Shown piece by piece: positions 1-64,000 of a stretch of 64,000 nt of DNA. The translations under genes were made by a program, and so were the position numbers. The first letter of the stretch is position 1; each line of letters opens with the position of its first letter. The notes under the pieces were generated by a model, which was given only the letters and a program-made list of their open reading frames with translations, was not told where the DNA came from and made no database searches. The stretch comes from an uncultured Bacteroidales bacterium (GTDB lineage: Bacteria > Bacteroidota > Bacteroidia > Bacteroidales > F082), in the NCBI GenBank assembly GCA_900317055.1, contig ONFF01000003.1, forward strand, positions 62,001 through 126,000, written 5' to 3'.

Positions 1-1449
1 AACCTATATTCTGCCCTTGAACATGACCTCGAAATCATCCCCGTGATGAACAAGATCGACATGGACAGCGCCATGGTCGACATCGTGGAGGACCAGATGG
101 TAGACCTGCTGGGTTGCGACCCTTCGGAAATCTTGAAGGTTAGTGCCCGTACGGGTGAAGGTGTGCCCGCTGTGCTCGATGCCATCGTGGAACGCATTCC
201 CTGTCCCAAAGGCGACCCCGAAGCCCCGCTCCAAGCTCTCATCTTCGACTCGGTGTTCAACTCGTTCCGTGGCATCATCGCCTATTTCCGCATCATGAAC
301 GGCACCATGCATACCAACGACTTGGTGAAGTTCTTCGCTACGGGCAAAGAATACAACGCAGACGAAATCGGTGTGCTGCAACTGAAGCAGGTGCCTAAGA
401 AAGAGCTTTCTGCAGGCGATGTGGGTTACATTATCTCGGGCATCAAGACCTCGAAGGAGGTCAAGGTGGGCGACACCATTACACATGTCGAAAGACCTTG
501 CGCCGAGCCAGTGGCGGGCTTCGAGAATGTGAAACCCATGCTGTTCGCGGGTATCTATCCCGTCGACGCAGACGACTACGAAGAACTGCGCGCTTCGTTG
601 GAGAAGTTGCAGCTCAACGACGCTTCCCTCGTTTGGGAACCTGAATCCTCAGCGGCACTGGGCTTCGGCTTCCGTTGCGGCTTCTTGGGTCTGTTGCACA
701 TGGAGATTGTGCAGGAACGCCTCGACCGCGAGTTCGATATGGATGTCATTACCACGGTGCCCAACGTCTCGTTCAAGTGCTTTAAGACTGACGGAGAGAT
801 GATTGAGGTACACAACCCCAGCGGATTGCCCGAAGTGACGAAGATTGACCACATCGAGGAACCTTATATCCTCGCGCAAATCATTTCGAAGAACGACTTT
901 ACTGGCCCGATTATGACGCTCTGCATTGACAGGCGCGGCGTATTGAAAAACCAGGTCTACCTCTCCACCGACCGCGTGGAGCTGACATTCCAGATGCCGT
1001 TGAGCGAAATCGTCTTCGACTTCTACGACAAACTGAAATCCATCTCGAAGGGCTATGCCTCTTTCGACTACCATATTGCCGGCTATCAAGATGCTGACTT
1101 GGTGAAGCTCGACATCATGCTCAACGGTGAGTCCGTCGACGCCTTGTCCACCTTGATCCACCGTGGTCATGCATACGACTTCGGTCGCCGCATGTGCGAG
1201 AAACTGAAGGAATTGATACCAAGACACCAGTTCGACATCGCCATCCAGGCCGCTATTGGAGCGAAGATTATCGCCCGCGAGACAGTGCGTCAAGTGCGCA
1301 AGGATGTGACGGCGAAGTGCTACGGCGGCGATGTCTCTCGTAAGCGCAAACTGCTGGAGAAACAAAAGGCAGGTAAGAAACGCATGCGCCAAATCGGCAA
1401 TGTCGAGGTGCCTCAATCGGCGTTCCTTGCTGTCCTGAAACTGGATTAA
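1..1449 (+). CDS. lepA: Elongation factor 4 (LepA), 5' truncated
   Basis: Ribosomal back-translocase GTPase, cytoplasmic and ribosome-associated. The reading frame is open from base 1, so the gene starts upstream of the window. The visible part begins just before the G4 motif NKID (bases 49-60), so G1-G3 of the GTPase domain are missing. What remains is domain II, the EF-G-like domains III and V, and the LepA-specific C-terminal domain, with the conserved ending [18 protein letters not shown]. The ATG at 43 is internal and is not the start. The full family is about 600 residues, so roughly 480 are present. A REP-like pair follows the stop. Identification is secure. Confidence 0.97.
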
Positions 1450-1456
1450 TGCATTA

Positions 1457-1518
1457 GGTCCCTGAGCTTGTCGAAGGGCCGACAAAACTAGGACGGCGTT
1501 TCGACAGGCTCAACGACC
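1457..1518. repeat. REP-like element, inverted pair (family 1)
   Basis: A copy of the motif CCTGAGCTTGTCGAAGGG sits at 1457-1483 and an inverted, diverged copy (TTTCGACAGGCTCAACGACC) at about 1494-1518. Together they form a BIME-like hairpin between lepA and dprA. Other copies of the same family lie at 38729, 42688 and 43025. Confidence 0.85.
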
Positions 1519-1545
1519 TGCACCAACTGAACAACTGATAACTAA

Positions 1546-2643
1546 ATGACCGACCTCCAATATCAAATTGCATTGACATTACTCCCTGGTATCGGTGATA
1601 TCAGCGGGAAGAAATTCGTGCAGTATTGCGGTAGCGCCGAGGCCGTTTTCAAGGAGACACGCAAGTCGTTGGAGAAGATCACAGGGATGCGCGAGGCTTC
1701 CATTGATGCCATTTGTAAGCCCAAGGAATACCTGAAGAGGGCAGAGGAGGAGATTGAGTTCATAGAGAAAAACGGAATTCAACCTTTGTTTTTCCTTGAT
1801 TCCGACTATCCACGCCGCTTGTCACAATGCGATGACGGACCGATGATGCTGTATTACAAAGGCAAGGCCAACCTCAACGCCAACCGAGTGGTGGCCATTG
1901 TCGGCACACGCAACATTACCGAATACGGCAAGGAAAACTGCCTCCAGTTGGTGGAGGATTTGAAGGATGATAATGTGTTGATTGTGAGTGGATTGGCGTA
2001 TGGCGTTGACACCTGTGCCCACAAAGCTTCCGTGAAGCAAGGCATCCCGACGGTAGGCGTGATGGGCAGTGGCATGCAACAGATTTATCCCGCGCCTAAC
2101 AAAAAGTTGGCTGCTGATATGGTGGAGCAAGGCGGCGGCATCCTGACGGAGTGCATGAGTGGCACCTTGCCTGACCGTGAGAACTTCCCGCGTCGCAACC
2201 GCATCATCGCGGGCATGGCTGATGCCGTGGTGGTGATTGAGTCGGCGATGAAAGGCGGCTCGCTTATCACAGCTGATTTGGCCAACTCTTACAGTCGCGA
2301 TGTGTTCGCTTATCCTGGCCGTGTGTTGGACATCTACAGCCAAGGCTGCAACTACCTCATCCGCACCAACCGCGCTCACCTCATGGAAAGCGTACTCAAT
2401 TTGCGATATATCATGCGCTGGGACTCAGAATCGAAGAGCGAGAAACAGACAGCCTTGTTCCGGGAGTTCACCGCCGAGGAAAAGCTGGTCATGGACTGCT
2501 TTGGCGCGAATGCCATGGTCAGTCTCGATGACATCATCGTGAAGACTGAGCTACCGACCACGAAAATCGCAGCCATTCTGTTGACCTTGGAATTCGACGG
2601 CGTGCTGATGGCCATGCCAGGTAAAAGATACCAGAAATGTTAG
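1546..2643 (+). CDS. dprA: DNA-processing protein DprA
   Basis: Single-stranded DNA binding protein that loads RecA on incoming DNA during natural transformation. The 365-residue product has an N-terminal helix-hairpin-helix/SAM-like part (LLPGIGDISGKKF), the central Rossmann DprA domain with the signatures GLAYGVDTCAHKASV and MGSGMQQIYP, then ESAMKGGSLITA, and a C-terminal winged-helix region (from about residue 300). Length is normal for Bacteroidota. Its last 7 bases overlap rsgA, so the two genes are probably translated together. Confidence 0.96.
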   Translation: MTDLQYQIALTLLPGIGDISGKKFVQYCGSAEAVFKETRKSLEKITGMREASIDAICKPKEYLKRAEEEIEFIEKNGIQPLFFLDSDYPRRLSQCDDGPMMLYYKGKANLNANRVVAIVGTRNITEYGKENCLQLVEDLKDDNVLIVSGLAYGVDTCAHKASVKQGIPTVGVMGSGMQQIYPAPNKKLAADMVEQGGGILTECMSGTLPDRENFPRRNRIIAGMADAVVVIESAMKGGSLITADLANSYSRDVFAYPGRVLDIYSQGCNYLIRTNRAHLMESVLNLRYIMRWDSESKSEKQTALFREFTAEEKLVMDCFGANAMVSLDDIIVKTELPTTKIAAILLTLEFDGVLMAMPGKRYQKC

Positions 2644-3575
2644 GCAAGGTTATCAAATCGACGGGCAGTTGGTATATCGTCCTTGATGAAACGGGACGAC
2701 AGTGGGAGTGTCGACTGCGCGGCAAGATCCGTTTGGACGGCATCCGAAGCACCAATCCTGTGGCCGTGGGCGACAATGTGGAGTTTGAGCAGGAACCAGG
2801 CAAGGACACGGGCGTCATCAAGAAGATTGAGCCTCGAGACAATGTGATTGTCCGCCAGTCGGTCAATTTGAGCAAGGCCTCGCACATCATCGCCGCCAAT
2901 GTGGACTTAGCCATTGTGGTGGCTACTATCGCCCAACCGCGTACCTCCACGGGTTTTATCGACCGTTTTCTGGTCACCGCCGAAGCCTACCACATCCCTG
3001 CTGCGCTGATTTTCAACAAGTGCGACCTATACACTGATGAGCAGATAGGGGAGATGTGCGTGTTAATGGAGTATTACCAAAGCCTTGGTTATACCTCTTT
3101 CGGTGTTTCTGCCAAGACAGGCTTCCAAATCGACCAATTGAAAGACTTGATGAAAGATAAGATTTGCCTATTCTCAGGTCATTCTGGTGTGGGCAAGTCG
3201 GCTTTAGTAAAAGCCCTCGATCCCTCTTTGGATGTCCGCATCGGAGCCATCTCCGACTATCATGAGAAAGGCAAGCACACCACCACCTTCGCCGAGATGC
3301 ACCACTTGGATTTCGGTGCTTGGATTGTGGATACCCCTGGCATTAAGGAGTTTGTACTGTACGACCTTGAGAAAGAGACTTTGGCGCAGCGTTTCCCCGA
3401 GATGCGCAATTTGATGAGCGAGTGCCGTTTCGCCAACTGTACTCATACCCATGAACCAGGCTGTGCAGTGAAAGCAGCTGTTGAAAACGGAGATATCGCT
3501 GACTGGCGTTATGTGAATTACATCCGCATGATGACCGACGAAAGCCATGATTCAGTAAAAGAAGAAGGAATATGA
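2637..3575 (+). CDS. rsgA: Ribosome small subunit-dependent GTPase RsgA
   Basis: Circularly permuted GTPase that checks late maturation of the 30S subunit. An N-terminal OB fold is followed by the permuted motif order: G4 NKCD at residues 127-130, then the P-loop GHSGVGKS at 181-188, then DTPG at 232-235. The C-terminal zinc-binding segment CRFANCTHTHEPGC is present. At 312 residues it is the usual length. It starts inside the end of dprA and its stop overlaps the nadK start (ATGA), so dprA-rsgA-nadK read as one transcription unit. Confidence 0.96.
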   Translation: MLGKVIKSTGSWYIVLDETGRQWECRLRGKIRLDGIRSTNPVAVGDNVEFEQEPGKDTGVIKKIEPRDNVIVRQSVNLSKASHIIAANVDLAIVVATIAQPRTSTGFIDRFLVTAEAYHIPAALIFNKCDLYTDEQIGEMCVLMEYYQSLGYTSFGVSAKTGFQIDQLKDLMKDKICLFSGHSGVGKSALVKALDPSLDVRIGAISDYHEKGKHTTTFAEMHHLDFGAWIVDTPGIKEFVLYDLEKETLAQRFPEMRNLMSECRFANCTHTHEPGCAVKAAVENGDIADWRYVNYIRMMTDESHDSVKEEGI

Positions 3576-4447
3576 AAACCATCGCCCTATTTGGAAAGAC
3601 CCTTGCCCCCGAAAACGGGGAATACATGAAGCAACTATTTAAGGAATTGGCTGATAATCAAGTTGAAATCGTTGTGTACCAGCCTTTTGCTGACATTGTC
3701 ACCGCCTTCGTCCCCGAAAGCGGGCAATATAAGGTTTTTCACTCCCATGAAGATTTGAAAGCCGACCTGCTGTTTTCCATCGGTGGTGACGGTACCATCC
3801 TTGACACGGTGCCCTTTGTCCTCGACTCGGGTATTCCCGTGTTGGGCATTAATTTGGGACGCTTGGGTTTCCTTTCCAGTATCTCAAAGAATGAGATTGT
3901 TAATGCGGTCAACAGCGTCCTCACTGGCGATTACACCGTGGAGCAACGCACACTTTTGGAATTGGTTTCGCCCGAGAAGGTCTTCGACAATGTGAAATAT
4001 GCCCTCAACGAGTTGAATGTCATCCGTAATCCTGAACATAGCCTATTGGCTATCAAGGTGTTTGTTGACAATGTCTACCTTAATACCTATTGGGGCGACG
4101 GCATCCTTTTGGCTACCCCGACGGGTTCCACGGCGTATTCGCTGAGTGCAGGTGGCCCCATCATCGCGCCAAATGCAAAAAACTTTGTCATCACGCCAAT
4201 CGCCACGCATAACTTGACGGTGCGTCCTGTGGTCATCCCCGATGACAGCACCATCCGCATCCAAGTGGAGGGAAGAGAGAAGAAATTTGTCTTCAGCATG
4301 GACTCAAGGAGCTGTACCTTAGATACTTCCGTGCAGTTGGAAGTGCGCAAGGCAGGCTTCTGCCTCAATCTGGTCAGGATGCGTGGTGAGGACTTTTTCG
4401 GCACCATTCGCAACAAATTGATGTGGGGCAAAGACAATAGAAATTGA
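3572..4447 (+). CDS. nadK: NAD kinase
   Basis: Phosphorylates NAD to NADP in the cytoplasm. The 291-residue product shows the nucleotide-binding GGDGT motif at residues 71-75 and the NE motif in ALNELNVIR. Gly-rich TPTGSTAYSLSAGGPI completes the family signature. It overlaps rsgA by 4 bases and precedes the outer-membrane biogenesis cluster, a placement common in Bacteroidota. Confidence 0.96.
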   Translation: MKTIALFGKTLAPENGEYMKQLFKELADNQVEIVVYQPFADIVTAFVPESGQYKVFHSHEDLKADLLFSIGGDGTILDTVPFVLDSGIPVLGINLGRLGFLSSISKNEIVNAVNSVLTGDYTVEQRTLLELVSPEKVFDNVKYALNELNVIRNPEHSLLAIKVFVDNVYLNTYWGDGILLATPTGSTAYSLSAGGPIIAPNAKNFVITPIATHNLTVRPVVIPDDSTIRIQVEGREKKFVFSMDSRSCTLDTSVQLEVRKAGFCLNLVRMRGEDFFGTIRNKLMWGKDNRN

Positions 4448-4475
4448 TTTCTGTCGTTTTCATTGGAAAAATTCA

Positions 4476-4483
4476 TACCTTTG
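4476..4483 (+). promoter_or_regulatory. Bacteroidota-type -7 element before PorG-like gene
   Basis: TACCTTTG matches the TAnnTTTG -7 consensus and lies 12 bases before the ATG at 4496. No clear -33 element is visible at the usual spacing. Its position argues against the upstream in-frame TTG at 4463 as the start of the next gene, because that codon would precede transcription. Confidence 0.55.
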
Positions 4484-4495
4484 CACGATAGAATT

Positions 4496-5437
4496 ATGTG
4501 GAGAAAAATTCGTTTATTACTGATAATCAGCTGTTTGATTGCTGCTGTAAATGCTAATGCCCAATTTGATGACCCCAAGACGATTGAGGTTGGGCCACAT
4601 GTGGGCGTGAGTTATTACATGGGCGACCTCAATCCGACTTTGCCTTTTGCCATGGCCGACTTGCAATATGGAGGCGTGGTGCGCTTCAATTACAACAACC
4701 GTTGGACATTCCGTGCCGACTATGCATACGCCACGGTGAAGGCAGATGACAAAGTCATCAAATGGCGTCCTGAGCGCAAGCTGAACTTCCTGAGTAAGAT
4801 ACACGACCTCAGCTTTGTGGCGGAGTTTAACTTCTGGGAGTATTATACCGGCAATCCGAAAAAGAATGTCTCGCCTTATATCTTTGGAGGCATTTCGGTG
4901 TTTTATTACACGGTATTTATGAATGTTGAGGGTGCTTTGTTTGATTTGAGCAATATTTATACCGAACCAGCTGTTACTGATCCAAAATGGTATGATGAGG
5001 CCTTCGGAAAGAAAAGCTCTATAGGAGTTTCCATTCCTTTTGGCGTGGGCGTAAAGTTTGCGCTTTCGCGCCGCATGGCTGGCACGGTGGAGTGGCGTAT
5101 GCAGAAGACCTTCACCGATTATTTGGATGATGTTGCGACGGTATATCGAGATCCAGGCGAAAAAATAGATATTGAACATCCAATCTACAATGGTGATGGA
5201 TCCCTTAATACACACGAGAGTTATATTATGAGATATAACATATCAGACCCCTCAGCCGAACCGTTGAAACTGCCTTGGGGTAGTTCGGCTTCAACAGTTG
5301 TTCCAGAGGGTAATTATACTGAAGGTCAACAGCGCGGTAATTCCGCCTTTAACGACTGGTTCGGCATGGCGCGTGTGTCGCTGACGTGGAAATTCAACTT
5401 GCCCGACGGAAGGGGCTGTAATTTAAGCAAATTCTAA
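4496..5437 (+). CDS. PorG-like outer membrane protein (DUF6089 family)
   Basis: Beginning at the ATG at 4496, the protein has a signal peptide (RKIRLLLIISCLIAAVNANA) and then the DUF6089/PorG pattern GPHVGVSYYMGDLNP with alternating aromatic beta strands to the C terminus. In species with a type IX secretion system the PorG relative is a beta-barrel subunit of that system. In others the family is a conserved barrel of unknown role. It sits directly between nadK and uppS, the standard Bacteroidota position. Family assignment is good; a type IX role is inference. Confidence 0.8.
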   Translation: MWRKIRLLLIISCLIAAVNANAQFDDPKTIEVGPHVGVSYYMGDLNPTLPFAMADLQYGGVVRFNYNNRWTFRADYAYATVKADDKVIKWRPERKLNFLSKIHDLSFVAEFNFWEYYTGNPKKNVSPYIFGGISVFYYTVFMNVEGALFDLSNIYTEPAVTDPKWYDEAFGKKSSIGVSIPFGVGVKFALSRRMAGTVEWRMQKTFTDYLDDVATVYRDPGEKIDIEHPIYNGDGSLNTHESYIMRYNISDPSAEPLKLPWGSSASTVVPEGNYTEGQQRGNSAFNDWFGMARVSLTWKFNLPDGRGCNLSKF

Positions 5438-5439
5438 CT

Positions 5440-6195
5440 ATGGAACTGAAAGACCAACTGATGCAACAAATAGACCGCGAACGCTTGCCACAGCATGTCG
5501 CGATTATCATGGATGGTAACGGGCGTTGGGCCAAGGAGAGAGGGAAAGCCCGTCTCTTTGGACACCAAAGTGCCATACAGTCGGTGCGCGAGGTGTCGGA
5601 GGGCTGCGCAGAGCTGGGCGTTGGATTCCTGACCTTGTACGCATTCTCCACCGAGAACTGGAACCGTCCTTTGGCAGAAGTCAGCGGACTGATGTCTTTG
5701 TTGGCGACGACCATCACGAAGGAGGTCATTACGATGAACAAGAACAGCATCAAGTTGAACGCCATCGGCGACCTGAAGAGCCTGCCCAAAGCCAACTACG
5801 ACCAGTTGATGCAAGCCATCGAAGACACAAGCCACAACACGCGCATGGTGCTGACTTTGGCCTTGAGCTATTCAGGCCGTTGGGACTTGAAGCAAGCCGC
5901 GCAGCGCATGGCGCAAGATGTGGCTGCAGGTAAACTGGCACCGAATGCCATCGACGATGCGACGATTTCGTCTTACCTTTCCACCTATAATATGCCCGAC
6001 CCTGAACTGCTCATTCGTACCAGTGGCGAGGAGCGCATCAGCAATTTTCTGCTGTGGCAGTTGGCTTATTCCGAACTTTATTTCACGCCCAAGTACTGGC
6101 CTGACTTCCGTAAGGCCGACCTTTATGAGGCGATTTTGAACTATCAACACCGTGAACGCCGCTTTGGAAAGACCAGCGAGCAAGTAACGAAATAA
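5440..6195 (+). CDS. uppS: Isoprenyl transferase (undecaprenyl diphosphate synthase)
   Basis: Cis-prenyltransferase making the C55 carrier lipid for peptidoglycan and surface glycans. The 251-residue product carries the signature IIMDGNGRWAK with the catalytic Asp at residue 25, and the C-terminal RTSGEERISNFLLWQLAYSE segment. It starts 2 bases after the PorG-like gene and its stop overlaps the bamA ATG (TAATG), so it is coupled to both. Confidence 0.97.
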   Translation: MELKDQLMQQIDRERLPQHVAIIMDGNGRWAKERGKARLFGHQSAIQSVREVSEGCAELGVGFLTLYAFSTENWNRPLAEVSGLMSLLATTITKEVITMNKNSIKLNAIGDLKSLPKANYDQLMQAIEDTSHNTRMVLTLALSYSGRWDLKQAAQRMAQDVAAGKLAPNAIDDATISSYLSTYNMPDPELLIRTSGEERISNFLLWQLAYSELYFTPKYWPDFRKADLYEAILNYQHRERRFGKTSEQVTK

Positions 6196-8858
6196 TGATT
6201 GAAAGAAGAATTATGCGATTGAGATATTTACCTATAATGCTGTCTCTTGTGGCTCTCTTGGGCTTCGGGAGCAGCGTTTTTGCCCAAATCCAAATCGGCG
6301 ACGACCTTTCGGAAATCGACTATGCCCGTCCGCAGAAGTACGAGATTGGCGGTGTGGTCGTCGAGGGTGCCAAATATGTCGACGGCTCCATGCTGAGCAT
6401 GATAGCCAATCTGAGGGTGGGAGAGACCATTTCCATCCCTGGCGATGAGATTTCGAATGGCATCCGTAAGATTTGGGAACAAGGCCTGTTTGAGGATGTG
6501 GCCATCAACGCTACCGACTTTGTGGGCAACAAGGTCTTCCTGCAAATCGTCATCAAGGAGAAACCGCGTGTTTCGAGATTTTCTTTCAACGGCATCAAGA
6601 AGAGTGAGGCCGATGACATCCGCGAAAAGATCAATTTGTCGCGCGGTGACATCGCTACCGAGCATTTGATAACCAAGACCACCCGCATCATCGAGGATTT
6701 CTTTTATGACAAGGGCTATCTCAATGTGGACATCGACATCGAACAAAAGCCCGACACTATTCGTGAAAACTATGTTGACATGGTAATCAATGTCAACAAG
6801 GGTGAAAAGGTCAAAATCGGTAAAATCAATGTGATTGGCAATGAGAACCTTTCAGAAGGTCAGATTCTTTCGGCTATGAAAGAGACCAAGCAGCGTGGCC
6901 ATTTCGATCCGTTGAATCCTCTTGGTCCGACCATTGTGAATGCCATAGCAGATGTAGTGACGCTGCATCCCCTAAGAGCCATCAATGGCATAGAGGAATA
7001 TTTCTATGATAACTACCGCCCGCGCATCTTCAAGGCCTCGAAGTACATGGAGAAGAACTACGAGGATGACAAGAAGCTCATTATCGACAAATACAACGCC
7101 AAGGGCTATCGCGATGCGCGTATCGTCCGTGACTCAGTGTATCGTATAGATGATAGGAACTTGGGCATCGACCTTGTCATTGACGAAGGCAACAAGTACC
7201 ACTATCGCAATATCACTTGGACGGGTAATACGAAATACACCGCCGAAACCCTCAATTCCATCTTGGGTATCAAGAAGGGCGATGTATATAATAAGGAGTT
7301 GCTCGACAAGAACCTGAACTATAGTGAGACCAATCTCGACATCAGCTCGCTGTATATGGACGACGGCTACCTCTTCTTCCGCGTTGATCCTGTGGAAGTA
7401 GCCGTTGAAAACGACTCCATCGACATGGAAATACGTCTTACTGAGGGCAAGCAGGCTCGTATTAGCAACATTTCTTTGGTGGGTAACTCGAAGACATACG
7501 ACCATGTAGTGCTACGTGAACTTTATACCCGTCCGGGACAGCTGTTTAGCCGTAGTGATGTGGTGCGCTCCGTGCGTGAGTTGGCCACTCTTGGTTTCTT
7601 CAACCAAGAGTCCATCAATCCTGATGTGCAGCCCAATCCTGCCGACAATACTGTTGACATCAAATATTCCGTGGAAGAGGCCGCTTCTGACCAAATCCGT
7701 TTTTCGGCTGGTTTTGCCGCAGGTTATCTGATGCTGGAGGCAGGCTTGCAGTTCTCCAACTTCTCGATGCGCAACATCTTCAACAAGAAGGCTTGGCGGC
7801 CTTTGCCGATGGGCGATGGCCAGAAGCTTTCGCTGAGTGTGAGTACCTTGGGTAGGTATTATCTTTTGTATAATATTTCGTTCACAGAGCCTTGGCTGGG
7901 TGGCCGCAAGCCCAACTCTCTGACGGCTTCATTTTACCAAGCATTCTATTCTAACAACTACGAGAAGACAAGTGAAAAATATGGTTGGTTCAACATGACG
8001 GGTGGTACCCTAGGCTTGGGCCGTCGCTTGACTTGGCCCGATGACTACTTCTCTTTGTATCAAGGACTCAACTTTAAACGGTACAAGCTGAATAACTATA
8101 CATCGACATTCCTTTCCGTGGGTGATGGCAATGGTGCCTTTAACCTGCTTAGTTATAACTTTGTGCTGTCGCGTAACTCGGTGAGCCAACCCTTGTATCC
8201 GCGTAACGGTTCCGAGTTCCAACTTGGACTTGAAATCACGCCGCCTTATTCGTTGCTTGCAAACAAGGACTATTCTAGTCTTTCTGAGAACGAGAAGTAC
8301 AAGTGGATTGAGATGCACCGTTGGACCTTTAAGGCGGCTTGGTACACCGAACTTTATGAAAAACTCGTGATGATGACCCGCGTGCGCTTTGGCTATCTGG
8401 GTCACTACAACAACCAAATTGGCCCCACGCCTTTCCACCGTTTCTTCATGGGTGGCGACGGCCTGTCCAACTATTCGTTCGACAGCCGCGAACTCGTCGG
8501 AATGCGTGGCTATGCCAACAACTCACTCACGCCTGGTTTTTACAGCAATTCCGGTTCGGGAGGAAATGGCGGCAACCTTATGACGAAATACACCTTGGAG
8601 TTGCGTTACCCGCTCTCGTTGAACCCGCAGGCCACTATCTATGCCTTGACCTTCTTGGAAGCAGGTAACTGTTGGCTCGGTTTCAATAACTTCAACCCGT
8701 TTGATGTGAAGCGCTCGGCTGGTGTCGGCGTGCGCATCTACTTGCCCATGTTCGGCTTGCTTGGCCTCGACTGGGGTTACGGCTTCGACGATGTTTATGG
8801 CACCGCAGGCAACAACCACAGCCAGTTCCACTTCTCCATCGGCGGCTCCATCGATTAA
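6195..8858 (+). CDS. bamA: Outer membrane protein assembly factor BamA
   Basis: Central beta-barrel insertase of the outer membrane. After a signal peptide (RLRYLPIMLSLVALLGFGSSVFA) come five tandem POTRA domains (about residues 50-450) and a 16-strand Omp85 barrel. The barrel carries the substrate-exit L6 motif as FMGGDG and ends in an aromatic-rich C terminus (FHFSIGGSID). The length, 887 residues, is slightly above the E. coli protein. Two starts are possible, the ATG at 6195 overlapping uppS or the one at 6213; both precede the signal peptide. Confidence 0.96.
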   Translation: MIERRIMRLRYLPIMLSLVALLGFGSSVFAQIQIGDDLSEIDYARPQKYEIGGVVVEGAKYVDGSMLSMIANLRVGETISIPGDEISNGIRKIWEQGLFEDVAINATDFVGNKVFLQIVIKEKPRVSRFSFNGIKKSEADDIREKINLSRGDIATEHLITKTTRIIEDFFYDKGYLNVDIDIEQKPDTIRENYVDMVINVNKGEKVKIGKINVIGNENLSEGQILSAMKETKQRGHFDPLNPLGPTIVNAIADVVTLHPLRAINGIEEYFYDNYRPRIFKASKYMEKNYEDDKKLIIDKYNAKGYRDARIVRDSVYRIDDRNLGIDLVIDEGNKYHYRNITWTGNTKYTAETLNSILGIKKGDVYNKELLDKNLNYSETNLDISSLYMDDGYLFFRVDPVEVAVENDSIDMEIRLTEGKQARISNISLVGNSKTYDHVVLRELYTRPGQLFSRSDVVRSVRELATLGFFNQESINPDVQPNPADNTVDIKYSVEEAASDQIRFSAGFAAGYLMLEAGLQFSNFSMRNIFNKKAWRPLPMGDGQKLSLSVSTLGRYYLLYNISFTEPWLGGRKPNSLTASFYQAFYSNNYEKTSEKYGWFNMTGGTLGLGRRLTWPDDYFSLYQGLNFKRYKLNNYTSTFLSVGDGNGAFNLLSYNFVLSRNSVSQPLYPRNGSEFQLGLEITPPYSLLANKDYSSLSENEKYKWIEMHRWTFKAAWYTELYEKLVMMTRVRFGYLGHYNNQIGPTPFHRFFMGGDGLSNYSFDSRELVGMRGYANNSLTPGFYSNSGSGGNGGNLMTKYTLELRYPLSLNPQATIYALTFLEAGNCWLGFNNFNPFDVKRSAGVGVRIYLPMFGLLGLDWGYGFDDVYGTAGNNHSQFHFSIGGSID

Positions 8859-8965
8859 TGCTGAATTATGAATGCTGAATTATGAATGAGGAGGGACTTA
8901 TAAATGGTGATATGACATGGCTTTGCCTTATTCAGCATTCAGCATTCCACATTCCACATTCTTTT
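8857..8965. repeat. Intergenic inverted repeat of AATGCTGAAT units
   Basis: Tandem AATGCTGAAT/TATG units at 8857-8890 face reversed ATTCAGCATTC units at about 8929-8948. The loop between them is about 40 bases. The same word family returns at 63575-63668. The element fills the gap between bamA and the first ompH. Confidence 0.75.
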
Positions 8966-9019
8966 TGGAACGATTATTGATAAACCCAACAGAAAAACAA
9001 TTAGAAACTCAATAAGAAA

Positions 9020-9745
9020 ATGAAAGCATTTAAAACCTTGATCTTGACCGCTGCCTTGGTTTGTGGCGGCATCATGACTGCCAACGCGCAGCTTGGCGGT
9101 GGACAGAAAATCGTCTATGTCGATTCGGAATACATCATGGAAAACATTCCCGAATACGGTGACGCACAGGAAGAACTGAATGCCATGTCGGATAAGTGGC
9201 AGAAAGAAGTGAAAGCCATTTACGACAAGGTGTCGGAAATGTACAGCAAGTACCAAACCGAGATGCTGCTTCTTTCGGAAGACCAGAAACGCGCCCGCGA
9301 GCAGGCCATCGTCGACAAGGAACAGGAAGCCAAGAACCTGCAGATGCAGTATTTCGGCTCAGAAGGCCAGCTCTATCAAAAGCGTGCTGAACTCATCCAG
9401 CCCATCCAAGAGAAGGTCTACACGGCCATGAAGGAATTGGCACAAACCAAGGGCTATGCCTTCATCCTTGACTTGGCTTCGGGTACCTCGGTGCTGTATG
9501 CCAGCGACAAGAACGATGTCAGCGATGATGTGCTCGACCAACTTGGCAATGTGATGCAGACAGTGCGCCGCGAGAACCGCCGCAAGACTACTGCAACTGT
9601 TGGTACTACTGGATCTAAGGGTGCCAGCGCAGGAAGTAAAGGCACCAGTACGGGAGCTAAGAGCCTTAATACCGGTTCGAAAGGCGAATCGAAAACCAAG
9701 GCTGGTGGCGGAGGCGAGACCAAAACGGAGAAAAAGAAGAATTAA
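9020..9745 (+). CDS. OmpH/Skp family periplasmic chaperone, long form
   Basis: Signal peptide MKAFKTLILTAALVCGGIMTANA, then the Skp/OmpH domain: a short beta part with KIVYVDSEYIMENIPEY and a long helical hairpin rich in K, E and Q (about residues 55-130). In Proteobacteria, Skp holds unfolded outer-membrane proteins for BamA, and the gene follows bamA here as well. At 241 residues it is longer than the next paralogue. The extra is a low-complexity tail of S, G, T and K from about residue 190, which could bind the cell wall or be disordered. Confidence 0.9.
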   Translation: MKAFKTLILTAALVCGGIMTANAQLGGGQKIVYVDSEYIMENIPEYGDAQEELNAMSDKWQKEVKAIYDKVSEMYSKYQTEMLLLSEDQKRAREQAIVDKEQEAKNLQMQYFGSEGQLYQKRAELIQPIQEKVYTAMKELAQTKGYAFILDLASGTSVLYASDKNDVSDDVLDQLGNVMQTVRRENRRKTTATVGTTGSKGASAGSKGTSTGAKSLNTGSKGESKTKAGGGGETKTEKKKN

Positions 9746-9777
9746 CTGAATAATCTCCAAAGAACACAGATTTTTTG

Positions 9778-9785
9778 TATCTTTG
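9778..9785 (+). promoter_or_regulatory. -7 element before second ompH gene
   Basis: TATCTTTG matches TAnnTTTG and lies 50 bases before the ATG at 9836. It suggests that the second ompH gene has its own promoter. Confidence 0.55.
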
Positions 9786-9835
9786 CGGCTCGTTAGACCA
9801 ACTAATAATCGGATAAATCATTAAAAGTCAATAAA

Positions 9836-10354
9836 ATGAAAAGAGTATTCAAAGTTTTGTTTTTGGGCGTGGCGCTCTTTATGTTGAGTGGCGTGGCAAA
9901 TGCCCAAGTGAAGATTGCACATGTCAATACGGCAGAAATTCTCGATGCCATGCCTGATAAGGCCAAGGCTGAGAAAAACCTGGAGAAGTACTATGACGAA
10001 TTGCAGAACCAACTGCAGGCTATGGCAAAGGAATACCAGACCAAGATGCAGGATTACGAAGCCAACCAAGCTACCATGTCGAATCTGGTGAAACAATCGA
10101 AGGAGAAGGAAATCGTTGACCTTCAGACACGCATCCAGCAGTTCCAAGTCAATGCTGAGAATGAATTCGAAGCCAAGCGTGCTGAGTTGCTGAAGCCCAT
10201 GCTCGACAAAATCCAGAATGCCATCAACACGGTGGGTAAGGAAAAAGGTTATACCTATATCCTCGACCTGGCCACGGGTGCTGCCGTCTATGTGGGCGAC
10301 AATGCCGTTGACTGCACTAAGGATGTGAAAGCCAAATTGGGCATCACCAAATAA
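9836..10354 (+). CDS. OmpH/Skp family periplasmic chaperone, short form
   Basis: Second Skp-like chaperone, 172 residues. Signal peptide MKRVFKVLFLGVALFMLSGVANA is followed by KIAHVNTAEILDAMPD, a coiled-coil hairpin rich in K, E and Q, and the closing KEKGYTYILDLATGAAVYVGD. The last segment matches the one in the upstream paralogue (KGYAFILDLASGTSVLYA), which supports tandem duplication. It lacks the low-complexity tail. Presumed to deliver outer-membrane proteins to BamA. Confidence 0.92.
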   Translation: MKRVFKVLFLGVALFMLSGVANAQVKIAHVNTAEILDAMPDKAKAEKNLEKYYDELQNQLQAMAKEYQTKMQDYEANQATMSNLVKQSKEKEIVDLQTRIQQFQVNAENEFEAKRAELLKPMLDKIQNAINTVGKEKGYTYILDLATGAAVYVGDNAVDCTKDVKAKLGITK

Positions 10355-10377
10355 GGATTGTTAAATCCGAATCAACA

Positions 10378-10409
10378 AAACAGCCGACTCAATTGAGCCG
10401 GCTGTTTTT
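10378..10409. terminator. Bidirectional rho-independent terminator
   Basis: An 8-base stem AACAGCCG / CGGCTGTT encloses a nearly palindromic CTCAATTGAG. T runs on one side and A runs on the other. It sits between the converging ompH and VOC genes and can serve both. Confidence 0.85.
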
Positions 10410-10413
10410 GTTG

Positions 10414-11481
10414 TTATTTGATGCTCTCTCGTTTGACTTTCGCGAACCGTAGTAGCTTGAGGATGCCCAAAGGCTTGTGGTCGTCCTTGTTGGCGAGGTT
10501 GAGGTAGAGTCCGAATTTCTTCGCAATCGGTATCTTGAAGGTCTCGACAAACTCGATGAGGGTGCCGTCGGGGTCTTCCACATAGGTGAAGTGACCATTG
10601 GCATCGCCCATGTCGAAGTCTACGCCGCTGTCGCAAACAAAAGGATGGCCCATAAGTTCGGCTTCCTCTTGAACGGCGTTCATGTTCCGCACATCAAAGC
10701 AGAGGTGGATGAAGCCAGGGTCGCCCCAATAACGGCCTTCGTAAAGTTTCTTGCCTGGAGCTTCAACGCTTTGAATCAATTCAAGATGCGAGGTGCCCAT
10801 GATGCGGCTCAACGGCCCTTCTATGGGCTTGCTGCGTTCGAGGATGACACGGCGTAGCGTGCCTTCACCGCCGGGGAGGCATTTTAGGTCCTCAAACACG
10901 CCCGTCTGGTCAAAGACCACCTTGCCATATTCAAGCAACTGTGTATAAAAGGGGAGGGAACGCTCAATGTCGCTGACGCCGATGATGGCACCGTTGGCAC
11001 CGCCCGTGGTCTTTTTCTCGTCGATGAAGACATAGTTGTCCTGTTCGAGTTGGAAGAGGTTGCCGTAAGGGTCTTTCATGAAGAATTCCTTTTGGCCCGT
11101 GGGAGAGGTCAGAATTTCGCTGATGACATCGAGGCCTTTATTAATAAAGGTGTTGTAGGCCGTTTCGATGTCGGGGGTCTTCACCTTGGCGATGAGGATG
11201 CCTAAGTCGCCAAGTTTTACGGGTTCTTTCAAGTAATTGAGTTCACGCCCTTTGGGCTGCCAGATCTCGAAGCCGCCGCCGCCACGGATGTTGACGGCGA
11301 TGCCTGAACGACGGGGCTGGGGCTTGCCGCCCGTGTAGGGGAGCATGCGCTCTGCCACGCCTTCATCATCGACAATCTTGATCTCGAAGCCGAAGTTGTC
11401 GTAATACCATTTCCAGGCCTCCACGAAGTCGTTGACTCCGATGCCCACTTGTTGTATGCCGCAGATAACTTTTTCTTTCAT
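10414..11481 (-). CDS. Two-domain VOC (glyoxalase/dioxygenase fold) protein
   Basis: 355 residues with two vicinal-oxygen-chelate units. The first begins at residue 6 (ICGIQQVGIGVNDFVEAWKWY), the second near residue 165 (GAIIGVSDIERSLPFYTQLL). The first unit has the QPKGREL and FFMKDPYGNLFQLEQ segments, the second HLCFDVRNMNAV and FTYVEDPDGTLIEFVE. The fold usually binds a metal through His/Glu residues and covers glyoxalases, extradiol dioxygenases and HPPD-like enzymes. I cannot assign a substrate. A short tail follows the second unit. Upstream is a repeat hairpin, then the SDR gene on the same strand. Confidence 0.8.
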   Translation of the reverse strand: MKEKVICGIQQVGIGVNDFVEAWKWYYDNFGFEIKIVDDEGVAERMLPYTGGKPQPRRSGIAVNIRGGGGFEIWQPKGRELNYLKEPVKLGDLGILIAKVKTPDIETAYNTFINKGLDVISEILTSPTGQKEFFMKDPYGNLFQLEQDNYVFIDEKKTTGGANGAIIGVSDIERSLPFYTQLLEYGKVVFDQTGVFEDLKCLPGGEGTLRRVILERSKPIEGPLSRIMGTSHLELIQSVEAPGKKLYEGRYWGDPGFIHLCFDVRNMNAVQEEAELMGHPFVCDSGVDFDMGDANGHFTYVEDPDGTLIEFVETFKIPIAKKFGLYLNLANKDDHKPLGILKLLRFAKVKRESIK

Positions 11482-11502
11482 GGTGATATTTTGTTATTTT
11501 GC

Positions 11503-11600
11503 TATTGGCTGCTGGCTTCTGGCCGTTGGCAGCTTCAATCAAGGTTTGAAGTCTATTCCTTTTGGGGTGCTGCCAGAGGCCAAAAGCCAGAGGATAGAAG
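11503..11600. repeat. Intergenic hairpin (GCTGCCA/TGGCAGC family)
   Basis: The 22-base segment at 11512-11533 is the reverse complement, with three mismatches, of 11569-11590. The arms consist of repeated GGCTTCTGGC / GCCAAAAGCC words. A similar hairpin lies at 58661-58766 and a fragment at about 45462. Confidence 0.75.
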
Positions 11601-11602
11601 CC

Positions 11603-12394
11603 TTATGTTGCCGATATTTTTCTAGATAGTTTATAATACAAAGGTAAGCAATATTTATGGATATGCGCCATCAGCAGCTCGGTACGCCCGATGAGTTTGC
11701 GATGCTTCTGCCGTTTGATGGCGCGCACGGCGATAGCGCCGCATTTCTCTACACTGAGTCCGTTGGCTTGTCCGGCGTCCATTTTGGCGTGGGCGGTGCC
11801 GTCGCCGTGAAGGGCGCTTTTGCTAATTTGCGTGTTGATGCGTCCTGGGATGAGGAAGGTGACATTGATGTTGTCATATTCCAGCTCAAGCGATTCATAG
11901 AAGCCGAACAAGGCATGCTTGGCGGCACAATAAGCCGAGCGCAGTGGGAAGCCGAACAAGCCTGATAGGGAAGTGGTCACACTGAACTGCACATGTTCCT
12001 TAGTGAGAATCATCTCTTTGAACTTTTTCACCAGGTAGACACCACTGAGGAAATCGATTTTTAGGATCTTTTCGTCAACGCTAATGTCGGTGTCTAAGGC
12101 CTTCTCGCGTTGCGAGATGCCCGCGTTGAGCACGAAGAGGTCGATGCTCAGACCTTTTTCCATCACATAATCATAGAGGCGGTCGATGGAAGCATAGTCA
12201 TCGAGTTGGGTCTCAGTGGCAAAGGCTTTCACACCGTATTGCTCGCACATCTCCTTGGTCTTGTTTAGGTCGTCGATACCCAAGCCAGTCAGCACGAGGT
12301 GACAGCCTTCCTGCGCGAGATGCAGCGCGATGCTTTGCCCGATGCCTGTGCCGCCTCCGGTGATGAGGGCGGTTTTGTTTTTGAGTTGTAACAT
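11603..12394 (-). CDS. SDR family oxidoreductase, possible 3-ketosphinganine reductase
   Basis: Short-chain dehydrogenase/reductase of 263 residues with the NADP-binding TGGGTGIG motif (residues 12-19), the NAG motif in LNAGIS, and the YCAAK catalytic pair. It has a C-terminal basic, hydrophobic segment (HKYCLPLYYKLSRKI) typical of membrane-associated DHRS7/KDSR-like members. It is divergently placed from serine palmitoyltransferase, whose product 3-ketosphinganine needs exactly this type of reductase. The SDR fold is certain; the sphingolipid role is inference from the neighbour and the tail. A TATCTTTG -7 element in minus orientation lies at 12551-12558. Confidence 0.8.
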   Translation of the reverse strand: MLQLKNKTALITGGGTGIGQSIALHLAQEGCHLVLTGLGIDDLNKTKEMCEQYGVKAFATETQLDDYASIDRLYDYVMEKGLSIDLFVLNAGISQREKALDTDISVDEKILKIDFLSGVYLVKKFKEMILTKEHVQFSVTTSLSGLFGFPLRSAYCAAKHALFGFYESLELEYDNINVTFLIPGRINTQISKSALHGDGTAHAKMDAGQANGLSVEKCGAIAVRAIKRQKHRKLIGRTELLMAHIHKYCLPLYYKLSRKISAT

Positions 12395-12575
12395 AACAAT
12401 AATGCTCTTCAGTTTCCCTTCGAGAATGAAGTCTGTTGTTGTTTTCCTGCGGCGGCCTGTGGCGTTTTCGATTAGGCAACTGACTCTAGCCGTCGCTTGT
12501 TAAAAATTGCCCCCTTTCCATTCCCGAAGGGAATCTCCTTTTCTGCGCTGCAAAGATAAAAATAAATCCTTCATG

Positions 12576-12605
12576 TTGGGATAATCAATATATTTACTAA
12601 TTTTG
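12576..12605 (+). promoter_or_regulatory. Promoter of serine palmitoyltransferase
   Basis: TTGG at 12576-12579 (-33) and TAATTTTG at 12598-12605 (-7) are separated by 19 bases when counted from TTG. This is the canonical Bacteroidota primary-sigma arrangement. Confidence 0.7.
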
Positions 12606-12615
12606 TGGCTCGTTG

Positions 12616-12643
12616 TGTGAGACGCAAACATTGCGTCTCTACA
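12616..12643. repeat. 5' UTR hairpin of the GAGACG/CGTCTCTACA family
   Basis: GAGACGCAA and TTGCGTCTC pair around an ACA loop. The hairpin lies in the leader between the promoter and the start codon. A relative with a different inner sequence forms the hairpin at 57286-57314. Confidence 0.7.
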
Positions 12644-12683
12644 ACAATCAACAATTAAACAATCAACAATTAAACATATCTCA

Positions 12684-13943
12684 ATGGACATTTTCGAAAG
12701 AATATCAAAGGATTCCGGTGGCCCGATTGGGCAATACCGCGAACGCGCTGACGGTTATTTCGCATTCCCGCGTCTGGAAGGTGAACTTGGACCTCGCATG
12801 ACTTTCAACGGCAGAGAGGTGCTCTGCTGGAGTTTGAACAACTATTTGGGTCTGGCTAACCACCCCGAAATTCGTCGTGTGGATGCCGAAGCCGCCGCCA
12901 AATACGGCCTTGCTGCTCCTATGGGTGCCCGTATGATGACGGGTCACACCCGTATGCACGAGCATTTCGAGCACGAGTTGGCTGACTTCGAGAAGAAAGA
13001 AGCCGCCTATCTGTTCAACTTCGGTTACCAAGGCATCGTGTCGACCATCGATACCTTGACCAGCCCCCATGATGTCATTGTCTACGATAACGAAGCTCAT
13101 GCCTGCCTCTTGGATGGTATCCGTCTGCATATTGGCAACAAGTACAAGTACCGCCACAACAATATGGAAGACTTGGAAAAGAAGCTGAAGGTCGCCACTG
13201 AGGTGGTGGCCAAGACGGGTGGCGGCATCCTTGTCATTACCGAAGGCGTGTATGGCATGACGGGCGCTTTGGGCGATCTCGCCGGCATCGTGGCCCTGAA
13301 GAAGAAGTACAGCTTCCGCATTCTCATTGACGACGCCCACGGTTTCGGCGTGATGGGCCCAACAGGTCGCGGTACGTCAGAACACTTTAATGTGATGGAC
13401 GACATCGACATTTACATTGGAGCATACGCTAAGGCTATGGCCATCATCGGTGGCTTTGTGGCTGGACCGAAGTATGTCATTGAATATCTGCGCTATAATA
13501 TGCGTTCGCAGATGTATGCCAAGAGTTTGCCGTTAGCCATCGTGGAAGGCTGCGAGAAGCGTCTGGAAATCATCCGCAGCGCCGAGGGCGACGCCTTGCG
13601 TGCCCAACTGTGGAAGGTGACTCGCGCCTTGCAGAAGGGCTTCCGTGACCTGGGCTTCGACATTGGTCCCGCCGAGGCTTGCGTGACGCCGGTGCATGTG
13701 CAGGGCGATGTGGTACAAGCCACCAACATCGCCATGGACCTGCGCGAGAACTACAAGATTTTCTGTTCGGTCATCACCTATCCTGTCATCCCCAAGGGCA
13801 TGATTATCTTCCGCATCATCCCGACGGCGGCCCACACCATGGACGATGTCAACTACACTTTGAACGCCTTCGCCGAGGTGCGTCAGAAACTCGACAAGGG
13901 TTATTACGACGGCACCGAAGTCCCGAATATGCGCATCGAGTAA
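12684..13943 (+). CDS. spt: Serine palmitoyltransferase (alpha-oxoamine synthase family)
   Basis: PLP enzyme condensing L-serine with a long-chain acyl-CoA to 3-ketosphinganine, the first step of Bacteroidota sphingolipid synthesis. The 419-residue product shows SLNNYLGL, GARMMTGHTRMHEHFE, DDAHGFGVMGPTGRG and the PLP lysine (K250) in GAYAKAMAIIGGF. Family relatives include Kbl (glycine C-acetyltransferase) and BioF. The long N-terminal arm and the IGQYRERADGYFAFPR start favour the Spt-like branch common in Bacteroidales. Monocistronic: its own promoter is upstream and a terminator hairpin follows at 13969. Confidence 0.85.
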   Translation: MDIFERISKDSGGPIGQYRERADGYFAFPRLEGELGPRMTFNGREVLCWSLNNYLGLANHPEIRRVDAEAAAKYGLAAPMGARMMTGHTRMHEHFEHELADFEKKEAAYLFNFGYQGIVSTIDTLTSPHDVIVYDNEAHACLLDGIRLHIGNKYKYRHNNMEDLEKKLKVATEVVAKTGGGILVITEGVYGMTGALGDLAGIVALKKKYSFRILIDDAHGFGVMGPTGRGTSEHFNVMDDIDIYIGAYAKAMAIIGGFVAGPKYVIEYLRYNMRSQMYAKSLPLAIVEGCEKRLEIIRSAEGDALRAQLWKVTRALQKGFRDLGFDIGPAEACVTPVHVQGDVVQATNIAMDLRENYKIFCSVITYPVIPKGMIIFRIIPTAAHTMDDVNYTLNAFAEVRQKLDKGYYDGTEVPNMRIE

Positions 13944-13968
13944 GCTGAAGTATTATCCAAGATTTGTA

Positions 13969-14000
13969 AAGGCATCGCCAATAGCAGGCGGTGCCTTTTA
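13969..14000 (+). terminator. Rho-independent terminator of spt
   Basis: AAGGCATCGCC pairs with GGCGGTGCCTT (one G-U pair) around a 7-base loop and is followed by T-rich sequence. Confidence 0.75.
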
Positions 14001-14063
14001 TCTCTAACCGAACGGATCCGAAGGATTCCGAAATCTTTTTTTTTGGATTATTTCGGTTAGAGA
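14001..14063. promoter_or_regulatory. 12-bp perfect inverted repeat upstream of marR
   Basis: TCTCTAACCGAA at 14001-14012 is the exact reverse complement of 14052-14063. The interior adds GGATCCGAAGGATTCCG and a T9-10 run. It could be an operator for the adjacent MarR protein or a second terminator. Sequence alone does not decide. Confidence 0.5.
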
Positions 14064-14133
14064 CATTCAATAATCCATAATTTTCGTATTATTGCACTTT
14101 CAAACTTTATGATAATCCCAAAAATGTGATAAT

Positions 14134-14556
14134 ATGATACTCGTGAAACAAGTTGGTGTTTACATCAACATCGTCAATTGCAAGCTCAAGAAGTACATTG
14201 CTGAAGCATTCAAGAAGAATAGCGTCAACCTGACGGGCGAACAGTACCTCGTCATGGACGCACTATGGAATGAGGGCACGCTTACCCAACAGGCCATCGC
14301 CTTCATCATCCAAAAGGACAAAAACTCGGTCACCCAGTTCATTGACAACCTCGAAAAGAAAGGCCTTGTCACCCGTTCGGTGGCCAAAGAAGACCGCCGT
14401 GTGAATAACATTATGCTAACCGAGGAAGGCATGGCGTTGAAAGATTCCACAAAACAGTTGGCCATCGACACAATGAACAAAGCTCTCGACGGCATTTCGG
14501 AAGACGATCTGAACACTTTTGTGGATGTGCTGAAGAAGGTTTGTGCCAATATTTGA
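14134..14556 (+). CDS. MarR family transcriptional regulator
   Basis: 140-residue winged-helix repressor. The recognition region reads TLTQQAIAFIIQKDKNSVTQFIDNLEKKGLV, followed by the wing TRSVAKEDRRVNNIMLTEEG, the core MarR signature. N- and C-terminal helices form the dimer interface. MarR proteins bind palindromes near their own gene, and a perfect 12-bp inverted repeat lies about 70 bases upstream. No effector is evident. Confidence 0.88.
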   Translation: MILVKQVGVYINIVNCKLKKYIAEAFKKNSVNLTGEQYLVMDALWNEGTLTQQAIAFIIQKDKNSVTQFIDNLEKKGLVTRSVAKEDRRVNNIMLTEEGMALKDSTKQLAIDTMNKALDGISEDDLNTFVDVLKKVCANI

Positions 14557-14627
14557 CAGATTTCAAGTTTTTTATGGCGATTGGTATGATAATTGAATGA
14601 AAAATTACGAATAAAGCGTGAATTTCA

Positions 14628-14635
14628 TATTTTTG
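14628..14635 (+). promoter_or_regulatory. -7 element before lipoprotein gene
   Basis: TATTTTTG, 21 bases before the chosen ATG at 14657. It supports that start over in-frame codons further upstream. Confidence 0.55.
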
Positions 14636-14656
14636 TACCCCAATTTTTTCGACGAA

Positions 14657-15382
14657 ATGAAAATAATGACAAAATTATTGATGGCGCTTCTTGTATTGGC
14701 CTTGATTATGCCTTCGTGTAATAAAGGTCCAGGAGAGGGCGGTACAGGAACGGTGCAAGGCTTTGTGAAACTTGTGCATCATCCCGATGACGACTATACT
14801 TTGACCCCTGACACCATGGCTGCCGCCAAAACGGATGTGTTCATCATCTATGGTGACGAGGCGTATTTTGGCAATGATGTGGAAACGGGAGCCGATGGCA
14901 TGTATCAGTTTGAATATCTGCGTCCTGGCGATTATACCGTGTTTGCCTATTCCACTTTGCCTTCGGGCGAAAAGGTTGCCGTTAGCGAGTCGGTCAACCT
15001 TCAACGCGGCACGGTTGTGAATGTGCCAACACTTTACATCCATGATGGCAAGGCCTACGGTACTTCCATCGTGAAAGGGCAGGTAATGGCTGCCTATTAT
15101 GTTAAGGATGATGGCGTTTGGTACTATCATTCGGAAGGTCCAGCTTATGAGCATCGAGTTTATATCCGCAAGGCAGGTGAGGAGTTGTATTTTGATGATA
15201 CTCGCACTGGCGTGGATGGCAAATTCGCATTCCAAAAGTTGCCGCCTGGTGAGTATGAGATTTTTACCGTGACCGAAGACGGCGATGAGTGTCCTTCGCT
15301 GTTGTCCCAAAGTGTCACCGTGGGAGATGCGGGACAGATTTACGAGCTTGAAGAACCTTTTGTAATCAGAATAAACTTATAA
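14657..15382 (+). CDS. Lipoprotein with two prealbumin-like (Cna B / carboxypeptidase-regulatory) repeats
   Basis: The ATG at 14657 gives a clean lipoprotein signal (MKIMTKLLMALLVLALIMPSC) with the acylated Cys in MPSC. The mature part contains two related units, GADGMYQFEYLRPGDYTVFAYS and GVDGKFAFQKLPPGEYEIFTVT, each the hallmark of a transthyretin-like beta sandwich used as a structural module on surface proteins. About 242 residues. It starts a run of five genes in the same direction. Function unknown. Confidence 0.75.
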   Translation: MKIMTKLLMALLVLALIMPSCNKGPGEGGTGTVQGFVKLVHHPDDDYTLTPDTMAAAKTDVFIIYGDEAYFGNDVETGADGMYQFEYLRPGDYTVFAYSTLPSGEKVAVSESVNLQRGTVVNVPTLYIHDGKAYGTSIVKGQVMAAYYVKDDGVWYYHSEGPAYEHRVYIRKAGEELYFDDTRTGVDGKFAFQKLPPGEYEIFTVTEDGDECPSLLSQSVTVGDAGQIYELEEPFVIRINL

Positions 15383-15392
15383 TTGATAGGAT

Positions 15393-15821
15393 ATGAAACG
15401 TTTAGCAATAGTTTTGGTTTTGCTTACCATTAGTTTGTGCGGTATTGCACAGTCGGTCTCAGAGAGCACCATCCAGAAACGCGAGAATCGTAAAGGCATG
15501 GTATTGAAGGAATGGAATACGGCGGCTGGCGACAAGCGCGCCTTCCTTGACCGCGTGACGACTTACGACGAGATGGGTCGTAAGATTGAGGAAATCGAGT
15601 ATGCCAGCTATGGCCAAAAGTGGCGTATTGTGTTCGAGTATCCCAAAAACAGCGACATCACGGCCAAGGTGGTGCGCGAAATTGAGTACAATGACCGCGA
15701 TAAGGTGACCCGAATCCGCAAGTTTGAGTACAACGAAGATGGCTCAAAGAAATGCCAGAAGAACTATTATCCCAACGGCAAGCTGGAGTCGGTGAAAACC
15801 TTTGAATATGTGCCTAAATAA
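15393..15821 (+). CDS. Small secreted protein of unknown function
   Basis: 142 residues: signal peptide MKRLAIVLVLLTISLCGIAQ, then a charged beta-rich domain with repeating pattern xxYDExGRKIEEIEY and EYNEDGSKKCQKNYYPNGKLES. This resembles the MORN/YD-like toxin-antitoxin-repeat style seen in many Bacteroidota secreted proteins. It begins 10 bases after the lipoprotein gene and ends 3 bases before the VTC gene, so it belongs to the same transcript. Not recognised further. Confidence 0.65.
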   Translation: MKRLAIVLVLLTISLCGIAQSVSESTIQKRENRKGMVLKEWNTAAGDKRAFLDRVTTYDEMGRKIEEIEYASYGQKWRIVFEYPKNSDITAKVVREIEYNDRDKVTRIRKFEYNEDGSKKCQKNYYPNGKLESVKTFEYVPK

Positions 15822-15824
15822 ACT

Positions 15825-16589
15825 GTGGAAGAGATTCTCGACATAGTGCAAGGCATGAAGTCCATCACCTTGGATGAGATGAGTGCCGTGAAGCTGATGA
15901 ACCGCATCGACACGAAATATGTGGTGACGGAAGCTCAACTTCGTGCCATCTTGTTGGGAATCAAGGATAACTACTATGCCCAGGAAGTGGAAGGCAACCG
16001 CCTTTCGCCTTATAGCACAGTCTATTATGACACGCCCGAGCTGACCATGTACCTCATCCACCATGACCGCCATTTGGTGCGCGATAAGGTGCGCGTGCGT
16101 ACTTATGTCGACTCCCACCTGACCTTCTGCGAGGTGAAGCACAAGAACAACAAAGGCCGGACGAAGAAGAAACGCATAGAAGTGGAGCCTATCCCGAACA
16201 TCCTCGACAACCCCGAGGCGGCGGCATTCTTGGCTGAGAAACAGCCTTACGATGTGAACACCTTGACCCCGCATCTTGTCACTATTTTTGACCGGTTTAC
16301 GCTGGTGAACTACGACAAAACCGAGCGTCTCACCATCGATTGTAACCTGCGTTTCGAGAACTTGCGTAATGGTCACACTGCCTCGATAGCGCCACTCGCT
16401 GTGATGGAGCTCAAGCAGGACGGGCGTGCCCACTCACTGTTGAAAGATGTGCTTTTTGAATTGAGAATCAGACCGTTCAAGGTCAGTAAATATTGTATCG
16501 GCACCTGCCTGACCTGTCCCGAGGTGAAGCAGAACCGGTTTAAGAAGAAGCTTAGGAGAATTGAAAAGCTTAAAGCTGTTAGCCATTAG
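15825..16589 (+). CDS. VTC-domain polyphosphate polymerase-like protein
   Basis: Member of the CYTH-like VTC tunnel-fold family; yeast Vtc4 makes polyphosphate from ATP. Basic and acidic tunnel residues are visible: R27-x-D29-x-K31, YYDTPE (67-72), R90-x-R92, E103-x-K105, D172 and E195-x-K197. The most 5' start is GTG at 15825, 3 bases after the previous stop; the ATG at 15855 would cut ten residues of no known importance. It lacks SPX and membrane domains; the next gene supplies the membrane part. The stop codon lies inside a repeat hairpin, so the last residues (KAVSH) come from repeat DNA. Confidence 0.85.
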   Translation: MEEILDIVQGMKSITLDEMSAVKLMNRIDTKYVVTEAQLRAILLGIKDNYYAQEVEGNRLSPYSTVYYDTPELTMYLIHHDRHLVRDKVRVRTYVDSHLTFCEVKHKNNKGRTKKKRIEVEPIPNILDNPEAAAFLAEKQPYDVNTLTPHLVTIFDRFTLVNYDKTERLTIDCNLRFENLRNGHTASIAPLAVMELKQDGRAHSLLKDVLFELRIRPFKVSKYCIGTCLTCPEVKQNRFKKKLRRIEKLKAVSH

Positions 16590-16633
16590 CCGTTAGCTAT
16601 TAGCCTGCGTCACGGCTGCTAAAAGCTAACAGC
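16575..16633. repeat. Intergenic hairpin of TTAGCC units
   Basis: GCTGTTAGC at 16575-16583 is the exact reverse complement of 16625-16633. Between them TTAGC words recur. The repeat overlaps the 3' end of the VTC gene and supplies its stop codon. Confidence 0.7.
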
Positions 16634-16670
16634 CAACAATTAAACAAATAAACAAACAACAATCAACAAT

Positions 16671-17399
16671 ATGAACCTACTACAAATCAACCTGCAGGAC
16701 TTCGATCCTGACATTGCGCGCGAGTTTGGCGGTGGTGCCTCCACCATGGATTTCCTCGGTGTGCCGCTCTTTGATGCCCAAAGCCTTTGGACGACTTTGA
16801 TCCGCTTTGTGTTCAACATCCTTGTCTGCTGGGTCATCATTCATTTCTTCTATTACAAGAAGGCCAACCGTAAGGATTATTATTTCACCTTCATCATGTT
16901 TGCTGCGGTCATCTTCCTCATCATCTCGCTGATGGAGAACATGAAGATGAACATCGCCTATGCCTTGGGCCTCTTTGCCATCTTCGGCATGATACGGTAC
17001 CGAACGGAGACCATCAAGATTCGTGAGATGACCTACCTCTTCGTGGTGATGGGTTTGAGCATCGTCAACGGCATGGCGCTCTCTACGAGTTATATTGAGC
17101 TTTTGGCGGTGAACCTGATGGTTGTGTTGATTATCTGGATGTTGGATGGCACGAAGCTGCTGAAACACACTGCCACGAAGATTATCCTGTACGATCGCAT
17201 TGAGAACACCAAGCACGGCAAGGAGGAAGACTTGAAGGCTGACCTCATCGAGCGCACGGGTCTCGACATCTCGAAGGTGGAGGTAGGGCATATCGACTAC
17301 TTGCGTGATGTGGCTTTCGTGAAAGTGTATTACAAGCCCATCGATGGCGAAGTGAATACGATTGATACGATTACGAAGCTGAAAGATTTTGATGTATAG
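16671..17399 (+). CDS. DUF4956 membrane protein
   Basis: 242 residues with about four membrane segments between residues 40 and 165 (for example FVFNILVCWVIIHFF and FIMFAAVIFLIISLM). The conserved DUF4956 core reads MNIAYALGLFAIFGMIRYRTE, followed by MTYLFVVMGLSIVNG. The C-terminal third is soluble (YDRIENTKHGKEED to KDFDV). DUF4956 genes commonly sit beside VTC-domain genes, as here, which suggests a membrane partner that anchors or exports the polymer. The exact role is not established. Confidence 0.85.
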   Translation: MNLLQINLQDFDPDIAREFGGGASTMDFLGVPLFDAQSLWTTLIRFVFNILVCWVIIHFFYYKKANRKDYYFTFIMFAAVIFLIISLMENMKMNIAYALGLFAIFGMIRYRTETIKIREMTYLFVVMGLSIVNGMALSTSYIELLAVNLMVVLIIWMLDGTKLLKHTATKIILYDRIENTKHGKEEDLKADLIERTGLDISKVEVGHIDYLRDVAFVKVYYKPIDGEVNTIDTITKLKDFDV

Positions 17400-17476
17400 A
17401 CTATGGCCCATGGCAGATGGCCTATGGCTGCCTTTGCGTTAAGGCAAGCCATTGGCCATAGTTATAAGCCATAGTC
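17399..17476. repeat. Intergenic hairpin of CTATGGCC units
   Basis: GACTATGGC at 17399-17407 is the exact reverse complement of 17468-17476. ATGGCC/GGCCAT words fill both arms. It separates the DUF4956 and DUF2490 genes. Confidence 0.7.
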
Positions 17477-17487
17477 GAAAAAGAAAA

Positions 17488-18165
17488 ATGAAGAGGTTAT
17501 TACTCATAGTGATTCTCATGGTTTCGGTAAGCGTCTTTGCACAGAGCGAGCGGACCACCGACTTCGGCGGCATTGTCTCGGCTGAGGCGGAGGCATCTTT
17601 GGGTGGACCTTTTGGCTTGTCGGCAGAAGAGGAGCTGCGCTTCGACCACAACTTCTCGCAGTTCGACCGTTGGCTCAATTCGGTGGGCGTGGACTACAGC
17701 TGCCTGCACAACCGCATGAACATTGGCCTCACCGCCGATTATGTCCGTCGCCACAACGACCGAGGCTATTACGAAAACCGTGGCCGTTTGGGCTTGCAGG
17801 TGACCTACACGGAGGAATACCGTCGCTTCAAGTTTCAGGTGCGCAGCAAGGCTATGGGTACTTTCTTCGATGAGCGCACAGGCGAACATCGTGTGAATCC
17901 GAGGCTGTATTGGCGCAACCGCTTTAAGGTGACCTTTCAGCCCATGAACAGCCGTTGGAAGTATGCGCTCTCCACTGAATTGTTTTGGCTCACCAACGAC
18001 CCCAAGAAAGGTGGCCTCGACAACCTGCGCACGGTGCTTTCGGTGGATTACCGCCTTGCGCGGCGATACACTCTTTCGGCCTTTGCCCGAATGGACAACG
18101 ATCTTTGGGTTAATAATCCAGTTGACAGATTTTATTTAGGCCTGACATTGAAGGCGAAATATTAA
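17488..18165 (+). CDS. DUF2490 outer-membrane/periplasmic protein
   Basis: Starts at the ATG at 17488 with signal peptide MKRLLLIVILMVSVSVFAQ. The mature part alternates charged and aromatic residues in antiparallel strands (LSAEEELRFDHNFSQFDRW, YALSTELFW, FYLGLTLKAKY). This fits DUF2490, a predicted small beta-barrel. The upstream in-frame ATG at 17452 lies in repeat DNA and would spoil the signal peptide. Third gene of the VTC/DUF4956 unit. A barrel in the outer membrane next to a polymer synthase could be an export or surface component; this is inference. Confidence 0.75.
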   Translation: MKRLLLIVILMVSVSVFAQSERTTDFGGIVSAEAEASLGGPFGLSAEEELRFDHNFSQFDRWLNSVGVDYSCLHNRMNIGLTADYVRRHNDRGYYENRGRLGLQVTYTEEYRRFKFQVRSKAMGTFFDERTGEHRVNPRLYWRNRFKVTFQPMNSRWKYALSTELFWLTNDPKKGGLDNLRTVLSVDYRLARRYTLSAFARMDNDLWVNNPVDRFYLGLTLKAKY

Positions 18166-18402
18166 TGGTTTTTCTTTGTTGACGCTGCTTGCAGGCTTCT
18201 ATTTTGTCTTTGTCATTGGCAAGAAGGGCCAGAAAAATGTGTGCAAGATGGTGAAAAACCATAGACAACCCCATAGACAAAGGGGTATGTTCGGATTTCT
18301 TAATAGCTGAAATCCAATTCTTTATAAAATTCATTCATTGCTAATTGATAGACAAGGCGGTCGAAGGGCTTGACATGTCATTTTTCGCATTGGAGGATGG
18401 TA

Positions 18403-18410
18403 TATCTTTG
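18403..18410 (+). promoter_or_regulatory. -7 element before InlB-repeat lipoprotein
   Basis: TATCTTTG, 43 bases before the ATG at 18454. A T-rich stretch at 18381-18385 lies at about -33 spacing. The 240 bases before it, after the DUF2490 gene, hold no gene; the only structure seen is a short hairpin CCCC-ATAGACAAA-GGGG near 18270. Confidence 0.55.
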
Positions 18411-18453
18411 CAGCAAACAAATGTCTGAATTATTAACCTTAAAATCTAAAACT

Positions 18454-20106
18454 ATGAAAGCAAAAGTATTAGCATTGAGTCTCACACTCATCTTATTGTT
18501 GGCGGTCACTTCTTGTACTAAGGAATATACCGTCACGGTCAATTCTAGCAACGAAACATGGGGAACGGTCACTGGTGGTGGCACTTACGCATCTGGCGCC
18601 ACGGCAACCCTTGCAGCTGTCCCAGCCACTGACTGCTTCTTCGTGAAATGGAACGATGAAGTCACCGACAACCCTCGCACCATCACTGTCACCAAAGACA
18701 TTACTTACACTGCCTACTTCGCCGAGAATACTGGCGAAACCTTCACCGTCACGGTCAATTCGAACAACGAAGCATGGGGGACGGTCACGGGCAGTGGTAC
18801 TTACCCAGCTGGCACTACGGCAACCCTTGCAGCTGTTCCGGCCACCAACTGCCTCTTTGTGAAATGGAACGATGAAGTCACCGACAACCCACGCACCGTT
18901 ACCGTAGCCAGCGATGTCACCTACACCGCCTACTTCGCCGAGAAGTCTGGCGGCAATTTCTCCTTCTCTGGTAAGGTGCAGAAAGGTCCTTTCGTGACCG
19001 GCGCCACTATTACCGTCAACGAGCTCAATGAAAACCTTGGGCAGACCGGCAAGTCGTTCACCACCTCTATCGCTTCCGATGACGGCAGTTTCAGCCTCAG
19101 CAATCTTGAGATGGAATCGGATTTGGCCTTGCTCTCTGGCAATGGTTTCTATTTTAACGAGGTGCTTGGTCAGCTCTCGTCATCACAAATTACCTTGCAA
19201 GCCATTGCTGACTTGACTGATGAAGAGACTGTCAACATCAATGTGCTGACCCACATCACCAAGTCCCGCATCGAGACCCTTGTGGGAGAGGGCATGAGTT
19301 TCACCGATGCCAAACGACAGGCTGAAGGGGAATTTCAAGATTTTCTCGGCGTGACCGAACATTTCAATCAAGGCTTCGAACAGATGTCCATCGCCTCGCA
19401 AGGTGACTTCAACGCCATGCTGCTCGCCTTCTCCATCATCCTGCAAAGGCCGTCCAACAACATTGCGGTAGTTCCCACCCTTCCGGCCGAGTTGACCTGG
19501 CTCATGACAAGTCTCTCTACCGATTTTGCTAGCGATGGTGCCATTAACGACGAAGCATTGGTCGATACGCTGCTCTACAATATCTCAATACAAAACCAGA
19601 GGTACATCAGGCAGCGTATCCAAAACTACTATTCCGGATTAGGCCAAAATGTGGAAATTCCTGACTTTGAGTCCTATATCGCGATGTTCCAAGCCGCGCA
19701 CCAGGAATTGGTCACTGAATTCATCTATCCCGACGAGGCCAGTCCTGTACCAGAACTTGGTCCTGGAGGCGAAGTGGCTAACATCCTCGTGAAAGACATG
19801 ACGCAATTCGACGGCACGCATGCCTATGTTGTAGCGGCTATCACGCCTCTACGGAAGAGCCTTAAGGTGAAAGTCACGGGCAATGTACGAGTTGATGCAG
19901 GCCTCAACAACGGCTGGGTCATTACCGATAACTCTAATAATGGTTTCACCATTGAGCCACAGCGTCAAAACGAGCTTGTCTCAATGCTTGTTTACCTCAA
20001 AGGCGATAGTAAAGACGGCTCCGCTACCATTGAATATTATGAAGACTCCGACACGCCGACCTTTACCAAGCAAATCACATGGACAGGCGGTTGGTCTCCT
20101 TTCTAA
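18454..20106 (+). CDS. Lipoprotein with two InlB B-repeats
   Basis: The start at 18454 gives a lipoprotein signal (MKAKVLALSLTLILLLAVTSC). Two near-identical Listeria-Bacteroides (InlB B, beta-grasp) repeats follow at about residues 24-90 and 94-160, each of the form TVTVNS-x-NE-x-WGTVTG ... GTY ... VKWNDEVTDNPRT. The remaining 390 residues begin with FSFSGKVQKGPFVTGATITV, an adhesin-like region also found in large Bacteroidota surface lipoproteins, then a helical part (FEQMSIASQGDFNAMLLAFSI). Probably surface exposed, with an adhesion or binding role by analogy. The repeats are also nearly identical in DNA. Confidence 0.8.
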   Translation: MKAKVLALSLTLILLLAVTSCTKEYTVTVNSSNETWGTVTGGGTYASGATATLAAVPATDCFFVKWNDEVTDNPRTITVTKDITYTAYFAENTGETFTVTVNSNNEAWGTVTGSGTYPAGTTATLAAVPATNCLFVKWNDEVTDNPRTVTVASDVTYTAYFAEKSGGNFSFSGKVQKGPFVTGATITVNELNENLGQTGKSFTTSIASDDGSFSLSNLEMESDLALLSGNGFYFNEVLGQLSSSQITLQAIADLTDEETVNINVLTHITKSRIETLVGEGMSFTDAKRQAEGEFQDFLGVTEHFNQGFEQMSIASQGDFNAMLLAFSIILQRPSNNIAVVPTLPAELTWLMTSLSTDFASDGAINDEALVDTLLYNISIQNQRYIRQRIQNYYSGLGQNVEIPDFESYIAMFQAAHQELVTEFIYPDEASPVPELGPGGEVANILVKDMTQFDGTHAYVVAAITPLRKSLKVKVTGNVRVDAGLNNGWVITDNSNNGFTIEPQRQNELVSMLVYLKGDSKDGSATIEYYEDSDTPTFTKQITWTGGWSPF

Positions 20107-20133
20107 TATAAGTAGAGCAACAACTTTTTCAAC

Positions 20134-20168
20134 AAAAAGCCATTTTTCTTTGGGAAATGGCTTTTTTG
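20134..20168 (+). terminator. Rho-independent terminator
   Basis: Perfect 12-bp stem AAAAAGCCATTT / AAATGGCTTTTT with a 9-base loop and a T run. It separates the InlB-repeat gene from the macroglobulin gene. Confidence 0.88.
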
Positions 20169-20184
20169 TTTCAGTAAAACTTTC

Positions 20185-20192
20185 TATTTTTG
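20185..20192 (+). promoter_or_regulatory. -7 element of the alpha-2-macroglobulin gene
   Basis: TATTTTTG, 35 bases before the ATG at 20227. A TTTG at 20165-20168 lies upstream at a short 16-base spacing. Confidence 0.5.
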
Positions 20193-20226
20193 TACTCTCG
20201 AATCTATTCACTAAAACCTAAACGAT

Positions 20227-23200
20227 ATGAGAACAAAACAAAGAATGAAAAAAATCGGCAGCATCGGCCTGGTGGTTGCTATGCTGCTGCTCTGCTTCCT
20301 GCCCTCATGCGGCAAGAAGGGAACGGGCGGACAGAATGCCTCTTTCGTGGAGCGCATCCAGCCTATCAATGAAGCCCTGCTGCCTTTGTTGGACAGCTAC
20401 ACCTCGGGTGTGGTCGCCGCAGGCGAGCCCATCGTGGTGCGCTTCAAGAACCCAGAGACGATGAAGGTGAAGTTTGGCGAGACCATCCCCGCCAAAGCCT
20501 TCCAGTTCACGCCTGCCTTGAAAGGTAGTGCCTACTGGGTTGACGAGAACACCGTCGGCTTCCAGTACGACAACATCGACAAGGAACAGAACTATGTCTG
20601 CAAGTTCCGCGTCTCCGACTTCGTGGACTGCGGCTCCGAGCAAGCCCTTGAGTTCGGCTTCGGCGTGCGCCGCCAGAACTTGAGCCTCGTGGCCCAGCAG
20701 CCCATCTGCCTGTCAAATGAAACGATGAACTACAACCTGCGCATCGCCTTTGCCGTGCCTGTCGACCAAGATGAGGCCGTCAAGATGTTTGATGAGGGCT
20801 TCCGCAAGAGCCATCCCGTGGAGATGACCTATGTCGGGAACAATGTCTATGACTTTGAGATTCAAAACTTTGAGCGTAAGAGTGAGAACTACGATGTGCA
20901 TGTAGTCCTCGATGGCAAGGGTGTCGACGCCAAAGCCAAGATGGAACGCGACTTGACCATCTATGCACAAGGTATCTTCATCCCTCTGGCCTTCGATGTC
21001 GATCAAAGCTCCGACCATGCCACTTTGTTCTTCAGCCAGCCGCTGAAGGAGTCGCAAAACCTCATGGGCTTTATCACCAAAGACAATAACTTGGGCTATA
21101 AGGCTGACATCAAGGGGAATAAGATTGACTTCTATTTCGACAAGAGTAACCTCTACAGATACCAGTTGGATGAGCTGAAGATTGGCGTGAACAGCGGTAT
21201 CCGTTCCGACAACGGCATGGTGCTTCAAGAGGACTATGAGTATGCCTTGGACCTGACCGAAGTGCAGCCTAAGGTGCGTTGGACCGATGATGGCGTCATC
21301 ATTCCCAATGTGGATGAGACAACGGTCTATTTCGATGCCATCTGCCTGAATGGCGTGACATTGAGAATCATCCGCGTCTTCGACGACAACATCCTTTCAT
21401 TCCTACAGGACAACGAACTGACCGAGACCTATGGCGTGCGTAAGGCAGGCCGCTTGGAGAAGAAAGTGCGTCTGGCCATCGACAACCCCTATCCCAACCA
21501 GTGGAAGACTTTCCCCATCAAACTATCCGATTATGTTAAGGTGGAGCCAGGTGCCATGTATCAGCTGAGCCTCAATTTCGGTCCTGCCGACTACACTTTC
21601 GCCTCCGATGAGATGAGGAATGCTGTTGTTGACAACAACGACGAGAAAGAAGCCAATTATTGGGATGGCGAGGGCTACGACTACAAGGAATACCGTTACG
21701 ATGGCGAATACGGCGATCCTAACGGCTACTATTATTATAACTATGTGGAGAAACAGAAGAACATCGTCGTCAGCGACCTCGCTGTGACGGCCAAGATGGG
21801 TCGCAACGACTTGGTGGATGTCTTTGTCTATCGCATCTCTGATGCCCAGCCGGCAGCGGGCGCTCAAGTGGTGGCCTACAACTTCCAGAAACAGGAACTC
21901 AGTAAGGGCACTGTCGATGGCAAGGGTCATCTGCAACTGCAATGCGCTAACCGTCCCGCTTTCGTGGTGGCTACCGACAAGAAAGGTAGCAAATCGGTTA
22001 TCAAGCTGAACGATGGTAATGCCTTGTCGTACAGCCGCTTCAATGTGTCTGGCGAGCCAGTCGAGAAGGGTGTGACAGCCTTTGCATACTCCAACCGTGG
22101 CGTTTGGCGTCCCGGCGATGACCTGCAACTCAACCTCATGCTCAACGACCTGGAATCCTCGCTGCCCGATGACTATCCCGTTGTCCTCGAGGTGATTGAT
22201 GCCAATGGCCGTCTCTATGCCAAGCAGGTGAACACCAAGCCTGTCAACGACATCTATTGCTTCACCGTTCCGACCAATGTGTCGGATGAGACGGGTCTTT
22301 GGACGGCACGCTTCAAAGTGGGTACAAGCACCATCACCAAGAACCTCCGTGTGGAGACTGTGAAGCCCAACCGTTTGGAGATGAAGTTTGACCTGCCTGA
22401 GGTCATCAGCCTCTCGCGCAATGAGCGTGTCAACCTGAATGCGAAATGGCTCAACGGCATGAAAGCCAATGGTTTGAAGACCGAAGTGGATGTGCAATTG
22501 CGTGGCGGACAGACTTCGTTTAAGGAGTTCCCCAACTATTCTTTTGTCAATGAGATGCAAAGCTTTGAACCTCAAGAGATTTCGCTCTTCAGTGGGCAGC
22601 TGACTGCTGAAGGCAACACAAATGTTGGCTTTGGCCCTTTGGAGGATGTGTATGCCGCTCAGATGATGAACGGTACTTTCATCGTGAAGGTCTTTGAGCA
22701 AGGTGGCGATTTCAGCATCGCCTCGTTCACTTCGAAGCTGTCGCCTTACGAGCGTTATGTGGGTGTCGATTTGCCTCCAACTTCCTCAAAATACGGTAGC
22801 TATTATGACACGAACAAGGACTGGAAGTTCAACATCGCCATGGTCAACGAGAATGGCACGGCTTGCAAGTCATCGGTCGCTCTGGACTATGCCCTTTATA
22901 AGTTGGATTACTACTGGTGGTGGTCGAGCGAGGATGAATACAGTCTGCAACGCTATGCTTCAGGCACTTACAAAGCCCCTTATCAGAATGGCAGCCTGAC
23001 CTGCAATGGCACCACTTCGGTGACCTTCAACATTCCGAACGACAAATGGGGTAGCTACCTCTTTATTGTCAACGACAAACAGGGTAGACATACCTTCGCC
23101 AAGGTCATCAACTTCGACTGGGGTTATGGCCACTCTTCATCTGCTTCGGGTGCTCCTGCCCAGCTTTCGCTGAAGACCACGGCTGAGAGTTACGAGGTAG

Positions 23201-25743
23201 GCGAGAAGATGGTGGTGACCTTCCCCGCCAACAACAAGGCCAAGGCTCTTGTCACGGTGGAAGCCAACGACAAGGTGTTGCAAACCATGTTGGTGGAGAA
23301 CCTCGGTGAGGAAGGCAAGGTGGAAATCACGACTACTGAGGAAATGATTCCGAATGTTTATGTCTATGTGGCCTTGATTCAGCCGCATGACGCCAACAAC
23401 GACCTGCCGATTCGTCTCTATGGTGTGGTACCCGTGAAGGTGGAAAACAAGAAACTGCAATTGCAGCCCAACATCCAAATCCCCGAAACGGCCAACACAA
23501 AGAAAAAGATTGATGTGAAGGTGAGCGAAGCCGCCGGACAAGCCATGACCTATACTTTGGCCATCGTCGACGAAGGTATCCTCGGCCTGACCAACTTCTC
23601 CACGCCGAATCCTTACGGTTACTTCAACAGCAAGCAGGCTTTGAGTGTGCGCACTTGGGACAACTACGCCAGCATTGTCGATGCGTTCAGCGGCGAGTTG
23701 GGCTCGGTCTACGCCATCGGTGGTGACGGTGTCCTCAACCAGGAAGTCACCTTAGACAAGCGCTTCAAGGCCTATGCAGTCACTTTAGGACCTTTCGAGT
23801 TGAAGGCTGGCGATGCCAACACCCACAGCTTCGAGGTGCCGCAATGCTCCGGTGCCTTGCGCTTTATGGTGGTGGCCAAGGGTAAAGGCAAGGCTTTCGG
23901 TTCATCCGACAAGCGTATGACCGTGGTCGACCCGATCAACCTTTATGCCTCCGCTCCGCGTGTGGTGGCTCCTGGCGATGAGCTTAATCTCAAGGTACAG
24001 GTGCAGGCTCCCACGATGAAGAACAAGACCTTGGAGGTCAAGTTCAACAATAAGAACCTCAACCCCGTGGATGCTTTGCCGACTTCAGTGAAGATTGATG
24101 GCAACGGTGAAGGTTTGGTGGCCGTCAGAACGACCATCCCCAAGACCTTGGGCAACGCTGAGCTGAATGTGTCGGTGACGGGTGAGGGTTACACCGCCGA
24201 GTCGTCGACGCAGATGCCTATCCGCATGCCTTACGCCGAGCGTCGCAACACTATTACGAAGGACATCGAGGCAGGTCAAACGGTGACTGTACCATTCAAC
24301 TTGGAGGGCATGGATGGCACGCAGCAAGGCAATGTCACCGTGTCATCGCTCTTGCCCATCGACCTCTTCGGTCGCATCGACTACCTGTTGGGTTATCCGC
24401 ATGGTTGCCTCGAACAGACGACCTCGAAGGCCTTCCCGCAGCTCTACCTGAACTATTTCATCCAACTTGATGAAAAGGCCAAGGAAGAGATGAAGAACAA
24501 TGTGGAGACAGCTATCACCAATTTGAAGTCGTACCAGAAGTCCGACAACTCGATGACCAACTGGCCTGGTGGCAATTACTCCAACGCTTGGACTGAGATT
24601 TATGCCCTGCATTTCTTGGTTGAGGCCAATAAGCAAGGCTACAATGTGCCGCAGTACTTCATTGACGGTCTGCTGAGCTATCAGGCCGACCGCGCTAAGC
24701 AGTGGAAGAACAACATCGACTACAAGTGGGGCGAGACCATCCAAGCTTACCGTCTCTTCGTGCTGGCCTTGGCTGGCAAGCCTGAGATGGGTGCCATGAA
24801 CCGTTTCAAGGAACTTGAGATGCATTATGACTTGACTAAGGCATTGTCTGCTGCCGCTTTTGCCCAGACGGGTAAGACCAGCATCGCGCAGAACCTGTTG
24901 CCCACCGTAACCGAGGGTCAGGTGATGTCAGACTACTACACATCCTATGGATCCGATATCCGCGACCTGGCCTTCTTGACCTATGCTCAGATGCTCTGCG
25001 ATGTCGATAATCAGACAGTTCAGAATAATGTCAACAATGTGTGTCGCATGATGAGCTCACGCCATTATGTGGACACCCAGTCGACAGCTTTCGCGCTCTT
25101 TGTCTTGGGTAAGTATGCCGAGAAGATGAATGTTGTCAATTCTGGTCTCTCTGCTACCGTCAAGGTGAACGGCGAGGAGCGTACGCTGAACACCAATATG
25201 GCTTCGGTAGGCTTTGGCTACACGCCGAAGTTGGGCGGCAACACGATCGAGATCAAGAACAACGGTGACCACAAGATGGTGGCCAACCTCTACACCAAGA
25301 CCTCGGTCGCCGAATACGATATGAACGAATCCGGCAACCTGATTAAGATGTCGGTGAACTACTTCGACAAGAGCGGTGCTTCTGCCAACTTGACTTCGTT
25401 GAATGCCGGTACCGACCTGCGCGTGCAGATCACGGTCCAGAACCCGAGCGAGTGGAAAGTCACCGAGCTGGCCTTGTCATACTACCTGCCTTCGGGTTGG
25501 GAGTTGGTCAACGACCGCTTGATGGGCGACATGACGGGCAACGAAGGTGCCAAGCACCTCGACCTGCGTGACGACCGCGCTTACTTCTACTTCGACCTCT
25601 ATCCTGGCGACAAGAAGACCTTCACGCTAAAGGTCAACGCCACCTACGAGGGCAACTACATGATTCCCGCCATCCGCTGCGAGGACATGTACAACGATGA
25701 GATTTATTACCAGATCCCGGCTCGTGGGTGTGTGGTGAAATGA
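20227..25743 (+). CDS. Bacterial alpha-2-macroglobulin lipoprotein with thioester
   Basis: Periplasmic protease-trapping protein of 1,838 residues. Lipoprotein signal with lipobox LPSC (Cys28). The order is N-terminal MG domains, an MG2-like region, the bait region, and the thioester domain. The thioester motif CLEQ is intact at residues 1394-1397 (GYPHGCLEQTTSKAF), so covalent trapping is possible. The C-terminal part is the receptor-binding-like domain. Bacterial macroglobulins usually sit beside pbpC and guard the periplasm after wall damage. Here pbpC lies 10.7 kb away, at 36411, with an accessory island in between. A hairpin ends the gene at 25766. Confidence 0.93.
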   Translation: MRTKQRMKKIGSIGLVVAMLLLCFLPSCGKKGTGGQNASFVERIQPINEALLPLLDSYTSGVVAAGEPIVVRFKNPETMKVKFGETIPAKAFQFTPALKGSAYWVDENTVGFQYDNIDKEQNYVCKFRVSDFVDCGSEQALEFGFGVRRQNLSLVAQQPICLSNETMNYNLRIAFAVPVDQDEAVKMFDEGFRKSHPVEMTYVGNNVYDFEIQNFERKSENYDVHVVLDGKGVDAKAKMERDLTIYAQGIFIPLAFDVDQSSDHATLFFSQPLKESQNLMGFITKDNNLGYKADIKGNKIDFYFDKSNLYRYQLDELKIGVNSGIRSDNGMVLQEDYEYALDLTEVQPKVRWTDDGVIIPNVDETTVYFDAICLNGVTLRIIRVFDDNILSFLQDNELTETYGVRKAGRLEKKVRLAIDNPYPNQWKTFPIKLSDYVKVEPGAMYQLSLNFGPADYTFASDEMRNAVVDNNDEKEANYWDGEGYDYKEYRYDGEYGDPNGYYYYNYVEKQKNIVVSDLAVTAKMGRNDLVDVFVYRISDAQPAAGAQVVAYNFQKQELSKGTVDGKGHLQLQCANRPAFVVATDKKGSKSVIKLNDGNALSYSRFNVSGEPVEKGVTAFAYSNRGVWRPGDDLQLNLMLNDLESSLPDDYPVVLEVIDANGRLYAKQVNTKPVNDIYCFTVPTNVSDETGLWTARFKVGTSTITKNLRVETVKPNRLEMKFDLPEVISLSRNERVNLNAKWLNGMKANGLKTEVDVQLRGGQTSFKEFPNYSFVNEMQSFEPQEISLFSGQLTAEGNTNVGFGPLEDVYAAQMMNGTFIVKVFEQGGDFSIASFTSKLSPYERYVGVDLPPTSSKYGSYYDTNKDWKFNIAMVNENGTACKSSVALDYALYKLDYYWWWSSEDEYSLQRYASGTYKAPYQNGSLTCNGTTSVTFNIPNDKWGSYLFIVNDKQGRHTFAKVINFDWGYGHSSSASGAPAQLSLKTTAESYEVGEKMVVTFPANNKAKALVTVEANDKVLQTMLVENLGEEGKVEITTTEEMIPNVYVYVALIQPHDANNDLPIRLYGVVPVKVENKKLQLQPNIQIPETANTKKKIDVKVSEAAGQAMTYTLAIVDEGILGLTNFSTPNPYGYFNSKQALSVRTWDNYASIVDAFSGELGSVYAIGGDGVLNQEVTLDKRFKAYAVTLGPFELKAGDANTHSFEVPQCSGALRFMVVAKGKGKAFGSSDKRMTVVDPINLYASAPRVVAPGDELNLKVQVQAPTMKNKTLEVKFNNKNLNPVDALPTSVKIDGNGEGLVAVRTTIPKTLGNAELNVSVTGEGYTAESSTQMPIRMPYAERRNTITKDIEAGQTVTVPFNLEGMDGTQQGNVTVSSLLPIDLFGRIDYLLGYPHGCLEQTTSKAFPQLYLNYFIQLDEKAKEEMKNNVETAITNLKSYQKSDNSMTNWPGGNYSNAWTEIYALHFLVEANKQGYNVPQYFIDGLLSYQADRAKQWKNNIDYKWGETIQAYRLFVLALAGKPEMGAMNRFKELEMHYDLTKALSAAAFAQTGKTSIAQNLLPTVTEGQVMSDYYTSYGSDIRDLAFLTYAQMLCDVDNQTVQNNVNNVCRMMSSRHYVDTQSTAFALFVLGKYAEKMNVVNSGLSATVKVNGEERTLNTNMASVGFGYTPKLGGNTIEIKNNGDHKMVANLYTKTSVAEYDMNESGNLIKMSVNYFDKSGASANLTSLNAGTDLRVQITVQNPSEWKVTELALSYYLPSGWELVNDRLMGDMTGNEGAKHLDLRDDRAYFYFDLYPGDKKTFTLKVNATYEGNYMIPAIRCEDMYNDEIYYQIPARGCVVK

Positions 25744-25765
25744 TTAGTAACGAAATGAACATCGT

Positions 25766-25791
25766 AGGGGCGGGCATGAGTGTCCGCCCCT
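25766..25791. terminator. Strong hairpin after macroglobulin gene (REP-like)
   Basis: AGGGGCGG and CCGCCCCT pair, extended by CA/TG and one G-U around a TGAG loop. No long T run follows. The sequence resembles the widespread GGGGCGG...CCGCCCC intergenic palindromes, so it may be a repeat acting as a terminator. It marks the left end of the low-G+C island. Confidence 0.6.
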
Positions 25792-25895
25792 GTTGTTTTG
25801 GAAAAAGCGAGTTTTATAATTTGCCAAGATTTCGGGGCCAACAAGCATTTTGATGAAATAAATTTCGGGGTCAGCATGATTTTTCTTTGAAAAAA

Positions 25896-25927
25896 TTTGC
25901 GGGATAGAAATATTAATACTACTTTTG
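25896..25927 (+). promoter_or_regulatory. Promoter of DUF4143 ATPase gene
   Basis: TTTG at 25896-25899 and TACTTTTG at 25920-25927 are 20 bases apart, a textbook Bacteroidota promoter. Transcription would start near 25934, which favours the ATG at 25953 over the one at 25941. Confidence 0.75.
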
Positions 25928-25952
25928 CGTCGGATTTTCAATGGGTTATATT

Positions 25953-27287
25953 ATGGATAAAGTGTTTAAGAGAAAAGTATACCATCAATTGTTGGAATGG
26001 AAAGAAACCGAAAATGGTCGTACAGCCATTTTGGTGGAAGGGGCACGGCGCGTGGGGAAGTCCACGATTGTGGAACTGTTCGCGAAACAAGAGTACGAGA
26101 CCTATATCCTTATTGATTTCAATAAAGCAAGTAAGGCAATTATCGCATTATGGGATGACTTGAATGATTTGAATGTGATTTTCCTCAAATTGCAACAAGA
26201 ATATCGGGTGACACTTCATGAGCGCAAGTCTGTCATCGTTTTTGATGAGGTGCAGCATTGCCCGAAAGCACGCCAGGCCATCAAATATTTGGTGCAAGAC
26301 GGCCGTTACGATTATATCGAAACAGGATCGCTAATCAGCATTCACAAGAACACAAAGGATATTACCATCCCGAGCGAGGAGGATAGCATAACGATGTATC
26401 CGATGGATTATGAGGAGTTTCGTTGGGCAATGGGTGATACGGCCTCCATCCCGTTGCTGAAGCAGCAGTTTGAGAAACGCATTTCATTGGGCGATGACAT
26501 CGCTCGCTCCAAGATGCGCGACCTTCGTTTGTATATGTTGGTAGGTGGTATGCCGCAAGCAGTAAATACTTATTTGGACACGAATAATCTGGGCTTGGTA
26601 GATAAAACCAAACGAGGAATTATAAAGTTGTATCTTCAGGATTTTCAAAAAATCGACGCTACTGGAAATGCAGAACGTCTGTTTAAGAATATCCCTGCGC
26701 AATTAAGCAATAATGCTTCGCGGTATCAGCCATATACCGTGATTGGTCAACAGACGGAGAGCAAGATGGCGGAGTTGTTGCAGGACTTGGAAGAGAGTAA
26801 AACGGTGTTGTTTTGCCATCATTGCACAGACCCGAATGTGGGACTGTCATTGAATAAAGATTTGAGCCGATACAAAATGTTTGTGGCCGATACAGGCTTG
26901 TTCGTTACACTTGCGTTTTGGGACAAACGTTACACCGACAATATCATTTATGATAAGCTGTTGAGCGACAAGCTGGAGGCTAATTTGGGCTATGTGTACG
27001 AGAATTTAGTGGCACAAATGCTGGCTTCGGCTGGAAATGAATTGTATTACTACACTTTTGCCAAGGATGCGAAACATAATTACGAGATAGACTTCATATT
27101 GTCTCGAGGCAATAAGATTTGTCCGATAGAAGTTAAGTCGTCGGGATATAAGACCCACAAGTCCTTGGATGCTTTTTCTGAGAAATTTTCCTCGCGTGTG
27201 GGTGAGCGTTATCTTGTTTATACCAAAGACTTACGCAAGGATGGTGAAGCAACGCTGTTGCCGGTTTATATGACAGGGTTGATATAA
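25953..27287 (+). CDS. AAA ATPase with C-terminal DUF4143
   Basis: About 444 residues. The N-terminal AAA_14 domain has a P-loop GARRVGKST (residues 30-38, Lys36) and a Walker B VIVFDEVQHC. The C-terminal DUF4143 part carries EIDFILSRGNKICPIEVKSSG, a degenerate PD-(D/E)xK-like arrangement. These ATPases are frequent, multicopy and mobile in Bacteroidales; no biochemical function is settled, though they are often in variable or defence regions. It has its own promoter and a 385-base gap follows, so it is probably a separate unit from the helicase downstream. Confidence 0.85.
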   Translation: MDKVFKRKVYHQLLEWKETENGRTAILVEGARRVGKSTIVELFAKQEYETYILIDFNKASKAIIALWDDLNDLNVIFLKLQQEYRVTLHERKSVIVFDEVQHCPKARQAIKYLVQDGRYDYIETGSLISIHKNTKDITIPSEEDSITMYPMDYEEFRWAMGDTASIPLLKQQFEKRISLGDDIARSKMRDLRLYMLVGGMPQAVNTYLDTNNLGLVDKTKRGIIKLYLQDFQKIDATGNAERLFKNIPAQLSNNASRYQPYTVIGQQTESKMAELLQDLEESKTVLFCHHCTDPNVGLSLNKDLSRYKMFVADTGLFVTLAFWDKRYTDNIIYDKLLSDKLEANLGYVYENLVAQMLASAGNELYYYTFAKDAKHNYEIDFILSRGNKICPIEVKSSGYKTHKSLDAFSEKFSSRVGERYLVYTKDLRKDGEATLLPVYMTGLI

Positions 27288-27672
27288 GGATTGTTTAGGG
27301 AAAGAAGTTGAAGGATTTTGCTGGGTGAGGGTTGGTATTATATTGTAAACCCAGTTTGGGCGAATCCTTTGCATTTACGACAAGGTTTATCACATCGGTG
27401 CCTCACTGAAGGATTTTGGGAAAAGATGGTTTGCGTATGGATGAATGGAGATTGATACTGATGCGTTATTGCCGAAAATGTAGCACAAGGAAAAAAGTAA
27501 CGCTTGGTATTTACTTAGGCATAACCAACTGGAAACGATGCTAGTTTGATTAAGTATACTGACTTGGAGTTTTTATTTGTTTCTTTTCCAAAACTATTGG
27601 ATTGGATTGAGAAAAATTGCTTAATATTGCAATTTCAAATAATTAATTGGGATAAAGAACTGATTTAGTTGT
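27288..27672. other. 385-bp gap with a degenerate REP fragment
   Basis: No gene seen. CCAGTTTGGGCGAAT at 27351-27365 is identical to 35494-35508, next to the transposase. TAATATTG at 27622-27629 with TTGG at 27597 could be a weak promoter for the helicase. The rest looks like AT-rich filler. Confidence 0.5.
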
Positions 27673-30600
27673 ATGGGACAAAAGCTGCACAATAGAATTG
27701 AAACATGGAAGAAACTTTTACTTGATTTTGGCAGAAGGAACCGTCTTATAAACTTCAAGGATGGTAAAAGGTCGAATGTGCATATTGTTTCGCCCTCATA
27801 CGAATTGATATTTGATAAAATTGCTGTAAAGGAGAGTCCTATTGTTTTCCCCTATTCAAAAAAAGTGCTCATTGATGATGACGGGAACGAAATCCATGAA
27901 ACAGTGATTGAGGGTGATGTGAAAACGAACAAAACTGTTTCTGAATTGCAAAAGACTTTGAAGGTGCTTAGATATAGGGCTAATACCTCTATTGAAGAAC
28001 AAGGCATCAATATCCTGTTTCTTGCTTTTGGAATGTTAAAATGGCGTGAAAATGATGGGTCTACTGAAATTTTTTTATCGCCAATTATTCTTGTCCCCGT
28101 AAAATTGATAATTGAATCTATCACTTCACCCTACAAACTTGTACCACACGAAGATGAAATAGTTATTAATCCTACACTGTTGTACAAATTGGAAAATGAT
28201 TTTGGAATCATTCTTCCAGAATTTGATGGTACGCAGGATTCTATTTCTGAATATTTTGACAAGTGCCAAAAGATAGTTGAAAATAAAGGGTGGACAATTG
28301 AAAGAGATGTCAATCTTTCCAATCTTTCTTTCTTGAAGATTAATATGTACAAAGACCTTGAAAGAAACGAGGAAAGACTTTGTAATAATCCGATAGTGTC
28401 AGCTATTGCAGGTGAAGGCGAACCTATTACATTGGATAAAGACATTAGCAACTATGATCACGATAAAAAGGAACGCCCAATAGATGTTTTTCAAGTTGTT
28501 GATGCAGATTCGAGTCAACAAGATGCTATACTTTTGTCAAAACAAGGTGTTAGTTTTGTGTTGCAAGGTCCACCTGGAACAGGAAAGAGTCAGACAATTA
28601 CCAACATTATATCTGAAGCATTGGCAGACGGTAAGAAAGTCTTGTTTGTTTCAGAAAAAATGGCCGCACTTCAAGTTGTGTATAATCGACTGGCAAATGT
28701 TGGATTGTCAGATTTTTGTATGACCCTCCATAGCCATAAAGCCAATAAAAAAGCAGTCTTGCAAGAACTGGCTAATTCAATTTCTATTGAGAGAAAGAAG
28801 GTCAAGGAAGAAGCGTTGGCTCAATTGGAGATTTTGCAGCGGAAGCGCGAAGAATTGAATGAATACCAAAATGAACTGCATACGCCTTGTTCTGCGTTGA
28901 AGACTACCGTTTTTGAAATTAATGGCAAATTGGCGAAACTTAATGCCGTACCAGATGTGGTTTTTCCGATTCCTGAAGTGGATAAGATCGATACACAGGA
29001 GTTAAACGATAAAGTTTACTTGCTGCGGGAATTGGAAAAAACCATAGGAAAACGAAGTGAAGATTACAAAGATAATGTTTGGAGAGGTGCAACTATAGTT
29101 TTTTTGTCAAACGAATTAAGACACGATATCGATTCAAATATATCTGAACTTGTTCCTTTATTAACCACGTTAAATGACAAAGTCTCTTCGTGTTGTACTT
29201 CATTGGAATTGGGCTTCTCTCATTCTATTGAAGGAATTAATCAGTTGTTGGCTTTTTTGAAAGTGGCAAAGGATTCACCACTTATCCCTGAAAGATGGCT
29301 GACTGATGATGTTGAGAAACATTTAGCAACAATTAATGAATGTAGGAAGGAAACAACACTCATTAAGAATAACTACAAAGAAATTTCCGATAGATTTAAT
29401 CAACAAATATTTGATGTTGATTGTAGAACGCAGAAAACAAAACTTATAGAATGTAAGAACAAAGCGTGTTTTGTGTTGCGTTTCACTGATGATAGTATCC
29501 ATATTGCAGACCTTATCAGGTCAAGGCAACAACTCCTTGATGTATCTACAGATATTGAGAAAATTTTCGTTCGAGCATCTTCATTGGCTGAAAAAGTCGG
29601 TTTGGATATTCCCTACAATTTGAATGGACTTAATTTGTTTGTTGAGATACTTAAGGTATTGATTCAGATAAAAGAGATAAAACCTACTCTTAATTGGTTT
29701 GATAAGGAAAAGTTCAATCAGTTGAAGCAATCATTGGAAACTCGAAAGAAAGTACATGATGATTATTCATCACAATTGCAAGAGGTTCAAAATGAATTTG
29801 ATAAAGATATTCTGTCTATTGATTGTTATCCGATTTTGCAACGGTTTAGGGGTGAGTATGCTACATTCTTTAGATTTCTAAACAAACAGTATAAAACTGA
29901 TATAAGAGCCATTCAAGGTTTTTCAAGAACGGGAAAAAGGCTAAGTTATCATGATGCAATTGATACATTGCTTCAACTCAAAAAACTTGCGGATGACAAA
30001 AAAACGATTGAAGGATTGTCTGAACAATGTAAGGATGACTACGGAAACTATTATTGTGGTGTTAATACCCAATGGCCTGTTTTGCAAAACGTTGTAGAGG
30101 CTTTTGATAAACTGTTTATAATCTTGGACAAACCTTCCGATAGACTTCGAGACTTGATTATAAATGGAGAATTGCCAGTTGAGGAAGTACTCCATTTTAT
30201 CGAATTTTTTGAACGAATAAGAATAAGAGATAAGTATGATTTGGCTAATAACCTTCTGAAAGAGAATGTTGAAAATAATAATCATTATAGGTCTGTGCTC
30301 GAGAAAATCAGCAAAGGGTATGACCAATCGAAAGACTTTGTAGATGCTTTTTCAGGATTGTTGTCTTTAAGGAAAGAAGAAACAACATACGAAACTTTGT
30401 CGGTTGAACTTGACAAACTTGAATTATACCAAGAGGCATTAAAATCAATGAAAAAGAGGCAAAATGAGTTGTCCTCAATGTTTGGAAAGTATTATTTGGG
30501 ATTGGATACCGATTGGGATGGGGTTTGTCAAGCATTGACATTTGCGGAGAACCTAAAAAAATGTGTTGAAGATTGTTCATTGTCAAGGAATTGCGTCAAT

Positions 30601-33153
30601 AAGATATGTACAGAGCCGGAGAGCGTAGAGTTCAGTGGCATTATGTTGGGAGAAATCTCTGAAATCAAATCAAAAATAGAGGAACCATTATCATGGTTTT
30701 GCGCTTTGTTTGAGGATGCAAGCAGGTTTAATATAATGAATCTTATTGACTTTGCCAATTATTTATCATCGTGTAAAAACAACAAACATCTGCTTGAAGA
30801 ATGGGTGGATTATTGTTCAAACATGAAAAAATGTGTGGATGCTGGATTACAGCCGTTTGTGGAGCAGATTGAGACCAAAGAGATAGAAACAGACTATATA
30901 GCCGAAGCGTATCTAAAGCGGTTTTATCGTTTATGGCTTGATAAAATGATGCTTCAATTTCCTGCGGTTAGAGATTTTAGGGGAAGAATACAAGAGCAAA
31001 ATATCCATGAGTTTTGCAAATTGGATACTGAACAGTTTAGAATTGCGCAAGCAAGGGTGCGTGAACGGCTTGTTAATCGTATCCCGGACTTTAATTCAAT
31101 TACTTCATCAAGGGATGAAATTGGTATTTTGAAAAGAGAGTTGGCTAAACAACGTCGTATTATGCCTCTACGTAAACTGTTTATGTCGATACCAAACTTG
31201 ATTTCAACTTTGAGACCATGTTTTATGATGTCGCCTTTATCTGTTAGTGTATTCCTTGAAGCCCGAAGTTATGAATTTGATTTGGTTGTTTTTGATGAGG
31301 CTTCTCAGGTTCATACGGAAGATGCCATCGGAGCCATTATGAGAGGAAAGCAAGTGATTATTGTAGGTGATACGAAACAGTTGCCTCCTACAAATTTCTT
31401 TGCTACATCATTGAATGATGAGGATTTTGATGTTGACATAATAGAAGAAGAAAAAGATGAAGAAGCAGGAGCGTACGAATCTATTCTTGAAGAAGCGGTT
31501 ACGGTGTTGCCAGAAAGGAGTTTGCGTTGGCATTATCGTAGTCGGGACGAACATCTTATCGCTTTTTCCAACATAAAAATATACAACGGGTCACTTGTTA
31601 CTTTCCCATCGGCAATTGAAAAGGCTCCAGATATAGGAGTTGAATATATCCATGTTACGAATGGCGTATATGACAGAAGTGGGAAGCGAAACAATATGAT
31701 AGAGGCAAAGCGTGTTGCAGAGTTGGTTTTTGAACATTTCAAGAAGCATCCTGAAAGGTCGCTTGGTGTTGTGACTTTTAGCGAGGCACAACAAAACGCT
31801 GTTGATGCAGCAATCAGACAGATGCGGCTTTCCAATGGTTCAATGGAAAGGTTCTTCACAGAAGACAAGGAAGAACCGTTCTTTATCAAGAACCTTGAAA
31901 ATGTACAGGGTGACGAGCGCGACACTATCATTTTTAGTATTGGCTATGCCAAAGATAGTCGCGGCATTATGTATATGAATTTTGGGCCTTTAAGTCGTGA
32001 CGGAGGGTATAGAAGATTAAATGTCGCTATAACTCGTGCGAAATATAATGTCAAACTTGTCGGTTCAATTGTCGCAACCGACATAGACCTTGATAAAACA
32101 TCCGCCGAAGGCGTGAAATTATTGCGTTCATACATTGAATATGCACAACAAGGCATTGCTGCATTGGAAAAAGAAATTCATTATAATTATGGTTTGGATT
32201 TCGATTCTCCTTTTGAAGAAGCGGTCTATGACTTTTTGTCTTCTAAAGGATATGAAGTTGTAACACAAGTAGGATGTTCTGGTTTCAGGATTGATATGGC
32301 GATAAAGCATCCTACACAAAGTGGCAAATTTGCTATCGGGATAGAATGTGATGGAGCCATGTATCATAGTTCAAGGACAGCGCGGGAAAGAGATCGTTTG
32401 CGCCAAACGGTTTTGGAAGATATGGGATGGAACATTTATCGGATATGGTCAACAGATTGGATTAAGAACCAAAAATCGGAAGAAGAAAAGTTGATTGAAG
32501 CAATTGAAAAAGCACTTTCAGGAATTGTAATCGAAGAGCCATTAGAATCGTTATTGACTCAGATTGATGACAATAGTTTGGAGACTATGGAATTGGAAGA
32601 ATCGGTTGAGTCTCAAAAGATGGGGAATGAGGGGTATGGATTTGATACATATCAATGGGCAAATATAGATGATTTTTGGCAAGAATCCCCAAAAGACAAA
32701 ATTAGAAAAATCATAGAATCTCAACAACCAATTCATTTTGAAGCATTGTGCAAAATACTTGCTCCTCTATGGGGTAATCGTAAAGCGACTAATATGATAC
32801 GTAAAAATGTCAATTATTATCTAAAGCTTTATTTAGGTGAAAATGTTGAACAAAAAGATGGCTTTGTTACACTAAAAGGTTTTGATAACTTAAGGGTAAG
32901 AGTGCCTGAAACAACGGAAGATGTAAGGCCGATTGAATACATTAGCAAAGATGAATTGGCTTTGGCTATGAAAACTATAGCGGAAAAGAGTTATGGCATT
33001 ACACTGGATGGTTTGATTACTGAAACGGCTCGCGCTTTTGGATTCAAGCGTACTGGAGATAAAATATCTACCACTTTGAGGATTGTGTATGAGAATATGT
33101 TGGAGAGAAATGTTGTAAAAGAAATTGATGGAAAGGTGTGCGTAACAAAATAA
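27673..33153 (+). CDS. DUF4011-SF1 helicase-nuclease (REase_MTES_1575/DUF3320 type)
   Basis: Giant single-chain protein of 1,826 residues. DUF4011-like start RIETWKKLLLDFGRRNRLINF. SF1 helicase core split by a long coiled insert: P-loop GPPGTGKS 299-306; then about 890 residues rich in K/E helices; Walker B FDEASQ 1207-1212; GDTKQLPP 1232-1239; motif VI region LNVAITRAK 1449-1457. A Vsr-like nuclease domain follows: E1515, FRIDMAIK with D1541, IECDGAMYH with E1558 and D1560. A DUF3320-like C terminus of about 250 residues ends the protein. Such proteins occur in defence islands and fit a sense-and-cut role, but the target is not known. Strong AT bias sets it apart from neighbours. Confidence 0.9.
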   Translation: MGQKLHNRIETWKKLLLDFGRRNRLINFKDGKRSNVHIVSPSYELIFDKIAVKESPIVFPYSKKVLIDDDGNEIHETVIEGDVKTNKTVSELQKTLKVLRYRANTSIEEQGINILFLAFGMLKWRENDGSTEIFLSPIILVPVKLIIESITSPYKLVPHEDEIVINPTLLYKLENDFGIILPEFDGTQDSISEYFDKCQKIVENKGWTIERDVNLSNLSFLKINMYKDLERNEERLCNNPIVSAIAGEGEPITLDKDISNYDHDKKERPIDVFQVVDADSSQQDAILLSKQGVSFVLQGPPGTGKSQTITNIISEALADGKKVLFVSEKMAALQVVYNRLANVGLSDFCMTLHSHKANKKAVLQELANSISIERKKVKEEALAQLEILQRKREELNEYQNELHTPCSALKTTVFEINGKLAKLNAVPDVVFPIPEVDKIDTQELNDKVYLLRELEKTIGKRSEDYKDNVWRGATIVFLSNELRHDIDSNISELVPLLTTLNDKVSSCCTSLELGFSHSIEGINQLLAFLKVAKDSPLIPERWLTDDVEKHLATINECRKETTLIKNNYKEISDRFNQQIFDVDCRTQKTKLIECKNKACFVLRFTDDSIHIADLIRSRQQLLDVSTDIEKIFVRASSLAEKVGLDIPYNLNGLNLFVEILKVLIQIKEIKPTLNWFDKEKFNQLKQSLETRKKVHDDYSSQLQEVQNEFDKDILSIDCYPILQRFRGEYATFFRFLNKQYKTDIRAIQGFSRTGKRLSYHDAIDTLLQLKKLADDKKTIEGLSEQCKDDYGNYYCGVNTQWPVLQNVVEAFDKLFIILDKPSDRLRDLIINGELPVEEVLHFIEFFERIRIRDKYDLANNLLKENVENNNHYRSVLEKISKGYDQSKDFVDAFSGLLSLRKEETTYETLSVELDKLELYQEALKSMKKRQNELSSMFGKYYLGLDTDWDGVCQALTFAENLKKCVEDCSLSRNCVNKICTEPESVEFSGIMLGEISEIKSKIEEPLSWFCALFEDASRFNIMNLIDFANYLSSCKNNKHLLEEWVDYCSNMKKCVDAGLQPFVEQIETKEIETDYIAEAYLKRFYRLWLDKMMLQFPAVRDFRGRIQEQNIHEFCKLDTEQFRIAQARVRERLVNRIPDFNSITSSRDEIGILKRELAKQRRIMPLRKLFMSIPNLISTLRPCFMMSPLSVSVFLEARSYEFDLVVFDEASQVHTEDAIGAIMRGKQVIIVGDTKQLPPTNFFATSLNDEDFDVDIIEEEKDEEAGAYESILEEAVTVLPERSLRWHYRSRDEHLIAFSNIKIYNGSLVTFPSAIEKAPDIGVEYIHVTNGVYDRSGKRNNMIEAKRVAELVFEHFKKHPERSLGVVTFSEAQQNAVDAAIRQMRLSNGSMERFFTEDKEEPFFIKNLENVQGDERDTIIFSIGYAKDSRGIMYMNFGPLSRDGGYRRLNVAITRAKYNVKLVGSIVATDIDLDKTSAEGVKLLRSYIEYAQQGIAALEKEIHYNYGLDFDSPFEEAVYDFLSSKGYEVVTQVGCSGFRIDMAIKHPTQSGKFAIGIECDGAMYHSSRTARERDRLRQTVLEDMGWNIYRIWSTDWIKNQKSEEEKLIEAIEKALSGIVIEEPLESLLTQIDDNSLETMELEESVESQKMGNEGYGFDTYQWANIDDFWQESPKDKIRKIIESQQPIHFEALCKILAPLWGNRKATNMIRKNVNYYLKLYLGENVEQKDGFVTLKGFDNLRVRVPETTEDVRPIEYISKDELALAMKTIAEKSYGITLDGLITETARAFGFKRTGDKISTTLRIVYENMLERNVVKEIDGKVCVTK

Positions 33154-33236
33154 TGAATTTTATTGCATATAACGATATTAAGTGTCGAATGGGAAATGAG
33201 TTGGATGAGGAATTAAGAATGAATAAAACAAATTAA
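33153..33236 (+). CDS. Small 27-codon ORF coupled to helicase gene
   Basis: The ATG overlaps the helicase stop (TAATG). It runs for 27 codons to a TAA at 33234-33236, 12 bases before the ATPase gene. The predicted peptide is MNFIAYNDIKCRMGNELDEE followed by LRMNKTN. It has no recognisable domain. It may be a real small subunit, or a device that keeps ribosomes coupled between helicase and ATPase. Could be chance. Confidence 0.35.
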   Translation: MNFIAYNDIKCRMGNELDEELRMNKTN

Positions 33237-33248
33237 ATAAGAATTAAT

Positions 33249-34622
33249 ATGAGACTTAAACAATTTATTGGGAAAGGTGTCAGAGGATATATGAATTTTG
33301 ACATCAATTTTAGAGAAAGTGTCACCTTCTTGATCGGAATAAATGGTTCTGGTAAGACAACGGTATTAAAACTGTTGTCAGGTCTATTGACCCCTTCTTT
33401 TATTGATTTGACACAAATTGAGTATGGTGAGATATGCTTGGTCTGCGATAAACTATCAGACTCTTCTCAAATTGTCATAAGTTGTAAACGAAGCGAGGGG
33501 AGACTAACATTAGATTATTGGGATTCATTGAATAGAAAGCACATATCTAATGAGTTTAGTATTATGGTGAATCTGATAAGCAAGAATAGAGTTGAGATGG
33601 AAATGATGAATTGGGATAGGATTAATCATTCAATGATGGAATTCGAAGAGACAGAGGTTGTTCATAAAATCAAAGAATTGCGTACTCCAATTATTTTAGG
33701 ACTGAATAGAAGAATCGTAGAAATTAATAAATTGGGGTTTCTTGAGCATGATTACTATGGACCAAGGAGAAAAAAGAGTCTTGATATGATGTTTGATGCT
33801 GTAGATGATGCTCTAAGTGATATTCAAGACATGCTCTATGATATTGTCAGACAAAACGCCCGTAGTCAAGCATCCATTGCGGATGATTTTAGGAAAAAGG
33901 TTTTTTCTGAATCATTTAAGGTCACCAAATCAGATTCAATACCTGTCATTCAATATCATGAAGAATTGGAATTATTAGAACAAAGAAAAGAAAAGCTAAA
34001 TCAGGCAATTTCAAATCTTGGAATAAGAGATTTGTCGTCTCAGTTTTCTGAGTTTTTTGAAAGTATTCAAGAAACTTTAGAAACATTGGAAAAAACTTCT
34101 TCATTGGATATGAACCAGCGTACAACAAATCCAGATTATATAAATGCACTATTAGATTGGATGATAAATAGTGCTCAAATTGAGAAAATTGACAAGATAA
34201 TAAAATATGCGAATGACTATTCTAATAGTATACAAAGACTTAAAGATCCAATATTAAGATTTAAGAATAGTGCAAATCTTTTTTTTAAGGAAGGTAAAAA
34301 GGAGATAGAAATCAATGAACAAGGAGATATAGTTGTTGTCGTAAAAGGATTACGAAAGAAAAACACAATATACGAATTATCTTCGGGAGAAAAACAATTG
34401 ATTGTTATGCTTGCACATTTGGTTTTTTATAAAAAAAACCGTCGTTCACCTGTCTTTATTATTGATGAACCAGAATTATCATTGCATTTGAGCTGGCAAG
34501 AGATTTTCGTAGATGCGGTGTTAAAAGCTAGTCCAGAAACACAGTTTATAATGGCAACACACGCCCCTGCTATTTTAGCAAAACCAGAAAGAAAAGAATG
34601 GTGTGAGGATTTATCAAAATAG
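33249..34622 (+). CDS. ABC-type ATPase, AriA-like (PARIS candidate)
   Basis: 457 residues with an SMC/ABC-like ATPase head split by a coiled region. P-loop GINGSGKTT at 30-38 (Lys36), signature LSSGEKQ at 377-383, Walker B IIDEPE with D406 and E407, H-loop His438 in THAP. The middle (about residues 150-340) is long and helical. The next gene, 3 bases on, encodes a Toprim/DUF4435 protein. An AAA15/21-type ATPase followed by a DUF4435 nuclease is the two-gene layout of PARIS, in which AriA holds AriB inactive until a phage trigger appears. Sizes match roughly. Other ATPase-Toprim systems cannot be excluded. Confidence 0.75.
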   Translation: MRLKQFIGKGVRGYMNFDINFRESVTFLIGINGSGKTTVLKLLSGLLTPSFIDLTQIEYGEICLVCDKLSDSSQIVISCKRSEGRLTLDYWDSLNRKHISNEFSIMVNLISKNRVEMEMMNWDRINHSMMEFEETEVVHKIKELRTPIILGLNRRIVEINKLGFLEHDYYGPRRKKSLDMMFDAVDDALSDIQDMLYDIVRQNARSQASIADDFRKKVFSESFKVTKSDSIPVIQYHEELELLEQRKEKLNQAISNLGIRDLSSQFSEFFESIQETLETLEKTSSLDMNQRTTNPDYINALLDWMINSAQIEKIDKIIKYANDYSNSIQRLKDPILRFKNSANLFFKEGKKEIEINEQGDIVVVVKGLRKKNTIYELSSGEKQLIVMLAHLVFYKKNRRSPVFIIDEPELSLHLSWQEIFVDAVLKASPETQFIMATHAPAILAKPERKEWCEDLSK

Positions 34623-34625
34623 ATT

Positions 34626-35486
34626 ATGGCATTAGAGTTTTCAACAGAAACGCGTCAAGCCGCTACAGTTTTTACGGAATACAGAAACTCCATTGATATC
34701 TATACCGAAGACTGTGTTAAAGATAGAGAGTTTTATGTGAAACTTCTAAAACGGCTATTAGACAATACTGATATTGTTATAAATGACATTTATCCTATAG
34801 GTTGTAGAAGAACTGTAATTGATTGTTGTCAGAATGATACGGATAATCGAAGAAAGAAGCTGTATATAGTTGACGGTGATATATATTTACAGTACAAAGA
34901 GAAAGAGAATATTGAGAACTTGTATGTGTTAGATGCCTATTGTATTGAAAATTATATGATATGTGATGACGCTATTTGCAACACAGCATACATCTTTCAT
35001 GCACGAGATTCATATGAAAATGTAAAGAATGCTTTGAATATTCCTCAAGAATTGGATGATATTGCAGAACCATTGATAAACTTGTTTTTCTTTTATTCAA
35101 TACAAATGGAATGTTATGGGCAGTTTAGTTTGTGGAATATTGATGCATATATGAATAAGTCGGCAAAAACATTAGATAAGAACAAAATAGATAATAGAAT
35201 AAATGAGATAAAATGTGGATTGATTCGTAATGGAATAACTGAAAATCAAATTGATGGATTGTTAAATAGCCGAAAGGCATTGTTTCCATACAATCGAGAA
35301 ACTTTGATAAAAATCGTTTCAGGAAAAGACTTTTTAATACCATATTTTAAATATCATATTGATAAAAAATTGAATTGTACTCTTAATTTGCCTAAAGAAG
35401 CTTGGAAATTCAATTTAGTTGATAAATGCGATATTGACAAATTGAATCCGTTAAAAGAAGCCATTCTTTCTGCGTATTTTGATTAA
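34626..35486 (+). CDS. Toprim/DUF4435 nuclease, AriB-like (PARIS candidate)
   Basis: 286 residues. The N-terminal half has the three acidic sites expected of a Toprim centre: E28 in IYTEDCVKDREFY, D83 and D85 in YIVDGD, and E108 in DAYCIENYM. The C-terminal half is helical with no domain I recognise. In PARIS the DUF4435 partner AriB is the toxic effector and has been reported to cleave tRNA. The gene starts 3 bases after the ATPase stop (tag att ATG), so the two are translationally linked. It is followed directly by REP palindromes. Confidence 0.72.
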   Translation: MALEFSTETRQAATVFTEYRNSIDIYTEDCVKDREFYVKLLKRLLDNTDIVINDIYPIGCRRTVIDCCQNDTDNRRKKLYIVDGDIYLQYKEKENIENLYVLDAYCIENYMICDDAICNTAYIFHARDSYENVKNALNIPQELDDIAEPLINLFFFYSIQMECYGQFSLWNIDAYMNKSAKTLDKNKIDNRINEIKCGLIRNGITENQIDGLLNSRKALFPYNRETLIKIVSGKDFLIPYFKYHIDKKLNCTLNLPKEAWKFNLVDKCDIDKLNPLKEAILSAYFD

Positions 35487-35493
35487 AGTGGTT

Positions 35494-35552
35494 CCAGTTT
35501 GGGCGAATTTGCAATTCGCCCACAGTGAGTATAAGAATTTGTAATTCGAAAA
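35494..35552. repeat. REP palindromes, left flank of RAYT
   Basis: Contains two palindromes, GGGCGAATT-TGC-AATTCGCCC and CGAATT-style GAATT-TGT-AATTCG. Bases 35496-35529 are repeated without change at 36334-36367 on the other side of the transposase (34-bp direct repeat). Confidence 0.85.
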
Positions 35553-35580
35553 CTACTAACCAAGATAAGAAGATAATAGG

Positions 35581-36114
35581 ATGAACTTGACAAGAGTATT
35601 GTATTTCACGACTTCAACGGTGATTGATTGGGTTGACATCTTCACGCGACCAAGTTATAGGCACATCATTGTTGATTCACTTTCCTATTGCCAATCTCAT
35701 AAGGGATTGATTATCTATGCTTGGGTGTTGATGTCGAATCACCTTCACATGATTGTTGATACCAACGACGATACTACAGTGGGCGATGTGTTGCGTGATT
35801 TCAAGAAGTTTACGAACAAAAAGCTATTAAAAGCATTGGAACAAGACGAACATGAAAGCCGGCGCGAATGGCTTCTCGACAGGTTTTGGTTTGCAGGGGC
35901 AAACGATAAAGGTATCAAGAACTACAGGTTTTGGCAAGAAGGAAACCATGTCGAGGAAATCTATACTATGGAATTCCTGATGCAAAAGTTGAACTACATT
36001 CACCAAAATCCTGTCAGAGCTGAAATTGTGGCGAGGCCAGAGGATTATTTGTATAGTTTGGCGTTGAATTATGCGGGCGAAAAAGGATTGTTGAATGTTG
36101 AATTGATTAGATGA
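35581..36114 (+). CDS. REP-associated tyrosine transposase (RAYT, Y1_Tnp)
   Basis: 177-residue HUH endonuclease of the IS200/REP family. The HUH pair is H54 and H56 in SNHLHMIVD, and the catalytic tyrosine is Y139 in LNYIHQNPVRAE. RAYTs nick REP palindromes and are thought to spread them. Here the gene is enclosed by REPs sharing a core ATTTGYAAT, so enzyme and substrate are side by side. It is a domesticated single-copy type of gene rather than a full insertion sequence. It sits at the right end of the accessory island. Confidence 0.9.
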   Translation: MNLTRVLYFTTSTVIDWVDIFTRPSYRHIIVDSLSYCQSHKGLIIYAWVLMSNHLHMIVDTNDDTTVGDVLRDFKKFTNKKLLKALEQDEHESRREWLLDRFWFAGANDKGIKNYRFWQEGNHVEEIYTMEFLMQKLNYIHQNPVRAEIVARPEDYLYSLALNYAGEKGLLNVELIR

Positions 36115-36127
36115 GCAATGATGAATC

Positions 36128-36389
36128 GGATTACAAATCCTTATACTCGACACAGCCGCATTGCAAATGCAGCTGAACACACTTCCAAGTGTGACTTTGG
36201 TTTGGGCGAGAATCGGATTACAAATCCTTATACTCGACTCAGCCGCATTGCAAATGCGGCTGAACTCCAAACGTATTCGGTTTTCAGTTCTCGCATTGCA
36301 AATGTGGCAGATCTTTTTTCCAAGTGTGGCTTTAGTTTGGGCGAATTTGCAATTCGCCCACAGTGAGACACGAATTTGTAATTCGGAAA
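36128..36389. repeat. REP cluster, right flank of RAYT
   Basis: Series of palindromes: GGATT-ACA-AATCC at 36128-36140 and again at 36215-36227; CAGCCGCATT-GCA-AATGC(A)GCTG at 36153-36175 and a perfect version at 36240-36262; GCATTGCAAATG at about 36293-36304; then the 34-bp copy at 36334-36367 and CGAATT-TGT-AATTCG to 36385. Two ~87-base units in tandem start at 36124 and 36211. No gene is present; long open frames here are made of repeat words. Confidence 0.85.
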
Positions 36390-36410
36390 TCAAAATCAAA
36401 GAGGAATGAG

Positions 36411-38726
36411 ATGAAAAAGCCTGTAAAACATAGAAAAGCAAAGATAGTTCTAATAACCATCGTTGGCCTTTTCATTGCCTTTTTATGCATCCCCGTGCCG
36501 CGCTTCGGCAAGCCCTATTCGACGGTATTGACGGCGAAGAACGGCGAGCTGCTCGGCGCGAAGATTGCTGACGACGGACAGTGGCGTTTTCCTGCCACCA
36601 ACAACTATTCTCCGAAATATGTGGCCTGCCTCTTGGAATATGAAGACCGATGGTTTTTCTTCCATCCGGGTTTCAATCCTGTGGCATTCGTGAAGTCGTT
36701 TATCGACAACATGAAAGCTGGCGAAGTGGTGCGCGGCGGCAGCACTATTTCCATGCAGGTGGTGCGCATGTCGCGCGACAACCCGCCTCGTACCTACGCC
36801 GAGAAGCTTTGGGAGGTCATTCTGGCCATGCGCCTGGAGTTGCACTATTCCAAGAGGTCTATCCTTAATATGTATGCCGCCAACGCGCCCTTTGGGGGCA
36901 ATGTGGTAGGCATCGACGCTGCAGCATGGCGTTATTTCCATACCACACCCGATGAGCTCTCTTGGGGTGAGGCAGCCACCCTTGCCGTGTTGCCCAATTC
37001 TCCGGCACTGATTCACCCAGGCCGCTCCCGCGACCGTTTGGAACAGAAACGCGATGAGTTGTTGAAGCGTATGCCGAATGCCAAAGCCTATATCCCAAGG
37101 CGGTTTCATGCTCCCGAGCTCTCGGAGGAAGATGCCGAGTTGGCTATGATGGAGAACATCCCCGACAAGCCTTTCGACATGCCTATGCTGGCCTATCATT
37201 ACCTCAGCGACCAAGACAAACAACATCATGGACAACAAATCTCATCCACCCTTGACTACAACTTGCAGCGTTCGGTATTAGACCTCATGCACCGCCATCA
37301 TGAGTCCAATGTGATGAACAACATCGACAATGCAGCGGTATATGTCGTTGATTATCTGAATGATGAGATTATCGTGTATGTGGGTAATAACAGCGATGCC
37401 TCCGATGCAGCCATGGTCGACATGGTGAAGGCGCAACGCTCCACGGGTAGCATATTGAAGCCTTTCCTTTTTGCCATCATGTTGGATGAAGGCACTTTGC
37501 TTCCAGAGATGGTCCTGCCCGATATCCCGATGAGCCTTTCAGGCTTTACGCCGAAGAACTACAGCGGTGAGTATTGGGGAGCTGTGCCCGCCGACAAGGC
37601 CTTGCAGAACTCGTTGAACGCGCCTTTTGTGCATCTGTTGCGTGAGTACGGTCAGCAGCGGTTTCATGCTCTGTTGAAGCAGCTGCCGCTGAAAGGCATT
37701 GTCTTCGATGCGGAGCATTATGGCCTGTCGCTCATCGTAGGTGGTGGCGAGGCCTCGCTTTACGACATCACCAACGCCTACGCCAAGATGGGTCGCAAGT
37801 TGGCTGTTCATGTGAACGAAAACTACAATGCTAAGGTGGATGAGAAGGAATCGCCGTTCTCAGCTGAGGCCATCGCTGAGACTTTTCATGTGATGCAAGG
37901 TTTGACGCGTCCCACAAGCCAAATCGGGTGGGGCGGTTTTGCCTCGTCGAAACAGGTGGCTTGGAAGACGGGCACCAGCTTCGGTTTCAAGGACGCTTGG
38001 GCAGTGGGTCTTACCGACCGCTATGTAGTGGGCGTCTGGGTAGGCAACTCCGACGGTGAGGGTCGCCCGGGACTGACGGGTGTTGGTGTGGCGGCGCCCA
38101 TATTGTTTGATGTGGTCGGCAAACTCAACGACAGTTACCGCTATCCTGCCAACACTGCTGAGAGCCTTGAGATAGAGACCTGCGCCGAGTCGGGCTATCC
38201 CAAGTCGGAGTACTGTCCTTCGACGAAAAAGATCCGTGTGCCCAATGTGGAGAACCAGACGGGTGTGTGCCCCTATCATAAAAAGGTGTTTTTGGACGAG
38301 TCGCGGCAATATCAGGTGCGCCCTGATTGCTATCCCGTTGACCAGAAGAATTATGAGGTGTATTATGTGTTGCCGCCCGTGATGGAGTGGTTTTACAAGA
38401 AGCATTCGCCTTTGTTCAGGCCTTTGCCCGCCTTCTATCCAGGCTGTGGCACAGCCCATCCCGACGAGGTGATGGCCTTTGTTTATCCCAAGAGCGATGC
38501 CAAGGTGAGCATCCCCATCGGCATCCGTGGAGACCGCCAGCAGGTCATCTTTGAGATTGCCCACCGCAACCCGCAAAAGACCATTTATTGGAACCTCAAC
38601 GATGAATTTTTAGGCCAAACTCGCCTCAACCATCAGATGCCCATCGATGTGGAAAAAGGTACCTACCGTCTCCGTTGCGTTGACGAGGACGGGGTGGAGT
38701 TGAATAGAAGGATTGTGGTGCAATAG
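36411..38726 (+). CDS. pbpC: Penicillin-binding protein 1C
   Basis: Bifunctional class A PBP in the inner membrane. One N-terminal anchor (IVLITIVGLFIAFLCIPV), a glycosyltransferase domain with catalytic E78 in YEDRW and RGGSTISMQ, and a transpeptidase with SxxK at 347-350 (GSILKPF), SLN in NSLNAP and KTG at 519-521. The C-terminal BiPBP_C-like domain is present (VFLDESRQYQV to end). The ATG at 36411, with AGAGGA just before it, is preferred to the frame upstream, which is repeat DNA. Normally paired with the alpha-2-macroglobulin gene; here separated by the accessory island. Confidence 0.95.
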   Translation: MKKPVKHRKAKIVLITIVGLFIAFLCIPVPRFGKPYSTVLTAKNGELLGAKIADDGQWRFPATNNYSPKYVACLLEYEDRWFFFHPGFNPVAFVKSFIDNMKAGEVVRGGSTISMQVVRMSRDNPPRTYAEKLWEVILAMRLELHYSKRSILNMYAANAPFGGNVVGIDAAAWRYFHTTPDELSWGEAATLAVLPNSPALIHPGRSRDRLEQKRDELLKRMPNAKAYIPRRFHAPELSEEDAELAMMENIPDKPFDMPMLAYHYLSDQDKQHHGQQISSTLDYNLQRSVLDLMHRHHESNVMNNIDNAAVYVVDYLNDEIIVYVGNNSDASDAAMVDMVKAQRSTGSILKPFLFAIMLDEGTLLPEMVLPDIPMSLSGFTPKNYSGEYWGAVPADKALQNSLNAPFVHLLREYGQQRFHALLKQLPLKGIVFDAEHYGLSLIVGGGEASLYDITNAYAKMGRKLAVHVNENYNAKVDEKESPFSAEAIAETFHVMQGLTRPTSQIGWGGFASSKQVAWKTGTSFGFKDAWAVGLTDRYVVGVWVGNSDGEGRPGLTGVGVAAPILFDVVGKLNDSYRYPANTAESLEIETCAESGYPKSEYCPSTKKIRVPNVENQTGVCPYHKKVFLDESRQYQVRPDCYPVDQKNYEVYYVLPPVMEWFYKKHSPLFRPLPAFYPGCGTAHPDEVMAFVYPKSDAKVSIPIGIRGDRQQVIFEIAHRNPQKTIYWNLNDEFLGQTRLNHQMPIDVEKGTYRLRCVDEDGVELNRRIVVQ

Positions 38727-38728
38727 CA

Positions 38729-38756
38729 GCGGTCCCTGAGCCCGTCGAAGGGCCGC
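38729..38756. repeat. REP-like element, family 1
   Basis: CCCTGAGCCCGTCGAAGGG enclosed by GCGG/CCGC, immediately after the pbpC stop and 2 bases before the end of the converging phosphatase gene. Confidence 0.85.
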
Positions 38757-38758
38757 AT

Positions 38759-39274
38759 TTACCACGCATAAGCCTCCGCCGTCATCCATTTGCCCTGTAC
38801 TTTGAGCACACGCTCGATCACATCACGAACAGCACCTTTGCCGCCAGGGCATTCGCTGACAAACTTGCTGATGGCTTTCACTTCGGGCACGGCGTCGGAG
38901 GGGCAGGCGGGTAGACCCACGCACTGCATCACGCGCATGTCGGGGATGTCATCACCCATGAAGATGATTTCCTCAGGCTTCAAACCGTTTTCCTTCATGT
39001 ACTCGTTGAGCTTCAGTACTTTGTCGGGGATGCCTGTGAATACATCGGTCACGCCGAGACTGTTCATGCGTACGATGGTCGAGGGGCAGATGGCACCCGA
39101 AATGACGGCCACATGATAGCCCAATTTGGAGGCCAGTTGCAGTGCATAGCCGTCTTTCACATTGGTGGCACGCAGGGGATGACCATCAAAGTCGCAGAAA
39201 ACGGTGCCGTCGGTCATCACACCGTCGAAGTCGAAGATGAAAGTGGTGATAGGGGAGAAGTCTATTTCGTTCAT
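38759..39274 (-). CDS. KdsC-like HAD phosphatase
   Basis: 3-deoxy-D-manno-octulosonate 8-phosphate phosphatase type, which removes phosphate in the Kdo branch of LPS synthesis. 171 residues, capless HAD fold: nucleophile motif DFDGVMTDG (Asp15 and Asp17), the SG motif in AVISGA, and MGDDIPDM for the metal site. Length and order match KdsC. It is on the opposite strand to pbpC and convergent with it, with a REP between. Confidence 0.85.
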   Translation of the reverse strand: MNEIDFSPITTFIFDFDGVMTDGTVFCDFDGHPLRATNVKDGYALQLASKLGYHVAVISGAICPSTIVRMNSLGVTDVFTGIPDKVLKLNEYMKENGLKPEEIIFMGDDIPDMRVMQCVGLPACPSDAVPEVKAISKFVSECPGGKGAVRDVIERVLKVQGKWMTAEAYAW

Positions 39275-39342
39275 GGATGCTCGTTTTGAGGCTCAAAAAT
39301 ACGGTTTTTTTGTCAAATGCCACTTGATAACATAAAAATACG

Positions 39343-39350
39343 TAAATTTG
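39343..39350 (+). promoter_or_regulatory. -7 element upstream of rsfS
   Basis: TAAATTTG, 190 bases before the rsfS start. If used, the whole four-arm palindrome at 39393-39482 would be transcribed as part of the leader. Confidence 0.45.
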
Positions 39351-39392
39351 CACCCTTAAACCAGACGCGAGGCATCAAGGCCACGCCGTATT

Positions 39393-39482
39393 GCCTCATG
39401 GCGGAGGGACATCCGCCATCTCCCAATTGCGAAGACGTATTCCTTTCGCTTGGGAGATTGCGGGTCAAGCCCGCAATGAGGC
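39393..39482. repeat. Four-way-junction palindromic element
   Basis: Outer stem GCCTCAT / ATGAGGC (39393-39399 with 39476-39482). Three inner arms: GGCGGA/TCCGCC (39400-39417), ATCTCCCAA/TTGGGAGAT (39418-39458, extended by GCGAAG/CTTTCGC) and GCGGG/CCCGC (39460-39474). Folded, it is a cloverleaf-like cruciform in the 265-base gap before rsfS. No gene is present there. Confidence 0.75.
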
Positions 39483-39539
39483 CAAGAGGCGGAAGCCTGT
39501 TCCCATTCCTGAAGTCACGCGTCCCGTAGTCAATAAAAT

Positions 39540-39917
39540 ATGAGAATCAGACATCAAAACGATAATGTTGAAGAGATTGTGGCCGCAACGATAGAGGCCA
39601 TGGAAGCCGTGAAAGGCAAGGACATCGTCACCCTTGACCTGAGGGAAATCACCACCGCCGTGACGGACTATTTCGTCATCTGCCACGCACCCTCCAAGAC
39701 GCAGGTGGATGCCATCGCTGACAAGGTGGAGGAACTGGTCTTTGAAAAAACGCACAGCAAACCCTACCATGTAGAGGGTCGCGACAATACGGAATGGATT
39801 TTGATTGACTTCGTGGATGTCGTCGTCCATGTGTTCCTGGAATCGGCACGAGGCTATTATAAACTTGAAGAGCTTTGGGCCGATGCCGAGAGAATCGTGA
39901 AGGCGAACGAGGATTAA
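39540..39917 (+). CDS. rsfS: Ribosome silencing factor RsfS
   Basis: Binds L14 of the 50S subunit and stops subunit joining when nutrients are short. 125 residues, with the core DYFVICHAPSKTQVDAIAD, HVEGRDNTEWILIDFVDVVVHVF and YYKLEELWADA motifs of the DUF143/Iojap family. It heads the rsfS-ftsH-LUD group, which is a frequent Bacteroidota order. Gap to ftsH is 25 bases. Confidence 0.95.
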   Translation: MRIRHQNDNVEEIVAATIEAMEAVKGKDIVTLDLREITTAVTDYFVICHAPSKTQVDAIADKVEELVFEKTHSKPYHVEGRDNTEWILIDFVDVVVHVFLESARGYYKLEELWADAERIVKANED

Positions 39918-39942
39918 TCGTTTCAAAATCAAGTTTTTACAA

Positions 39943-42000
39943 ATGGATAACAAAGAGACTAAAGGGGCTGGCAACCATCCGAACCAGCCTGTTCAGCCCA
40001 ACCAACCGAATCAAAAGCCTAATGGCAAGAGACGGTTCAATCTGATGTGGATTTATGCCATTTTGGCAATCGTCCTCATCGGTGTGAATATCTTTGGCCG
40101 GGATACAAGTATGCCGCAGGAAGATATCGATCAGGGAAAGCTTATCGAATTGCTTGAGAAGCAGCAGATACAGAGGATTGATTTGGTCAATGGCAAGGAT
40201 GCCGAGATTTACTTGAACCAAAAAGGTCTATCAGAGTATTTTCCCGAGGTGACAGCTACGGATAAGGGGACTACCTCAACGCCAAGCTATACCTATCGCA
40301 TTGGCGACCTTGGCCGTTTCGAGGAGATGGTGGAAAATGTGCAGAAGGAAAAGGAAATTAAAGATCCGGTCTATATCAGCAATGTGGAACGAAAGAGTTG
40401 GGTCTCCGATTTCTTGATCGGCTGGCTGCCCTTTATTATCTTGATTGTGATTTGGGTTGCCATCATGCGTGGTATGGGTCGTGGCCTTGGCGGTGGGGGA
40501 GGCGCTGGCTCGATTTTCAACATTGGCAAGTCGAGGGCGCAGCTTTATGACAAAAACACCAGTGTCAATGTGACATTCAAGGATGTGGCAGGCTTGGAAG
40601 AGGCCAAGGTGGAGATTATGGAAGTCGTCGACTTCTTGAAGAATCCTGAAAAATACACCAAACTGGGCGGTAAAATCCCGAAGGGTGTGCTTCTGGTAGG
40701 CCCTCCCGGAACGGGTAAGACTTTGTTGGCCAAGTCGGTGGCAGGCGAGGCCAATGTGCCTTTCTTCAGCCTCTCAGGCTCCGACTTTGTGGAGATGTTT
40801 GTCGGTGTGGGTGCCTCACGCGTCCGCGACCTGTTCAATAACGCCAAGTCGAAGGCACCATGCATCATCTTCATCGATGAGATTGATGCCATAGGTCGTG
40901 CCCGTGGCAAGAGTGCCCTCACAGGCGGCAACGATGAACGCGAAAGCACATTGAACCAGTTGCTCACCGAAATGGACGGCTTCGGCACCAATTCGGGTGT
41001 CATCGTGTTGGCAGCCACCAACCGTGCCGACATCTTGGATAAGGCTTTGCTTCGTGCCGGCCGTTTCGACCGTCAGATTTATGTGGAGTTGCCCGATATT
41101 GTTGGCCGTAAGGAAATCTTTGAGGTACACATGCGCGGCTTGAAGCTCGGCAACGATGTCGACAAGGACTTCCTGGCCAAGCAGACACCAGGTTTCTCTG
41201 GTGCCGACATCGCCAATGTGTGCAACGAAGCAGCATTGATGGCAGCCCGCAAAGGCAAGGAAGAAATCGACAAACAAGACTTCCTCGATGCTGTTGACCG
41301 TATCATTGGTGGTCTTGAAAAGAAGAATAAGATCATCACCCCGGAAGAAAAGAAGGTCATCGCCTTCCATGAGGCTGGTCATGCCACAACGAGTTGGCTG
41401 CTGCAATATGCACATCCGCTGGTCAAGGTGACCATCGTGCCGCGTGGCAATTCGTTGGGCGCAGCTTGGTATCTGCCAGAAGAACGCCAAATCACCACCA
41501 AGGAGCAGATGTATCATGAAATGATTGCCACTTTGGGTGGTCGTGCTGCCGAGCAGGTGATTTTCGGCCAGATTTCCACTGGTGCCCTATCCGACCTCGA
41601 AAAGGTGACCAAGCAGGCCTTCGCTATGGTAACTTATTACGGTTTGGACGACGAAATCGGCAACATCAGTTACTACGACTCATCGGGTCAACAGGACTAC
41701 AGCTTGACGAAGCCCTATAGCGAGAAGACGGCCGAGACCATCGATAAAGAAGTGAGCAAACTCATCGAAAAGGCCTATCAAGAAGCTATCTCCATCTTGA
41801 CAGAACATCGCGAAGGCTTGTCGCAGCTGGCCAACAAACTCATCGAGGAGGAAGTCATTTTCGGCGAAGACCTTGAACATATCTTCGGCAAGCGTCCGTG
41901 GAACAATTCGGAAGACGAGAAGTTGAAGGATGCCGCGCTGAAAGCTGCTGAGAACCGATCTGAGAATCAACCTGAAGAAAACCAATCTCAAAACGCGTAA
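39943..42000 (+). CDS. ftsH: ATP-dependent zinc metalloprotease FtsH
   Basis: Membrane-anchored AAA protease removing damaged membrane and regulatory proteins. 685 residues: two membrane segments (about residues 27-50 and 152-175), AAA domain with Walker A GPPGTGKT 253-260, Walker B IIFIDEID and SRH, then the peptidase site HEAGH at 476-480. An N-terminal stretch rich in N, Q, P precedes the first membrane segment, common in this phylum. The C terminus is polar (E/N/Q). Confidence 0.97.
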
Positions 42001-42004
42001 AGCC

Positions 42005-42679
42005 ATGGCTTGGGACAACAAAGGAGAAAACAAGGATGCCACCTTCAAGGAGCAGATGCTGGCCAAGGTGCGCAATGCCCTCATCGAGCGGCAGGAGGCT
42101 TTGTTTAAAGACATCGACCAACGCACCGAGACTTGGGTACCCATCAAGGAGGAAGACGGTACAGCCATCACTTTTGTGCAGAATTTCAAGGAACATGGCG
42201 GCATCTTCATCTATTTGGAGAGCGAAGCTGAGTTTGCAGAGTGCATCAAACAGTTGGCTCCCGAAAACGGATGGGAACCGCTGTGGTGTACAAGCCCCGA
42301 GATGCAAAGCCTTTTGGACAAATATGGCATTCCGCATACCGACAGTAAAGATCGTGAGCCTAAGCAGAAACTTGTCAGCCTGACGGGCTGCGACTGCTTA
42401 GTGGCACAAACAGGTAGTATTGTCCTTTCCGATGCCTTAACGCAAACCCGTGAGGCATACGCCTTGCCTGATATCCTGTTGGTGTATGCCACCACGGAGC
42501 AAATTGTTCCCGGCATGCGCACGGCTTTCCAGACCGTGAAACGGAAATATGCCAAAGACAAACCTTCGCAGTTGACCGTCATCACAGGCCCAAGTCGCAG
42601 CACCGACATTGAGCAGACCTTGGTCATCGGTGCCAGCGGCATCCGCCAAGTGGCGGTGTTTTTGGTTGATGAGGAATAA
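42005..42679 (+). CDS. LUD-domain protein (LutC/YkgG-like)
   Basis: 224 residues. The LUD domain shows CDCLVAQTGSIVLSD and the closing TVITGPSRSTDIEQTLVIGASGI, both typical of LutC/YkgG. Full LutABC complexes oxidise lactate, but LutA and LutB are not here. In Bacteroidota a single LUD protein usually follows ftsH and its role is not known. Start 4 bases after ftsH stop suggests co-transcription. Confidence 0.85.
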   Translation: MAWDNKGENKDATFKEQMLAKVRNALIERQEALFKDIDQRTETWVPIKEEDGTAITFVQNFKEHGGIFIYLESEAEFAECIKQLAPENGWEPLWCTSPEMQSLLDKYGIPHTDSKDREPKQKLVSLTGCDCLVAQTGSIVLSDALTQTREAYALPDILLVYATTEQIVPGMRTAFQTVKRKYAKDKPSQLTVITGPSRSTDIEQTLVIGASGIRQVAVFLVDEE

Positions 42680-42687
42680 TTAAGCCA

Positions 42688-42713
42688 GGCCCCTGAGCCT
42701 GTCGAAGGGCCGG
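42688..42713. repeat. REP-like element, family 1 (left of GIY-YIG gene)
   Basis: CCCCTGAGCCTGTCGAAGGG with GGCC ends. An inverted partner lies at 43025-43052; the two frame the GIY-YIG gene. Confidence 0.85.
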
Positions 42714-42728
42714 TTAATACATATTATG

Positions 42729-43007
42729 CTATTTTTTTGGCCTCGACAACTCGGGTAATAGCTCAGGTTGATTATTAATCAATGCCTCTTTTTTCAATCG
42801 GTTCCATCTTTTAACTTGGTGCTCCCTGTTAAAAGCCTCATCAATTCGTTGAAACTTTTCGTAATAAACAAGTTTTACAGGTAGGTGCTTTTTCGTAAAA
42901 ATAGAACCTTCTCCTGCTTGGTGCTGCTTTAAGCGTAAGTCAAGGTCTTGAGTGCTACCTACATAATATTGGCCATTGGAGCATTCTAATATGTACATGT
43001 AACACAT
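42729..43007 (-). CDS. Small GIY-YIG nuclease family protein
   Basis: 92 residues, a stand-alone GIY-YIG domain: MYILECSNGQYYVGSTQDLDLRL gives the YIL...YVG signature, followed by a catalytic-type Arg and a Glu in the region of FNREHQVKRWNRLKKEALI. Members are endonucleases of the UvrC/homing fold, with uncertain roles when alone. Flanked on both sides by inverted family-1 REPs, and on the strand opposite to the ftsH cluster. This arrangement suggests that it moves or co-evolves with the repeat. Confidence 0.88.
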   Translation of the reverse strand: MCYMYILECSNGQYYVGSTQDLDLRLKQHQAGEGSIFTKKHLPVKLVYYEKFQRIDEAFNREHQVKRWNRLKKEALINNQPELLPELSRPKK

Positions 43008-43024
43008 AATAACCTTTTTTTGAA

Positions 43025-43052
43025 GGTCGGCCCTTCGACAGGCTCAGGGACC
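43025..43052. repeat. REP-like element, family 1 (right of GIY-YIG gene), inverted
   Basis: GGTC-GGCCCTTCGACAGG-CTCAGGGACC: the reverse complement of the family-1 unit, with GGTC...GACC ends. Lies 7 bases before the end of moxR. Confidence 0.85.
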
Positions 43053-43058
43053 TTAACT

Positions 43059-44024
43059 TTACTTTAGCTGGTCAATAATAGATTCGATGGAAACCCCTTC
43101 TGCTTCAGCAGTATAGTTCCTGATGATGCGGTGACGCAAAATCGGCACAGCCACACGCTGCACATCCTCGATGTCGGGCGAGTATTTGCCCGTCAGCAGG
43201 GCGTTGGCCTTGGCACCGATGATGAGGTACTGCGAGGCACGCGGACCAGCACCCCAACTGAGGTAACGGTTGGCCCAGTCGTGGGCTTTTTCGGTGTGGG
43301 GACGCGTTTTGGCCACCAGATTAACTGCATATTCGTATACATTGTCGGGCACGGGCACGCGACGCACCAACTGTTGGAAATACAAGATTTCTTCAGGTGA
43401 CAATACAGCATTCACCTCGGTCACGCTGCCAATGGTGGTGCTCTTCACGATGTCGATTTCCTCCTCGTAGGAAGGATAGTCGAGCATGAGGTTGAACATG
43501 AAACGGTCTAATTGGGCTTCGGGTAGGGGATAGGTGCCTTCCTGTTCAATGGGGTTTTGGGTAGCCAAAACAAAGAACGGCTCTTGCAGCTTGTATGTTT
43601 TGCCCGACACGGTGATGCTCTTCTCCTGCATGGCTTCAAGCAAAGCGGCCTGCGTCTTGGGGGGAGTACGGTTGATTTCGTCAGCCAAGACGATGTTGGC
43701 GAAGACGGGGCCCTTGATGAACTTGAACTGTCGTGACTCATCCAATATCTCGGTACCCACGATGTCGGAAGGCATCAGGTCAGGGGTGAACTGGATGCGG
43801 CTGAAGCTCAAACCCAAAGCCTTGCCAATGGTGTTGACCAATAGGGTTTTTGCCAAACCAGGCACGCCAACGAGCAGCACATGGCCTTGGCAAAAGATGG
43901 ACAGGATGGTGTCGTGGATGATGTCATGCTGTCCGACGATGACTTTACCGATTTCCTTGCGGAGGGTATCATATTTTTCGACAAGCGCCTTGGCACCGTC
44001 GACATCTGAAGCGTAGTTTGTCAT
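43059..44024 (-). CDS. MoxR-type AAA ATPase
   Basis: Chaperone-like AAA+ ATPase of about 321 residues. Walker A GVPGLAKT, Walker B LADEINRTPPKTQAALLEAMQE and the sensor ATQNPIEQEGTYPLPEAQLDRF are all present. The ATG at 44024 overlaps the stop of the upstream PPIase gene by 4 bases (ATGA); a longer frame from a TTG at 44036 is less likely. MoxR proteins mature VWA-domain or metal-containing partners; usual partners (DUF58, VWA) are not next to it here. Confidence 0.92.
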   Translation of the reverse strand: MTNYASDVDGAKALVEKYDTLRKEIGKVIVGQHDIIHDTILSIFCQGHVLLVGVPGLAKTLLVNTIGKALGLSFSRIQFTPDLMPSDIVGTEILDESRQFKFIKGPVFANIVLADEINRTPPKTQAALLEAMQEKSITVSGKTYKLQEPFFVLATQNPIEQEGTYPLPEAQLDRFMFNLMLDYPSYEEEIDIVKSTTIGSVTEVNAVLSPEEILYFQQLVRRVPVPDNVYEYAVNLVAKTRPHTEKAHDWANRYLSWGAGPRASQYLIIGAKANALLTGKYSPDIEDVQRVAVPILRHRIIRNYTAEAEGVSIESIIDQLK

Positions 44025-45400
44025 TGAAAATTCCAATCGTAATAAAAATCATAATCTTTGTAAGCGTCATCAAGGCGGATATAAGCCTTTTCAGCTTTGT
44101 TGCTCACCCATTTGCCGATGGCTTGCTGGCGTTTCTGACCTAAAGCCCAGTTTTGGATAAGGCTGTAGTCGTCTTTCAGATTGGCCTGATGGGCTTCGTT
44201 CTTCCGATTGACCTTGACGAGGCGGAAAGCGTCGTTGTTCTCATTGGTGGTCATCGGTACAGGGTCGCTAATTTGCCCCACTTCGAGGCGGCTGATGACG
44301 AATGCCAGGTTTTTGTATTCGGGGTAACCCTGCTCAAGCTCTTGTAGGTCTTGCAGGCTGAGCCAGTTGCCTCCCGTAGCGGCATTGCTAAGATAGCCAC
44401 CGTTGTTTCGAGAGTCGTCGTCGCTGTATTTCTTGCAAGCTTCTTCGAAGGTCATGTCCCCGTTACGGATGAGTTGGGCGACTGAATCGAGTTGGTTTTG
44501 GGCTTTTTCAAGGGCTTCGACAGGCACTTTGGCAGTAAGCAGGATATGGCGGCAGTTGATAGTCTCGCCACGACGTTCGATGAGTTGGATAATATGGAAG
44601 CCAAATTGGGTTTCCACAACATCGGAAATCTCGCCGTCGCGGAGGTTGAAGGCGACATTCTCAAATTCGGTAGCATACACACCTTTACCTGCAAAACCGA
44701 GTTCACCGCCCTGACGGGCCGACCCCTGGTCTTCGGAGTAGAGCACGGCCATGGTGGCGAAGCTGCTTTCACCATCTAGGATACGTCTGCGGATTTGGTA
44801 GAGACGGTCTTTCACCTGCAGCTTCTCGTCGATGCTGACGGGCGGACATTTCACAATCTGCACGATTTCATAGCTGGGGCTGATGGTCGGTAGGCTGTCT
44901 TTCGGGATTTCATAAAAGAAGTCCTTCACCTCTTGCGGTGTCACCACCACATTTTCCATGATTTTGGCTTGCACTTGTTCCTGCAACATCTGGTCTTTCA
45001 CCGCTTGACGCACCTCTTCCTTTATTTCCGACATGCTCTTGCCAAACTGTTCTTCCATCTTTTCCTGTGAACCAACTCTACTGACGAAATAGCGAATACG
45101 TTGGTCCACTTGAGCATCCACCTGCTCATCGGTAACCGTGATGCTGTCCATTTCAGCTTGGTTGAGCATGAGTTTTTGAAGAAGTAACTCTTCGAGGATG
45201 CGGGCCCGTACTTCTTTTCCTGTGCCTTCCGCCATGCCTTGCATGCGGTATTGCATGTATTGGTTCTCGATGTCCGATTGTAGGATGATGTTCTTTCCGA
45301 CCACGGCCACCACCTTGTCAATCACTTGGGACTTTTGGTTTTGTGCTATCATCGGCAAGGCCAAAAACAGTAGTGCTATGATAATCCAGTTTCTTTTCAT
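44021..45400 (-). CDS. SurA-like periplasmic peptidyl-prolyl isomerase
   Basis: Chaperone for outer-membrane proteins. From the ATG at 45400: signal peptide MKRNWIIIALLFLALPMIAQ, an N-terminal SurA-type chaperone region (VDKVVAVVGKNIILQSDIENQY), and two parvulin domains (about residues 170-270 and 280-390, the first with QGGELGFAGKG). About 459 residues. It is the last PPIase in a minus-strand folding operon. Confidence 0.9.
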   Translation of the reverse strand: MKRNWIIIALLFLALPMIAQNQKSQVIDKVVAVVGKNIILQSDIENQYMQYRMQGMAEGTGKEVRARILEELLLQKLMLNQAEMDSITVTDEQVDAQVDQRIRYFVSRVGSQEKMEEQFGKSMSEIKEEVRQAVKDQMLQEQVQAKIMENVVVTPQEVKDFFYEIPKDSLPTISPSYEIVQIVKCPPVSIDEKLQVKDRLYQIRRRILDGESSFATMAVLYSEDQGSARQGGELGFAGKGVYATEFENVAFNLRDGEISDVVETQFGFHIIQLIERRGETINCRHILLTAKVPVEALEKAQNQLDSVAQLIRNGDMTFEEACKKYSDDDSRNNGGYLSNAATGGNWLSLQDLQELEQGYPEYKNLAFVISRLEVGQISDPVPMTTNENNDAFRLVKVNRKNEAHQANLKDDYSLIQNWALGQKRQQAIGKWVSNKAEKAYIRLDDAYKDYDFYYDWNFQ

Positions 45401-45502
45401 TATTTCAGGATTCAAAGATTCAAAATTTAAAGATTCAATATTCTTGAGCTTTCAACATCTTGTGAAGCTGCCAGAAGCCCATTCCACATGCCATATCATT
45501 TC

Positions 45503-46375
45503 TCATTCCAAATTCGGTGATCCCACATAGACCTCAAATGCTTTTTCTCTTTTCGCTTTTTCGTACAATGCCGTCTGCATTTTGTCAATCAAGGACTGCC
45601 TGCGCTGGGCGAGAATAACGCTCTTGATGTTGTCGCGCACCATCTCTATAGGCGTAGTGCTTTCTTCAAGCAGATAGTCCACAAAACGCACCATATAAGT
45701 GTATTCGTTCATGTCGAAGCAAACGAACTTGTTCTTCTTTAGGAAGCTCTCTGCATTGAAGATTTCTATTGGGATGATGTTGGTCAACTCGTCCAAGCGC
45801 ATCCATTGGTCCACGTCAACAAAGCTTTTCACGGCATAATAGGTGGCCTGGATGTCGATGTTTTGCAACATCAGCGTGTCGGGATCGCTCAACAACTTCT
45901 TGAAGTCTGGTTTTTGCTTGCTGTCTTCCTCAAGAATGACATAGGCCACGCGCACCATCGTATTGCGCAGCTGGAAGTCCTCCTTGTTCTGCTCGTAGTA
46001 TTCGGCAATCTCGTCTTCGCTGACGACGGTATCCAGTTTCTGGTCGATGAGCTGGCTTTCGTAGGTGTAGATGATAAGCGAGTTTCGGTATTCTTCCATC
46101 TGTTTGTCGAGGTCGAGCATTTCCTTGTTGAGGTTGCTCTCAGCCTGATGGATCAGCACTTGCCTCCTGACCCATGAGTCGATGAAGGTGCTGACGCGCT
46201 GGATGCTGTCCATGGTAGGAGTACCTTCTGGTACGAGCCCGATGAGGTCAGACTCATAGAGGTACTTGCCGTAACACTCGGCCACCACCACTTCCTTGGA
46301 ACTTTTTTGGAAGTAGTCGCAGCCCGCCAACAGCGTGAGGAAAGCGATGCCGATAAGAACGCCTATTTTCTTCAT
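45503..46375 (-). CDS. Lipoprotein with SurA-N-like region
   Basis: 290 residues; lipobox LLAGC (Cys19). Contains AECYGKYLYESDLIGLVPEG and a long helical part similar to the chaperone region of SurA, but no clear parvulin domain. Its ATG overlaps the stop of the large PPIase gene (ATGA). Probably a periplasmic folding factor acting with its neighbours; this is inference. Confidence 0.75.
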   Translation of the reverse strand: MKKIGVLIGIAFLTLLAGCDYFQKSSKEVVVAECYGKYLYESDLIGLVPEGTPTMDSIQRVSTFIDSWVRRQVLIHQAESNLNKEMLDLDKQMEEYRNSLIIYTYESQLIDQKLDTVVSEDEIAEYYEQNKEDFQLRNTMVRVAYVILEEDSKQKPDFKKLLSDPDTLMLQNIDIQATYYAVKSFVDVDQWMRLDELTNIIPIEIFNAESFLKKNKFVCFDMNEYTYMVRFVDYLLEESTTPIEMVRDNIKSVILAQRRQSLIDKMQTALYEKAKREKAFEVYVGSPNLE

Positions 46376-48393
46376 TGATACATCTGCCTGACTTTATCCA
46401 GCACTTTTTCGTTGATTTTCACAGGATAGCGTTCCTTCAGAGATTTCACCCACTTCTGCTCCAGCTCTACCTGATAGTCGGAAGTGACGAGGCCACGGGC
46501 TTCCTTGAGGGTCTTAGGCTCAGGCTTGCGCAGCTCTCTGATGCACACGATGGTAGTTGACTGGTCGACGGTGGAAGGGATCTCGTTTCTCACACCGACC
46601 TTCCATTCGGTTTGGTCGACGAAGTTGTTGTCACCTTTTTGGAAGTAGGCTTTACGCACAAAGACACCAGGGATGGAGTCGCGTTGGAGGACACTTTTCA
46701 GACTGTCGAGTTCGACGCCGCTGTCCAAGAGAGCCTTCACTTTGGGTAACGATTCAGAACGTGCTATTGTGATGATGGTGGCATAGGCGCGGTCTTCCCA
46801 CATATATTTGGAGGCATTGCGCTGATGGAATTCCTCCAGTCCAAGAGTGTCTTGCACAGCCTTGCTCCACACTTCCTTGTCCATGAGGTCGAAGAGCAGG
46901 ATGCCGTCTCTGTATTCCTGCACCAAAGCCTTGAATTCAGGATATTTTTCCTCAAGGTGGGCATCGGCATAATCCATAACAACACCATTTGAGAAACTTT
47001 CATACAGTTGATAGGCGTATGCACCAGGTGAGGCGTACTTTTGCATGGTCATGTTCTCCTTGATGTATTTGACAAACTCACTCACCTTAGTCGGGTTTTT
47101 CTGTAAACTGAACAAGGTAGCATTCATGTCAACTTTCTCGGAAGGCTCGTATTCCTTGCGTAGTATGGAACTGTCGACAGTGGCGATGAAAGCTTCAAGG
47201 TTCTTGTCGTTCTGCTTAAACTTATAATCTTTCTTCACCTGCTTTAGCACTACCTCTTCCGATTTCTTGGAACGCATATCCTTTTCGACGCGTTCGGCCA
47301 AACCTTGTTTTTCCTTTTCAAATGTGCCAATGCCCGATTTGCCCAAAAGCTTGATGATGTGGAAGCCGTAATTGGTACGAACGGGTTTGGCTATCTGACC
47401 GATTTCCAATGATTTGCAGACTTCGATAAACTCAGGGACGATACGGCTGACAGTGAAACTGCTCAATGTGCCGTCACGAGTGACCGTGCCCTTGTCATCG
47501 GAGTATTGCTTCACCTTTTCGGACCAGTTCTTGCCGTCTTGCTCCATCAGCTCGTTGTAGATGTTGTTAGCCTTTTGCTGCATGGCTGCTACATCCTCTT
47601 CGGGAGCGTCGTAGGGCAGTTGCAGGAAGATGTGGGCGGCTTGGATGCTACCCATGGCATCGGTCACGCTTTGCACCTTGATGATATGGTATCCATAACT
47701 GCTACGAATGGGCATCGAAATTTCACCTTCCTTGGTGTTGTAGGCGCCTGTCTCAAAGGGATAGACCATGTCGAAGACGGTGAAATAACCGAGGTCACCA
47801 TGGTTTCCGGGACGTGCTGGGTTTTGGTCGGTGGCCTTCATGCCTTTTGCCGACGGATCATCAGAGTATTGGTCGGCAAGTGCGGCAAAATCAGCGCCTT
47901 TGGCCATGGCTTTTTTGCGGATGCTAATGGCTCTGTTGTAAGCCTTCAACGTGTCGGAGGGCAAGGCGTTCTTTTCGCAGCGGATAAGGATATGCGATGC
48001 GCGAATGTCCTTCAGTTTACGTTGGTAAGCTTCTTCAAGCAGCTCTTCGGTGACATCGTCGCTGCTCATGAAAGGTTTGGCCAACTGCTTGCGATAGCCC
48101 GCTAGTTCCCTTTGGAACTTCGCGCTGGTATCCAATTGCAGACGCTCGGCCTCCATCACCTTCATGCGGAAGGTCGTGAAAAGGTCGAGATAATCGTCTA
48201 CTGATTTCTTCTCGATGACATCGCTCTTGAGGTTGTTCTTGTAATATACGTCGTTGAAATCCTTCACGGTGACGTCTTGGTTGCCAATGGTCATCAAGAC
48301 CTGCTTGTCGAGTTTAGACTGTGCATTGGCAAAAAAGGCAGGCATGACAAATGCTGCCAATACAAACATTTTCAAAAAGTTGAACTGTTTCAT
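46372..48393 (-). CDS. Large periplasmic peptidyl-prolyl isomerase with tandem parvulin domains
   Basis: 673 residues. Signal peptide LKMFVLAAFVMPAFFANA, then a SurA-like start (VLMTIGNQDVTVKDFNDVYY), two parvulin modules at about residues 130-230 (RASHILIR ... NHGDLGYFTVFDMVYPF) and 245-350 (AAHIFLQ ... GFHIIKLLGK), then a long helical C terminus. First gene in the operon that leads to surA-like and moxR. A 54-base gap separates it from the upstream small gene. Confidence 0.9.
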   Translation of the reverse strand: MKQFNFLKMFVLAAFVMPAFFANAQSKLDKQVLMTIGNQDVTVKDFNDVYYKNNLKSDVIEKKSVDDYLDLFTTFRMKVMEAERLQLDTSAKFQRELAGYRKQLAKPFMSSDDVTEELLEEAYQRKLKDIRASHILIRCEKNALPSDTLKAYNRAISIRKKAMAKGADFAALADQYSDDPSAKGMKATDQNPARPGNHGDLGYFTVFDMVYPFETGAYNTKEGEISMPIRSSYGYHIIKVQSVTDAMGSIQAAHIFLQLPYDAPEEDVAAMQQKANNIYNELMEQDGKNWSEKVKQYSDDKGTVTRDGTLSSFTVSRIVPEFIEVCKSLEIGQIAKPVRTNYGFHIIKLLGKSGIGTFEKEKQGLAERVEKDMRSKKSEEVVLKQVKKDYKFKQNDKNLEAFIATVDSSILRKEYEPSEKVDMNATLFSLQKNPTKVSEFVKYIKENMTMQKYASPGAYAYQLYESFSNGVVMDYADAHLEEKYPEFKALVQEYRDGILLFDLMDKEVWSKAVQDTLGLEEFHQRNASKYMWEDRAYATIITIARSESLPKVKALLDSGVELDSLKSVLQRDSIPGVFVRKAYFQKGDNNFVDQTEWKVGVRNEIPSTVDQSTTIVCIRELRKPEPKTLKEARGLVTSDYQVELEQKWVKSLKERYPVKINEKVLDKVRQMYQ

Positions 48394-48447
48394 TTCAGAT
48401 ATTTCTTGTTTCTATTTATATTCAATAACGAAGGTTGCAGGCATTTA

Positions 48448-48854
48448 TTATTTCAAGTTACCTTCCGCTTCGAGGCCGTCGGCGAGGACATGTAGGTCTC
48501 TGATGTCGATATTGTCGAACACGGCTCTCACATTTTCAATCTGTCCCAAATGAATCAAAAGCTGGCTTTCGGGGCGTTTTTCAATCAATCCGTCAGGAAT
48601 TTTGTTTTTCAATAAGCCGAGAAGTGTAGTGACCATGGTGTCGGTGCCCATTCCAGCGGATACTTGCACTAACAAATCGCTGCCTATCAGTTCCTTGATA
48701 ATCAAGTTGGCAGAGATGTCCTTTTTGATGAAGCCCAAATTGAGCGGATAGCTCACGCGAACAGTCTTTCCGTCGACAAATGCAAAAGAAATCTGTTGGT
48801 TGGCTTTGGCTGCAATGATGTTTTGCAGTTCAGGGAAAGAAATGGATGCTTTCA

Positions 48855-48855
<1 letters not shown>
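48448..48855 (-). CDS. Conserved hypothetical protein
   Basis: 135 residues, cytoplasmic, no signal. The sequence has an alternating pattern (SFAFVDGKTVRVSYP, ANLIIKELIGSDLLVQVSAG) that suggests a beta-rich lipid/ligand-binding fold. I do not recognise a family. Its ATG overlaps the guaB stop (TGATG), so it is probably translated from the guaB mRNA. Confidence 0.7.
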
Positions 48856-50333
<1,478 letters not shown>

Positions 50334-50352
50334 TTAGGTTTTAATTAATCTG

Positions 50353-50360
50353 CAAAGGTA
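50353..50360 (-). promoter_or_regulatory. -7 element of guaB
   Basis: On the minus strand TACCTTTG, 26 bases before the ATG. Confidence 0.6.
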
Positions 50361-50478
50361 CGGAATTCTTTGATTCAAAGATACGAACTGGGCCAAAATT
50401 TAAGTTTGTGTGGCCAAAAGGAGCAAAAAAAGAGTGTTTTTCTTCTTTTACCTCGATTTTTCTCGGCTGAGCTGTCAA

Positions 50479-51540
50479 TTATTCGTAATGCCTAATCCTC
50501 ACCTCAACCCCATCGTTCTCCAACTGTGTAGGAATTCCACTCACATCTGTTTGGCCATAATGATACGGGAACAGCACTTTTGGTTTGACCGTCCTTGCTG
50601 CATTGACGAGTTGCTCAACCGTCATCGTATAAGGTTGGTTGCAGGGGAGGAAGGCGACATCGATGTCTTTGATGCCGTCCGTCTCTGGGATGTCTTCAGT
50701 GTCGCCGGCAATGTAGATTCTCAGTCCGTCGAGAGTGAGGATGAAGCCGTTGTCTCTTCCCTTTGGGTGAAACTGTAGGTGACCTTCAGTGGTGTTGTAA
50801 GCTGGAACGGCCTCAACAGTGATGTCGTTTGCGATTTGCAGCATGTCGCCGTTGGCCATCACTTGACCATAGCCGAGCATCTCAGCACAGCGCTGGTTGG
50901 TGATTAATTGGGTGTTGTCGTTAGTGAGTTGCTTGATGGCGGCAGTGTCAAGGTGGTCAAAGTGTTCGTGGGTCACGAAAATGTAGTTCGCTTTAGGCAT
51001 GGTTGTGTAGTCGATGGTCTTGTCGCCCAGTTTTGTCACAGGGTCGATCATGATTTCCTTGCCGTCGTATTCGATACGGATGGAGGCGTGGGCCAAGGCG
51101 TGGAATTTGACCGTCTTTCCGTTCTTCGTGGTGAAGCTGTCAGTTTCGTAGGTTTCCGTATCAGTCACGACAGGTTTTTCGGCTTTTTTCCATGCCAAAA
51201 TGCCTCCTTCAAGATTCACGACCTTGTAGCCTTCTGCCGACAATTTGTTGGCTGCCAGAGCCGATCGAACTCCGCTGCGGCAATACACGGCTACCGTCTT
51301 TTCGGTCGGAAGTGTCGCTTTCGCTTTTTCGACAAAGTCATCTTGTTTGATGTCGATGTTGAGTGCATTCTGGATATGTCCTTCATTGAATTCTTTTTCG
51401 GTTCTGACATCAAGCAACACCACATTGTTATCTGTGATGCATTCTGCGAACCTGTCGACATTGGCGTTTTCGAAGTTGTGTTGGCCGCAGGCCGAGGCTA
51501 AGCCTAAAAGCGCCAAAAAGCTTGTGAGGATGTTTTTCAT
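50479..51540 (-). CDS. Rhodanese-metallo-beta-lactamase fusion lipoprotein
   Basis: From the ATG at 51540 the signal peptide ends in the lipobox LASAC, giving a lipoprotein of about 353 residues. A rhodanese domain follows (residues ~25-115) with an intact active loop YCRSGVR. It is joined to an UlaG-like metallohydrolase with the metal motif HEHFDHLD and later YIAGDTEDIP and FPYHYGQT. The fusion could couple sulfur transfer and hydrolysis in the periplasm; substrates unknown. A longer frame upstream lacks a signal and lies over the promoter. Confidence 0.85.
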   Translation of the reverse strand: MKNILTSFLALLGLASACGQHNFENANVDRFAECITDNNVVLLDVRTEKEFNEGHIQNALNIDIKQDDFVEKAKATLPTEKTVAVYCRSGVRSALAANKLSAEGYKVVNLEGGILAWKKAEKPVVTDTETYETDSFTTKNGKTVKFHALAHASIRIEYDGKEIMIDPVTKLGDKTIDYTTMPKANYIFVTHEHFDHLDTAAIKQLTNDNTQLITNQRCAEMLGYGQVMANGDMLQIANDITVEAVPAYNTTEGHLQFHPKGRDNGFILTLDGLRIYIAGDTEDIPETDGIKDIDVAFLPCNQPYTMTVEQLVNAARTVKPKVLFPYHYGQTDVSGIPTQLENDGVEVRIRHYE

Positions 51541-51569
51541 GGTGTTTGTGTGTATAAAGTTTGCGGCGG

Positions 51570-51577
51570 TAAAGATA
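51570..51577 (-). promoter_or_regulatory. -7 element of rhodanese-hydrolase gene
   Basis: TATCTTTA on the minus strand. The surrounding ~45 bases (51564-51609) resemble 53078-53122, upstream of the DUF4234-like gene. Confidence 0.5.
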
Positions 51578-51641
51578 GGAAAAAAGATCTGAATGGACAT
51601 AAAAGAAAACTGTACTTTTGCTGCCCGGAAAGCCTTCGACC

Positions 51642-51710
51642 ATGAAACGACTTCTCCGTGACTTCGTTCAAGAATATGAAGATTACAAAAAGAAAGTCAG
51701 GAGGTCTTAA
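51642..51710 (+). CDS. Possible 22-residue basic small protein
   Basis: ATG at 51642 encodes MKRLLRDFVQEYEDYKKKVR plus RS before a TAA. A TACTTTTG -7 element lies at 51613-51620, so transcription would begin a few bases before the ATG. The peptide is amphipathic and basic. No known family. Confidence 0.3.
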   Translation: MKRLLRDFVQEYEDYKKKVRRS

Positions 51711-51772
51711 TGATGACGATTAATCCATCCAAATATTAGGAAGATAATTGCAAAATTCGAAAACGGTTAGAA

Positions 51773-52576
51773 ATGTCTGAGCACTGGGAAATATACGCCG
51801 ACTGGAATCCGTGGCATGGTTGCACCAAAATTAGCACTGGATGCAAATACTGCTATGTCTATCGTCAGGATGAAATGTACGGCAGTGAGATTTCGAGCAG
51901 TGTGTGTCGAAAGACAGGCAATTTCAACCTTCCGATGAAGAAGAAGCGTGACAAATCGTGGAAAATTGAGAGCGGTAAGATTGTTTTCACTTGTTTCACC
52001 TCCGACTTCCTTCTGAAAGATGCCGACGAATGGCGACCTGAATGTTGGAGGATGATGAGGCAACGGAGCGACCTCTGGTTCTTTTTCTTCACCAAACGCA
52101 TCGACCGTTTCATGGAATGTGTACCCGACGACTGGGGCGATGGCTATGACAATGTCATTGTAGGATGTACGGTGGAAAACCAGGAGATGACCGATTATCG
52201 CTTGCCGATTTTCCTGTCTCTCCCAATCAAGCATAAGAGTATCATCGTTTCTCCTATCCTTTCCGCCGTTGATCTTACTCCTTATCTGAATGAGACGGTT
52301 GAGGAAGTATCGGTTGGCGGAGAGTCAGGGATCGATGCTAGACCCTGCAATTACGACTGGATACTTGACATCAGGGAGCAATGTGTTTCAAAAGACATTC
52401 CTTTTCGTTTTCATCAAACAGGTGCTCATTTCATCAAGGATGGGAGAATGTATCGGGTTCCACGATGCTATCAACTCAGTCAGGCTCACAAGGCAAACAT
52501 TGATTACAAGATTGATAATTACCTTGTCCCGGAAAAGATAAAATTCGAATGGAATGCCAGCGACTATCACGATTAA
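51773..52576 (+). CDS. DUF5131 family protein (phage Gp37/Gp68-like, radical-SAM-like)
   Basis: 267 residues. The N-terminal cluster CTKISTGCKYCYV resembles the Cys triad of radical SAM proteins and is typical of the Gp37/Gp68 family. Central WFFFFTKRIDRF and VIVGCTVENQ and later GGESGIDARPC and FRFHQTG complete the family signature. Common in phages and mobile elements, substrate unknown. It stands alone between minus-strand genes. Confidence 0.85.
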   Translation: MSEHWEIYADWNPWHGCTKISTGCKYCYVYRQDEMYGSEISSSVCRKTGNFNLPMKKKRDKSWKIESGKIVFTCFTSDFLLKDADEWRPECWRMMRQRSDLWFFFFTKRIDRFMECVPDDWGDGYDNVIVGCTVENQEMTDYRLPIFLSLPIKHKSIIVSPILSAVDLTPYLNETVEEVSVGGESGIDARPCNYDWILDIREQCVSKDIPFRFHQTGAHFIKDGRMYRVPRCYQLSQAHKANIDYKIDNYLVPEKIKFEWNASDYHD

Positions 52577-52639
52577 TGGGATGATGAAATCGAGCAAGGA
52601 AACAGTTTAGGAACAAAATCTTCTTCATCCTCTTGTCCA

Positions 52640-53041
52640 TTAGTTTTGTTCAGAACCACTTTCGTTCAATTTGCGTTCTATTTTGTTCAGTGTGTCGAAG
52701 AACCGATAGGTAGCCACAGCGGGGCCGAATAGCAACAGGCCAAAGGTGTTCCACCCAAACATGTGCCACCATGAGGTGTATGGTCCTTCTATCTTCAGCT
52801 CAATCGCTTTGTTTTTCAGCCCCTCTGCAATACGAGACATCCATACAAGTGTGTAAATAAACGCTGTAGGAATGCCCAAGAGATATGCCACCCAATATCG
52901 TTGCGTTTTGAGTCCAAGGATTTCATCTAACTCATCCTGCAACCCACCAAAAGGCATGTAGAAGAGGAAGAACAACCCAAAGGTGCAAAAGTCGATGCAT
53001 CCAAGCAAAAAGCCAGGTCTATTGGTGTGTTGATATCTCAT
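52640..53041 (-). CDS. Small membrane protein, DUF4234-like
   Basis: 133 residues with three to four membrane segments (FLLGCIDFCTFGLFFLFYM, VAYLLGIPTAFIYTLVWM, MFGWNTFGLLLFGPAVATY). The pattern of a first segment ending FGGLQDELDEI and a final RFFDTLNKIERKLNE resembles DUF4234 proteins. Role unknown. Its promoter (TATCTTTA at 53085-53092) resembles that of the rhodanese-hydrolase gene. Confidence 0.65.
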   Translation of the reverse strand: MRYQHTNRPGFLLGCIDFCTFGLFFLFYMPFGGLQDELDEILGLKTQRYWVAYLLGIPTAFIYTLVWMSRIAEGLKNKAIELKIEGPYTSWWHMFGWNTFGLLLFGPAVATYRFFDTLNKIERKLNESGSEQN

Positions 53042-53084
53042 TTGTTATGCACTCTTATTACTTTCTTTTTTCATGTTGAGGCGG

Positions 53085-53092
53085 TAAAGATA
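53085..53092 (-). promoter_or_regulatory. -7 element of DUF4234-like gene
   Basis: TATCTTTA on the minus strand. The surrounding sequence is about 85% like 51564-51609. Confidence 0.45.
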
Positions 53093-53121
53093 GGAAAAAG
53101 ATTTGAATGGACAAAAAAGAG

Positions 53122-53147
53122 AAAGCCGTCGAAATCTCGACGGCTTT
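53122..53147 (-). terminator. Terminator of tmRNA
   Basis: Perfect 11-bp stem AAAGCCGTCGA / TCGACGGCTTT with a 4-base loop. On the minus strand a T-rich run follows. Confidence 0.9.
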
Positions 53148-53159
53148 GTGTCCAAAAAG

Positions 53160-53558
53160 TGGAGATGGAGGGAGTCGAACCCTCGTCCAAACAAGGAACC
53201 CCCATGGTTTCTACATGCTTATTCCGCTGTTGGTTTTCGTGCCGCGCAAGGGAACGAACGCCCTAAACGCGACCTTATCTCCTAAGGCTTCGCCTTGCTG
53301 TCGGAGCGCCGACAAGGCTATCCCGAAATTGCTTAGCACCCCGGGCTCAGGCCGGAATCAGGAATCTCCACCTGCGGGATGTCTCGTCCGCCCACCTTGT
53401 GAGCGGATTAAGCCAGTGATCTACTGTGCTTCAATCAGGCAGCGAGAGCGTAGTTGTTTTCGCCAATTACTTTTTTGCAGTCAAGATTTACGAGCGTCAC
53501 TGCGAGGCTCGACATGCTTACATGACAATTCATCTTGCTGTCAAAACCATACATCCCC
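53160..53558 (-). ncRNA. ssrA: tmRNA (SsrA)
   Basis: Rescues stalled ribosomes. Minus strand, about 399 nt. The 5' end GGGGATGTATGG and the 3' end CATCTCCA pair as a tRNA-like acceptor stem, with TTCGACTCCCTC as the T arm; CCA is not encoded. The tag reading frame, in minus orientation near 53440-53467, reads GGC GAA AAC AAC TAC GCT CTC GCT GCC TGA, that is GENNYALAA-stop. A terminator follows. Confidence 0.95.
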
Positions 53559-53928
53559 TTCGTTTAGTTTAGAGTTTAGTGTTGAGAGTTTAGAGTTGTA
53601 GGGCTGTCACAATTCCCCCTTCCAAAGTGGGCTGGGGGATTGGGCAGCTGCTATTTCGTAAGTTTTCCAATAGGTTTTGATGATGAACGATCATCTTCAA
53701 AGAACGGGCTGCAAAATTACAGCTAATTTCAATATTCCGCAAGGGACTCAAGAAAAAGTTTTCATTATGCAGGCTTTTGAATGCATCTCATTCCTTACAA
53801 GGGTGAGGGGGGTGTGGAATCTATGCGTCCAAAAGTCGTCAATAATAGATGCCCGACCTTCTATAGATTCCAAACATCGCACATGCCTCTGCTGGAATGA
53901 CATAGAAGGTCGAAAGAAAACATTACTA
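53559..53928. other. 370-bp gap between tmRNA and sigma-54 regulator
   Basis: No gene supported. It contains TTTAGAGTTTAG direct words at 53565-53596, a hairpin AATTCCCCC/TGGGGGATT near 53611-53642, and a copy of the GGAATGACAT repeat at 53790-53915. Confidence 0.6.
53790..53915. repeat. GGAATGACAT repeat, copy 1
   Basis: 53861-53903 shares the string CTATAGATTCC ... CACATGCCTCT ... GGAATGACAT with 62869-62909. A further GTGGAATCTA word at 53814-53823 also recurs at about 62926. Confidence 0.75.
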
Positions 53929-55092
53929 TTAATTCAGCGGGTTCCCGAACTGCACCACATCATCCTTTGTGATGACATTGCCGCAAAGAATCACCAAACG
54001 CTCCACGATGTTGCGCAATTCGCGGATGTTGCCGGTCCATTGGTACTGCTTCAAGGCTTCCATAGCCTCGGGCTCGAAGGTCGGGACGGGTTTGCCCATG
54101 TCTTGTGCGATGATTTCCAAGAAGTTGCCGACCAACAACGGGATGTCATCCTTGCGTTCGCGCAACGGCGGCACTTGTATGACAATGACGCTCAAGCGGT
54201 GGTAGAGGTCTTCGCGGAAATTCCCTTTCTCAATCTCACTCTTGAGGTTCTTGTTGGTGGCCGCCAAAATGCGCACATTAACGGGGATCTCTTTCTCACC
54301 TCCGACGCGCACAATCTTGTTCTCCTGCAAGGCACGCAGCACCTTGGCTTGCGCTGGAAGGCTCATGTCGCCGATTTCATCCAAGAAGAGCGTGCCGCCG
54401 TCGGCCAATTCAAAGTCGCCCTTTTTCTGTTTGATGGCTGAGGTGAAGGAACCTTTTTCGTGACCGAAAAGCTGGCTTTCGATGAGTTCGGCAGGAATGG
54501 CGGCGCAGTTGACTTCGATGAAAGGACCACGATTCCTCGGGCTGAGTTCGTGCAGTTGTCGGGCCACAAGTTCCTTGCCTGTGCCGTTTTCGCCAGTGAT
54601 GAGCACACGTGCATTGGTAGGGGCCACTTTTTCAATCATGTCCTTCACTTCAAGCATTGGGGTCGACTCGCCAATCATCTGGTTCTGGAGTTTGACGGCT
54701 TTCTTCAGTACTTTGTTTTCGGTGGCCAAGTTCTTCTTGTCCAAGGCGTTGCGCAAGGTGATGAGCAGACGGTTCAAATCGGGCGGCTTGGGAATGAAGT
54801 CGAAAGCGCCTTTCTTGATGGCTTCGACTGCCGTTTCGATGGTGCCGTGACCCGAGAGCATGATGACGGGCACGTCCGACTCTTGTCGGATGGCTTCCAG
54901 CACCTCTATGCCGTCCATTTCCGGCATTTTGATGTCGCAGAAAATGGCGTCAAATTCCTGTTCCTTGATTTGTTGCAGGGCTTCCATGCCTGTTGAGGCA
55001 TCATCCACCTGATAGCTTTCGTTTTCGAGGATGTCGCGTAGCACGCGGCGGATGGGAGCCTCGTCGTCGATGATAAGTATTCTTGGCATCAT
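53929..55092 (-). CDS. NtrC-type sigma-54 response regulator lacking DNA-binding domain
   Basis: 387 residues. Receiver domain (1-120) with the phospho-acceptor D53 in IFCDIKMPEMDG. AAA+ domain with GENGTGKE and LFLDEIGDM. The sigma-54 contact loop, normally GAFTGA, reads GSFTSA (in GHEKGSFTSAIKQ). The protein ends after the AAA lid at NPLN, with no Fis helix-turn-helix. It may therefore act without specific DNA binding, or on another sigma. Divergent promoters separate it from the next gene. Confidence 0.9.
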   Translation of the reverse strand: MMPRILIIDDEAPIRRVLRDILENESYQVDDASTGMEALQQIKEQEFDAIFCDIKMPEMDGIEVLEAIRQESDVPVIMLSGHGTIETAVEAIKKGAFDFIPKPPDLNRLLITLRNALDKKNLATENKVLKKAVKLQNQMIGESTPMLEVKDMIEKVAPTNARVLITGENGTGKELVARQLHELSPRNRGPFIEVNCAAIPAELIESQLFGHEKGSFTSAIKQKKGDFELADGGTLFLDEIGDMSLPAQAKVLRALQENKIVRVGGEKEIPVNVRILAATNKNLKSEIEKGNFREDLYHRLSVIVIQVPPLRERKDDIPLLVGNFLEIIAQDMGKPVPTFEPEAMEALKQYQWTGNIRELRNIVERLVILCGNVITKDDVVQFGNPLN

Positions 55093-55105
55093 TTTTAATT
55101 TTGCG

Positions 55106-55133
55106 CAAAAATAGGATTATTTTTCTATTTTTG
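55106..55133. promoter_or_regulatory. Divergent -7 elements
   Basis: TATTTTTG on the minus strand at 55106-55113 faces TATTTTTG on the plus strand at 55126-55133. They serve the sigma-54 regulator and the FGE-like gene. Confidence 0.6.
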
Positions 55134-55151
55134 CCTTCAAATTTTAGAATA

Positions 55152-55997
55152 ATGAAAAGAGTTTTTCTGTTTTTGGGTTTGCTGTTTTTCATGCAATCGC
55201 AGGTTTTTGCCCAAGATACGCTCCCTGCGCCTTCTTCCTATCGTGTCAACAAGGTGTCATTCAATATGGTACGTGTCGAGAAAGGTGGGTTTTGGATGGG
55301 TGCCCAACGTAAGGATACTGCCGAATTCAACTACGACCGCATGGCGCAAATCGACGAACTGCCCGTGCATTACGTGACGATGCATGAGGATTATTATATC
55401 GGACAGACAGAAGTGACCCAAAAACTGTGGAAGGCCGTGATGGGCTACAACCCAAGCGCGAAGAAATGCCCCAAGCGCCCTGTGACCAATGTGAATTATT
55501 ATGAGGTGCAGGAGTTTTTGAGACGCATCGACAGCATCACGGGAATGCAGTTCCGCCTTCCCACTGAGGAGGAATGGGAATACGCTGCCCGTGGAGGAAA
55601 GTATTCGAAAGGCTATATTTATAGCGGTAGCAATGAGGTGGACCGAGTGGCTTGGCATAATGGGAATACCTCGCGATTGAAGAAGGTCAAGAAACGTTCG
55701 GCCAACGAGTTGGGTATCTACGACATGAGTGGCAATGTGTGGGAATGGTGCAGCACCAAATACCGTTTCTTTGACAAGGAACGTAATGCCACTTTGGGCA
55801 AGGATGGTGAGATGTACTGTATCCGTGGCGGAGGCTGGCAGTTGCCAAAGACTTCATGCCGTGTGTCGTGGCGCGGCAAACGCCTGCCCGATTTGAAGAA
55901 CTCTTTCGGAGGGTTTAGGTTGTGCTTGGATGCGAAGTATGTCAAAGAAAAAGAAGAGACCTCCGAAAAAGAAACTTTTATTGAAGAGAAGGAGTAA
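55152..55997 (+). CDS. FGE/SUMF1-domain secreted protein
   Basis: 281 residues from the ATG at 55152. Signal peptide MKRVFLFLGLLFFMQSQVFA, then a formylglycine-generating-enzyme-type domain: IGQTEVTQKLWKAVMG, FRLPTEEEWEYAARGG, GIYDMSGNVWEWC and the GGFRL ending. Bacteroidota GldK/GldJ and many non-enzymatic proteins have this fold; no sulfatase is near. The acidic tail (EKEETSEKETFIEEKE) overlaps the next gene's 3' end by 20 bases. Confidence 0.88.
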   Translation: MKRVFLFLGLLFFMQSQVFAQDTLPAPSSYRVNKVSFNMVRVEKGGFWMGAQRKDTAEFNYDRMAQIDELPVHYVTMHEDYYIGQTEVTQKLWKAVMGYNPSAKKCPKRPVTNVNYYEVQEFLRRIDSITGMQFRLPTEEEWEYAARGGKYSKGYIYSGSNEVDRVAWHNGNTSRLKKVKKRSANELGIYDMSGNVWEWCSTKYRFFDKERNATLGKDGEMYCIRGGGWQLPKTSCRVSWRGKRLPDLKNSFGGFRLCLDAKYVKEKEETSEKETFIEEKE

Positions 55998-56418
55998 GCC
56001 TCAGTTTCTTGCTCCTATAATTAATCACTGCTTTATACTTTTTCAGCAAATCCCCACCAAGAATTCCATCGATGTGGGGCAAGCCAAGTTTGCCGTACAT
56101 CTCGTGGATGTTCTCCAAATCCAAGGCAACGGCTTCATAATCTTTGATTTCCATGTTACCAATGGAAAGACTGTCGATGATAAAAGTGGAGCTCTCCAAG
56201 TCGGAGCTGCCCACACCAGCAGTCATGCCTTCTTTCTTTTCGAACGCAATAACTTCTATGAAAGAGGAGATGGTTATTGGATCGAAAACTGAGCGCGAGG
56301 CACCAGTATCGATAAGAAAATGGGCTTCCTTACCATGGATCATTCCTTTGACCATGATATGGAAGCCATCTCCTTCGATGTCAAGTAGTTGGATGGGTAC
56401 TTCGATATAGCGTCGCAT
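55978..56418 (-). CDS. Retropepsin-like aspartic protease
   Basis: 146 residues, one lobe of a clan AA aspartic protease, so a dimer is expected. Active-site motif LIDTGASRSVF, and ILGGDLLKKY as the second conserved strand. No signal peptide. Its 3' end overlaps the FGE-like gene tail to tail (55978-55997). Ends 1 base after the LOG gene on the same strand; probably co-transcribed with it. Confidence 0.85.
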   Translation of the reverse strand: MRRYIEVPIQLLDIEGDGFHIMVKGMIHGKEAHFLIDTGASRSVFDPITISSFIEVIAFEKKEGMTAGVGSSDLESSTFIIDSLSIGNMEIKDYEAVALDLENIHEMYGKLGLPHIDGILGGDLLKKYKAVINYRSKKLRLTPSLQ

Positions 56419-56419
56419 A

Positions 56420-57139
56420 TCAGAAGTTGGGTTTGATGGCGTATTTCTTGTAGAAATCGGTAATGACTTTTACTGCTTCATCAGCTGAGTCGACGACATG
56501 GAAGATTTCAAAGTCCTCTTCCTTGATCATGTGGTCTTCGAGCATGGTCTTGCGGAACCAGTCGATAAGGCCTTTCCAATACCTCTTTCCGACTAAGACG
56601 ATGGGGAAGTCCACCATTTTGTTGGTCTGGACGAGGGTGATGGCCTCCGAGAGTTCATCGAGCGTGCCAAAACCACCAGGCATGGCGATATAACCTTGGG
56701 CATAGCGCATGAAGATGGTCTTGCGGACAAAGAAATAGTCAAAATTGATGGACTTGTCGGAGTCGATGTAAGGGTTGAAATGTTGCTCGAAAGGCAGGGT
56801 GATGTTCAACCCAACGCTGGTGGCACCGCCTTCGTATGCGCCTTTGTTGCCGGCTTCCATGATGCCAGGTCCGCCACCCGTGATAATGCCGAACCCGAAA
56901 TCAGCGAGCTTCTTGGCTATTTCAGTGGCCATCTCATAGTATGGGTCTCCTGGTTTGGTTCGGGCTGAACCGAAAATGGCAACACAAGGCCCGATTTTCG
57001 ACATCTTCTCCATGCCTTCCACAAACTCGGCCATAATCTTGAATACCGACCAAGAGTCGTGTGTCTTGATGTCGTTCCACGATTTGGGATGGAAACTGTT
57101 TCGAATGATTTCTTCTTCTTTTTGGGTGATAATTGGCAT
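56420..57139 (-). CDS. LOG family protein (TIGR00730, Rossmann)
   Basis: 239 residues. Carries the signature GGGPGIMEAGNKGAYEGG and PGGFGTLDELSEAITLVQTNK, the PGGxGTxxE motif of cytokinin-riboside phosphoribohydrolases. Bacterial members cleave nucleotide monophosphates. The longer type with C-terminal KPNF end is common in Bacteroidota. Upstream of the aspartic protease gene. Confidence 0.92.
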   Translation of the reverse strand: MPIITQKEEEIIRNSFHPKSWNDIKTHDSWSVFKIMAEFVEGMEKMSKIGPCVAIFGSARTKPGDPYYEMATEIAKKLADFGFGIITGGGPGIMEAGNKGAYEGGATSVGLNITLPFEQHFNPYIDSDKSINFDYFFVRKTIFMRYAQGYIAMPGGFGTLDELSEAITLVQTNKMVDFPIVLVGKRYWKGLIDWFRKTMLEDHMIKEEDFEIFHVVDSADEAVKVITDFYKKYAIKPNF

Positions 57140-57178
57140 AAAAAATCAAAATTTAGGATTCAAGATTCAAAAATTGTG

Positions 57179-57186
57179 TATTTTTG
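57179..57186 (+). promoter_or_regulatory. -7 element of tRNA-Gly
   Basis: TATTTTTG, 13 bases before the mature tRNA 5' end. Confidence 0.65.
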
Positions 57187-57198
57187 CACCCGATAAAT

Positions 57199-57271
57199 GC
57201 GAATGTAGCTCAGTTGGTAGAGCATCAGCTTCCCAAGCTGAGGGTCGCGGGTTCGAACCCCGTTATTCGCT
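57199..57271 (+). tRNA. tRNA-Gly(CCC)
   Basis: Cloverleaf: acceptor GCGAATG/TATTCGC, D arm TAGCTCAGTTGGTAGAGCA, anticodon loop TTCCCAA (anticodon CCC), T loop TTCGAAC. CCA is not encoded. Confidence 0.95.
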
Positions 57272-57285
57272 CAGAATAAACACGA

Positions 57286-57314
57286 TGTAGAGACGGTGTG
57301 ACACCGTCTCTACA
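57286..57314 (+). terminator. Terminator of tRNA-Gly (GTAGAGACG family)
   Basis: Perfect 14-bp stem TGTAGAGACGGTGT / ACACCGTCTCTACA with a one-base centre, then T6. The sequence belongs to the same word family as the hairpin at 12616. Confidence 0.85.
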
Positions 57315-57326
57315 TTTTTTATGGGT

Positions 57327-58604
57327 TTATTCCACAGGTGTACCGCACTCAGGGCAGAACTTGCCCGTCACTTCGGTACCGCACTTCGGACATTTCTTCG
57401 GACCTACTGTTGCCATGGGCGTACCGCACTCAGGGCAGAACTTGCCGTTGCTTTCGGTGCCGCACTTCGGGCATTTCATCATGGTCTTGGGTGCCGGAGC
57501 GGGAGTGCCACACTCGGGGCAGAACTTGCCGGTAATCATCGTGCCGCACTTCGGGCAGGGAACGCCTTTCGGGGCGGCTTGGCCACCTTGGTTGTAGGGG
57601 TCGTAGTTGGTCTGTTGGCCTTGGTTGTTCCAAGCATTCTGCATCGCACCACCGGTCATGCCGCCAGTGCCTGCGTTCATCATGCCGAGGCCGATAAAGG
57701 CATTGCCAGCGCCAGCTTCGTTGCCGGCTGCGGTTTCCATGACATCGATGATCTTGCCTTGTTGCATCATCGAGTTGGAGCTGTATTCGTAACGGTCGAT
57801 CTTCTGCTGGCTGGCATCATCTAATGAGACTGATTCCACAGTGAAGCTGACCAAACGGATACCACGGGCACGGATGGGCTCGTCGAACACGCGCTCGTCC
57901 ATCACCTGTTTCATCTCGTCGGTGTAGCTTGGGAGTTCGAGCACGGGAACGCGGTGCTTGCTATTGCCCATTTCGTTGAGCACATTCTGGAAAGCGGCAA
58001 TCACTTCGCTGCGCATCTGCTCGGTGATGTCCTTTTTCTTCACCACATTGGCTGTACCGGCATGGTTGCGCATGAAGATGGCCACATCGTCGAGTCGGAA
58101 GGTGTATTTACCATAGCAGCGCACATTGACGCCCATCGGGCTCAGCGAATTGGTCATTTGGTTCGGGATGGCGTGCGACCAGTCCTGGAAGGGGATAGGC
58201 GTGGCAGTGCCAAACTTGTTGTCTAGAATCTCCTTGATGTTGAAGAAGAACACAGCCTGTTCCTTAGCGGGCGTGCCACCGTAGGTGAAACGTTGCCACA
58301 TCTCCTTGAAGACGGGACCAAACTGTCCGCCGAAGAAGGAGGGCGATGAGGATTGGTCGAAGGTATAGACACCCTCTTCAGCTGTGGCATCAAGCACTGA
58401 GCCGCTGTCGTAGATGACGGCCACTTGGCCGGGAGCCACGAGGATACGGCTGCCTTTCGAAATTTGACCCGTCTTGGTGGTTTGCTTCACCATTAGGGTT
58501 TCCATGTCCATGTTGTCGCATTTGATTAGGTCTAACCATTGGTCTTTCAGAGTGCCGCCGATGGCTCCGCCAACAGCGCCTACAATTTGTTTAATAAGTC
58601 CCAT
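57327..58604 (-). CDS. SPFH-domain protein with three C-terminal zinc ribbons
   Basis: 425 residues. SPFH/virion-core-type N-terminal domain (GLIKQIVGAVGGAIGG through SVSLDDASQQKIDRYEY), a Gly/Asn/Gln-rich linker, and three tandem zinc ribbons of form CPKCGT ... GKFCPECGTP near residues 349, 374 and 399. The ribbons are nearly identical in DNA, so they arose by recent duplication. Such proteins form oligomers and recruit partners through the ribbons. The Tim44-like gene upstream also ends in a zinc ribbon, so the two may work together. Confidence 0.87.
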   Translation of the reverse strand: MGLIKQIVGAVGGAIGGTLKDQWLDLIKCDNMDMETLMVKQTTKTGQISKGSRILVAPGQVAVIYDSGSVLDATAEEGVYTFDQSSSPSFFGGQFGPVFKEMWQRFTYGGTPAKEQAVFFFNIKEILDNKFGTATPIPFQDWSHAIPNQMTNSLSPMGVNVRCYGKYTFRLDDVAIFMRNHAGTANVVKKKDITEQMRSEVIAAFQNVLNEMGNSKHRVPVLELPSYTDEMKQVMDERVFDEPIRARGIRLVSFTVESVSLDDASQQKIDRYEYSSNSMMQQGKIIDVMETAAGNEAGAGNAFIGLGMMNAGTGGMTGGAMQNAWNNQGQQTNYDPYNQGGQAAPKGVPCPKCGTMITGKFCPECGTPAPAPKTMMKCPKCGTESNGKFCPECGTPMATVGPKKCPKCGTEVTGKFCPECGTPVE

Positions 58605-58660
58605 AGTGTTGTTGTTTAATTGTTGATTTGTTTATTGTTTGTTGTTGAATTGTTGTTTCT

Positions 58661-58766
58661 GACTTTTGGCTTTTGGCCTATGGCTTCTGGCAGCTTGTTG
58701 AGAAGGGGGAATCGTTTTCCATAGGTGAAGCTGCCAAGAGCTAGAGGCCAGTAGCCAGTAGCTAAT
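58661..58766. repeat. Intergenic hairpin (GCTGCCA family)
   Basis: 58668-58696 pairs, imperfectly, with 58728-58756 (GGCTTTTGGCCTATGGC... against ...GCCAGTAGCC). Related to the hairpin at 11503-11600. Confidence 0.7.
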
Positions 58767-59673
58767 TACGAGAATGGATATCCGTCAACACCCAATCGTG
58801 TTCGCCATTGGTGATGACGCTGCCGCAATAGGCGCATTGGCCCGAAGAGGTGACTTCGGTCGGGGCACCGCAGTTGGGGCAGTTGGTGATGGCGTTGCCT
58901 TTCTTTCCTGGGTCGGTCTTCAGGCCAGCCTTGCGGTTGAAGACCATCTCGTATTTCATGTACCAGTCACGGTTGGGGTCGCTCTCCAGCACCTTTTTGG
59001 TGGCGTCGTCGATGACGTAGTCGCGCATCACGGCGTTGAGCGCCACGGTCAGCACCTCCTTGTCGCCGTCTTGGGTGAAGGATTGCAGCGCACAGTGTTT
59101 GATGGCAATCTTTTCCACCACATTGGTTTTGCCTAGGCGGATGTATTCGTCTAGTTGTTGTTTGTGGGTATTGAACAAAGTCTCGCTTTCAAACGGGCGG
59201 ATGGGCTTCCAGTCTTTGGCGGTCCAGGCGGCTTGTATGGTCATGAACACCTCACGGGCGAAGCCGATGAACTTGTCGGACGAGAAGGCTGGGTCGATGG
59301 CTTGGATTTGCGCGGCCACCGCAGCACTGTTGTCGAAGTTGAAGTCATTACTGGCCTGTTGGTTCACTCGCTGGTTGATGATGTTGGGGTCGGAAGCCTG
59401 TTTTTTTGCTTTTTTCCTCATGATTAAGACAATCACAACGAGGATTACCAACACGATTAAGCCCACTGCGGGGTCGTTGATGAAAAGACCGATAAGATAT
59501 GCAATGATTGCTCCCCAATCGCCATCGCCACCACCAAAGCCGCCACCATCGCCACCGCTATAGCGGTTTTGGTTGCCAACATCGGCGATGGCCATCGTGC
59601 AGCATAGCAAAGCCAAAACTATGAAAAGGAAAGGTAGGTATCGTCTTAATTTGTTGAAATCCAGTTTTTTCAT
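58762..59673 (-). CDS. Tim44-like membrane protein with C-terminal zinc ribbon
   Basis: 303 residues. A signal/membrane segment near the N terminus (YLPFLFIVLALLCCTMAIA), a G/D-rich linker, a second membrane helix (VGLIVLVILVVIVLIMRKK), then a Tim44-like domain (about residues 105-255) and a zinc ribbon CPNCGAP ... CAYCGS. Function unknown in bacteria. Adjacent to the SPFH gene on the same strand, with a repeat hairpin between them. Confidence 0.85.
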   Translation of the reverse strand: MKKLDFNKLRRYLPFLFIVLALLCCTMAIADVGNQNRYSGGDGGGFGGGDGDWGAIIAYLIGLFINDPAVGLIVLVILVVIVLIMRKKAKKQASDPNIINQRVNQQASNDFNFDNSAAVAAQIQAIDPAFSSDKFIGFAREVFMTIQAAWTAKDWKPIRPFESETLFNTHKQQLDEYIRLGKTNVVEKIAIKHCALQSFTQDGDKEVLTVALNAVMRDYVIDDATKKVLESDPNRDWYMKYEMVFNRKAGLKTDPGKKGNAITNCPNCGAPTEVTSSGQCAYCGSVITNGEHDWVLTDIHSRN

Positions 59674-59771
59674 AATGCTTATGCGTTGATGAGTATCTCA
59701 TTAAAACCTACAAAAATAATGAAAAAGATTAAAAAAGTATAATTTTTTGCTGAAAAAAGCGAAAAAAAGCC

Positions 59772-59779
59772 TACTTTTG
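59772..59779 (+). promoter_or_regulatory. -7 element of tRNA-Val
   Basis: TACTTTTG, 19 bases before the tRNA. Confidence 0.65.
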
Positions 59780-59797
59780 CAGCGCGAAAAAGCAAAA

Positions 59798-59872
59798 GGG
59801 AGCTTAGCTCAGTTGGTTCAGAGCATCGCCCTTACAAGGCGGGGGTCGTTGGTTCGAGTCCAACAGTTCCCA
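59798..59872 (+). tRNA. tRNA-Val(UAC)
   Basis: Acceptor GGGAGCT/AGTTCCC, D arm TAGCTCAGTTGGTTCAGAGCA, anticodon loop CTTACAA (anticodon TAC), T loop TTCGAGT. CCA is not encoded. Confidence 0.95.
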
Positions 59873-59876
59873 CAAA

Positions 59877-59912
59877 AAAGGAAGTCATGAGGTGTCATGG
59901 CTTCCTTTTGTT
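59877..59912 (+). terminator. Terminator of tRNA-Val
   Basis: AAAGGAAG / CTTCCTTT stem, then T-rich sequence. Confidence 0.75.
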
Positions 59913-59987
59913 TTTGCCCTATCTTCCTTTCATCGGTTGACACGCGGTTGACACATTTGGGGCAAAAATAGTGCAAAATTGGTTCAA

Positions 59988-60026
59988 ATAAAAAACCCTA
60001 ACTCTGATTTTCAACGAGCTAGGGTT
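59988..60026 (-). terminator. Terminator of tRNA-Glu
   Basis: On the minus strand AACCCTAGCTC pairs with GAGTTAGGGTT and a T run follows. Confidence 0.7.
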
Positions 60027-60035
60027 TGCTTTTTG

Positions 60036-60109
60036 TAGTCTCTCCGGGATTTGAACCCGAGTTACCAGGATGAAAACCTGACGTCCTGACCAGACTAGAC
60101 GAAGAGACC
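60036..60109 (-). tRNA. tRNA-Glu(UUC)
   Basis: Minus strand: acceptor GGTCTCT/AGAGACT, anticodon loop TTTTCAT (anticodon TTC), T loop TTCAAAT. CCA is not encoded. Confidence 0.95.
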
Positions 60110-60230
60110 ACTTCGTGTCGTTTTTGACGCTGCAAAATTAGACAAAATTTTGATACCAACAATAAAAACCTTCAGTTTTTTGAAAACTTTTTTATAAAAT
60201 ATTGATTTATAGGGTTGTAAAACATTATAA

Positions 60231-61046
60231 TTATTCGATTAGCAACGAGACTTGAAACAATTTGTTGCGCAACTGTTCGATGGGTGCAGTATAGATACCG
60301 GCATCGTTCTTCACGACATCAAGCAAGCCATAGCTCATCTTGACCTCAATGCCCATCTTGAACCATTGGTTATAGATGTCGAAGCCAACACCAAGTTCTC
60401 CCGCCAAGTCGAAGCGTTTGGTGACAAAATTGGTGAAATTGCCGGTGACCTGATTGTAGCTTTGTTTGTTCGAAGACAAGTCAAGCTTAGGGTTAATGCC
60501 GCCCATAATATAGGCACCAATATTGTTGTAGCGCTTCGATCGGTATTTTATGTTAAGTGGGAACTCGACGAAAGTGGTAAAAATAGAAGGTTCGAGCGGG
60601 TCATTTGTGGGGGTTAGGTTTCCATTTATGTCTTTTATCACAATGTACTTTAATTGTCTGTCACAAAAGCTCAGTGAAGGAATGAGCCGCAAGTCGAAAT
60701 AGCGTCCAAGGCGCTTGCTGCCGATAATGCCAACTGTAAAGCCTGGCCTCTGACGAGTCTCTACATTATACACATACAAACCATCGATTTGAGCGGGGTT
60801 GAAAGGACCGTCGGGCCAAGAGTCGGGTTCTAGTTCTTTGTTTTGGTAATCTTCAACCGTTTTCACGGTGTACATCATCTCATTGAAAGCCAACAAAAAC
60901 CCGAAATGATACGGCTCGTTCTCGTATTTGGGCAAATAGTGGATGACTCTCCTTTGGGCTTGGGCTGGGACGACCGTTGCGGCAAGCAACAATGCGACAG
61001 CCAGTATTTTCAGTGCTTTTTTCAAGATGCTAATGGTATTAAACAT
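60231..61046 (-). CDS. porT: PorT family outer membrane protein
   Basis: 271 residues. Signal peptide KALKILAVALLLAATVVPAQAQ, then an eight-strand-type beta barrel with Bacteroidota PorT features (YHFGFLLAFNEMMYTV, FTTFVEFPLNIKYRSKRYNN, GAYIMGGINPKLDL). PorT is required for type IX secretion in Porphyromonas. The neighbour menG/ubiE is the normal one for porT. The presence of a full type IX system cannot be judged from this window. Confidence 0.85.
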   Translation of the reverse strand: MFNTISILKKALKILAVALLLAATVVPAQAQRRVIHYLPKYENEPYHFGFLLAFNEMMYTVKTVEDYQNKELEPDSWPDGPFNPAQIDGLYVYNVETRQRPGFTVGIIGSKRLGRYFDLRLIPSLSFCDRQLKYIVIKDINGNLTPTNDPLEPSIFTTFVEFPLNIKYRSKRYNNIGAYIMGGINPKLDLSSNKQSYNQVTGNFTNFVTKRFDLAGELGVGFDIYNQWFKMGIEVKMSYGLLDVVKNDAGIYTAPIEQLRNKLFQVSLLIE

Positions 61047-61089
61047 ATGATAAACGAAATTTGCCCGTTTTTATTGCAGATAACGGCGG

Positions 61090-61097
61090 CAAAATTA
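61090..61097 (-). promoter_or_regulatory. -7 element of porT
   Basis: TAATTTTG in minus orientation, 44 bases before the ATG. It lies just after the end of ubiE, so porT can be transcribed alone. Confidence 0.6.
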
Positions 61098-61116
61098 GGA
61101 AAAAAAGAAATATGTT

Positions 61117-61812
61117 TCATTGCCTTTCAGCGCAGTATAAAGAAGCAATGCCGAATGTCAATGGACGAACGGTGCCATGGATGAGTTCGTGTTGTGCCAA
61201 CAACTCAAGAAAAGCTTTCGGTTTCGGAAACCGTTCCACCGAAGCGGGAAGGTATGTGTATGCACCTTTGTCCTTTGAAACGATTCTTCCAATGAAAGGC
61301 AACAAACGCTTAAAATAAAATCGGTAAAGTTGCTTCACGGGGAACCCCTCCGGCATCGAGAACTCCAAGATGACGGCTTGTCCGCCCGGCTTCAGGACGC
61401 GGCTGATTTCCGAAAGGCCTTTGCCCAAATTCTCAAAGTTGCGCACGCCGAAGGCCACCGTGACGGCATCGAAGCTGTCGCTTCCAAAAGGCAATGCCGC
61501 CGCATCGCCAAGGCGCAATTCGATTTGGCTTTCCATCATTCGTTGGGCGACCTTGGCCTTGCCGATGTCGAGCATCTTCTCCGAGATGTCCATGCCGATG
61601 ATGTGCGCCTGCGGGTTGCGTTTCGCCAAGGCGAGGGCCAAGTCTGCCGTGCCCGTGGCAAGGTCCAGAATGGCTTTGGGCTGGCTTTTCGCGACGGCTT
61701 TGGCGGTCTTTCTCCGCCACACCTTATCTATATTTAATGAGAGCAGATGGTTGAGCGCATCGTACTTTGGCGAGATGCGGTCGAACATACCAGCAATGGG
61801 AGAGGCGCTCAT
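61117..61812 (-). CDS. ubiE: Demethylmenaquinone methyltransferase
   Basis: Last step of menaquinone synthesis. 231 residues. Motif I DLATGTADLALA, YDALNHLLSL and DAVTVAFGVRNFENL are the MenG/UbiE signatures. Start overlaps the end of the glycosyltransferase gene by 4 bases (ATGA). Confidence 0.95.
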   Translation of the reverse strand: MSASPIAGMFDRISPKYDALNHLLSLNIDKVWRRKTAKAVAKSQPKAILDLATGTADLALALAKRNPQAHIIGMDISEKMLDIGKAKVAQRMMESQIELRLGDAAALPFGSDSFDAVTVAFGVRNFENLGKGLSEISRVLKPGGQAVILEFSMPEGFPVKQLYRFYFKRLLPFIGRIVSKDKGAYTYLPASVERFPKPKAFLELLAQHELIHGTVRPLTFGIASLYCAERQ

Positions 61813-62819
61813 CTCAAGTTAGGGCTTAGTTTGCCTATGATTTCTTCAGGCGTAATGCCGTTCATGCAAGCGTAGTCGCCGCGGGAGCAAGCTTTGTTGC
61901 CATACACCGAGCAGGGTCGGCAGGGCAAATCCAACTGGATGCAATCTTCTGCTTTTTGGTTCCAGCCTAGGAAACCTGCGTAGGGATGCGTGCCACCCCA
62001 AATGGAGATGACCCTCGTGCTCACCAATGATGCCAAATGCATGTTGGCGGAGTCCATGCTGAGCATCACATCCAACTGGCCCATCAGGGCAAGCTCGCCT
62101 CGCAAGCCTTGCTGGCTTTTGGCGGGCTGCACGTTGTTGTATTTGCCGCAAAGGCTTTCAATCTGCTGGCTTTCCTCTGTTCCGCCGCCGAAAAGAAAGA
62201 CGCGTGTGTTTTCCCTTTCGCTCAAGGTCTTGATGACCTGGTCCATCTTTTCCATAGGATAAACCTTGGCGGGATGCTTGGCAAAGGGCGCGATGCCCAC
62301 CCAAGTCTCATTGTCTGCTTTTTGCGTCTCGCAAAAAGCTGAATAGTCGAGCTTTACGAATTGTTGCTTTATCGGAAAACCTAACTGTTCCAACACCTTG
62401 GCATAACGCTCAAAAGAGGTGGCCTGCTGCACAAAAACCTTGTTTTTTTGTCGCGTCAAGGCCTTTTTGCCTTTGCGTCCCTTATTGATTTTAGCGACTT
62501 TTTTTCGGCGCAAACAGCCTTCGGTGCGAAGCCACCAGGTCCGCAATACATCATGGAAATCGGCGATGTAGTCGAAGTCGCTCAGATGGGCATCGCGCCA
62601 AAGGCGGCAGAGCCCGAGCAAACCTTTGTGACGACCTTTCAAATCGGCGGCAAAGAAATGCACATTCTTGGGCATTCGCTCAAACAAAGGTCGCGCCATC
62701 TCGCGGCTGAGCATGGTGATGTCCAACTCGGGATATTTCATGGCCAAGTCGTGGACGATAGGCACCGTCATGGCGATGTCGCCCAAGGCTGAGAACCGAA
62801 TGACGAGGAGCTTTTTCAT
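61809..62819 (-). CDS. Family 9 glycosyltransferase (heptosyltransferase-like)
   Basis: 336 residues, GT-B fold. Starts with LLVIRFSALGDIAMTVPIVHDLA, the GT9 N-terminal pattern, and ends with MDSANMHLASLVSTRVISIWGGTHPYAGF, the donor-binding site. The family adds heptose or similar sugars to the LPS core. Its 3' partner is ubiE; the DUF4254 gene just upstream often accompanies this family in Bacteroidota. Confidence 0.9.
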   Translation of the reverse strand: MKKLLVIRFSALGDIAMTVPIVHDLAMKYPELDITMLSREMARPLFERMPKNVHFFAADLKGRHKGLLGLCRLWRDAHLSDFDYIADFHDVLRTWWLRTEGCLRRKKVAKINKGRKGKKALTRQKNKVFVQQATSFERYAKVLEQLGFPIKQQFVKLDYSAFCETQKADNETWVGIAPFAKHPAKVYPMEKMDQVIKTLSERENTRVFLFGGGTEESQQIESLCGKYNNVQPAKSQQGLRGELALMGQLDVMLSMDSANMHLASLVSTRVISIWGGTHPYAGFLGWNQKAEDCIQLDLPCRPCSVYGNKACSRGDYACMNGITPEEIIGKLSPNLR

Positions 62820-62846
62820 GCTGTTTTTTGTTTAGCTTTGCCGTGC

Positions 62847-62941
62847 ATGTCATTCCAAGTAGTGCCTCCTATAGATTCCATTCGCACATGCCTCTACAAG
62901 GAATGACATGGGAGGCAGGGTCGGGTGGAATCTAGGCGCGG
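62847..62941. repeat. GGAATGACAT repeat, copy 2
   Basis: ATGTCATTCC at 62847-62856 pairs with GGAATGACAT at 62900-62909; GCCTCC/GGAGGC also pair. 62869-62909 matches copy 1 at 53861-53903. Confidence 0.75.
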
Positions 62942-62949
62942 CATACTTA

Positions 62950-63561
62950 TTATTTCTGCCCGTAAAGCACTGGATTCAATGCGGGGTCGTTGTACATCTT
63001 CATCTGCTTGTAGACCTTCATGACCTTTTCGCCTTTTTTGTAGCATTCCATCAGTTGGTCGATGGCGGTGCAGAGGTCGGTGTTTTGTTCCTGCAAAACA
63101 CGTAGTTTTTCCTCACACTTGGCCTTGTGCTCCTCGCTCACATCTTTGCGTTCCACCTCGGCTTTCATGTGGTAGATCTTCAGTTGCAGGATGGAAAGCC
63201 GGTCAATGGCCCAAGCAGGACTCTCCGTGTTGAGCGTAGCATTAGGCTGTGGCTTAACGCGTTGGAACAGCATTAGGTAATAACCATCAATCATCTCCAC
63301 GATGTCGGTGCGGTCTTGGTTAGACTTATCAATGCGACGCTTTAAAGCCAAAGCATCCAAGGGGTCGATGTTCGGGTCGCGGATGAGGTCTTCCAAGTGC
63401 CACTGCACCGTGTCGATCCACACCTTATTATAAAGGTGCCATTCGATGGTCAGCTTTTCATACGGGTTTTCACAAGGATGGTCCACATCGTCAAACTTGT
63501 GATAGCCTTCGATGGCCTGGTTGAAGATGGGGAGGATGGGCTTGGTGGAGAGGATGATCAT
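62950..63561 (-). CDS. DUF4254 protein
   Basis: 203 residues, mainly helical, cytoplasmic. Motifs YHKFDDVDHPCENPYEKLTIEWHLYNKVWIDTVQWHLED and RRIDKSNQDRTDIVEMIDGY identify DUF4254, a Bacteroidota-specific family often next to GT9 glycosyltransferases. Role unknown. Repeats lie on both sides. Confidence 0.85.
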   Translation of the reverse strand: MIILSTKPILPIFNQAIEGYHKFDDVDHPCENPYEKLTIEWHLYNKVWIDTVQWHLEDLIRDPNIDPLDALALKRRIDKSNQDRTDIVEMIDGYYLMLFQRVKPQPNATLNTESPAWAIDRLSILQLKIYHMKAEVERKDVSEEHKAKCEEKLRVLQEQNTDLCTAIDQLMECYKKGEKVMKVYKQMKMYNDPALNPVLYGQK

Positions 63562-63574
63562 AATAGTGAGGTTT

Positions 63575-63668
63575 TAATGCGGAATGCAGAATGTTGAATG
63601 CTGAATGGGGCAAAGCCCAGCGTCGCATTGCGACATTCAGCATTCAGCATTCATAATTCAGCATTCTT
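63575..63668. repeat. Intergenic inverted repeat of GAATGCTGAAT units
   Basis: GAATGTTGAATGCTGAAT at about 63590-63606 faces ATTCAGCATTCAGCATTC at about 63634-63652. GGGGC/GCCC and CGTCGCATTGCGACA form the tip. Same words as at 8857. Confidence 0.75.
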
Positions 63669-63672
63669 TTAA

Positions 63673-64000
63673 TCAATGCAGCTTGGCAAGAGCGGCCTTG
63701 ATGCGCTTCACAGCCTCGATGAGTTTGTCCTCAGAGGTGGCATACGACAGACGGATGCAGTCGTCGTTGCCAAAGGCATTGCCAGCCACGCAAGCTACGT
63801 GAGCGTTGTAGAGCAACCACATGCAGAGGTCGTCGCTGCCCTTGATGACGGTCTCGCCGTCAGTCTTGCCGTAGAACGACTTCATCTCGGGGAAGACATA
63901 GAAAGCGCCGGCAGGTGTGTTGCACTTCACGCCAGGGATCTCGTTCAGCAGCTTCACGAAGGTGTCGCGGCGGTGACGGAAGGCCTTCAGCATGTCTTGA
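63673..64000 (-). CDS. Class I/II aminotransferase, 3' part only
   Basis: PLP-dependent aspartate-type aminotransferase; only the last ~109 residues are in the window and the frame stays open to base 64000. The segment FRHRRDTFVKLLNEIPGV and GAFYVFPEMKSF is typical of AspC-like family I aminotransferases, as is CVAGNAFGNDDCIRLSYATSEDKLIEAVKRI. The active-site lysine lies outside. Substrate cannot be named from this part. Confidence 0.9.
   Translation of the reverse strand, partial: QDMLKAFRHRRDTFVKLLNEIPGVKCNTPAGAFYVFPEMKSFYGKTDGETVIKGSDDLCMWLLYNAHVACVAGNAFGNDDCIRLSYATSEDKLIEAVKRIKAALAKLH

What the first reader, a model, noticed from the sequence alone, without database searches (positions are those of the whole stretch)
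25744..36410. Accessory island of 10.7 kb splits alpha-2-macroglobulin from pbpC
The macroglobulin and pbpC genes are usually neighbours. Here they are separated by an AT-rich block with helicase-nuclease, ATPase-Toprim pair, DUF4143 ATPase and RAYT. All are types found in defence islands. Base composition differs visibly (21/60 G+C at 30001-30060 against 29/60 at 24001-24060).
Basis: partly seen in the sequence, partly recalled or inferred. Interest (0 to 1): 0.8.

Follow-up and report, generated by a model that had tools for sequence, protein, structure and literature searches.

The report
Swappable phage-defence island beside pbpC
In this Bacteroidales-type bacterium, a slot between two ordinary cell-envelope genes holds a changing set of likely phage-defence genes, and a small hairpin repeat beside a transposase gene marks a point where different gene sets have repeatedly been joined.

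Summary
Exactly 10,667 nt of AT-rich DNA (25744-36410) separate an alpha-2-macroglobulin gene (a2m) from pbpC. In 47 of 65 measurable relatives of the genus the gap is 238 nt or less; in 18 of 65 it holds 0.9-11.8 kb of cargo that differs between genomes. This is a core-gene hotspot in which I found no integrase. The window's cargo is a DUF4143 ATPase, a ProA/Hhe-like helicase-nuclease, an ATPase-DUF4435 pair that passes the published PARIS detection rule, and a RAYT with its REP hairpins (a REPtron). The first three are separable cassettes; the RAYT unit is an older resident of the pbpC side. Exchanged islands have sharp edges: at the a2m stop codon, and about 22 codons into pbpC, so the pbpC membrane anchor travels with the island. 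And the left edge of the REP is a recurrent joint: 26 of 136 left homology endpoints fall within 8 nt of it against 1.2 expected, with 0 of 183 right endpoints. By a 25-nt pattern its stem subtype occurs only in this hotspot: 18 of 18 copies here, 0 of 51 elsewhere. Whether RAYT makes the joints is untested.

The parts
20227..25743 (+). alpha-2-macroglobulin gene (left core flank); its 3' end carries stop TGA (AAATGA), shared with L036, L043 and L055, where most printed relatives have AAGTAA
25744..27496 (+). left cassette: a2m 3' hairpin plus DUF4143 ATPase; blastn pieces that include the end of a2m are 94-98% identical to L036 (to 27482), L043 (to 27303) and L055 (to 27496)
25896..25927 (+). 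Bacteroidetes-type promoter-like site TTTG-N20-TANNTTTG (motif recalled) upstream of the DUF4143 gene
   Evidence: 1 hit on the + strand of the gap, shuffle mean 0.22
25941..27287 (+). AAA_14 ATPase with DUF4143 and a PD-(D/E)xK-like C-terminal motif (448 aa; PADLOC candidate PDC-S01)
27603..33154 (+). ProA cassette as shared with L058 (27603-33138, 91% nt) and L060 (27603-33154, 89%); L076: 27577-33154, 90%. Homology starts 70-96 nt before the gene and ends at or just before its stop codon
27673..33153 (+). ProA/Hhe-like DUF4011-SF1 helicase-MTES_1575 (Vsr-like) nuclease, 1826 aa
33249..34622 (+). AriA-like ABC-type ATPase (AAA_15/AAA_21), 457 aa; Walker A, Walker B and LSSGE signature present
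34626..35486 (+). AriB-like DUF4435 protein, 286 aa; E28, D33, D83, D85, E108 invariant in the 10 aligned DUF4435 proteins
35493..35562 (+). REP1: two consecutive hairpins (GGGCGAATT-TGC-AATTCGCCC and GAATT-TGT-AATTC); its left edge is the recurrent joint
35581..36114 (+). RAYT (REP-associated tyrosine transposase), 177 aa, with NHLH, WQ and YIHQNP
   Evidence: subclass motifs from PMC6006769
36213..36266 (-). inverted REP-like unit downstream of RAYT (a shorter piece at 36126-36148, also minus strand)
36334..36389 (+). REP2, direct repeat of REP1 (93% over 57 columns), about 22 nt before the pbpC start
36411..38726 (+). pbpC (right core flank); its first ~66 nt (cytoplasmic tail and membrane anchor) co-travel with the right block of the island

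Best explanation
The a2m/pbpC junction of this genus is a chromosomal hotspot for defence-type cassettes without a recognisable integrase. SHOWN: the cargo differs between genomes; the same cassettes recur in different combinations; exchanged islands have sharp edges at the a2m stop codon and about 22 codons into pbpC; a RAYT with private REP hairpins sits before pbpC, and the left edge of the REP is a recurrent junction with different cassettes, including truncated genes and a pbpC remnant. INFERRED: whole islands move between species by recombination in the conserved flanks; new combinations arise by deletion, duplication or joining at the REP hairpin, either because it stalls replication or because RAYT nicks it; selection keeps the cargo because it acts against phages. 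In the window the most likely actions are that the ProA/Hhe-like protein is a stand-alone helicase-nuclease acting on invading DNA, and that the ATPase-DUF4435 pair works like PARIS (the ATPase holds the Toprim nuclease inactive until a phage anti-restriction protein releases it to cut tRNA and stop growth). The DUF4143 ATPase is a common accessory family with no assigned role here.
For: Census: 18 of 65 relatives occupied, 47 of 65 at 238 nt or less. Cargo of occupied relatives includes type I RM, YhcG/DUF1016 nucleases, a TIR protein, an HD-CE/HATPase protein, DUF4062+SLFN_AlbA_2 and PDC-S31/S39 candidates; no integrase among the proteins scanned with Pfam (20 of 58 ORFs of 12 occupied relatives) and no tRNA at the site. 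Left block 98-99% identical (first 150 nt) between window, L036, L043 and L055, while the preceding ~300 nt of a2m are 81-86% identical in the five pairs other than window-L036 (97%) (profile). pbpC nt 1-66 averages 89% identity in 12 pairs that share the right block against 64% in 801 pairs that do not, at similar body identity (82% and 80%; 1137 pairs compared in all). REP: 22 of 25 genus-wide matches lie in the hotspot; stem subtype 18 of 18 against 0 of 51; endpoints 26 of 136 against 1.2 expected, right-endpoint control 0 of 183 against 1.7. Gene-cutting joints: DUF4062 at about codon 36 in L162 (about 3 nt from the REP foot), DUF4062 at about codon 5 in L058 and L060 (18 nt left of the REP as defined), pbpC after about 7 nt in L051 (1 nt from the REP). 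Cassette independence: the 3 close ProA relatives outside the window lack the ATPase pair, and the 2 closest pair relatives have no ProA in the fetched 19 and 15 kb. PARIS rule passed: AAA_15 77.4 (needs 32), AAA_21 81.5 (27), DUF4435 45.0 (27) (rule read in PMC9122126).
Against: No function was tested; every defence label comes from profiles. ProA scores 1383 against an NCBIfam cut-off of 1500, Hhe 934 against 2000. The DUF4435 protein matched no AriB chain in the PDB and its fold model was poor (pLDDT 40.5). At least two relatives used are metagenome bins by record title, so chimeric joins at a conserved ~60-nt repeat cannot be excluded. The 26 endpoint hits come from 13 pairs that are not independent; at 15 nt the right-endpoint control is 5 against 3.1. 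Six of the 18 occupied relatives show no REP. In L035 the pbpC fragment joins a REP that has lost its first hairpin, so that joint is inside the REP, not at its left edge. REP-like matches off the hotspot exist: 3 of 25 (76-81% identical), and in G000 three bare cores, two of them exact. RAYT itself is at this locus in only 5 of 99 genomes, and a RAYT remnant beside the REP beat shuffles only in L056 of five tested.
Confidence: 0.8

Rival explanations
1. A single integrative element (ICE, prophage or phage satellite) inserted between a2m and pbpC and later decayed.
For: Sharp edges, AT-rich foreign composition, and one ORF6N (phage-type) domain in one relative (L051).
Against: No integrase, phage structural or conjugation gene among the 20 (of 58) relatives' ORFs scanned nor among the 5 in the window. 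No tRNA near. Edges differ between islands, and cargo sets are combinatorial. The search for related loci, which finds close relatives only, found none of ProA or of the ATPase in viral contigs.
Confidence: 0.05
2. The REP left edge looks like a joint only because the REP-to-pbpC stretch is an old conserved block and anything to its left is simply non-homologous; no special recombination occurs there.
For: The right block is 88-99% identical among islands of one type, so its left end is by definition where homology stops. Pairs are not independent.
Against: The joint lies at or within about 20 nt of the hairpin foot for about ten different left partners. Some joints cut inside genes (DUF4062 at two places, pbpC after 7 nt). 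Genomes sharing the same a2m 3' flank (L034, L035, L153) have different short filler before the REP. Right-endpoint control 0 of 183 within 8 nt.
Confidence: 0.3
3. ProA, the ATPase-DUF4435 pair and the DUF4143 ATPase form one multi-gene defence system.
For: Same strand; the ATPase gene begins 95 nt after ProA.
Against: ProA occurs without the pair in L058, L060 and L076, where a TPR protein follows instead; the pair occurs without ProA in L096 and L097; DUF4143 occurs with other partners in L036, L043 and L055.
Confidence: 0.04
4. Chimeric assembly of metagenome bins creates the apparent mosaic.
For: Two named relatives are metagenome bins (L074, L075); the REP is conserved between species and could bridge contigs.
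Against: At the a2m edge only about 10-15 nt before the stop are shared by genomes that carry the same left block, too short to bridge species in assembly (my judgement). The same joints recur in separate genomes (L058 and L060). The window lies in a 210-kb contig of a 98.7% complete, 0.9% contaminated genome.
Confidence: 0.1

Closest known systems
Core defence hotspots cDHS1/cDHS2 of Pseudomonas aeruginosa (PMC10250203, passages read)
   Same: Defence cargo of variable content between fixed core genes, not obviously part of a mobile element; flank-mediated transfer suggested there
   Different: Other flanks (a2m/pbpC) and a Bacteroidales-type genus; here a RAYT-REP unit marks the joint, and the 5' end of a flanking core gene is exchanged with the island
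[quoted passage not shown]
   Same: Gene turnover without recognisable mobile elements; transfer by recombination in the flanks proposed
   Different: Here the edges seen are at the last codons of a2m and about codon 22 of pbpC, and an internal hairpin is a second recurrent breakpoint
PARIS (AriA-AriB; PMC9122126 and PMC12409363, passages read)
   Same: Two adjacent genes, ABC-type ATPase plus DUF4435; passes the published profile rule; invariant acidic residues E28, D83, D85, E108
   Different: Distant in sequence (best PDB match is AriA, but only over chain residues 362-429; none to AriB); trigger and target unknown
ProA and Hhe anti-phage proteins (NCBIfam NF058533 and NF042953; PADLOC PDC-S37)
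   Same: DUF4011-SF1 helicase-MTES_1575 nuclease architecture
   Different: Below both NCBIfam cut-offs; close relatives carry a downstream TPR protein that the window lacks
REPtron, TnpA_Y1 subclass 2.6 of Bacteroidetes (PMC6006769, passages read)
   Same: NHLH, WQ, YIHQNP motifs, 177 aa (179 in the paper's table), flanked by hairpins
   Different: The matching REP subtype is almost confined to one locus and sits at defence-cassette joints

Membership tests
Integrase-free core defence hotspot | Same core flanks with variable or empty content across genomes | tested here: met
   18 of 65 occupied, 47 of 65 at 238 nt or less
Integrase-free core defence hotspot | Cargo of defence-type genes | tested here: met
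   Pfam/PADLOC hits to RM, YhcG, TIR, PDC-S01/S02/S31/S37/S39 and Ari-like genes; enrichment over background was not computed
Integrase-free core defence hotspot | No integrase or mobile-element backbone | tested here: met
   5 window proteins and 20 of 58 listed ORFs of relatives scanned with Pfam; only RAYT. Islands L154, L158, L159, L160, L162 were not scanned
PARIS | Adjacent genes with AAA_15 >= 32 or AAA_21 >= 27 bits and DUF4435 >= 27 bits (rule of PMC9122126) | tested here: met
   77.4, 81.5 and 45.0 bits; 3 nt apart
PARIS | Toprim catalytic acidic residues (E26 in AriB) | tested here: met
   E28, D83, D85, E108 invariant in 10 aligned DUF4435 proteins; equivalence to E26 is inferred from position, no AriB sequence was aligned
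PARIS | AriB structure | tested here: inconclusive
   No PDB sequence match to AriB; model pLDDT 40.5, so no fold search was run
PARIS | Abortive response to an anti-restriction protein such as Ocr | not testable with these tools
   needs a plaque assay
ProA (NF058533) | NCBIfam score >= 1500 | tested here: not met
   1383 bits
Hhe (NF042953) | NCBIfam score >= 2000 | tested here: not met
   934 bits
REPtron / TnpA_REP subclass 2.6 | HuH + W + Y motifs NH[LIV]H, WQ, YIH[QN]NP | tested here: met
   NHLH, WQ and YIHQNP read in the translation (HLH also); motif table
REPtron / TnpA_REP subclass 2.6 | Gene flanked by hairpin REPs | tested here: met
   REP1, inverted REP', REP2; a similar layout around the 66% RAYT of G091
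REPtron / TnpA_REP subclass 2.6 | Copies of the cognate REP elsewhere in the genome | tested here: inconclusive
   Same stem subtype not found off the hotspot with the 25-nt pattern (18 on, 0 off), a related GGATT-stem subtype at 51 other places; but 3 of 25 longer matches are off-locus and G000 has bare cores off-locus

The most novel reading that the evidence does not exclude
The REPtron before pbpC is a one-ended cassette-assembly device. The RAYT (or a replication fork stalled at its hairpin) opens the left foot of its private REP and joins it to other DNA, so the a2m/pbpC slot gains, deletes and tandem-duplicates defence cassettes at a fixed point, somewhat like an integron but using a single-strand HuH transposase. 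Finished islands then spread between species by exchange that also swaps the pbpC membrane anchor. This would be a host role for a RAYT.
Probability: 0.15. Interest if true: 0.85.

Novelty: new variant of a known kind. Interest (0 to 1): 0.5.

Why it matters
How core defence hotspots are built is left as future work in the cDHS paper (PMC10250203, passage). This locus offers a concrete joint (the REP hairpin foot), near-empty and occupied sites in one genus, and a testable candidate enzyme. It also shows a core gene's membrane anchor being exchanged as a by-product of island traffic. RAYTs are described as mostly vertically inherited genes with an uncharacterised benefit to the host (PMC6006769, passage), so a link to defence turnover would be a useful lead.

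Tried and rejected
One defence operon: rejected because the cassettes occur apart. Integrative element or prophage: disfavoured. RAYT as part of the newly arrived island: rejected, because close relatives have RAYT as the only cassette in the gap (G063, G057), RAYT plus a partial pbpC duplicate (G061), or only its REP remains (G074). A decayed RAYT next to the REP in YhcG-type islands looked likely by eye but did not beat shuffles in the four tested (scores 26-30, shuffled maxima 35-45); L056 did (55 against 38). REP as an ordinary dispersed repeat: rejected for this subtype, with the off-locus exceptions told above. The single-sequence fold of the DUF4435 protein failed (pLDDT 40.5), so no fold search was made. 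The PDB search with DUF4435 gave three sequences, all anthrax lethal factor constructs, over the same 69-residue stretch (best E 3.6e-4), which I take as chance and did not follow. The search for related loci with ProA gave 5 loci in genome contigs and none in viral contigs; with the ATPase, none in viral contigs. On plasmids ProA had only partial matches, none covering 80% of the query in one place. One narrow paper search for ProA by name gave none. and detail that is not used in the argument was left out.
Full report
Observation. The a2m gene ends at 25743 and pbpC begins at 36411, leaving 10,667 nt. G+C falls from 0.49-0.55 in the neighbouring 1-kb bins to 0.32-0.44 across the block, and GC3 from 0.65-0.71 in the flanking genes to 0.26-0.32 in ProA, the ATPase and DUF4435; DUF4143 and RAYT are intermediate at 0.51 and 0.49. 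No tRNA lies near: the nearest of 4 RNA genes found in the window is the tmRNA at 53159.

Genes. 25941-27287: AAA_14+DUF4143, PADLOC candidate PDC-S01. 27673-33153: DUF4011, AAA_11, AAA_12, MTES_1575 and a sub-threshold DUF3320; NCBIfam ProA 1383 bits (cut-off 1500), Hhe 934 (cut-off 2000), PADLOC PDC-S37 1510 bits. 33249-34622 and 34626-35486: AAA_15/AAA_21 plus DUF4435, PADLOC AriA/AriB among many weaker ATPase matches. 35581-36114: RAYT, NF047646 95.9 bits (cut-off 80). The pair meets the detection rule printed in PMC9122126 (passages read). Acidic residues E28, D83, D85 and E108 of the DUF4435 protein are invariant in the 10 aligned proteins.

Empty and occupied sites. The genus set holds 99 genomes, the window's own included. 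I fetched the pbpC upstream region of 71 relatives; two more (G003, G068) had only pbpC fragments and were not fetched. The gap was measurable in 65: 47 have 238 nt or less, 14 of these negative (start of pbpC extrapolated from the alignment), and 18 have 895-11,770 nt. In the six others the contig ended or no a2m end was found in the fetched stretch. G074 (a2m and pbpC 99% identical to the window) has a 238-nt gap. Of 58 ORFs of 70 aa or more listed in 12 occupied relatives, I scanned 20 with Pfam and 10 with PADLOC, chosen to cover the recurrent and the larger ones: type I RM genes, YhcG/DUF1016 nucleases, DUF4062, SLFN_AlbA_2, a TIR protein, an HD-CE/HATPase protein, DUF4209 (PDC-S39), DUF2971 (PDC-S31), a TPR protein, ORF6N, and five without a Pfam hit at E<=0.001; no integrase.

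Cassettes are independent. A DUF4143 gene stands directly after a2m in the window and in six occupied relatives (L036, L043, L055, L058, L059, L158); in L058, L059 and L158 it is a 62% relative. The four genus copies of 98% or more identity, the window's included, are all at this site. ProA-like proteins of 88% or more are in 4 of 99 genomes: window, G065 and G059 at this site, G055 elsewhere. In the three non-window cases a 461-aa TPR protein follows ProA (after an inserted ~1.2 kb in G065); the window has the ATPase-DUF4435 pair instead. The pair's ATPase is in 1 of 99 genus genomes at E<=1e-30, the window's own, and in 11 of 393 order genomes at E<=1e-15, own included. Its two closest relatives outside (G408, 55% and full length; G153, a shorter 308-aa ORF) keep the DUF4435 partner, with no ProA in the 19 and 15 kb fetched.

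Sharp edges. In the window, L036, L043 and L055 the first 150 nt after the a2m stop are 98-99% identical, while the preceding ~300 nt of a2m are 81-86% identical in five of the six pairs (window-L036: 97%) (profile). On the right, the first 66 nt of pbpC (tail and membrane anchor) average 89% identity in 12 pairs that share the right block and 64% in 801 pairs that do not, at similar pbpC body identity (82% and 80%); pairs of 92% body identity or more were left out of this comparison. So the exchanged unit runs from the a2m stop codon to about codon 22 of pbpC.

The REP joint. A 73-nt element at 35490-35562 forms two hairpins. Of 25 genus-wide matches in 16 of 99 genomes, 22 lie in this hotspot, in the pbpC orientation; three lie elsewhere (G037, G052, G075; 76-81% identical). 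A 25-nt pattern has 69 matches in 29 of 99 genomes and none for the reversed control pattern: the 18 in the hotspot all have the AATT arm, the 51 elsewhere the AATC arm at the discriminating base (recounted, Fisher p 6e-17). In G000 the bare 15-nt core with up to 1 mismatch also occurs at three other places. Comparing islands, the 100 nt right of the REP are 96-99% identical in 15 of 15 YhcG-type pairs and 88-96% in 10 of 10 RAYT-type pairs, while the 30 nt on its left are 33-50% identical in 23 of these 25 pairs (exceptions L058/L060 100%, L035/L153 67%). Left endpoints of homology fall within 8 nt of a REP left edge in 26 of 136 cases against 1.2 expected; right endpoints 0 of 183 against 1.7 (within 15 nt: 27 against 2.2, and 5 against 3.1) (13 REP-bearing islands, 13 pairs, not independent; L034 and L155 not in this test). 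Joints that cut genes: in L162 DUF4062 stops at about codon 36, next to the REP foot; in L058 and L060 it stops at about codon 5, followed by 18 nt that also precede REP2 copies and then the REP; in L051 a pbpC start of about 7 nt abuts the REP. In L035 a pbpC copy of about 236 codons joins a REP that has lost its first hairpin, followed by a second RAYT and the full pbpC.

RAYT. The protein has NHLH, WQ and YIHQNP and is 177 aa, fitting subclass 2.6 of PMC6006769 (Bacteroidetes, atypical hairpins; passages read). It is in 6 of 99 genomes at E<=1e-20, five at this site and a 66% relative in G091 with its own hairpins. [quoted passage not shown] This makes RAYT a candidate for the joints, but RAYT is absent from most islands today, and replication stalling at the hairpin could leave similar joints.

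What is known. Hotspots without integrases and with flank recombination (PMC5635113, passages) and core defence hotspots (PMC10250203, passages) are described. Two searches for an a2m/pbpC or rumen Bacteroidales hotspot gave no papers. Of 21 papers, ten were listed, and none has a title or abstract on RAYTs building defence islands; I did not open the rest. Searches covered open-licence papers only.

Verdict. A real, variable, defence-type hotspot without a recognised integrase; the window's island is one of 19 occupied sites measured. The new element is the locus-specific REP hairpin as a recurrent joint, plus exchange of the pbpC anchor. Function of the cargo and the cause of the joints are inferred.

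Noticed in passing
L035 (G061:C2:1-7073), about 3295-4008: Tandem partial duplicate: a pbpC 5' fragment (about 236 codons) ends at a truncated REP, followed by a second RAYT and full pbpC; the first RAYT copy matches in two pieces.
   Followed up: partly
L060, L058, L076: A 461-aa TPR protein with an N-terminal hydrophobic stretch follows ProA; its start overlaps the ProA stop in L060 and L076. It may be a partner of ProA that the window has lost.
   Followed up: partly
L058 about 12380-13633: Between ProA and the TPR gene sits an inserted ~1.1 kb with two small ORFs, followed by a 69% copy of ProA residues 1789-1824: another insertion that carries a gene 3' end.
   Followed up: no
L036, L043, L058, L059, L062, L051, upstream of pbpC or of the REP: Tandem 12-nt repeats (variants of gagggartaaat) directly before the pbpC start or, in L051, before a 7-nt pbpC remnant.
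   Followed up: no
L188, L194, L195, L196: A dispersed GGATT-stem REP sits beside similar genes in G000, G057, G074 and G083, so it seems inherited in place, unlike the hotspot subtype.
   Followed up: partly
L069-L071, L073, L170-L172, L175-L178, L180-L182: In 14 more distant relatives pbpC appears to start 10-16 nt inside the end of a2m (start extrapolated from the alignment), an overlapping pair that the islands break.
   Followed up: partly
G000:C13:12836-14161 and others: DUF4143 ATPases are multi-copy in this genus: 48 of 99 genomes at E<=1e-150, 6 matches in G065.
   Followed up: no
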